Position numbers and translations under genes: made by a program | The notes under the pieces: generated by a model | The model's database searches: none | Seen by the model: only the letters and a program-made list of their open reading frames with translations | What the model was told of the DNA's origin: nothing | Virus record (IMG/VR): IMGVR_UViG_3300020394_001804 | Span: 1 to 33,191 of that record | DNA from: a virus | Direction: 5' to 3' (one strand) | DNA: 33,191 nucleotides | Part shown: piece by piece, positions 1 to 33,191 of the stretch | Position numbering within the stretch: position 1 is the first letter of the stretch | Layout: the number at the start of each line of letters is the position of its first letter

Positions 1-3000
1 ACACCATCATCAGTAAATCCAGAACCTAGTGAATCTGAAACAGCAATTGCAATCTCACTTATGCCACTCTGTGCTGCTGTGTGAACTTGAACCTTGGTGG
101 CATTTGTGGCATAAGATCCTGTACCTGCAGGATTCTTACCTCTTATTCTCAATGTCTGTACAGACCTCATACTACTGGAAGTTAGTGGGACTGCCAGAGT
201 GCCAAAAGTATATGCACCACCTACTCCAGTATTTGCTACAGGCACACCACCTGATAAGAATGTTGATGCACCATCTAGATTTGCATAAGTGTAATCAATT
301 GAGGAAATTACATTTCCTGAGGTAGACTCTGAGTTTGTAGCAGGATCAAGATCAACAGGTGCTGATGTGTTCTGGAAAGTCTGACCAGTAAAGTTTGTTA
401 CTGTTACACCTGTGAGAGATAAAGAGGGGCTTCCTGTATTATAGTATGGGATTCCTGATATGAATCTTTTTGTTCCTCCAGAACTCTCAGACAAAGTTCC
501 TGCTGTCAACGTAGGTGTAGTATTTAGGTCATCTTTGACAAAGGTAGTAAAACCACAACTACCAACAGTTGATAAATTTAAACCAAAATCATTCAATCCT
601 GTTGATATTTCACCAAGTGGTTTGGAAATATTAGCATTGAATACATGATAGAATCCAGTTGGGAATGTACTTGCTGAAATCCTATCATGAGCATCCCCTT
701 CTGCTGAGACAATTAGATCATTAAATGTGCCAGTCTCACCAACTGCAGTGGTGAATGTTGTTGTTCCAATACCTACACCATTTATTTGTGCTGATAGATT
801 ACCACTATGAGAACCATTGATATTTGATATACTATTAGTAACCACTGGATTAGTGGTTGCGATTCTTGTTACTGATGTTCCAGTAGCAATACCAGAACCA
901 GCCTGATTGCCTGTAAAGTTAGCACAAAGGGCAGGACTTGTTCCTTGAGAACCACTAGACATTGATAATGATGATGCTGTGATTGCTGTAGGGGCACTTG
1001 GTACAGCATTCAAAGTCATTGTGACTGTGCTTGTCCTTCCATTTTGAACAAGGGTGGCAGGTGTGCCATTGGCAGTAAGTGTTACAACTTTACTTCCTGT
1101 GCTTCCTTGGAATGTATGGAAGATTGGTGCATCTGTTCCACCAGGTGCTGCATTATTAGCAATAGTGTCATCAGAACTACCATCACCATAACTGTAAACA
1201 TAATCAGAGGCATTATGTGATGTATTTGTAAAAATACCAACTCTTCTATTTCTTCCAAATATATCTGTTCCATCATAAAGATCTCTACCATCATCACCAG
1301 TTCTATCACTTACAACAGTTGCAATACCTGTGAAGATTGATCTTACTTCTGGTTCAACTGTAATTACAACATTTGGAGAGATGAAGGGTGATGAAGTGTG
1401 ATCTGTGATTGCTCTTAAGTTAGTGGCAAATGTTGCTGCTATGCCTGCTGAATTATCAGCCAGTGCAAATGTGTGAGCAATAGTGTTACCAGTGTCTCCA
1501 GCTGCTCCACTACCAACATTTACATTATCTGTGCTACCATCACCATAGGTCCATCTGTATGTGTTACCAAAGTCAGCAAAACTACCAATTGTGCTCTCAG
1601 TAGTATTTGTAAAGGTTACAGCAAATCCAGAAGAGGATGCTGTATTGATACCTAAAATATTTGTTTGGGTAAAAGAAGGAGTATGTGTTGAATATACCTT
1701 AAAGGTATTTGTTGATGATGTTGGTATTTGAGTTGGGTCTGCTGCTGGATGACTGCTTAACTGCAGATTGACATTATATGCTGTGTCTGTTTCTGATGCA
1801 TTATTGTATGTGTGAATTGTTCTTCCACCACCAACACCACCAGGAGAGGTGTTTGCAGAAATAAATTCTGTAGTGTTATCTCCCCAATTAAGTGAATATG
1901 TTACTGCAAATCCTGCAACATTTGTTGTTGAGTTTTCCAGATATACTGGTGTTCCACTATCCCAATTTGAAATTGATGACCCACCAGCCACAGCAGCAAA
2001 CATGGAGAAAGCCACACCTGGATTTGGTGTGAAAACTGTGACGAAATTTGATTTAGTTATTGACTGACTGTGACCAGCACCCACACCAGAATTATTTCTT
2101 GCTACAACTGTGACTGTATTGATTCCACCATTTGATTGATTATAGGTGTGTGATGGGGTTGAGTCTGTTGAATCATTATCAGCACTACCATCACCCCAAT
2201 CAATATCAAATCTGTTTGCATTACCAGATGAAGTGATTGTCAGAGTAACATTTAATGGAGAACCACCAGAAACAACATCACCACTAAAGTCTACATCTGT
2301 GACTGCTGTATTCTTGATGACATTGAAGATAACCTCATTAAGATCATCAATTCCATCAACAATCTTTGTGGATGATGTAAATGTATTGAGAGCACCTGAT
2401 GTAATTAAATCACCATCAGTTGGTGTTCCAAGTGTCATGGAACCACCAACACCAGCAAATCTAGTTGCTGTAATGATACCTGATGTGTTAATGCTACCTT
2501 CAGTCCCAACACCAGATGCTGGAAGATCAGTGAGATTGGCACCACTTATAGCAGGAAGAGCACCAGTCAATTGACCAGCTGGGATGCTTGTTAGACTTGC
2601 ACCAGAACCATCAAAAGTGGTAGCAGTAACAACACCAGAGGAAACAACACCCTTTCTTGCAGTGATGACACCAACAGAATCAATATTAGTTACATCTTCA
2701 TATGTAAGAGTTCCAGCGATTGAAACATTCTGAAATGTAGAAACACCACTAACTACTAAACTATCTGCTGTTATATTAGCAGTGTTTGCTAATCCAGTGA
2801 TAGTGACTGCACCTGTAGCACCACTAATGCTGATATTAGACCCAGCAGCAATACTTGTAACAATGCCTGTTAAATCAACACCACTAACAGATGGCAATGT
2901 GGTGGGGAATCTACCTGCAGGGATTGTTCCAACATTAAGATTGGAAGCAGATACATTTCCATCAAAACTGGTTGCAGTTATAACACCAGAGACATTTATC

Positions 3001-3725
3001 TCACTAGCACCTGATATATCAACACCACCAGTGAATGTGGCTGCAGTGCCTGTGATGATATTTTCAGTAGATGCTACACCAGTTAGTCCTGATCCATCTC
3101 CTGAGAAACTAGTGGCAGTGATAATGCCACTACTGGCATCAAGAGTGATTGCTGTACCAACTTTTACAACATTTGTAAATGTAGCAGCAGTGCCAGTAAT
3201 AATATTGTCTGTTGATGCAACACCAGTCAATCCACTGCCATCACCAACAAAACTAGTAGCAGTGATTACACCAGTAAGATTTACATTACCAGTTCCAGAT
3301 ATTTCTTTTCCATTGACATCAAGATTTCCACCAAGTCTAGGTGTGGAATCTTGAAAGATACTTGTTATGCCTGTGTCAGAGGCACTTACTGTGACTATTC
3401 CAGCAGATAGTGGTGTTACAGATAGATTAGTCCCAAAATTAAGTGTGGCTGCAACACCAACTAAAGAATCATCATTATTAATTCTGATGCCTGAACTCTC
3501 AGCAGTAACACCAGTTAAGTTTGAACCATCACCCCTAAAGGATAACGCAGTTATAATCCCACTAGAGACAATTTGAGTGAAAGAGGCGCTACCTACAGTC
3601 GTGCCATCTCCAACAACCCCGTAGAGTTCACTGAAATTCTCATTAATTTTTCTGGCAGCAACTAATAGACTATCACCTGTTCCATCATTAGGTGCTGACC
3701 CAGTATTTATGCCTTGTCTAGCCAT
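1..3725 (-). CDS. Fibre-like virion protein with GDGS repeats and PKD-like domains (partial, C-terminus outside window)
   Basis: The frame opens at ATG 3725 and stays open to base 1, giving 1241 codons without a stop, so the C-terminus is missing. The N-terminus carries NTGSAPNDGTGD followed by INENFSELY (residues about 6-35), a widespread start of phage tail-fibre proteins. Residues about 56-432 hold degenerate repeats of the type GIITATSFxGDGSGLTGV. Residues about 480-910 hold four PKD-like beta-sandwich segments, each with a WGDGS/YGDGS-type motif and most with a following HTF/HTY. The remainder is Ser/Thr/Gly-rich with no motif I recognise. PKD domains in virion proteins are usually adhesive or structural, so a host-contact or tail-decoration role is inferred. 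It follows gp16 by 76 bp, where T4 has the large terminase gene 17. No transmembrane segment or enzyme motif is apparent. The structural assignment is fairly sure; the exact role is not. Confidence 0.8.
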   Translation of the reverse strand, partial: MARQGINTGSAPNDGTGDSLLVAARKINENFSELYGVVGDGTTVGSASFTQIVSSGIITALSFRGDGSNLTGVTAESSGIRINNDDSLVGVAATLNFGTNLSVTPLSAGIVTVSASDTGITSIFQDSTPRLGGNLDVNGKEISGTGNVNLTGVITATSFVGDGSGLTGVASTDNIITGTAATFTNVVKVGTAITLDASSGIITATSFSGDGSGLTGVASTENIITGTAATFTGGVDISGASEINVSGVITATSFDGNVSASNLNVGTIPAGRFPTTLPSVSGVDLTGIVTSIAAGSNISISGATGAVTITGLANTANITADSLVVSGVSTFQNVSIAGTLTYEDVTNIDSVGVITARKGVVSSGVVTATTFDGSGASLTSIPAGQLTGALPAISGANLTDLPASGVGTEGSINTSGIITATRFAGVGGSMTLGTPTDGDLITSGALNTFTSSTKIVDGIDDLNEVIFNVIKNTAVTDVDFSGDVVSGGSPLNVTLTITSSGNANRFDIDWGDGSADNDSTDSTPSHTYNQSNGGINTVTVVARNNSGVGAGHSQSITKSNFVTVFTPNPGVAFSMFAAVAGGSSISNWDSGTPVYLENSTTNVAGFAVTYSLNWGDNTTEFISANTSPGGVGGGRTIHTYNNASETDTAYNVNLQLSSHPAADPTQIPTSSTNTFKVYSTHTPSFTQTNILGINTASSSGFAVTFTNTTESTIGSFADFGNTYRWTYGDGSTDNVNVGSGAAGDTGNTIAHTFALADNSAGIAATFATNLRAITDHTSSPFISPNVVITVEPEVRSIFTGIATVVSDRTGDDGRDLYDGTDIFGRNRRVGIFTNTSHNASDYVYSYGDGSSDDTIANNAAPGGTDAPIFHTFQGSTGSKVVTLTANGTPATLVQNGRTSTVTMTLNAVPSAPTAITASSLSMSSGSQGTSPALCANFTGNQAGSGIATGTSVTRIATTNPVVTNSISNINGSHSGNLSAQINGVGIGTTTFTTAVGETGTFNDLIVSAEGDAHDRISASTFPTGFYHVFNANISKPLGEISTGLNDFGLNLSTVGSCGFTTFVKDDLNTTPTLTAGTLSESSGGTKRFISGIPYYNTGSPSLSLTGVTVTNFTGQTFQNTSAPVDLDPATNSESTSGNVISSIDYTYANLDGASTFLSGGVPVANTGVGGAYTFGTLAVPLTSSSMRSVQTLRIRGKNPAGTGSYATNATKVQVHTAAQSGISEIAIAVSDSLGSGFTDDG
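2430..3560 (-). repeat. Degenerate GIITATSFxGDGSxLTGV repeats in the fibre-like gene
   Basis: At least five related units are encoded on the minus strand near 3508-3560, 3223-3275, 3076-3130, 2935-2990 and 2585-2640, and a partial one lies near 2440-2490. Each has a core such as VITATSFVGDGSGLTGV. Spacing is irregular, with intervening segments such as DNIITGTAATF that also recur. Such repeats are common in the shafts of marine phage fibres. Confidence 0.7.
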
Positions 3726-3742
3726 TTTAAGTGGGTTTTATT

Positions 3743-3750
3743 TATTTATT
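3743..3750 (-). promoter_or_regulatory. Candidate T4-like late promoter for the fibre-like gene
   Basis: The 76-bp gap between gp16 and the fibre-like gene holds AATAAATAAATAAAA on the minus strand, including AATAAATA about 17 bases before the ATG. This resembles the T4 late promoter element TATAAATA. The gap is AT-rich, so chance occurrence is possible. Confidence 0.4.
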
Positions 3751-3801
3751 GGACCATGAAAGTGCTTATTTTGATACTTAACATCTCCATTTCGTTTATC
3801 T

Positions 3802-4188
3802 TTATTTATTTGAGTCTTCAGTTGAGTTTTTCTTTAATAGCTTCTGAAGTTCAGCAGTTGATCCCACAAATAAAGCATTGTTAGTGACATTTGTTGGACC
3901 TTTTTTCTCCTCAGTATTGACCTCCTTCAATTTCTGCTGAAGAGTCATCAATTTGTCAGTGGCATCAGAAACATTTTTAATTAATTGACCAGCAACCTCA
4001 TATGCTCTGGGCATTTCACTCTCCTGAGCAAGTTCAAGTATGCCATTGATAGCTTCCTGTCCTTTCTCAATAATTGAATATAAATTTCCACGAGTGTATT
4101 CATAATCTTTTTTAATATCCTCAGATTGAGATCTAATCTTCTCAATCTTTTTATCAGTTGGAGTAACATTAATCATATCATCTTCCAT
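3802..4188 (-). CDS. 16: Terminase small subunit gp16
   Basis: In T4, gp16 binds DNA and regulates the large terminase gp17 during headful packaging. This 128-residue protein is shorter than T4 gp16 (164). It keeps the recognisable pattern: a DYEYTRGN segment (29-36), a helical stretch with MPRAYEVAGQLI (59-70; compare SPRHMEVF in T4), and near the C-terminus ALFVGSTAEL (105-114; compare TVFMGSPTEL in T4). The middle is predicted helical and coiled-coil-prone. The start ATG overlaps the gp15 stop by one base (TGATG), indicating translational coupling. Position directly after gp15 matches T4 order and strengthens the call. Confidence 0.9.
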   Translation of the reverse strand: MEDDMINVTPTDKKIEKIRSQSEDIKKDYEYTRGNLYSIIEKGQEAINGILELAQESEMPRAYEVAGQLIKNVSDATDKLMTLQQKLKEVNTEEKKGPTNVTNNALFVGSTAELQKLLKKNSTEDSNK

Positions 4189-5189
4189 CAGAATACGTTT
4201 CCATCAAATCCAAAATCATCACCAACTTCAATCAATTCTGCATCAGCAGCAGTAATACTGAATATTGGAGAACCCAGTACATGTTCTGTAGCAGTGGTAT
4301 TATCCTGACCTCTCTTTACAGTGATATCATTACCACTGATTTTTACAACCCTCATATTCTCATTACCAATATCAATGTGAGTATTAACAGTAAATTTAGA
4401 TCCATCACTTACAGTAATAATAGTCTCTGTAAGATCTATATCCTCACTGAGTTGTGAAATTTGGGATTGATCATAATCTTTTGTAGCCCTAGGAACAACT
4501 TTATACGTAAGATCTCTATCATATGATCTGGAACTTTCTCCAGCAATGTAACCAACCTGAACTTTTCTGATGACCTGATCAGTAACATCAGGAATAGGAC
4601 CAAAGACATAAGTCTTGGCAGTAAATCTTAGTGTGTAGACAAGTGCTCTTCTTGTATCAAAATTACCCTCATAGTCATCCTCCATACTAATACTATCAAG
4701 TTGAACTGCCACATCTTTTTTTTCTTTTAAATTACCAAGAAAATTAATTGGTAAGTGATAAACAGGTTGAAAAAATGGTAAAATTTGTTCAAGTATCTGT
4801 AGAGCATCATCATTTAACTTAGACATAATGCTCAATTCAATTGACATGTTATATGGGACAGGTAAGTATCCCTTTTTTATTTTAGAACCAGAATCTGGAT
4901 CTTCAACAAAAAATTGTTGTGTTTGAGTTGTTTTTCTAGAGGCATCATACTGAACACCAATAAATTCAAATGACATTCTAGGAAGTGTCATTTGAACAGG
5001 TTTATTCAAATCAGGTTGCTGTTCTAATCTTGCTAAAAATTTCTGAGTTGGTCCATAGGCAAGGGGGACCTTGACAATGCTGACACTATCATCTGAAGAA
5101 TCTTTATGCTTGATTTCTATCCCATTAAAAAGAGAACCAAACCCTATGATAACAGATCTGAAAACCTCGTTATAAAAATACTCAAACAT
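4188..5189 (-). CDS. 15: Tail completion / sheath terminator protein gp15
   Basis: In T4, gp15 forms the hexameric ring capping the tail tube and sheath and joins the tail to the neck. The protein begins MFEYFYNEVFRSVIIGFGSL, closely matching T4 gp15 (MFGYFYNSSFRR). It also carries ELSIMSKLNDDALQILEQIL followed by PFFQP, and TRRALVYTLRFTAKTYVFGP, which align with T4 motifs. KVVPR near residue 232 matches T4 EVVPR. The protein is 333 aa against 272 in T4. The difference is a C-terminal extension of about 85 residues (249-333) with RGQDNTTATEHVLG, a module that also appears in the gp7 and DUF4815 proteins here. The stop overlaps the gp16 start by one base. A short AAGG lies just before the ATG. 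Confidence 0.94.
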   Translation of the reverse strand: MFEYFYNEVFRSVIIGFGSLFNGIEIKHKDSSDDSVSIVKVPLAYGPTQKFLARLEQQPDLNKPVQMTLPRMSFEFIGVQYDASRKTTQTQQFFVEDPDSGSKIKKGYLPVPYNMSIELSIMSKLNDDALQILEQILPFFQPVYHLPINFLGNLKEKKDVAVQLDSISMEDDYEGNFDTRRALVYTLRFTAKTYVFGPIPDVTDQVIRKVQVGYIAGESSRSYDRDLTYKVVPRATKDYDQSQISQLSEDIDLTETIITVSDGSKFTVNTHIDIGNENMRVVKISGNDITVKRGQDNTTATEHVLGSPIFSITAADAELIEVGDDFGFDGNVF

Positions 5190-5215
5190 CGCCTTATCAT
5201 GGTGGGGTAATACTA

Positions 5216-5223
5216 CTATTTAA
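5216..5223 (-). promoter_or_regulatory. Candidate late promoter upstream of gp15
   Basis: The 44-bp gap between gp14 and gp15 contains TTAAATAG on the minus strand, 26 bases before the gp15 ATG. It resembles the core of T4 late promoters. This is weaker than the sites before gp8 and gp13 because the first bases differ from TATAAATA. Confidence 0.3.
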
Positions 5224-5233
5224 CAAAATTGTA

Positions 5234-6700
5234 TCAGGGCATTCCAAATGGGTTGCTTTCACTAAAATCAATGATTGAATCTGCAGTTGTTTCAAAGGTA
5301 TCATTATCAGCCAGAGGATCAACAAGATCATCTGACTCAGAATCAAATATTGTATATGTTGCTCCAGATTCTTGACCAATAATTTGCTCACCTGGACCAA
5401 ATTCACCATCAATAATTGATATCTCAAGTTTGTTAGTTGATGCATCCCATTCTTTGACTCTTGCTGTTGCAGAACTTGCAGCACCAACAATTATTTCATT
5501 GAACTTAAATGTTCCTGTGGCAGTGATACCAGGTGGTGTTTCAAATACTACATCAGGAACATTAAGATATCCTTGCCCTGGTGTAAGAGCGACAAAGGTT
5601 ACAATTCCAGCAGAGTTCACAAATGCAACACCACTAGCATCTTCAAATCCAACTCCAAATGGACTTCCAGAATCATATGATGATGTTGTAGAATCCATAG
5701 TGAGTGAATTGTTGGACATATCAATAATGCTGTCAATCAGTGATTGTGGGAAGGTGAATGCAACACCAACATTACCAGTATATCCAAATCCAGCATTGGT
5801 AATAACAACATTAGATACTCCATTATTGACCAGACTTGCAGAAGCAGCAGCACCCACACCAGTTGTGCTATCAAATGTAATTGATGGAGGAACTGTGTAC
5901 CCAGCACCAGTATTAGTAAGTAATACAGAGGCAATCCTGCCATCTATTCCACCAGTAAATCCTGTCAGGAAGGATGCTATTCCAACAGCAGTTGTGCCCC
6001 CATCAGGTGATGATGAAATACCAATTGTTGGTAATGTGTCATAATTTGCCCCAGCATCTGATAATGATATGCTGAGAGCACCTGTCTCTGATATTGAAAC
6101 TGTACCAGTTGCTGTTGATGCTGCACCAGGTCCAATCAGAGAAAGTGTCTGAATGTATCCAAGTTGTGCAATTTCATCATCTATGTCCTCAATACCAGTA
6201 TCAATGACCTCGTCTTCATATCTGTAAAGTTCACATCTTAACTCATAAACATAATTTTTCTTGAGTTGATAGAATGGTTGCTCATGCTCAACGTATTTGA
6301 TCTCAAATAATCTATCTCCAAGAGGGAAGAATATTAGATCTCCTTCTTTTGGTCTTGATGATAATTCAACATTCACAAGATTTTTCATTAAAGGTGAGAT
6401 ATATGTTTCATATCTCTCTCTTGAAATAATCAGAGTCAGATCATCTTGCTCTTGTATCCCAAACTTGGACAGCACAGTTCCCTGTCCACCATATCCCTCA
6501 AAATTATCAATATATGCTTCAATAGGATAAGCATCATTAAACTTGGATTCAATAACTTCTCTTATAACAGTATTCTTTGTAATGTACTTTCTAGGAATGT
6601 AATAGACTTCAACGCCATACATCCTGAGCTGCTCATTGACCAGACTCTGTATAAGATTTTGTTCTCCTACTGACCCATTAAGGGAAAATGGATTTAGCAT
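5234..6700 (-). CDS. 14: Neck protein gp14 with inserted Gly-rich module
   Basis: T4 gp14 and gp13 form the neck joining head and tail. The first 185 or so residues look like gp14: SVGEQNLIQSLVNEQLRMYG, then GVEVYYIPRKY, EAYIDNFEGYGGQG and LIFFPLGDRLFEIKYVEHEQ. The protein has 488 residues against 256 in T4. The excess is an insertion (about 190-430) with four GxGY-type repeats: DAGANYDTLPTIGIS, NTGAGYTVPPSITF, NAGFGYTGNVGVAF and TPGQGYLNVPDVVF. After these come IIGQESGATYTIF and an acidic tail ending in ESNPFGMP. Enlarged gp14 is typical of marine T4-like phages. The gene sits 6 bp after gp13, as in T4 order, with a weak AGGG upstream of its ATG. Confidence 0.9.
   Translation of the reverse strand: MLNPFSLNGSVGEQNLIQSLVNEQLRMYGVEVYYIPRKYITKNTVIREVIESKFNDAYPIEAYIDNFEGYGGQGTVLSKFGIQEQDDLTLIISRERYETYISPLMKNLVNVELSSRPKEGDLIFFPLGDRLFEIKYVEHEQPFYQLKKNYVYELRCELYRYEDEVIDTGIEDIDDEIAQLGYIQTLSLIGPGAASTATGTVSISETGALSISLSDAGANYDTLPTIGISSSPDGGTTAVGIASFLTGFTGGIDGRIASVLLTNTGAGYTVPPSITFDSTTGVGAAASASLVNNGVSNVVITNAGFGYTGNVGVAFTFPQSLIDSIIDMSNNSLTMDSTTSSYDSGSPFGVGFEDASGVAFVNSAGIVTFVALTPGQGYLNVPDVVFETPPGITATGTFKFNEIIVGAASSATARVKEWDASTNKLEISIIDGEFGPGEQIIGQESGATYTIFDSESDDLVDPLADNDTFETTADSIIDFSESNPFGMP
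5540..6060 (-). repeat. GxGYxxPPxVxF repeat block inside gp14
   Basis: Four protein-level repeats of about 20-40 residues are encoded here with consensus (N/D)xGxGYxxxPxVxF and Ala/Ser/Gly-rich linkers. The same motif recurs in the gp7, gp8 and DUF4815 genes of this window. No exact DNA repeat is evident, so the copies are diverged. Confidence 0.65.
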
Positions 6701-6706
6701 AAGATC

Positions 6707-7555
6707 TTACCCTATCAAATCCAAAGGTGGTATCTCATAGGTGCTGAGCATTTGAGTTCTAATTTCATCAATGTCTCTTTGTCCATCATCAAATAATTGT
6801 CTACCGTTAAATTCAATACCACCTGGCAATTTAACTCCCTGAAACTTGATGAGATTTTGCCCCCACTGTCTCTTCACCAATGCTGTAAAATATCTCTTCA
6901 AGAATGAATCATTCCAAACACCGGCATAGTCATTACCATCAACTGTCTTCCAACAATCAATTATTATAAAATCACCTTCATTAATATTTCCAAAATCGAC
7001 ATCAATATATAATCTATCTTGTCTTTGATTGAATCTAACTGCCTTATGTGTATTCAGCAAAAAATTCATTGTCTCAAGATATGTCATTGACATTGCAAAC
7101 TGCAACAATTCAAAGCTTCCAAAGTACCCTATCTCGTTCAAGAATAGTTGATACTTAAAACTAAACATATTACTCATGCTCATAGAATGAGCATCATCAT
7201 ATTGAAATATCTTGTTAATTCCTATAATTGATGGTGGCAATGGTATAAAATTACTATTCTCATAGAATACATAATCAGTTCCACTATCAGTAACAGTTGT
7301 AGAAGTTATACCCACACTTTGACCACTAGTTACACTAGGAGGTTTAGCCTTACCTCTACTAATGTCCTGTGATGTGATTTGATACTTTAGAAATACTTGT
7401 GTGACCCCATCAAAATGTCTCTCATGGAAAAATTGGAGAGCATCATCTAAAAGATCCTCTAATTGTTCCTCAGCAACATTGATTTCCAACATAGGAGCGC
7501 CCAATTGTCTCAGGGCATAATCTATCAGTCCTTGTCGAGATGCTGGTTGCGCCAT
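6707..7555 (-). CDS. 13: Neck protein gp13
   Basis: T4 gp13 forms the dodecameric neck ring that, with gp14, connects the portal to the tail terminator. The 282-residue protein (T4: 309) starts with a DUF-free helical region, SRQGLIDYALRQLGAPMLEI, followed by AEEQLEDLLDDALQFFHERH and FDGVTQVFLKY. This gp13 signature is common to T4-like phages. Further on it has FSFKYQLFLNEIG, VRFNQRQDRLYIDVDF and FIIIDCWKTVDG, and it ends with the NLIKFQGVKLPGG region and a helical tail. Unlike gp14 and gp15 it carries no obvious extra Gly-rich module; the residues 80-110 (GQSVGITSTTVTDSGTDYVF) may be a small insertion. A late-promoter-like CATAAATA lies 20 bases upstream and no Shine-Dalgarno sequence is visible. 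Confidence 0.9.
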   Translation of the reverse strand: MAQPASRQGLIDYALRQLGAPMLEINVAEEQLEDLLDDALQFFHERHFDGVTQVFLKYQITSQDISRGKAKPPSVTSGQSVGITSTTVTDSGTDYVFYENSNFIPLPPSIIGINKIFQYDDAHSMSMSNMFSFKYQLFLNEIGYFGSFELLQFAMSMTYLETMNFLLNTHKAVRFNQRQDRLYIDVDFGNINEGDFIIIDCWKTVDGNDYAGVWNDSFLKRYFTALVKRQWGQNLIKFQGVKLPGGIEFNGRQLFDDGQRDIDEIRTQMLSTYEIPPLDLIG

Positions 7556-7575
7556 TATACGCTACAATTTAATAC

Positions 7576-7583
7576 TATTTATG
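7576..7583 (-). promoter_or_regulatory. Candidate late promoter upstream of gp13
   Basis: CATAAATA on the minus strand differs from the T4 late element TATAAATA only in the first base. It is 20 bases before the gp13 ATG and overlaps the stop codon of the preceding 128-aa gene. This is one of the best matches in the window. Confidence 0.45.
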
Positions 7584-7965
7584 GAGCAGAGGATACTCCT
7601 GTCTGAACAAGTATATTTCCCTCTACAATTCTATAAACAGTTGATGCAGAACCTACCAGTATATCATACACATATCTTCCATTTTTAAGTAATCTTGTTT
7701 CTGTAGATCCAAGTGATATTTTAAATTCACCTTCAGTTGCACTAGTAAACCCAACAGTAAATGTTGCTGCAGCAATTGTTGTTGAACCTATTGCTGCACT
7801 TTTTCTCATCTGTGATGATCCACTGTATCCAGTTAGATCAAAATCACTTCTATCAACTTCAAGTATTTTAAATGTTGAATTAAAATCTGCACCAGTATTG
7901 ATAGTCAAATTGACACCATATGCCACTCCTGCATTTGGATCAAAAGTGATTGTACTATTAGCCAT
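7579..7965 (-). CDS. Small BppU-N-like / Ig-like structural protein
   Basis: The protein is 128 residues and beta-rich. It has the pattern FKILEVDRSDFDLTGYSG (about 30-47), a short Arg/Lys segment SQMRKS, then LKNGRYVYDILVG (about 93-105) followed by YRIVEGNILVQTGVS at the end. This 'DLTGY ... G.YvYDi ... G.i.v...V' arrangement is that of small phage baseplate or fibre proteins related to the N-terminal domain of BppU, and I base the call on that resemblance. Its 5' end overlaps the 76-aa gene by 8 bases, so the two are probably coupled. It lies between the giant DUF4815 gene and the neck genes, in the interval where T4 keeps genes 11, 12 and wac, so a peripheral baseplate role is inferred. 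It could equally be a minor decoration protein. Confidence 0.65.
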   Translation of the reverse strand: MANSTITFDPNAGVAYGVNLTINTGADFNSTFKILEVDRSDFDLTGYSGSSQMRKSAAIGSTTIAAATFTVGFTSATEGEFKISLGSTETRLLKNGRYVYDILVGSASTVYRIVEGNILVQTGVSSAP

Positions 7966-8188
7966 TTGATTCTAAAAATTTGGTAAGAAGTGACTTAATA
8001 TCATTTATATCATCCTTTAATTCATCAAGATTTTTTTCAAGTTTTTCAACCTTTTCAGATTGGTTCAGCATTCTATTTCTATTTTCAACATATTTTTGAA
8101 AATCATTTTTATTGTTGCTGATGATAGCTCCTGTATTGCTATCTCTAAATAATCCACTATGATCTTTAACTGGTATTTTTGACATCAT
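7958..8188 (-). CDS. Small coiled-coil protein, conserved type in marine T4-like phages
   Basis: This is a 76-residue protein. The N-terminal part reads KIPVKDHSGLFRDSNTGAII, resembling a small family I recall from cyanophage and other marine T4-like genomes ('...RD..SGAIIN...'). The second half (about 41-72) is a heptad-like helix, EKVEKLEKNLDELKDDINDI, predicted to form a coiled coil. Two consecutive ATGs (8188 and 8185) overlap the stop of the DUF4815 gene (ATGATG), so either start gives strong coupling. The 3' end overlaps the 128-aa gene. Function is unknown; a linker or oligomerising role in the baseplate periphery is only inference. Confidence 0.7.
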   Translation of the reverse strand: MMSKIPVKDHSGLFRDSNTGAIISNNKNDFQKYVENRNRMLNQSEKVEKLEKNLDELKDDINDIKSLLTKFLESNG

Positions 8189-11100
8189 GCAAGTGCTAAT
8201 ACTCTTAGATTTTTAATATTTGGAACATAAGCTTGATTTGTGCTTGTTCCAATAATTTTAATTCTAAAATTATTAAATGTAGGTAATCTGTCAATGGTAA
8301 ACTGCATCTCACTAAATGCTTGAGATCCTGGATTTGGTGTCAACAAATCCTTCTTGTTGAATAATTTATCTGATGATCCATCACTATTGTCAGGATTAAT
8401 AATAACACCAATTCTATCAGGATCCATGTTATTATATCCAGGGAAAGGTGTAAATACAGTTTCAGCAAGTGATTTATCTTGATTTACCGCATACAGCACT
8501 CTTACATCATTAAATTGGTTTACATAGGAGTCAAGAATTACTTTCAATGAAGTTGATGGATTTTCAAGTTTGATAAGTTTTGTGCAGTATATGAATTTTG
8601 ATGGATCATCACTTACATTATTCACTCTTGAATCAGTTGCAAAATTAGTTATAGGTGAATTAATTCTATTACTAATTAATTGAACTGAGGCTTGATCCAA
8701 ATCAATCATTGGTGAAACCTTTGAATTAGATGTGGACAAGTTGACATTCATGGATAGTGATTTAGATCCAGGAAGTCCACTTAGATAAGTTGTTTCATTA
8801 ATTTTTGAAGCAACAATTCTTGTTGATGTGAAATAATTTGTTGCATTTAGAGTAATTTCTTCAAATCCTTGATCAACATATGATGATTCAGTACCATCAA
8901 TACTACTACCACTAACAGTCCTCATGGATGCTGTGATATTAGTCTGAGTTGGAGTAATTAGATTAACTTTTGGAATAGCAATCTCAAAGGGAATATTATA
9001 AGTTGCTTTTCCATTAACACCTCCAACTGATTTAGTTTCACTAAATTTAAGAGCAGAAAGTGTGCCAGACCCTGATCTGTCAGTGCCATCAGTATTCATA
9101 CCAACTTTTATGTGATATGAATCAAGTGTGATTGGATTGCTTACTGTGGCATCACTAAGGGTATGAGTTTTATTAACCCTTCTTAGTGATACACCACCAA
9201 TCTCATATTTGAACACTGCATCATTTGCAGCATGGGATTGTGCTTTAGTATTGTCAACACCTCTAGTAATACTTGTAAGAGTTGAACCAGAGGTGCCTGT
9301 ATAAGAAATAATTTCATTTCCAATCTTAATATATCCAGGATTAGTAGCACTAACATCAATATTTTCAAACATAGTAAATATTCCGACAGGAGAAACACTA
9401 ATTGCATCACCACCACTTGATGTGTTTGGATAAGCAACTGTAAGTTTAGATGGATCAGTATCAGATTCAATATCTCTTAATGTTACTTTTCCTGACCCAT
9501 GCATACCATGATTTCTGTGGAATATCTTCATATGATTTCCATCAGAAATTTCAGTGATAGGTGAAAGTGGAACAAGATTTCCTCCCACATTACCATTGAG
9601 AGATGTATCACCAACACCAACACCATCAAAGAATAAGAAATTATTTGCTGTGGTATTAAACTCTCCTTGAACATCTGTAATTCTCAATTCATTATCACCA
9701 AGCACGTTTGCAACACTGAATCTAATCCCTGAACCAAGATTGTCTGCACCAATAGTTGTAGGTGTCAATTCATCACCTATTTGATATCCAACTCCACCAT
9801 TACTAATAGTAGCAGCAACAGCAACACCATTTATTACTGTGATATTTGCAGTTGCATTTTTTCCAGTGCCAGTGAGTGATGTCAATGAAACATCCTCAAA
9901 TAATTCACCTCCAATAAATGGTGTGTATCCAATACCAGCGTTGGTGATTGTTAAATCACTGGTAACTGAAGAACCCAGGGATATCAATTTACCACTTGCT
10001 ACAACTGAACTAAGTGAGTCTTTTTGGGTTATTGTGACACCTGGTTCCAAACCAATATTTCCAGCCAGAGTGCTTCCTAATCCAACCCTCACTTCATTTC
10101 TTATAATTTCAACAGCATCTTTACTAATTAATTCTTCTTTCTGTGGAAGATTTTGGTTAAAGAATTGTACATTTCCATTAGAAACAAAGTCAGCTCTGTA
10201 AAGTGTAAATTTCAAATCTTCATATTGACTTGGAGTCCATGTTGATCCACTTTGTGATTTGAAGAGTGACCCAAGAAGTGGCTGAGTTGATACTAAAGTT
10301 TGTGCAGATTCTTCATTATTAATGGTTGTCACATCAATCTCACCCAATCTTGAAATCCATACTCTGTAATCAGTTACATTGGCAAGTAAAACTACAGCAT
10401 ATTCCCTTTCTGCTGAGAGGTAAATTGGATAATCAAATTTTACTTTTGTTGCTACTGTACCATCATTTGATGTTCGAATTTTAGGATTAAGGGGTGTTCC
10501 TGGATCAAGAACAACTAATGATCCTGCTATTCTCTTGGTAACAGGAAGTCCAAGTTCTACCTCTCTTATTTCAACTTCTACTGGTCCATCAAAATCAATA
10601 GATTGGAAGAATATATCAATACTTGTGACAAAGATACCCTCTTTATCATCCACATCAAATGTCTGAGCAAGAGGATCTCTTACATTTCCTGTCAAATCAC
10701 CACCACTATCAATAGTAATTGGTTCTGATATTTCTAAGTCTGAGGCAGTATCTCTTACTGTGTTTCTTGTCTCTTCAAAACTATCATCAATAGTTGCAAC
10801 AGCATTTCTAAGTGCAAGAGTGACCTCTTGAGTTTGATCAAGATCACCTTGTGAATAGAAAATTTCCTCTGCAGCAGTGTTGAATAATCCTTCTACTTTG
10901 CTATTTGTTGGACTACTTGTAAGTCTAAAAGTATTTCTTCCAGTGTCAAAAGCAGGAAGAGATGTATCAGCAGACGTATCTGGAACTCTATAAGAACCAA
11001 TAATCACACCTATTTGATCAGTGATCAATCTTATATCACTCACTCTTGCTTGAGCACCACTTGTTTGACCTACGAGGTTCATTCCTTTGACTACGTTACC

Positions 11101-14100
11101 ACCTGTTTCTGGAAAATTTTCATCTGCAAGATTTTTTGTGTCAATATTCAAAATAGTTGATGACTCTGAATATGTTGTAGGAATAGTATTATCTCTATTA
11201 TATGGATTTTGTGTGAAAATATCAGTTGGATTATCTCTGTCCCCATATCTGTGATTGGACTGACAAAGAACAAATACTATTTCATTATTTGACAAAGTAT
11301 CAGTATTTGCTGTGGTAAGGTTCACTGCACCCCTTACTTGCTCTCCCACCTCAAATGTTCCAGACACCATTTCAATTTCAAGTAGTTTAGGAGTGCAGAA
11401 TCTTGAAATATCAATATTATCAAAGAAAGGATAAACTCTAGTTAAGGATTTCATCCCCTTAGCATTAAACTCAATATTTCTTGATCTCATTTTATGGACG
11501 ATTTCTCGTCTTACAACTCTATTACCAAATGAACTAGTTGGTCTGGGGAATACTTCTCTTACAGTATTCTGTGTACCTCTTCTTCTTTGTGAAAGCTCAA
11601 CACCAACTTCAGTTCTTGTTGTAACTTGTAAACTTCTTCTAGGTGTGGTTTCAACTTGGAAAGTACTTGGTACAACTCCATTTCTTCTATCAAGGGCACC
11701 CTGATCAAATCTCTCTACGAATTGTTCAGCAGTTCCTTGTACAAAACCACCACCATCCTGTCTCTCTCGTACATCTTGTGATAAATTAACATCAACATCA
11801 ACACCAGTGGTTTCCCATGCTCCCCAAATGACTGGACTTACCCCTGATCTTGTTCCATCAGCATTATCTTGTAACTCAACTTGTAGTGCGGAGGCAACAC
11901 CCTCCAATGAACCCATCATCACAATATCATTTACTTCCAGTTCATTGACTTGAATCCAAACATCTGCTGTTGGATCAAGTGATATTGTACCTTGATAGAA
12001 TCTTACAAGAAATGGTGTAACACTTTCAGTCCTGGTTGCATAGGATTGTTTTAACCATTCAACTTCACTATAGTTAAGTGAAATAATATTAGAAACATCA
12101 CCATCATTTTTGATATTTCTAGCAATATTATCACCTAAAATATTTGCATATCTTGGATCATTTGCGAATTTCACTGTACCAATACCAGAAATTGCATCAG
12201 TGCCAAGTTGAAGATTGATAGCAGTGCAGTAATGAGCTGGTCTTAGAGTGTTATTTGCTCTATCAATGCTATTTCTTATTCCTGTTTCTGAATCTTGCCC
12301 CTTTCTATCAGCAAAATTATCAGTGAAAAATCCATTTTTAAACCTGTCTAAACCATTTGCATCAGGAACAAATTGAGAATTAACATTATTTTCAAGTCTG
12401 CTAAGAGAGGTAAAATATTCAACATTAGCTAATCTTTTTTCAATTCGTCCAATATCATTCATCTGATATCTCTTATGATCAATGAATTCAACTTGCGCTT
12501 GTCTTGCTGTGTAAAGATATGCTGGTAATGATACTTTTGCAATATTCAATGCACCAGGGATATCACCTGGTGGTATTGGAAAGTCAGTAGGAGTTCCTTT
12601 TTTAACTATAAATTCACCATCTTTTGAAAGAAAAATACTGTCTATTCTTGGTAGGTAATATGAATAATCAAGAATAATTGACTCACCATCTGCAACAACA
12701 TCAGCAGAACTGTGATTTCCATCAAGGAATGATCTTCCCAAGAACTCCAGGGGAGATCTAGATCCTTGTGAAACAGAGTAATCATTTACTCTTGGTCTAA
12801 AATCAATAATATCAGTGTGTCTAGTCCCTTCTGTTTCAGATATTTCAGTAGTATAGTTAAAATCATTGTATGAATTCACTGTGGTGATGTCACCCGTATC
12901 AGATGAATTATAATTTGCTTTTAAGAAATATACTTTAATTTTTCTTGTAGGAACTGAAGCCTCTGGTTTTCTTACAATTCTTGAGTAATCATAATGAGTG
13001 TTGAAGAATCCACCATCCAAATTAAAATTGGATGTAATATTCTTACTACCTTTACTCACATCAGCTGCAATGCCACTTATGCCAGAAGACTGGAAATTAA
13101 TTATTTCATTTTCTAAGAATCTTGAATCATTTTCATAAATGAAATCTATTGAAGTTTCAGATCTCCTACCAACATATACAGCCTGAGCACCTGATGTTTG
13201 ACCAATTATATCCTCACCAAGAATTAAGTCATCTGTTTTTGCAGTTGGACCATCCAATGACCCAGCAGTCATATTTGGTGATGTGGGAGTTTCTGATTCA
13301 TTTGCCTCAAATATACCATATATCCATCTCACATCAGGCACATTCAAAGATATGATTCTATCCTGCACTCTTGTTCCATATGGATAGTTTCCAAATGTTA
13401 ATCCATCATTTAAACTTGTAGCGGTAGAACCAGATGCAGATTTTGAGGATTTATCAATAACTAAAGTTGAAGCTGGAACTCTTACTTTAGTTTTAGATTT
13501 AATTTTTGATTTTCTAATAGTTGTAATAAGAAGTGCATCAGGATCATCAATACCACTTAAACCAACAAATCTAAGAGTTTGATTTCCTGAAGCAAATACC
13601 AAATTTTTTGATGTAATTGGTTCAACAGCACCATCAGATCTAGTCAGTGAGTATCTTTCCTCATCAAATGCCAAAAATACTTCATCAGTGCCTGTGCTTA
13701 CTGTAGAACTCTCACCAGAGGTGTTCAGAGTGACATTAAATGATCTTCTTATATCTAAAGTGACATCACTAACATCAATTGACTCAATATTTTTATTTTG
13801 AAGAACACTGTAAAGTGAATTATTACCTGCAGCATTACCAGCAGGTACTTGTTCAACAAAATTAGATTTAAGAATGGTAAAATCTGAAACACTGACTGGA
13901 TCAATATTCAACAATCCACTACAAATTCCTGCTACTGAGGCTACTGTGCTGATTCCAATGGAAGTTGTATTTACTTCAGTAACTCTAGCAAAATTAATGT
14001 CTGATTGACCAGGGACACTAAAACTAACTAAATCACCAATTGTTGTGATCCCAGCAAATGCCAATCCAGGAGATGTCACAATTGACTTAAGTGGACTACC

Positions 14101-15840
14101 AGTTCTAGCTGTAATTGATGCAATCCCAATAACTCTTGCTGAAGTGGGTACAATATCTGCAGTGAATGTTGATCCAACTGCTGTAATACCAAAAACTGAC
14201 TGAACATCTGATATGGTATGTGCTGTAACTGCTACAGATGTTCTAGCATCAGTGCCAATTCCATTGAAAACTAGTTTTTCTCCTACATGAAAATCCCCAC
14301 TCACGCCATATACAGTCATTGCCACACCAACTTCAACAGGATATCTAATGAATCCCGTTGCCCCACTTGATTGACCTTCAACAAATGTAGGTACAGATAA
14401 TGTATGAGGTTCATTCATTCTGACATCTACATATGTCTGAACATCAAATAGTGATAAGTCCCACTTATTCAGATTTAGATTAGACTCATAAGAACCAGAT
14501 TCAAGAGAGAAATCATATACTCTTGCCATTCCAATTTCATTACCTGGTGAAATAAATGATCCAACACCAACTCTTTCATCTCTCAATGAGAGAGTGTAAT
14601 CTGTATTAAATCCAATATTTGGTGATCCATTAACTCTATTGACAGAGAATGTAGGACCAAATCCAAAATTTACACCCTGACTTGTTAATTTTTTAGTTGT
14701 TCTTGGTTTTTCAAAGTCTAAAAACGTTGTTCTAGGTCTGTCAACCTCAAATCCTCTCACATATGCTTTTCCTGGTGAAATTTTATAAACACCAAGATCA
14801 TCACTTGGTACATTACCAAATTCAGTTAGTTGACCAGCATTATAGATACCTCTATTTCCATATCCATTATTTAAACTTTCTCTTACAACAGTCAAAAATT
14901 CCTTTATATAGTAATGACCAGATTCATCGAATGTTCTTCTTGCTAATTCATCCTTTAGATTGTTATTAAAGTGACTATCTTTGTTAATGTGTCTTAAAGT
15001 GCCATTTTTAACTTCAGCAATTTGAACAAAATTCTGGTCATTGAAGTCATCAGGTGCTTTTTTTGCTAAAGTAGCTGTGATTTTAAGTCTATCAGCGCCT
15101 GGAGCGGTATAATTGTTAAATCCTTGAGCATTATCGGTTAAACTTTGATCATTTGCTGAAGAAATCAATTCTTCTTTTACAAAAAATCCAATTCTGTAGC
15201 TTGGTCTGTTGGAATATTGGTCTAAAATCAGTAATTCATCAAAAATATCAACAAAATGCCCTCTTAAAAAGTAAATTCCCTGACTTATTCCAAATGCAGA
15301 CCCAGTTGCAGTGGCATTTTGGGACAAAGTTTGCGCAAAACCCTCTCCTGATGAGATAAATGTGTCTAAAAATGAGATATTTTCATCAGTATTAAGAATT
15401 TCTCCATCAGAAAACTGTTCAATATCAGAATCTGACCCTGATGTGATGTAATTTACATATAATGTGTAATTTTCAAGTTCAGAAACTGTATCTGTGATGT
15501 ATGTAACAACCTTTGCTTTGACACCAGATGATCTTCCAGTGATTTTTTTGCCTACCAACTGATCCAAATAGGCACTTACAGATATACCTGAGTAAGACGA
15601 ATTAATTTGAACAGCATGAAAGGTGCTAAAATAATTTGTTTGCCCAGGAATTACCTTTGCACCCTCTTTAAAAAAGTGATTACCAAGATTTTCAACCTGA
15701 TCCTGCAGAATTGACTGCAGATTATTCAGTTCTCTAGCTTGAACTGGGTAGGCTGGTTTGAAAAGTACTTTGTAATAGTTGCTTTGCGGGTCAAAATCAT
15801 CAAAGTAAGGAGCAACATTAAGGTTAGTTTCCTGTGGCAT
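8185..15840 (-). CDS. Giant DUF4815-type baseplate/tail structural protein
   Basis: The protein is 2551 residues. The N-terminus NVAPYFDDFDPQSNYYKVLF, then QARELNNLQSILQDQ and FFKEGAKVIPG, is the hallmark of the DUF4815 family of phage structural proteins. More family blocks follow: YQMNDIGRIEKRLANVEYFT (about 1125-1145), VIWGAWETTGVDVDV (about 1335-1350), MRSRNIEFNAKGMKSLTRVY (about 1445-1465), and DPLAQTFDVDDKEGIFVTSI (about 1718-1738). The C-terminal domain contains YVNQFNDVRVLYAV. Inserted among these are GQTSGA modules, two GxGY repeats (about 1965-2025) and an RGVDNTKAQSHA module (about 2156-2224). It follows gp8 by 6 bp, the position of T4 genes 9 and 10, so a role at the wedge periphery or as a fibre anchor is inferred. 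I see no sequence match to T4 gp9 or gp10. No catalytic motif is apparent. Confidence 0.85.
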   Translation of the reverse strand: MPQETNLNVAPYFDDFDPQSNYYKVLFKPAYPVQARELNNLQSILQDQVENLGNHFFKEGAKVIPGQTNYFSTFHAVQINSSYSGISVSAYLDQLVGKKITGRSSGVKAKVVTYITDTVSELENYTLYVNYITSGSDSDIEQFSDGEILNTDENISFLDTFISSGEGFAQTLSQNATATGSAFGISQGIYFLRGHFVDIFDELLILDQYSNRPSYRIGFFVKEELISSANDQSLTDNAQGFNNYTAPGADRLKITATLAKKAPDDFNDQNFVQIAEVKNGTLRHINKDSHFNNNLKDELARRTFDESGHYYIKEFLTVVRESLNNGYGNRGIYNAGQLTEFGNVPSDDLGVYKISPGKAYVRGFEVDRPRTTFLDFEKPRTTKKLTSQGVNFGFGPTFSVNRVNGSPNIGFNTDYTLSLRDERVGVGSFISPGNEIGMARVYDFSLESGSYESNLNLNKWDLSLFDVQTYVDVRMNEPHTLSVPTFVEGQSSGATGFIRYPVEVGVAMTVYGVSGDFHVGEKLVFNGIGTDARTSVAVTAHTISDVQSVFGITAVGSTFTADIVPTSARVIGIASITARTGSPLKSIVTSPGLAFAGITTIGDLVSFSVPGQSDINFARVTEVNTTSIGISTVASVAGICSGLLNIDPVSVSDFTILKSNFVEQVPAGNAAGNNSLYSVLQNKNIESIDVSDVTLDIRRSFNVTLNTSGESSTVSTGTDEVFLAFDEERYSLTRSDGAVEPITSKNLVFASGNQTLRFVGLSGIDDPDALLITTIRKSKIKSKTKVRVPASTLVIDKSSKSASGSTATSLNDGLTFGNYPYGTRVQDRIISLNVPDVRWIYGIFEANESETPTSPNMTAGSLDGPTAKTDDLILGEDIIGQTSGAQAVYVGRRSETSIDFIYENDSRFLENEIINFQSSGISGIAADVSKGSKNITSNFNLDGGFFNTHYDYSRIVRKPEASVPTRKIKVYFLKANYNSSDTGDITTVNSYNDFNYTTEISETEGTRHTDIIDFRPRVNDYSVSQGSRSPLEFLGRSFLDGNHSSADVVADGESIILDYSYYLPRIDSIFLSKDGEFIVKKGTPTDFPIPPGDIPGALNIAKVSLPAYLYTARQAQVEFIDHKRYQMNDIGRIEKRLANVEYFTSLSRLENNVNSQFVPDANGLDRFKNGFFTDNFADRKGQDSETGIRNSIDRANNTLRPAHYCTAINLQLGTDAISGIGTVKFANDPRYANILGDNIARNIKNDGDVSNIISLNYSEVEWLKQSYATRTESVTPFLVRFYQGTISLDPTADVWIQVNELEVNDIVMMGSLEGVASALQVELQDNADGTRSGVSPVIWGAWETTGVDVDVNLSQDVRERQDGGGFVQGTAEQFVERFDQGALDRRNGVVPSTFQVETTPRRSLQVTTRTEVGVELSQRRRGTQNTVREVFPRPTSSFGNRVVRREIVHKMRSRNIEFNAKGMKSLTRVYPFFDNIDISRFCTPKLLEIEMVSGTFEVGEQVRGAVNLTTANTDTLSNNEIVFVLCQSNHRYGDRDNPTDIFTQNPYNRDNTIPTTYSESSTILNIDTKNLADENFPETGGNVVKGMNLVGQTSGAQARVSDIRLITDQIGVIIGSYRVPDTSADTSLPAFDTGRNTFRLTSSPTNSKVEGLFNTAAEEIFYSQGDLDQTQEVTLALRNAVATIDDSFEETRNTVRDTASDLEISEPITIDSGGDLTGNVRDPLAQTFDVDDKEGIFVTSIDIFFQSIDFDGPVEVEIREVELGLPVTKRIAGSLVVLDPGTPLNPKIRTSNDGTVATKVKFDYPIYLSAEREYAVVLLANVTDYRVWISRLGEIDVTTINNEESAQTLVSTQPLLGSLFKSQSGSTWTPSQYEDLKFTLYRADFVSNGNVQFFNQNLPQKEELISKDAVEIIRNEVRVGLGSTLAGNIGLEPGVTITQKDSLSSVVASGKLISLGSSVTSDLTITNAGIGYTPFIGGELFEDVSLTSLTGTGKNATANITVINGVAVAATISNGGVGYQIGDELTPTTIGADNLGSGIRFSVANVLGDNELRITDVQGEFNTTANNFLFFDGVGVGDTSLNGNVGGNLVPLSPITEISDGNHMKIFHRNHGMHGSGKVTLRDIESDTDPSKLTVAYPNTSSGGDAISVSPVGIFTMFENIDVSATNPGYIKIGNEIISYTGTSGSTLTSITRGVDNTKAQSHAANDAVFKYEIGGVSLRRVNKTHTLSDATVSNPITLDSYHIKVGMNTDGTDRSGSGTLSALKFSETKSVGGVNGKATYNIPFEIAIPKVNLITPTQTNITASMRTVSGSSIDGTESSYVDQGFEEITLNATNYFTSTRIVASKINETTYLSGLPGSKSLSMNVNLSTSNSKVSPMIDLDQASVQLISNRINSPITNFATDSRVNNVSDDPSKFIYCTKLIKLENPSTSLKVILDSYVNQFNDVRVLYAVNQDKSLAETVFTPFPGYNNMDPDRIGVIINPDNSDGSSDKLFNKKDLLTPNPGSQAFSEMQFTIDRLPTFNNFRIKIIGTSTNQAYVPNIKNLRVLALA

Positions 15841-15846
15841 AATTTT

Positions 15847-17403
15847 TTAGAACTGCAAAATGATTTTGACGTCTTCTTTTTGAGATGATGACCTGGTTAC
15901 TGCTGGTCTATTATCAACATGTATGATATTTCCAGAGTATTTTTCAACTTCAGGGTTAGCAAATCCACTAGTGAACTTCTGACCCAAGTAATAATCTCTA
16001 TTATTTATTACTGTTGATATACCCGTAAATGATGTTTGGATTGATAATGTATTGCCTGAAGTGGGAATAATGTTATAACTTCCACCACTTGTGATTGCTG
16101 GAGTGAATCTTAAGGCAGAAAAACCAAAAGTAGGTGAAGAATTTTGTGTTCCGTTGGTATTAAATCCAGAATTTGACCTATCCTGCCAATATTTCAAGAC
16201 ACCAGTGGTCTGATCATAGGACACAACTCTTCCAACTGCTGTTGATCCAAGACCAACAGTCTGAGTTACTATGCTATCTGCTGTAAATGTGGCACTACTA
16301 TAACCTGTACCAACTAATTTAAGGGCATAAGTAGCACTTCCTTTATCTTGTTCAAAGATTCCAGTTGAATCAAAGACAGTGGGGTTCTCAATCAATCCAA
16401 CTCTTGCAAATTCATTACCAGTGATAAAGTCAGGATTTTCAGTATCATTTTCAAATCTTGCATAAGCAAGAACATTATATGCACCAAGTTCTCTGTAAAT
16501 ATCTTTTCCATGCCCTCCAGGAGGAGGAATAATCACATTAAACACAGGATTAGTAGTACCAGTTGGTATTCCACCTGCTTTAAGATCAAGAGTGCCATAT
16601 GTGTATCCTGTTCCACCATTTGATACAGAAACAGACTCAATTTTAGCATCAGCATTTACCACCACAGTGGCTTTTCCACCAATACCATCACCATTTATTG
16701 GAACATTTGAATATGTTTGTGCGTTTCCAAGTCCAGCACCCCTTTCTCTTATAGTAATAATCTTAATTTGACCACTAACATCAGCATTTTGTCTTACAGC
16801 ATAGTCATCAGTGCTAGTTGACCAATTGCTGGGTACTGGAATATAGTTAGTTGAGTCAAATCTTATCGCTTGACTGGGTTTAATAGTGTAAAGATATTTC
16901 CAAATATACCCATCACCATTACTGCCAGCAGTTCTTGGTTCTAGATCTGTAAAAGTTGGTTCATCAAGGGATGGTCCACCCTCAAAACTATTTTCAGGGT
17001 TTGCATTATTAAACAAACAGATATAAACTCTAAAATCAGAGTTCATAACATAATAATTTGCAGAATATATGTCTGCTGCTCCAGATGGTTGTGATTGATT
17101 GTCAATTGTTATATCATTTCTCCACATGTCATATGTGGTTCCAGACTGCCATGTGTTCTTTCTTACAACCTGAGTAATATCACTGCTATTAATCTTCTTC
17201 ATTGCCAGCATTGTATCCCAATACTGATTAGTTTGATCTAAACTATCCAGTGGAGATGGTGGACTTTGATTCCATGTGCTTTGGTATGAAGCAGGATTAG
17301 GAAGTCCAATAAATGTATAATAAGAATTAGCACTGGATTGAATTCCAGAAACAAAATTCTTAGCATTCAGAATACGAAGTTGATCAGTTATTATCGCAGC
17401 CAT
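15847..17403 (-). CDS. 8: Baseplate wedge subunit gp8 with internal insertion
   Basis: T4 gp8 is a dimeric wedge protein bound to gp7 and gp10. Here the N-terminal third matches in order: YYTFIGLPNPASYQSTWNQS with SPPSPLDSLDQTNQYWDTML, then MWRNDITID, and DGYIWKYLYTIKPSQAIRF with YIPVP (T4: DGYVWEYLFEIPP...). The C-terminus SGNIIHVDNRPAV ending KEDVKIILQF matches T4 MIYMENRPPI ending EEINILFTF. Length is 518 against 334 in T4. The extra residues lie between these two regions (about 205-480) and include a GGTGYTYGTLDL repeat and a GTGYSSATFTADS segment. It is separated from gp7 by 33 bp with a late-promoter-like element, and no Shine-Dalgarno sequence is visible. Confidence 0.92.
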   Translation of the reverse strand: MAAIITDQLRILNAKNFVSGIQSSANSYYTFIGLPNPASYQSTWNQSPPSPLDSLDQTNQYWDTMLAMKKINSSDITQVVRKNTWQSGTTYDMWRNDITIDNQSQPSGAADIYSANYYVMNSDFRVYICLFNNANPENSFEGGPSLDEPTFTDLEPRTAGSNGDGYIWKYLYTIKPSQAIRFDSTNYIPVPSNWSTSTDDYAVRQNADVSGQIKIITIRERGAGLGNAQTYSNVPINGDGIGGKATVVVNADAKIESVSVSNGGTGYTYGTLDLKAGGIPTGTTNPVFNVIIPPPGGHGKDIYRELGAYNVLAYARFENDTENPDFITGNEFARVGLIENPTVFDSTGIFEQDKGSATYALKLVGTGYSSATFTADSIVTQTVGLGSTAVGRVVSYDQTTGVLKYWQDRSNSGFNTNGTQNSSPTFGFSALRFTPAITSGGSYNIIPTSGNTLSIQTSFTGISTVINNRDYYLGQKFTSGFANPEVEKYSGNIIHVDNRPAVTRSSSQKEDVKIILQF

Positions 17404-17421
17404 TTTTTAGGACTTTTTTTT

Positions 17422-17429
17422 TATTTATT
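17422..17429 (-). promoter_or_regulatory. Candidate late promoter upstream of gp8
   Basis: AATAAATA on the minus strand lies in the 33-bp gap after the giant gp7 gene, 18 bases before the gp8 ATG. The following A-run and lack of a Shine-Dalgarno sequence make this a promoter rather than a translation signal, if it functions at all. Confidence 0.4.
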
Positions 17430-17436
17430 AGACTTA

Positions 17437-20400
17437 TTATGAATAACTTGTTGATTTAAGAGCATTAAATCTCTTAACAACAGCAGAAGTAGAAATTCCT
17501 GTGTTAGAATAAGCAGATCCAATACCACTCATTGTATGGGCAGTGAAGTCTCTAGGTTTTACTCTATCATCTAAAGTTAATTTACCCCAACTATACTCAC
17601 CAAGTTCTGATGTTGAAGTACTGGCAAATCCTACAGTAATTCTGTCAACATTGACTGAAACTCTTCTCACTGTAGTTGTGAATCCAGTATTGCCACCTAC
17701 AAAACATGTTACATCAACATCTTCAAATGACTGAACCTGATAGACACAATCTAATGCTGTTGATGCAATTCCTACTGTAGTTGTACCATCTGTTGATCTT
17801 GCAGCAAATGTATCCCCAATTGAAATATTTGTTCCAAAAATAGTGAAATAGTCACTTGTAGAAATGCCACTTATAGTAGCTGCAGTAGATACTAAATTAG
17901 TATCTCTCATCAGAGAATCTTTTGGAATGAAGGTATCAAAAATCAATCTATGCTGAGAACCAACTTTTGTTGAACTAATTCCAACAATCATCCCATAATC
18001 CCCTGCAAATTCTGTTACATTTAATTTTTCACTAATTGGAGCAGGAGGTTCAATAAGAACAGATGGAGGATTAGTTGTTGTGTATGCAGATCCTGTTGTT
18101 GTACCACCATAAGAGACCAATATTGATGTAATAGAACCACCTACACCAATTACTGCTGTTGCCTCTGCTCTACCCTCTGTAGAAGCAGATCCACTGATGT
18201 TTGATATGAATACTTTGGGGGCAGATGTGTATCCTAACCCAGGATTAGTTACACTAAAGGATGATACTGTCCCTGCAACAGAAACTAGTGCAGTGGCAGA
18301 AGCACCAACAAAATCTCCTTGCTCATAAATTTGCACAATCTTCTGATGTGTGTTCCTCAAAGTGGAATTTGATATCTCATTTACAGAATTGAATGATGGT
18401 ACAAGATTGTTAACATATATTTCTGTAGAGGATGTGGATACATTCTTGATTAGATAAGATGATGGTTTTATGACTGGTTCAAATTCACCTCTATTTTTGC
18501 TTACCCTTGAACCATTTACAACCAAATCACTAGTTTGCTTACACCATGTCACTGGTCTAGTAATTGTACCATCAGAACTAATACCAACACCACTATAAAG
18601 ATTGGTCTCAACTGTATCAATTGTATTGATGCCTGTAATAATTCTTTTATCTTGATTAAGAATTATTGATTGACCAGATCTGGGGTTATGATCAATATCA
18701 AGTGAATCACCAACTTTTACTGAATCAACAATATCTCTAAAAACTACATCAATTTCATCACCACTACCTTTATAGAATAATATTTGTGCAGTCTGACCAG
18801 ATACTGGTGGTTCTTTAAATTCAACAATACTTCCTCCTTCAAAGGTGTATGCCTCATTTGGTTTCTGTAGCACATTGTCAATTAGTATGATGAGTGTTTG
18901 TTCAATATCAATAGTTGAACCTCTCTGTGCAGTTATTGAAACTGTTTCACCATTCTCTGTCAGTCTAAATGTTTTCTTAAACCCATCAAATTCATTTTCA
19001 AATGAATCTAAGACAGTGAATTGACCCACTGACCAACCATTAAATGAATCAGTTTGAGTTCTTTCAATTGTAAGAGTGAATTCTTCAAATGTTTTTGAAA
19101 TATCAGTTGGGATGCCAGTCACACCCCCAATGTCAACTGTCAGTATCTCTCCTACCCCATATCCATATCCTCTATTGTTTATAGTAAAGTCAATAACTCC
19201 AGTGCCTCTTCCTACAGTAAGATCAACAGTTGCACTTCTTCCAGATCCTACAATTGATGATGAAGTATATTCTAAAGGAATATCTGTGTAAGACAATGGT
19301 TCATCAAATACTACCAAAGGTGGATTAGTAAATGTATATCCTGATCCTGGATTTGTAATATTAATATCAATTACATTCCCATTGCTAACAATTGCTGTTC
19401 CAATAAATTCAAGATTTGGAATTCCTGTAGATGAAGTTGTTACAGCAACATTTACAGTGGTTTGTATTCCAGATCTATATCCACTTCCACTATTACCAAT
19501 ACTAATGGATGAAACTGTTCCTGCTATAGAAACATTAGTTGTTCCTCCTGCAGACACAAGAGGTTGATATCCAGATCCACCACTTGAACCAACAGAGACA
19601 ATTGTTCCACCCATAGGGAAGTTTCCAGCACCTGGATCATACCCATGTGGGTCCACAGATCCTTGGAATGTAATAGTTGATACTCCAGCACTTTCAGTAA
19701 TATTATAATTATTATCTACTGGTTGTGATCCTTTTGGTAGTTGGAATATTCCATTCACTAATATAATACCATTACCAGTTGCTATTCCAGTTACATTACT
19801 ACCACCTGACTTAAGAATAAATGAACTTGAAACACCAGTAAAGTTTGTAGAAATGTCATCAAAAATATAATTATCAGCGTATGTTTCAGAGGTTGATCTT
19901 TGAGCTGCATTTCTAAGGAATGTTCTTCCTTGGAATGAAGAGCTTGTTGTTATTCCAGAGAAATCTCTTGAATCAGGTGGATTTGTAATTGTACCAATAG
20001 GATTTTTACCAAATGGAGCTCCAGCAAAATGTATTCTATTTTCAACAATGTTATAATTTCCTCCCAATTTGGTAATTGTAGATCCAACACCATGAGATTG
20101 TATTGATGTTCCCAATTTACCTCTTTGGACATTAAATGTGGCACTACTACCTGAACCAGCATCATCAATAACCATGATTTCATCATTGATTTGAATCACA
20201 TCATTTGAGAAAATTGAATTTACACCAGTTACACTGAAATTGGTTGCAAAAATAATATCTTGTCCAAGAGCAGCAGTGATGCCAGTTGCTACAATTGGGG
20301 ATTGTATCATATTATCAATTGCTACAAGTGCTTTAGTGTTTTGATTCTTTGATGTAAACACATGAGAATTACCAACACCCACTGAATTCAAAGTAAGGGT

Positions 20401-23400
20401 TTGTGGAATAACTTTTAATGCGTTTTCTGCTGTATCAGCAAATCTTATAGAACCCTCATCTACCTTAACAACAAATAAACTATCAGGTAGTTTATCTGTC
20501 ACAATACCAGAGATACTAGTAGAAACAATTCCAATAGATTGAGTTGTTCCAGCACCAGAATTACTATAGTTTATATTTTCACCAGAAACAAAAAAGTGGT
20601 TTGGAATTTTAACAACATTTGATGAAGTGTCAGCAATTGATGGGTTGCTTCCATCAACAATTCTCTTGAATATTGGAATACCTTCATGTTTAAGGTCAAA
20701 ATCTGTTCTTATATCAAATTTTGTCCCTGTGTAGAGTCCTTTTGATGACTTGAGTTTCCAATTAAAGTAATCTACTTCATTTGGATTTTCATTCTCATCA
20801 AAAATTTGAAGTTCAATCCCAAATGTTCTTACTTCAACAGCAGTTCCTGAATTAGGAGTATAAGTTATGTCAAGATTACTTGAACCTAAAGTTGATATTC
20901 CTATTTGACCTATGCTGCTACCAGTTGAAACATTAGCAAATTCAACAAACAATTCTTCAGTTTCACTACCACTATCAATTGCTGCCACCTCAAATGACTC
21001 ATAAACATTATTAGTTGTGTCTTTTACAGTGACAAAATAATAACCACTTTGGTAGGGCAGATTGAATGATGTTATTGTATTTGCAATACCAGCCCCTGAT
21101 AAAGGAATGCTTACATAGGATGATCTAATTCTTCCTGTATCAAGTGAAATTGTACCAATCCCTGTTTCAGTATCAGAAATTGAAACTACTTGAGTGTTTG
21201 CTACAAGTGATGATGAGGCATTTGATGTATATTCTAAGATAATATTTGCACCAACAATATTTGCATCAAATGTTCCAAATCCAACAAAATTTGATGATGA
21301 TGAATCTGCAGTATTTCCATATTCCAGTATACTTACATCTGTTCCATCATGTATGATATTTAATTCATTACCAATGTAATTATCACTATCATCTTCAAAC
21401 ATTACAAGAATTTTTGCAGATCTGAAAGTAGTGGGTATGGTAGCGATTGTGGTGGCAGTCCCTGTTGGAACACTGTGTTGCTCACTGAATGTACTTACTG
21501 CAGTGCCTACTGCATGAACTGACCCAATGCCACTATAATCACTTAAACCACTAAATGAAATAACTGATGTATTGTAATTATTTAATTCAAATAAGGTAGG
21601 ATTAAATGTTAAGTCCCAACCATCACTAGTTACTAAGTAATCATAAGACCCTAAATTTCTACCTACACTTTCTAAAATAGAATACTCATTAATGTAACCT
21701 GTTTCAGAATCCTGAATGAGATTCAAGATTGAGAATTGTTTTTCATCAGTGAATCTTGTATCTTTGGCAAATGTAAACATCTTGTTTAATTTGAAAGTGT
21801 TCTCAAAACTACCAACACTTGCAAATCTATCAGGTCTTTCATTGCTATTGAATTCATTACTAATATCATCAATAGAAAGCACTCTATTTCCAACTGACTC
21901 AAAATAATCAGAAATAATCTTGTTTTGGAAAACTATTTCAGTTGAATGAATTTGATCTTTTATGAATACAGTTCTATCTCTTACATAATCAAAATTATAT
22001 TTGCAATTTGTATCACTACTGCTTATGATATCAACAATAGTTTCAATATTTGATTCATCAGATCTGACCACTGCTGCAAATGAATTTTCTAATTCACTAA
22101 CAACTTGGAGATCAGCATACTTAGCGAAACCAGCAGCGTGATTTAAAGCACTTACTGTGCTATCCCACTGCTTGAAAGGCACTTTTGATCTTATTGCATA
22201 TGAGAATTTCTGATAATATTGATTGTCTGGTAATCTTTGAGTTGTATCATTAAGGAATCCAGCACTTTTCTGCCACCCATTAATAATTGTAGTTCCAGCA
22301 CCTATTTTAATCTCTGACTTGAAGTCATCTTTGCTTCTAATTAACCCCTGAGTGTCAGAACTTAATCCTCTGATGCTATCATTTATTCTAATTTCTTTAC
22401 TAATTGAAATTTTTAGCATCTCAGCAAGAGGATCCCATGACTCAACAATACCAAAATTTGATGAATCCTCATTTATAGAAACTTTTTCACCAACAATGTA
22501 ATTGTTCTTGGACAAAGTAATATCAAATACAGGGAACTGATGCTCTGGAACAACTCTGCCATATATTGCAGACACAACTGCCCCAGGAGTTTCACCAATT
22601 GAAAGAACTTCATCTAATGAATATTCAACAAAAGCACCACTACCTCCAAGTTTTGGATCAACTGATGTAATTTCAAATAAAGAATATGAATAGTCTTCAG
22701 AATTATATCCTTTTCCTGTGGTGTTTAGTCCCACATCAATTTTTTCTACAAGTACATTTGCACCGACTGAGAATGGAAAATCTTCTTGATTATTGAAAGT
22801 TGTATTCAAATAAAGTTTTACTCTGTTGGTGGTTGAGTCAAAACTTAGTGAATTAATACCAACACCATTAGTGTTGTTGACTGGTAGTATTCTTGGATTT
22901 ACATCATTTAACCCAGTGGTATTTTTAAGAATATTTACAACTTGATCACCAAGATTAAATTCCAAATCTACACTGGTGATGACTTCATTGGATACTACAT
23001 CAAAAACAACCAAATCTGGAGCGATCAAATAATTACTACCTGATGAAGTGATACCAATCCTATCAAATGATGCTAATGGTTGAACTCTTAGTATCTCTGG
23101 TAAATTCGCAATTGGTCTTAAAGTTCTATCAGATGGATAACCAAATCCAATACTGTTAGAAACAAACTGATTTTCTTGAATTATTCCTATTGATGAACTT
23201 TGAACATCAAGAAGTTGATTTTGTCCTTTATCTGTAATGATTGAACTGATTCCAGGTAATGACTTGTAACCCTTTCCTCCAAAATTTATTTTTATTTTAT
23301 TAATTGGACCATTTGATGTTTTTGAAGTTGTTTGATATTTTGTTTTTGAATTATTAATATCATATTCAGATAAAATTCTTGGTTTTTTTGGAACATTGTA

Positions 23401-26400
23401 TGTGAATGTTGTTGATCCAACTCCAGTTATAATCTTCTGACCCTCATATGCAGATTTTTGAATGTCAATCTGATTATAATTTTTTACACTATCATCATCA
23501 GAAAATTCACTCTTTGAACTTGGCGAAATAGTAAGATTTTTCTTTGTGAATTTGTACCATAAATTATTTGGTACACTATCAGTGAGGGTGATTGTAAGCG
23601 ATGCATCTGCATTGATTCCAGCTTCACCACTCTTAGAAACTTCAAAAGTGTTAGTTGTTTTTGATGATCTAAAAATATTTGTAAAATCAGAATCAGTATA
23701 AATGTTCATATCAAAAGCAGAATATGTTGATCCACTTGATACAAAACTCAGAGATTTATCAGAAAGATCAAAAACAATTTTTTGATTCTTTGATGCTTTA
23801 ACTAAGGGGTTAATTCTTGATATAGTTCCATTCTCTGCACTGTTTATTATTACAAATTTTTTGTTTTCAATATCAATTTTATTCAGTGCAAGTTTAATTT
23901 TGTCTTTTGTAAATGGAAAAACATAATACATTCCTTCATTTTCTAAACCACTTATAATAGTTGCTGATGGTGAATAGATTACCCTATCGCCAATCTCATA
24001 TTCATGGTCAGTGAGATTTATTGTATTTTCACTAATATCAACATCTGCTGCAAGAAAATTCTTTGGTCCAAAAACCATTCTTCTGTTAAAGTCATTATAC
24101 TTAACTGCAATTGTAGTAGTATCATTTGGATTAAGATCCATGAATACAATATCATTCACCTGCATCTGATGAGTAGACGCTGTTGATACAGTAACAGTAT
24201 GAACACCTATCTCACCTTTTATTACATTGCTGTGATTAGTCTTAAAACTATGATAATCACCAGTTCCTTCAGATGTAAAATATAAAAGTCCAGGTAAAGA
24301 TCCCAATCCACTATATCCACCACCAACACTAGACAATCCTACTTTATTGGATGAAATACCAATTGTATTATTTGTAAGTGGTACAGCATACAAATTAGAA
24401 TATGATGTCAGTGGAGTGTAAGCAATCCCAGCAACACCATTCCATGCTGAGATTGCCACCCCAGTGAAATTATTGTATATTATCTCATCATTAAGACTGA
24501 GCTTATGTTCAGGAATGTATATTGACTGAGATGGAATGAAAACTTGTGTTCCACCAACTCCTGGAACTGAGAATGTAACTGTTTTTCCAGCACCAACTAC
24601 ATCTGTGATTCCAGTGCCTACAGCTTCAGATGGTTCAAAATAATACTCTTCATTTAATTTGAATTGTTTGGTGGTTTTACCAAATCCAACATCAAATGAT
24701 AATTTTCTAGGATCCTCAGTCAAAATTTGAGAATTTGGATATGATGTTCCTATGGTTCCACCATATTCTCTAGAAACTCTTATTCTACCACTCTTTTTGT
24801 CAATATTGAGAACTTTTAATTTTTCAGTTTTTATTCCAATGATATCATTTGGTCTTATTCTTGGAAAATCTAAAATTCCAGACACATAGAAATACGTTGT
24901 TAGTCCTGTGACTGAGGTTGCCCCAATCCCCAGTGATAACACAAAATTATCTGGTCTTACATTAATATTAAAAGTCCCTTGAATGTCATTGAAAGACTCA
25001 GATGCTCCTGATATTCCTACTAAATCTTTATTTGATAAATTATGTGGTAATTGTGTGAATGCCAGTATTCTTCCTAAAGAATCTGGGAAAAACTCTGTAT
25101 CATTAAATGATGTGCTTGTAGAAGCAATAGATACCACTTTTTTGCCATCAATCCTACTTATTTCAGCACTAGCACCAGATCCAGATGTTTGTGTATTATT
25201 AAAAACTAATTTGTCTCCAATTTTAAAATTATCACCTTTATTAACAATCTTTATTGACTCAACAGTTCCCACAGAAGTATTTGTTATGTCAATAGATTGA
25301 TTTTTAATTTTTGATGAATTGTATATGTAATCATATCCACTAGGATTTGAATTCAATCTATATGGTTTCGTATTTCTAAACCAAGCATCCTTTTCAATAT
25401 CATAGTCATCATGATTTGATGCCAATTTAAAATTGAAACTTATTGGTTCAGAATTGAAACTATTACCAATCAGATATGGGAACTTAGGACTTCTAAATCC
25501 TTCAAATGGACCAGAACTACTGTTTACATTTTCTATTGTGGCAAAATATGCATAGATTCCATTTGGATAATCTGGTGTCACACAAAATCTACCATTGTGC
25601 TCATCAAGATCACCATTATTGTTAAATACAAAATCTTCAACAAAGAATCCAGCTTCATATAATGATGTTTCAGGTCTGTTAAGTGTGTTTATAGACAACT
25701 GATATCCAGGGACCATGGCACTGATAGGTCCTCCATTTGGATTTTTAAATCCATACGGTCCATAGATTGGATGACCATCATATGCCCATCCAATGATTGG
25801 TGAATGGAAATTATTAGATTGTTCTTCACCAGTAATTGCATCTCTTCTTAGTTCTGCAGTTCCAAAGATTTCACCTGAATCAGATATAGGGTTCAAACTC
25901 TCTCTTAACTTTCTGGGAGCATAAAGATGACTATATTGTAATGTGATATTCTCATTGTTTTTTGTAATTATCCCATCATCTGATGTTAAAACATCAAAAT
26001 TCTTGGCAAATAAATTGACTGTCCATTTTTTGATTATAGGTTCAACATTTGCATCAATAATTGGGGAAATAACATTTATTGTTGTAGCATTATCATATCC
26101 AGATCCACCATTCACAACTACAATTTCTTTCAATTGTCCGCCAGAGATGATGGGTGTCAATTTAGCAAAAAATCCAGTTTTTGAAATGATCTGTAAATCA
26201 GGAGGAGAATTGTATCCAGTTCCAGGATTATCAATAAGGACTTCAGTTATTCTACCATTGTTGATGATAGGTGTTACTTGACCATCAGAACCTGCAGATA
26301 TGGAAATCTCTGGCAATCTATTGAAATTAAAAACTTCTGGAGATCCATAATTTAAACCACCATTAGTAATATCAATTGATTCTAATTCACCTCTAAAAAT

Positions 26401-29400
26401 AGGTTGTACTATGCAGTCAAATTTTTGACCAGTAAGTGTTGTAATACCAATTAGTCCATCTACTACCACACTGATTGGTTGATAATTAAATGATCCATCA
26501 CCTACTGTTTTTATATCAACAAATATATTATTATCATAGAAAAAAGATGCAGTATCACCTACACCAATCTCTGATAATCTAAAATTATTGTTATCAATCT
26601 TATGAACATAATAATCTGTATCTTCAGATAATCCAGTGACAGTGTTCACACCAATAGTATATCTTACTTTTTCTTTGTTCAAAAATCCATGATCAACAAT
26701 ATTAATGATATTAGTAGATGTACTTACTCCAGAGGAAATTAGTTGCTTTCTTCTATTTTTATAACCAGTGCCTTTGTCAAGAATAACAAAATTAGAAACT
26801 TTCTTCTTCAAATTAAAAGAGTCAATACTTTGTAATCCCTCACCAAAATCTGTTATTGAAATAGTATTAATTCCTGGTCCAGATTTTGCATCAAATTCAG
26901 ATTTGTGTAATTTGATTTTATGTGGATCAACTACTTTGACAAAATAATTTGAATCAGTAGATAGTCCAACTGCTGCTTTAGATCCATATGTTTTATAAAC
27001 TACTTTTTCACCTGTAAAAAATTTATGAAATGTGCTAAATCCAATGGTGGCATCTGTTGCACCAACACCCAAAGCAACATGTGTTGTTATTCCACCTCCT
27101 GATTCACCTAAGAAATTTACTCTGTTGACTGTGTCAACTGTCTCTACATTTACTAAAGCTTCTGTTTTTGGATTACCACCAGTGATTGAAACAGTGGGAG
27201 TTGAAACAAAATCAAAACCTGGATTAATAATTCTTATTTCTTCTAATTGACCAATAACCCCACATGTGCCTGTGGCTCCAATGCCAGTCACATCGCTTAT
27301 GTTCAATAGAGGTGGATCTATAACATCATAATTTTCTCCTCCATTAACAATCTCCATTGACTTGATATCACCAAAGAATATCTGATCATTTGATTTGTAA
27401 TTTAAAATCTCAACACCATTTTTTAGAATACCACTAAATCCTGGTTGAGTGTTATACTTATCCTGTTTTTTAACTGGTTCAATAAGTTTCCTGTAAATTT
27501 TTTGAGGTGATATTTTTTTGTCATAAAAAACTTGATAAGTAAATGTATTATCAATTATTGGACTATCTGCAAGAGGAGTTATGTATTTTTCTTCATTAAG
27601 GTCAGAAAGACTTTTTGCAAGTTTTATACTGAATGAATTATTTTTACCAACTCTTTTAACAAAATAAACACCTTCATTTAAATTTGTAAATTTATTGATA
27701 GTAACACTTTCAATAGATTCATCACCTTCAATAAATTGATTATCTCCAATAATTATATTTGGCTTATAGTAAACAATTTCACCAGTGTACAATCCATGTT
27801 GTTGATTGAAAGTAAAAGTATCTCCACTAATATTTGAACTTGAAAATTTAATTACTTTGTTATAAGTGTCTAAAGTAATATTATCATAACTTGGGATTGA
27901 ATTAGATGATACTAATACCTCACCATTAAAGTTCTGATAGGTGTTTATGATATTGGTTGTAGATGTATTTAAATCAGAAGTGTACTTGTAATTTCCTCTT
28001 AGAGTCTTATTTTCTATAAAAAATTCACCACTTAAATCTGATATAAGCACATCAAATCTAACATCAATTGAATCTTTTGCCCTTCTGCTATTGACTGTGC
28101 CCTTTGCTAAAATCTGACCATTCTTTAAAATTTCAATTTCATAACCTCTCTTAAGAATTATTTCATCATCTGTAGTAATTAAATATCTTTTTTCTGAAGC
28201 ATCAAGTATGCTTATGTTTTTTACTTTGTAATTAACTTTTAGATTATAAATCCAGTCATCAGTTTTTTTATCATTTGATTCAATTCCTAGGGATTGAATT
28301 TGTATTGTCTCTCCATTTGTAAAATTTTTAGTTGGTTCATTGATCTGAAGTTCCTTTAGAGTTGTAGTAATTCTAAATGAAATTTCTTGATCTAATGTAG
28401 AACAGAGTGAATCAAGGTGTAAATTAGCACCATTTTTAATAGCAACATCAATACCACTAACACCAAAAAATTGGTTTGCTGATTTACTTGTGTAAGAAAT
28501 AATTATTTCATCATCATTTTCATCATATGAAATTAAAGATCCAGATGATGGAAATCCAATTGTAGAATCAACATCAATGACACTGGAGTTTATGGCAAGA
28601 TCATTGATTATTTGAGTTTTTGGTTCATCTTTAAATTCACCAAGAATTGAACCATCTAAATTTATATCTCTTTGATATCCACTATCTACGCTTATCTGAT
28701 AATAATTTCTATCATCAGTTGTAATGACCTCAACTTTGGTTACTGTTCCTCTAGCAGATGTTCTGCTTTGGACTATTTCTTTCCCTCCTAGTTCAAGTGG
28801 ATTTCCCTCAATAGCTTCAATTACAAAATCCTTTGTAATAAGATAGTCAGAATCAGATGGACGAAAGAGATCCTCACTTGGTTTACTAATTAATACTTCT
28901 TCCCCATATATTGCTTGGAAAAGAATTTTAAGTGATTGATCAGTGCCTTTTGAATTATAAAAATCTTTTACATTGTAAAGAAAGTTTCTTTCATTTAACC
29001 CCTTGTATAAACTTCTTCCTGAAAATCCTGGGGCAATTTGTCCTTTAAGTTTTTTGAAAAATTCTTTTAGAAATAAAACATTCAGATTTTGAATTGTTGC
29101 ACCAGCAGCATGTTTTTGAGCTAATGATTCAGTAAATACTAACTCTTCTGGATTGTTGATAGCAGAATATGAAGTAATACCACTGAATCCTCTTTTACAA
29201 CCTGTGAATGAAAGATCTGTTTTTTCAGTATAAAAAATTATCTCATCGTCAATTTTAATAACTCCATTTCTCTCAGGAAATCCCTCAGTAAAATTAGTTT
29301 CTGATGAAGTTTGTATTGTACTGTTGAAGTATGATATACTAGATGCAAGTCCTGTAGATTCTTTGAGATTATAGAGGTTGTCAATTTTTACATAAGAATC

Positions 29401-29553
29401 AATATTATTCAATAGGTCAAATGTTGCACCATCATTTTCTTGGGAAAGATAGTATTGTGACAGAAATTCACCAAGAAGAGGATATTCATCCTGAACATAC
29501 TGAGGAAGTTGATTCTGTACAATGTCTTGAAACTTTATCTTATCTACTGCCAT
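17437..29553 (-). CDS. 7: Giant baseplate wedge initiator gp7 homologue (4038 aa)
   Basis: T4 gp7 (1032 aa) nucleates wedge assembly with gp10, gp8 and gp6. Two parts of its C-terminal core are visible here. Residues about 195-220, DFYNSKGTDQSLKILFQAIY then GEEVLI, match T4 DFYSTKGIEASYKFLFKVLY then NEEVEI. Residues about 2445-2485, YYQKFSYAIRSKVPFKQWDS then HAAGFAKYADLQV, match T4 YYVMKIKSNLPSSRWKSDVI then HPVGFGFIAITLL. Between them are some 2,200 residues of beta-rich modules: many GxGYxxPPxV repeats, YYV-type repeats and a YHYH domain (about 1245-1337). A further 1,550 residues follow, with more GxGY repeats, two RSAK-type modules and three 'NGxxQ' modules. The N-terminal half of T4 gp7 is not recognisable. 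Position between gp6 (3-bp gap) and gp8 fits gp7. An RG...H module (about 85-155) interrupts the first core segment. Confidence 0.88.
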   Translation of the reverse strand: MAVDKIKFQDIVQNQLPQYVQDEYPLLGEFLSQYYLSQENDGATFDLLNNIDSYVKIDNLYNLKESTGLASSISYFNSTIQTSSETNFTEGFPERNGVIKIDDEIIFYTEKTDLSFTGCKRGFSGITSYSAINNPEELVFTESLAQKHAAGATIQNLNVLFLKEFFKKLKGQIAPGFSGRSLYKGLNERNFLYNVKDFYNSKGTDQSLKILFQAIYGEEVLISKPSEDLFRPSDSDYLITKDFVIEAIEGNPLELGGKEIVQSRTSARGTVTKVEVITTDDRNYYQISVDSGYQRDINLDGSILGEFKDEPKTQIINDLAINSSVIDVDSTIGFPSSGSLISYDENDDEIIISYTSKSANQFFGVSGIDVAIKNGANLHLDSLCSTLDQEISFRITTTLKELQINEPTKNFTNGETIQIQSLGIESNDKKTDDWIYNLKVNYKVKNISILDASEKRYLITTDDEIILKRGYEIEILKNGQILAKGTVNSRRAKDSIDVRFDVLISDLSGEFFIENKTLRGNYKYTSDLNTSTTNIINTYQNFNGEVLVSSNSIPSYDNITLDTYNKVIKFSSSNISGDTFTFNQQHGLYTGEIVYYKPNIIIGDNQFIEGDESIESVTINKFTNLNEGVYFVKRVGKNNSFSIKLAKSLSDLNEEKYITPLADSPIIDNTFTYQVFYDKKISPQKIYRKLIEPVKKQDKYNTQPGFSGILKNGVEILNYKSNDQIFFGDIKSMEIVNGGENYDVIDPPLLNISDVTGIGATGTCGVIGQLEEIRIINPGFDFVSTPTVSITGGNPKTEALVNVETVDTVNRVNFLGESGGGITTHVALGVGATDATIGFSTFHKFFTGEKVVYKTYGSKAAVGLSTDSNYFVKVVDPHKIKLHKSEFDAKSGPGINTISITDFGEGLQSIDSFNLKKKVSNFVILDKGTGYKNRRKQLISSGVSTSTNIINIVDHGFLNKEKVRYTIGVNTVTGLSEDTDYYVHKIDNNNFRLSEIGVGDTASFFYDNNIFVDIKTVGDGSFNYQPISVVVDGLIGITTLTGQKFDCIVQPIFRGELESIDITNGGLNYGSPEVFNFNRLPEISISAGSDGQVTPIINNGRITEVLIDNPGTGYNSPPDLQIISKTGFFAKLTPIISGGQLKEIVVVNGGSGYDNATTINVISPIIDANVEPIIKKWTVNLFAKNFDVLTSDDGIITKNNENITLQYSHLYAPRKLRESLNPISDSGEIFGTAELRRDAITGEEQSNNFHSPIIGWAYDGHPIYGPYGFKNPNGGPISAMVPGYQLSINTLNRPETSLYEAGFFVEDFVFNNNGDLDEHNGRFCVTPDYPNGIYAYFATIENVNSSSGPFEGFRSPKFPYLIGNSFNSEPISFNFKLASNHDDYDIEKDAWFRNTKPYRLNSNPSGYDYIYNSSKIKNQSIDITNTSVGTVESIKIVNKGDNFKIGDKLVFNNTQTSGSGASAEISRIDGKKVVSIASTSTSFNDTEFFPDSLGRILAFTQLPHNLSNKDLVGISGASESFNDIQGTFNINVRPDNFVLSLGIGATSVTGLTTYFYVSGILDFPRIRPNDIIGIKTEKLKVLNIDKKSGRIRVSREYGGTIGTSYPNSQILTEDPRKLSFDVGFGKTTKQFKLNEEYYFEPSEAVGTGITDVVGAGKTVTFSVPGVGGTQVFIPSQSIYIPEHKLSLNDEIIYNNFTGVAISAWNGVAGIAYTPLTSYSNLYAVPLTNNTIGISSNKVGLSSVGGGYSGLGSLPGLLYFTSEGTGDYHSFKTNHSNVIKGEIGVHTVTVSTASTHQMQVNDIVFMDLNPNDTTTIAVKYNDFNRRMVFGPKNFLAADVDISENTINLTDHEYEIGDRVIYSPSATIISGLENEGMYYVFPFTKDKIKLALNKIDIENKKFVIINSAENGTISRINPLVKASKNQKIVFDLSDKSLSFVSSGSTYSAFDMNIYTDSDFTNIFRSSKTTNTFEVSKSGEAGINADASLTITLTDSVPNNLWYKFTKKNLTISPSSKSEFSDDDSVKNYNQIDIQKSAYEGQKIITGVGSTTFTYNVPKKPRILSEYDINNSKTKYQTTSKTSNGPINKIKINFGGKGYKSLPGISSIITDKGQNQLLDVQSSSIGIIQENQFVSNSIGFGYPSDRTLRPIANLPEILRVQPLASFDRIGITSSGSNYLIAPDLVVFDVVSNEVITSVDLEFNLGDQVVNILKNTTGLNDVNPRILPVNNTNGVGINSLSFDSTTNRVKLYLNTTFNNQEDFPFSVGANVLVEKIDVGLNTTGKGYNSEDYSYSLFEITSVDPKLGGSGAFVEYSLDEVLSIGETPGAVVSAIYGRVVPEHQFPVFDITLSKNNYIVGEKVSINEDSSNFGIVESWDPLAEMLKISISKEIRINDSIRGLSSDTQGLIRSKDDFKSEIKIGAGTTIINGWQKSAGFLNDTTQRLPDNQYYQKFSYAIRSKVPFKQWDSTVSALNHAAGFAKYADLQVVSELENSFAAVVRSDESNIETIVDIISSSDTNCKYNFDYVRDRTVFIKDQIHSTEIVFQNKIISDYFESVGNRVLSIDDISNEFNSNERPDRFASVGSFENTFKLNKMFTFAKDTRFTDEKQFSILNLIQDSETGYINEYSILESVGRNLGSYDYLVTSDGWDLTFNPTLFELNNYNTSVISFSGLSDYSGIGSVHAVGTAVSTFSEQHSVPTGTATTIATIPTTFRSAKILVMFEDDSDNYIGNELNIIHDGTDVSILEYGNTADSSSSNFVGFGTFDANIVGANIILEYTSNASSSLVANTQVVSISDTETGIGTISLDTGRIRSSYVSIPLSGAGIANTITSFNLPYQSGYYFVTVKDTTNNVYESFEVAAIDSGSETEELFVEFANVSTGSSIGQIGISTLGSSNLDITYTPNSGTAVEVRTFGIELQIFDENENPNEVDYFNWKLKSSKGLYTGTKFDIRTDFDLKHEGIPIFKRIVDGSNPSIADTSSNVVKIPNHFFVSGENINYSNSGAGTTQSIGIVSTSISGIVTDKLPDSLFVVKVDEGSIRFADTAENALKVIPQTLTLNSVGVGNSHVFTSKNQNTKALVAIDNMIQSPIVATGITAALGQDIIFATNFSVTGVNSIFSNDVIQINDEIMVIDDAGSGSSATFNVQRGKLGTSIQSHGVGSTITKLGGNYNIVENRIHFAGAPFGKNPIGTITNPPDSRDFSGITTSSSFQGRTFLRNAAQRSTSETYADNYIFDDISTNFTGVSSSFILKSGGSNVTGIATGNGIILVNGIFQLPKGSQPVDNNYNITESAGVSTITFQGSVDPHGYDPGAGNFPMGGTIVSVGSSGGSGYQPLVSAGGTTNVSIAGTVSSISIGNSGSGYRSGIQTTVNVAVTTSSTGIPNLEFIGTAIVSNGNVIDINITNPGSGYTFTNPPLVVFDEPLSYTDIPLEYTSSSIVGSGRSATVDLTVGRGTGVIDFTINNRGYGYGVGEILTVDIGGVTGIPTDISKTFEEFTLTIERTQTDSFNGWSVGQFTVLDSFENEFDGFKKTFRLTENGETVSITAQRGSTIDIEQTLIILIDNVLQKPNEAYTFEGGSIVEFKEPPVSGQTAQILFYKGSGDEIDVVFRDIVDSVKVGDSLDIDHNPRSGQSIILNQDKRIITGINTIDTVETNLYSGVGISSDGTITRPVTWCKQTSDLVVNGSRVSKNRGEFEPVIKPSSYLIKNVSTSSTEIYVNNLVPSFNSVNEISNSTLRNTHQKIVQIYEQGDFVGASATALVSVAGTVSSFSVTNPGLGYTSAPKVFISNISGSASTEGRAEATAVIGVGGSITSILVSYGGTTTGSAYTTTNPPSVLIEPPAPISEKLNVTEFAGDYGMIVGISSTKVGSQHRLIFDTFIPKDSLMRDTNLVSTAATISGISTSDYFTIFGTNISIGDTFAARSTDGTTTVGIASTALDCVYQVQSFEDVDVTCFVGGNTGFTTTVRRVSVNVDRITVGFASTSTSELGEYSWGKLTLDDRVKPRDFTAHTMSGIGSAYSNTGISTSAVVKRFNALKSTSYS
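22104..22222 (-). other. C-terminal part of the gp7 core within the giant gene
   Basis: This segment encodes residues about 2445-2485 (FSYAIRSKVPFKQWDSTVSA, then LNHAAGFAKYADLQV). It aligns with the T4 gp7 segment MKIKSNLPSSRWKSDVIRFV, then HPVGFGFIAITLL. It is the strongest internal evidence that the giant protein is a gp7 rather than an unrelated fibre. Confidence 0.75.
25545..25815 (-). other. YHYH domain inside giant gp7
   Basis: Residues about 1245-1337 read SPIIGWAYDGHPIYGPYGF, then an extended loop with MVPGYQLS, GFFVEDF, LDEHNGRFCVTPDYPNGIYA and YFATI. The GWAYDGHPIYGPYG core with a downstream DEHNGRFCVTPDYPNG block is characteristic of YHYH domains (PF14240), found in secreted or surface proteins of bacteria and marine organisms. 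Function in phages is not established; surface adhesion or structural scaffolding is inference. Confidence 0.8.
26070..27355 (-). repeat. Cluster of GxGYxxPPxVxI repeats in giant gp7
   Basis: Six units lie in this block: GGENYDVIDPPLLNI, NPGFDFVSTPTVSI, GTGYKNRRKQLIS, NGGLNYGSPEVFNF, NPGTGYNSPPDLQI and NGGSGYDNATTINV. They alternate with two YYV-type modules. About ten further copies occur elsewhere in the same gene, for example NPGSGYTFTNPPLVVF near 19310-19360 and NPGLGYTSAPKVFI near 18200-18250. Confidence 0.65.
28897..28971 (-). other. N-proximal part of the gp7 core within the giant gene
   Basis: Residues about 195-220 (DFYNSKGTDQSLKILFQAIY, then GEEVLI) correspond to the T4 gp7 motif DFYSTKGIEASYKFLFKVLY, then NEEVEI. 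The preceding helices, LGEFLSQYYLSQ and FLKEFFKKL, fit the T4 FCEAYIQYLSD and helix-rich context. The two core parts are about 2,230 residues apart here but, judging from the T4 sequence as I recall it, only some 100 residues apart there. Confidence 0.75.
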
Positions 29554-29556
29554 TTC

Positions 29557-31713
29557 TTAGTAGCCGTATGGTGAAGGTGAAGGACTTGGTGAAGGACTTG
29601 GTGCAGGGGATGGTGAAGGGGATGGAGATGGTGTAGGTGAAACAACAGCAGGTGAGGATGTTATAGTTCCACCACCTCCACCACCACTTGTTACCATTCC
29701 ACCTGTGCTTACAGTTGATATAGTTGTTGTTGGAACTATAGTTTCAGTTTGAATAGTTGAATAAACCTCAGATCCTCTTACTAATGATTTCAATGCAAAA
29801 CTTGGACTTACCAAATAGTTACTACCAGAAATATCACTGCCTGAAGTAATTCTGTCCTCTTTCATCTCAACACTTACATTTTTCATATCAATTTGTAGAT
29901 ACAAATCTTGAAGACCAATGATATCATTAGAGTATGGTGAAGCTGAAATTTCAATTGTATTTACAGAGTTTTTAACAATTGATGTGCTAATAAATTTAAC
30001 TGCATTTAATCTGATCTCACCTTTAATATAATCAATTGTTCCAACGTTTCTTTTCACAATAACTGGTTCAGATGGTGAATTTAATTTAAACATTATGACC
30101 TGCCCAGTTTTTAAATCAGAATTAGCAATATCACCAAAGTAAAGTGTATCAGAGTATCCTCCAATTTTAAATCCTGATGACCTTATATTGTATCCTAGTA
30201 TCACTCCACCATGAACAGGAAAATGACCATGATTTCTAACATGGAATCTGTTACCATAACAAATCTCATACTCTGCAAAAGTGTTGACACTGGCAACAAG
30301 ATCTCTTCTCATATCAATTTTTGTAATATTTGAAGACACTGATGTATGACTATCATCAAGAATTTTTTGATACTTGCTATACTTAAATCTGCCACCAAAC
30401 TTATTTAACTGAGATGATTTGGAGTAATTTTCAATATTGGTTAATATTGATGATTTAACATCTGCACCACTTGTAGCAGCATTAATATCAAAATAAACAC
30501 TTGAGTCTGCCTCAATATACAGGTATTTAAGATCAACAATTTCAGGGACAATACCAGCAACTGAATATTTTTTTAATTTATTGAGAACCTCTCTTTTTGT
30601 TGCTGATGATACATGGGTGCCATTTTTTGGTTTGATGCTAATGAACACTCTACCAAACTGTGGTGGATTAAGATCTTCACCACCAAAAGCAGATATTGAA
30701 TCTACACCTTCATATATTTGAGGTATGATTGCCTCATAGTCTGCTGCTGTTACAGCTCTGTTTCTTGATGCATAGATTTGTGTGGAGTACTTTCTTATTG
30801 AATCAACACTTTCAATTGATGTACCACCAGATGATGCCTCATCAGTTGTTATAATTGAAATACCAGATGTAATAACACTACCATTTTGATCTGTTACCTT
30901 TCCAGCAAAAGAAAAAGAATCTATATTATTTGCACCATCTCCATTACATGTAATATAATCCACAACTACATATCCAAGATTTTCTTGATTTAATTTTTTA
31001 CCAAATACTCCATCACCAAAAAGCAATTCATATCTTTCATTGGATACTTCTTGGATGAAATAAACTTTTGATTGTGAGTTTACATCAAACAGACTATCTG
31101 ATTGATTGAATACTTCTTCTACTGTGCTTGTTTCGCTAGGTTTAACTACAACTCTTATCAGTTGTGTATCAATTCCAGCATTAGTTAAGATATATTTTTG
31201 ATTAGGTGTTCTTGGATCAACAGTGAATACTTGTCTGATATAATTACCTTCATGTATCTTTAGATTCTGGAATCTTGCTACTCCATCACTATCTACAGAT
31301 ACTTTTGTTTTTTTATTTGTAGAAAACAGATAGTTGGTTGATCCAAATGTGCCACTTACAACTGCTACTGGACCTGGTTGTAATTCTACAGTAGTGATGT
31401 TAGTGTCTGATACATCTACTTCAAAGGATACAGTGGCAGTAGATGATCTTCTGGATGTTGGAACATATCCAATATTTCTTGCAAGAGAAACAATGTTCTC
31501 TCTTAATGTTGCGCTATCAATGAATACTTCATTGGATAGCATGTTTGCATTGTATGATGCAATGTAAGTGTTGTATGCCAGTGTATCAATAATCGTTGAC
31601 ATATTGGATCCTTCAAAGTCATAATCAGTGAAGTTACTGTTAGACTTTAGATAATCCCTTATGGAGATCTTTATTTGATCAAAATTAAGATTACTGAAAT
31701 TGACTAAAGGCAT
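29557..31713 (-). CDS. 6: Baseplate wedge subunit gp6 (baseplate J-like) with Pro/Ser tail
   Basis: gp6 forms the inner iris ring of the T4 baseplate and connects wedges through gp25 and gp53. The N-terminus FTDYDFEGSNMSTIIDTLAY, followed by NTYIASYNANMLSNEVFIDS and LRENIVSLARNIGYVP, is a clear gp6 signature. The baseplate-J-like core follows: GTSIESVDSIRKYS, ASRNRAVTAADYEAIIPQIY, then FGRVFISIKPKNG and KYSVAGIVPEIVDLKYLYIE. Length is 718 against 660 in T4. The final 35-40 residues are odd: a run of six glycines, then a repetitive (PS)n stretch ending PYGY. The start codon directly abuts the gp25 stop and the stop is 3 bases from the gp7 ATG, so 25-6-7 are probably cotranslated. Confidence 0.94.
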   Translation of the reverse strand: MPLVNFSNLNFDQIKISIRDYLKSNSNFTDYDFEGSNMSTIIDTLAYNTYIASYNANMLSNEVFIDSATLRENIVSLARNIGYVPTSRRSSTATVSFEVDVSDTNITTVELQPGPVAVVSGTFGSTNYLFSTNKKTKVSVDSDGVARFQNLKIHEGNYIRQVFTVDPRTPNQKYILTNAGIDTQLIRVVVKPSETSTVEEVFNQSDSLFDVNSQSKVYFIQEVSNERYELLFGDGVFGKKLNQENLGYVVVDYITCNGDGANNIDSFSFAGKVTDQNGSVITSGISIITTDEASSGGTSIESVDSIRKYSTQIYASRNRAVTAADYEAIIPQIYEGVDSISAFGGEDLNPPQFGRVFISIKPKNGTHVSSATKREVLNKLKKYSVAGIVPEIVDLKYLYIEADSSVYFDINAATSGADVKSSILTNIENYSKSSQLNKFGGRFKYSKYQKILDDSHTSVSSNITKIDMRRDLVASVNTFAEYEICYGNRFHVRNHGHFPVHGGVILGYNIRSSGFKIGGYSDTLYFGDIANSDLKTGQVIMFKLNSPSEPVIVKRNVGTIDYIKGEIRLNAVKFISTSIVKNSVNTIEISASPYSNDIIGLQDLYLQIDMKNVSVEMKEDRITSGSDISGSNYLVSPSFALKSLVRGSEVYSTIQTETIVPTTTISTVSTGGMVTSGGGGGGTITSSPAVVSPTPSPSPSPSPAPSPSPSPSPSPYGY
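29569..29640 (-). repeat. Low-complexity Pro-Ser repeat at gp6 C-terminus
   Basis: The minus strand encodes alternating Pro and Ser with a single Ala and a single Thr, followed by YGY and the stop. At the DNA level it is a purine-rich hexamer-like run on the plus strand (ggtgaagga / ggtgaaggg variants), suggesting slippage-type expansion. Confidence 0.8.
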
Positions 31714-32115
31714 TTATCTGGTGGATTCTAATGAGAGTGAAAGTTCCTGTGGAGGAGCATTTATACCAATAACTGAAAAACTTACAGTTATGTTATAACC
31801 AAGATCATCACTAGTGGTACTTACATTCACATCCTGCAGTTTTACTCTTGGCTCAAAGTTTAATATAGTATCTCTTATTTCACTTCTGATTGCTGCAGCA
31901 GTTATTCTATCAACAGGTTCAAATAATAAATTATGTACATTTGATCCCAGTGCAGGATTGAATGGTCTCTCACCAGGTTTTGTAAGGACCAGATTTCGCA
32001 CAGATCTAGCGATAGCATTCGCATTCTTAAGTGCAATCAAATCTCCATTCATGGGGTTGATAGAGAATGTTGCACTTATATCTTTGAATGATTTACTAAT
32101 TCCCTGTACGGGCAT
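31714..32115 (-). CDS. 25: Baseplate wedge subunit gp25
   Basis: gp25 is the small wedge protein that nucleates sheath assembly and contacts gp6 and gp53. It is 133 residues, virtually the T4 length (132). The diagnostic segment KPGERPFNPALGSNVHNLLF (about 46-65) and the following EPVD match the gp25/GpW-like family. AIRSEIRDTILNFEPRVKLQ lies in the conserved C-terminal half. It starts at ATG 32115, 31 bp after the 75-aa gene, with a CTAAATAA element in the gap and no clear Shine-Dalgarno sequence. The stop is immediately followed by the gp6 ATG. This gene anchors the identification of the whole module. Confidence 0.96.
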   Translation of the reverse strand: MPVQGISKSFKDISATFSINPMNGDLIALKNANAIARSVRNLVLTKPGERPFNPALGSNVHNLLFEPVDRITAAAIRSEIRDTILNFEPRVKLQDVNVSTTSDDLGYNITVSFSVIGINAPPQELSLSLESTR

Positions 32116-32136
32116 ACTAATTGTGTAGAATATACC

Positions 32137-32144
32137 TTATTTAG
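32137..32144 (-). promoter_or_regulatory. Candidate late promoter upstream of gp25
   Basis: CTAAATAA on the minus strand lies in the 31-bp gap, with 21-22 bases between it and the gp25 ATG. It is similar to the elements before gp8 and gp13, but the spacing leaves only a short leader. Confidence 0.35.
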
Positions 32145-32146
32145 TG

Positions 32147-32374
32147 TCAATCTTCATAGATTCTACATTCATCAGCATCAGGTTCCACTTCACAAAAAAG
32201 TTCTAGTGCTGTTGGATCATGGTGATCACCAGCTTCAATTTCTTTCTTATGGTTTTTTGCATAAACTTCTAGTTCATGTAGTTCTGATTCAATGTGACGT
32301 CTTGCCTGAGGTGATGTTGTTGGATCCTCAAGGATCTTCTTATCTACCTCAATGTGTTTCTCTATTGATTCCAT
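32147..32374 (-). CDS. Small acidic unknown protein (75 aa)
   Basis: This is a 75-residue protein I cannot name. It is predicted to be mostly helical (MESIEKHIEVDKKILEDPTT, then ARRHIESELHELEVYAKNHK) and ends in an acidic segment with two cysteines (CEVEPDADECRIYED). No membrane segment is seen. Its start lies 26 bases inside the end of the 235-aa gene and is preceded by AGAGGAAG, the best Shine-Dalgarno sequence in the window, which supports this ATG. Its position directly upstream of gp25 suggests a late or assembly-related role, but that is only context. Confidence 0.7.
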   Translation of the reverse strand: MESIEKHIEVDKKILEDPTTSPQARRHIESELHELEVYAKNHKKEIEAGDHHDPTALELFCEVEPDADECRIYED

Positions 32375-33056
32375 CTTCCTCTGGAGTGAGTGATTCGTTA
32401 GTATTATTTAACCTCTCTTGAGAGGTTTTCCAGAAATAAGAGTCTTGATCTCCTAACCCCATCCTGTCATATCCATTCTCTACCTGATAATATTCTGTTG
32501 AAACTTTGAAATCAGGTGTCTTTGGATCATCTGGTGTGAGACTATTATCATAGATTCTCATCCTGTTATTAGGATAGAGAGCATACTGCCCATTGACAAG
32601 TTCAATTAAATTATGTGACTTGTGTTCAGCAGGATTTTCACTGGTTGCATAATCAATAACATCTGGGTCTTGATGATAATTATCAATTGTACAGACATAG
32701 GTGCCCTTCATGGTCCCATGGTCTCTAGTATAGATCTCATAGTCCATAGATCCAATGAATTGTTTTTGAACAGCAACAACACCATAATCCATACAATTCC
32801 AGAACTGTAGATTCTGTAGTGACATATCAGGGTCTGGAAGAACAGGTTCACTCAGGAATGCACTGATAGGTAGTTTGTCATACATTGCAGCATAATCAGG
32901 CAGATAGGTTTCAAAGTAGAATGCTCTTCCTGGTATACTCTTGGCAGATACCCATACACCTTTAACAAACTCTCCGTGCCCACTCTGATGGTCTGTAAGG
33001 TACTCTTTTCTTACCCAGACCTCTGTGGATGGTAAATTGCAGATTAAACATGACAT
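32349..33056 (-). CDS. Unrecognised protein upstream of gp25 (235 aa)
   Basis: The protein has 235 residues, is soluble-looking and rich in aromatic and acidic residues, with no signal peptide or membrane segment. It starts MSCLICNLPSTEV, with a single CxxC pair and no second pair close by, so a zinc site is doubtful. The middle has MDYGVVAVQKQFIGSMDYEI, then YVCTIDNYHQDPDVIDYATS, and LVNGQYALYPNNRMRIYDNS. Nothing matches a T4 protein I recognise. It is the first gene after a terminator and has TATATAAAA 17 bases before its ATG, so it may head the transcription unit containing gp25-gp6-gp7. A structural or assembly role is inferred from location only. The 3' end overlaps the 75-aa gene. Confidence 0.75.
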   Translation of the reverse strand: MSCLICNLPSTEVWVRKEYLTDHQSGHGEFVKGVWVSAKSIPGRAFYFETYLPDYAAMYDKLPISAFLSEPVLPDPDMSLQNLQFWNCMDYGVVAVQKQFIGSMDYEIYTRDHGTMKGTYVCTIDNYHQDPDVIDYATSENPAEHKSHNLIELVNGQYALYPNNRMRIYDNSLTPDDPKTPDFKVSTEYYQVENGYDRMGLGDQDSYFWKTSQERLNNTNESLTPEEDGINRETH

Positions 33057-33073
33057 AGGGTTTTTTGCGGTTT

Positions 33074-33081
33074 TTTTATAT
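33074..33081 (-). promoter_or_regulatory. Candidate promoter heading the gp25-gp6-gp7 unit
   Basis: On the minus strand CATATATAAAAAAAC follows the terminator at 33093-33114 and precedes the 235-aa ATG by about 17 bases. The ATATAAAA core is a partial match to the T4 late element. Its location just after a terminator supports promoter function. Confidence 0.4.
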
Positions 33082-33092
33082 ATGTTTACAAT

Positions 33093-33114
33093 AAAAAAAG
33101 GGCATTAGCCCTTT
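33093..33114 (-). terminator. Rho-independent terminator
   Basis: On the minus strand AAAGGGC, a 4-base loop TAAT, GCCCTTT and a run of T residues form a GC-containing hairpin with a U-tract. The stop codon of the upstream gene (33107-33105) lies in the loop. The opposite orientation lacks a T-tract of comparable length, so termination is for leftward transcription. Confidence 0.8.
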
Positions 33115-33191
33115 CCTTGTCCTCTGTATCTTTTCTCTGCTGTGTTCCTACTTGTGGCAGCAATCTTTGTGTGCTTACCTTTGCCTTGGCG
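33105..33191 (-). CDS. C-terminal end of an unidentified upstream gene (partial)
   Basis: The frame entering from the right edge encodes 28 residues ending TAEKRYRGQGKG and a TAA stop inside the terminator loop. The fragment is very basic (Lys/Arg/Gln/Gly). The open frame, its immediate terminator and its orientation argue that it is a real gene end. It is too short to assign a function, and its basic tail could suit nucleic-acid binding or a small virion protein. Confidence 0.6.
   Translation of the reverse strand, partial: RQGKGKHTKIAATSRNTAEKRYRGQGKG

Follow-up and report, generated by a model that had tools for sequence, protein, structure and literature searches.

What kind of structure is encoded by the large fibre gene that directly follows gp16 in a marine T4-like cyanomyovirus, and with which partner would its product work? 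We addressed this question for a window of 33,191 nucleotides, the whole stretch of viral DNA analysed here, which holds the fibre gene at its very edge (Table 1).

A fibre gene in the interval between gp16 and gp17

A fibre-type gene of at least 1241 codons right after gp16, as claimed by the sequence-only reading, is real: it starts 76 bp past gp16, on the minus strand. Its homologue in the near-identical contig L086 encodes 1440 aa, the window copy being 199 codons shorter since it is cut by the window end. The idea that the gene had been inserted at this place is not borne out, because cyanomyoviruses as a rule have genes between gp16 and gp17: 20/20 loci that show the two genes in one piece, L103 excepted, hold 1.8-7.2 kb between them. 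Nor has gp17 been lost or displaced to a site elsewhere, as the L086 contig has it 13.2 kb further downstream. With gp16 in the window and gp17 downstream in L086, the gene lies in the hyperplastic region (gp16-gp17; g15-g18), a known hotspot (Millard 2009, as cited in PMC3037559 and PMC2984593), so that the earlier proposal of a candidate hotspot for host-range cargo is correct as to the hotspot, though this is already published. The cargo of this slot includes fibre genes in the isolates P-TIM68 and S-SM2 too; however, the C-terminal domain of the window fibre has no match in any cyanophage isolate of the collection. This domain is matched by 52 collection records, none of them Synechococcus or Prochlorococcus, and by none of the 80 nearest gp16 loci, 44 of which extend for 2 kb or more past gp16.

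A promoter-like element had also been assigned to the gene. The gap to gp16 does contain two copies of ATAAATA, which are kept in 5/5 members of the window lineage and absent from L109; in the whole window, however, ATAAATA occurs less often than chance predicts (7 observed vs 14.7 expected; 7/7 on the coding strand), and these copies are only suggestive of a promoter.

Table 1. Coordinates of the fibre gene, its modules and the neighbouring genes in the window
Feature	Position	Strand	Evidence
Fibre ORF, 1241 codons, incomplete at 3' end	3..3725	-	ATG start, no stop before contig end
Putative socket, 330 N-terminal residues of the conserved C-terminal domain (~530 aa)	3..992	-	phrog_8578
PKD-like domain 4	990..1352	-	hhalign
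PKD-like domain 3	1350..1685	-	hhalign
PKD-like domain 2	1683..2027	-	hhalign: PKD3 96%, PKD4 95.6%, PKD1 61%
PKD-like domain 1	2025..2387	-	Pfam PKD_4 E 1.5e-5, 25.4 bits, cut-off 27
Repeat shaft, aa 60-446	2388..3548	-	phrog_6942 tail fiber E 2.2e-26
T4 gp10/gp9-type N-terminal anchor, aa 1-60	3546..3725	-	T4 gp10/gp9 matches; phrog_958
Gap to gp16, 76 bp, two overlapping ATAAATA motifs (3739-3749)	3726..3801	-	motif search
gp16, terminase small subunit	3802..4188	-	phrog_445 E 9.5e-51
gp15, tail sheath stabiliser	4188..5189	-	PF16724 E 1.4e-81
gp14, head closure	5234..6700	-	phrog_460 E 5e-125
gp13, head-tail adaptor	6707..7555	-	phrog_211 E 1.7e-43

Modular architecture of the fibre protein

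The fibre protein is modular: an N-terminus of the gp10/gp9 type is followed by a repeat shaft, by four PKD-like domains and by a C-terminal domain of ~530 aa that is conserved. Residues 3-48 align with the N-termini of T4 gp10 (E 1.9e-7) and gp9 (E 0.0096). The likeness to these T4 proteins concerns the N-terminal ~45 aa, whereas the gene position differs and the rest gave no significant alignment to other gp10 domains (aa 3-51 only in a full-length search). That such an anchor is common to all fibres of the slot was rejected, since among the interval ORFs examined it is restricted to the window and L086-L089; it is also matched by other genes of cyanophage isolates. The GDGS repeats were rightly recognized and occur as GDGSxLTGV-type copies. 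The shaft varies in length between close relatives, and the likeness to the phrog_6942 and phrog_30742 tail fiber families lies in this region only.

The four PKD-like domains, also proposed from the sequence alone, are borne out in part. Compared by hhalign, segments 2-4 are alike (PKD2-PKD3 96%, PKD2-PKD4 95.6%, PKD3-PKD4 86.9%), whereas PKD1 is more weakly related to them (61% vs PKD2, 40% vs PKD3 and 33% vs PKD4). A Pfam scan of the whole protein returned one stretch (aa 491-553, PKD_4, E 5.8e-5, 23.5 bits, cut-off 27). When the segments were scanned singly, domain 1 alone matched, below the curated cut-offs (PKD_4 best 25.4 vs 27 bits; PKD 20.2 vs 23.5), and domains 2, 3 and 4 had no Pfam PKD match. 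Among 36 relatives, PKD_4 was detected in 10 and PKD in 5 at E <= 0.01 (best E 5.6e-8). The cassette made up of the PKD and C-terminal domains is carried on differing N-termini, namely the gp10 type (window, L086-L089), Mtd_N (6/36 scanned), collagen (1/36) and others.

The C-terminal domain matches phrog_8578, with an E-value of 1.8e-18 for the cut window copy and 6.4e-52 for the full-length L086 protein. A first model of the PKD and C-terminal parts was too poor to use (pLDDT 45); the model of the L086 C-terminal domain reached a pLDDT of 94.4. Foldseek against the PDB gave best TM-scores of 0.11-0.17 to the query. The VIA matches in the PDB were mostly Ig-like sandwiches over residues 4-302 (best Z 7.2), together with an HFTV1 tail chain for residues 313-531 (Z 6.4); such matches below Z 8 may be mere common arrangements, and the domain may have a fold outside those listed.

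A conserved partner gene downstream

In the relatives, the gene after the fibre gene encodes a conserved N-terminal domain of ~185 aa (phrog_9417) followed by a variable tail. The C-terminal domain of the fibre and this N-terminal domain are referred to below as socket and plug, respectively. Searched by sequence in the PDB, the socket profile found 0 matches and the plug profile a best E of 0.056, to a designed protein; neither thus has a usable solved-structure relative by sequence. The PKD fibre is not the usual occupant of the slot, as neither profile matches L006-L085.

The partner gene lies beyond the window end; it is homologous in 83/83 readable loci, including L086 and L087 of the window lineage, and is presumably present in the window phage itself. 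Searching from the plug side, 78 of 80 loci have a socket directly upstream and the other 2 have no room for one. Socket and plug are adjacent in 156/156 pooled loci showing both, these being the best 80 of 543 and the best 80 of 529, so that distant exceptions may be missed. The 157 pairs correspond to 112 distinct DNAs, and the sockets form 84/27/14 clusters at 90/70/60%. In genome_contigs, 4 of 5 loci have an adjacent pair, and the remaining one, L276, shows fragments only. The plug is conserved in all comparisons (11130/11130, median 72%), and the tail of the partner matches in 5160/11130, some tails being cut by contig ends. Plain conserved synteny may account for some of this adjacency, because conservation extends to the gene upstream of the socket: in the largest group, 56/87 loci match the 143-aa gene of L136.

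Socket and plug in cultured phages

Phages of Caulobacter, Brevundimonas, Agrobacterium and Sinorhizobium have chains of sockets and plugs, in which a middle protein carries both. Profiles trained on other sequences (socket E <= 6.3e-72, plug E <= 8e-29) detected, in CcrSC, a socket in gp130, a plug and a socket in gp131 and a plug in gp132, and, in phiCbK, a socket in gp73 and a plug in gp74. With a profile retrained on the cultured phages, sockets equal plugs in number and follow the socket-then-plug order in 10/10 phages inspected. The phiCbK-like pair has homologous domains in the same order as the marine pair; it differs in that gp73 (647 aa) has ~170 aa before the domain, without a long shaft or a window-sized PKD array, and in that these phages are siphophages whose pair adjoins head genes. 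Neither phiCbK gp72 nor CcrSC gp129 is significantly related to the gene upstream of the marine pairs. Searches of PTm1 with the socket profile and Atu_ph07 gp325 found nothing; a structure search matched a 629-aa protein, and the gene directly behind ORF-290 (629 aa) has a plug. ORF-290 has no sequence match to the socket profile, its socket being assigned by structure.

Discussion

The architecture of the fibre, the likeness of its anchor to gp10/gp9, the invariant adjacency of the pair in the examined loci and the chains in cultured phages are established. From these sequence comparisons, we consider it rather probable that the product of this gene is the proximal segment of an articulated attachment fibre which a T4-like cyanophage builds from two proteins. 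The N-terminus would dock the fibre to the virion, most likely at baseplate gp7, a domain of which is bound by the N-terminal domain of gp9 (PMC3004832); the repeat shaft and the four PKD-like domains would act as a spacer; the C-terminal domain would be the socket for the plug of the partner, whose variable remainder would form the distal segment and probably bind the receptor. The earlier description as an adhesion or decoration protein was apt as to the fibre type, but a proximal segment with a C-terminal joint, rather than a receptor-binding tip, is suggested by the architecture and by the invariant partner downstream. Such a fibre would work like the T4 long tail fibre gp34-gp35-gp36-gp37, with a proximal part at the baseplate and distal parts in series (PMC3004832); however, no similarity to it was found among the PDB or PHROG matches (no gp34 chain among the PDB matches up to E 1), and here one reusable domain pair would couple the segments. 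Our search of the literature found no report of such a fibre joint or of PKD cyanophage fibres.

More tentatively, the phrog_8578 C-terminus and the phrog_9417 N-terminus could be a reusable plug-socket coupling common to phages, serving long serial attachment filaments that were originally head filaments (phiCbK, Atu_ph07, PTm1), and reused by marine T4-like phages on interchangeable anchors, including the gp10 type in the gp16-gp17 slot. Such a coupling would point to the connector proteins of phage head filaments. If the articulated fibre is right, two PHROGs families labelled 'unknown function' would be the matching halves of a fibre joint that serves cyanophages, jumbo phages and Caulobacter phages alike, and would provide a testable candidate for part of the head filaments. 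It would also account for one adhesion cassette moving between different anchors, and the receptor-binding part would have to be sought in the variable tail of the partner, not in the PKD protein.

The C-terminal domain of the PKD protein might instead bind the host itself, the downstream product serving its maturation as a cap, chaperone or accessory adhesin; T4 gp38, for instance, matures gp37. Adhesins commonly contain PKD and Ig-like domains, the C-terminal model has Ig-like folds over residues 4-307, and a short partner right after a fibre gene is a chaperone layout too. We nevertheless find a terminal adhesin unlikely: the partner is a long, variable protein (about 178-2068 aa), CcrSC gp131 combines the partner domain at its N-terminus with a socket at its C-terminus, which is needless for a chaperone, and the C-terminal domain (median 57%) is more conserved than a receptor-binding tip would be expected to be across such different phages. 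Somewhat less likely still is a filament attached to the capsid or neck, not to the baseplate, as the first structure to catch the host. Head filaments are reported for three lineages with such pairs, namely phiCbK (PMC3556154), Atu_ph07, whose whiskers are described as 'primarily capsid-associated' (PMC6102473), and PTm1, described with PTm5 as bearing head fibres of 50-100 nm; in phiCbK, L136 and PTm1 the pair is next to head or neck genes. This is a correlation only, with the PTm1 socket known by structure only, and the N-terminus of the window fibre is of a baseplate type. Moreover, the candidate of the phiCbK authors is gp76, not gp73/gp74; the main text of their genome and proteome paper does not name 'gp73' or 'gp74', and the protein of the phiCbK head filament was not established in the virion (PMC3556154). 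Hair-like fibres are also described for coliphage 121Q and Pectobacterium CBB (PMC7824862), yet the matches of the C-terminal domain include no Escherichia or Pectobacterium record.

It is very improbable that socket and plug are neighbours by conserved operon order alone, with products that do not touch. The conservation of the upstream gene would fit such an explanation, and the core genes gp13-gp16 likewise keep their order; however, the pair persists where genome site, upstream gene and anchor differ, is kept in siphophages as in myoviruses, and recurs as a duplicated chain in 8/10 cultured phages inspected.

A fibre gene in the gp16-gp17 interval

The open reading frame directly behind gp16, which the sequence-only reading had taken for a PKD/fibre-like protein, is real and runs open into the contig edge; complete homologues measure 1440 aa in the near-identical relative L086 (93% identity to the window protein) and 1555 aa in L087 (91%). 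The first PKD-like domain has a Pfam match under the cut-off, and profile comparison links PKD2-4 to one another, with a weaker link to PKD1. The record is linear (33,191 bases), with its main ORFs on the minus strand in the order phrog_3704 'ferredoxin', CP12, gp25, gp6, gp7, gp8, a phrog_358 protein of 2551 aa (VrlC in the S-SM2 annotation), two small genes, gp13, gp14, gp15, gp16 and the fibre ORF. This is a T4-like cyanomyovirus, the closest isolate by DNA being P-TIM68 (Kyanoviridae; 73.7% identity over 22% of the query), and the CP12 and 'ferredoxin' genes, as host-type metabolic genes, point to a cyanobacterial host. The size of the gp7 homologue (4038 aa) could give several docking sites for fibres.

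Features of the window and of related loci
Feature	Location	Strand	Description
Fibre ORF	3-3725	minus	1241 codons
N-terminal anchor	aa 1-60		resembles T4 gp10 and gp9 N-termini
Repeats	aa 60-446		longer in L087 and L089
PKD-like domains	aa 447-912		four
C-terminal domain	from aa 912		phrog_8578; ~530 aa, 330 aa of it inside the window
gp7 homologue	17437-29553	minus	phrog_2885
CP12	32147-32374	minus	PF02672, E 3.3e-11
'Ferredoxin'	32349-33056	minus	phrog_3704; with CP12, next to gp25
Third cluster gene, L086	10649-13357		902 aa; Mtd_N at the start (E 1.1e-6)
PKD/socket protein, L163	5469-9605		collagen-like repeats at N-terminus
ORF-292, PTm1 (L279)	14941-16797		Hc2-like head closure (neck) protein; phrog_679 E 2.3e-9; immediately follows the plug gene

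The gp16-gp17 slot is normally occupied: the interval measures 1.8-7.2 kb (median 5.0) in all 20 loci that carry gp16 and gp17 on a single piece, L103 excepted. In the L086 contig 13.2 kb separate the end of gp16 (19441) from the start of gp17 (near 32667), and this gap holds the fibre, a 326-aa protein (the partner), a 902-aa protein, a 783-aa tail fibre and more; the 902-aa gene is a second fibre with a different anchor type. The longest interval seen here, ~21.3 kb with many fibre-size ORFs, is that of the L098 contig (with L106). In many of L006-L101 the first ORF after gp16 has 109-112 aa, a similar size throughout. As in the window, tail-fibre genes lie directly behind gp16 in P-TIM68 and S-SM2, and the syn9 interval carries plastocyanin, terminal oxidase and dehydrogenase genes. 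The suggested cargo hotspot is thus already known: a passage of PMC3037559 credits the hot-spot 'between gp16 and gp17' to Millard et al., 2009, and one of PMC2984593 gives 4 to 14 genes inserted between g15 and g18. In the exceptional L103, gp16 and gp17 (57% identical to that of P-TIM68) overlap by 8 bp, and a PKD/socket gene instead sits on the upstream side of gp13, so that the module is found at other sites too.

Relatives L092-L101, also located after gp16 but separated from it by two small genes, are 33-69% identical by segment; they share PKD1 and PKD2, and the C-terminal domain wherever the contig reaches, while neither PKD3/4 matches nor a gp10-type anchor was found in them. Of the 36 rows aligned, 27 have residues in the PKD3/4 columns, that of the window among them. 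Mtd_N stands at the start of six of the 36 scanned relatives (L098 and L099 included), collagen repeats occur in one (L163, by sequence), and many others begin like 'MAISRIGGKALKANLERD'. One cassette is therefore carried on several N-termini, and the window fibre is a further member of known fibre kinds, in a known slot.

A conserved pair of domains

The fibre's C-terminal domain, here called the socket for its inferred joint, is followed by a gene homologous to that of the 326-aa L086 protein in all 83 loci showing the fibre end and sequence beyond (the best 80 of 543 viral stretches plus earlier loci; two further loci lack room). Conversely, a search with the partner's first 185 aa (the plug, phrog_9417) gave 529 stretches; among the 80 best, 78 show the socket directly upstream and the other two lack room. 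Pooled, all 156 loci that show both ends have the two side by side; the socket stands alone in two loci, with 34 and 15 bases left, and the plug in four, with 1 to 301 bases upstream. The 157 pairs represent 112 distinct DNAs and fall into 84 clusters at 90% identity, 27 at 70% and 14 at 60%. The gene upstream of the socket is likewise conserved in 56 of 87 loci, so part of the adjacency may be plain synteny; in the remaining loci that gene varies (gp16, an ORF of 96 aa or one of 489-539 aa, among others) and the partner is constant.

Among cultured phages, the socket matches 52 collection records (40 Caulobacter and Bertelyvirus, 8 Brevundimonas, 2 Agrobacterium, 1 Salicola, 1 Sinorhizobium), none of them cyanophages. 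The plug matches 51, from the same organisms minus Sinorhizobium, whose plug was then recovered by profile. With profiles not trained on these phages, phiCbK has a socket in gp73 and a plug in gp74, and CcrSC has a socket at the end of gp130, a plug at the start and a socket at the end of gp131, and a plug at the start of gp132. Socket and plug counts are equal and their order strict in all 10 cultured phages examined with a profile retrained on them (Phosso's first socket being in two pieces), and eight have a middle protein with both domains. Such a protein, with its plug and socket at opposite ends, is the link that a serial chain requires.

Modelled alone (89 rows), the socket reached a pLDDT of 94.4 and gave only middling Ig-like matches in the PDB; among viral models it matched CcrColossus and Atu_ph07, and also a Tenacibaculum PTm1 protein of 629 aa that lies outside the range of sequence comparison (E 9.7e-15; identity 13%; TM 0.45 relative to the query). 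The latter was equated by length and organism with ORF-290 (629 aa), which has no sequence match to the socket; ORF-291, directly downstream, carries a plug (E 3.8e-4; phrog_9417 E 1.7e-5; hhalign 89%).

Possible roles of the pair

In T4, gp7 is bound by the gp9 N-terminal domain, as a passage of PMC3004832 states. By analogy, the window protein would dock to the baseplate, and its far end may hold the partner. The pair could instead be tied to head filaments, since a head filament is reported for phiCbK (PMC3556154), capsid-associated whiskers for Atu_ph07 and head fibres for PTm1 and PTm5. This is a correlation over three lineages, however; the phiCbK authors, in the same source, prefer gp76 as the filament, other hairy phages are absent from the matches, and the anchor of the window protein favours the baseplate.

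The plug-and-socket pair would be the new part, a form of modular fibre assembly that adjacency and chain architecture support. Over the first 178 aa of the partner all 11130 comparisons give a match (median 72%), and the socket has a median of 57%, whereas the partner's tail matches in 5160 of 11130, some tails being cut by contig ends. A conserved joint with a variable tail suggests that receptor choice may reside in the partner. The longest partner among those listed, 2068 aa, follows the socket in L157-L159.
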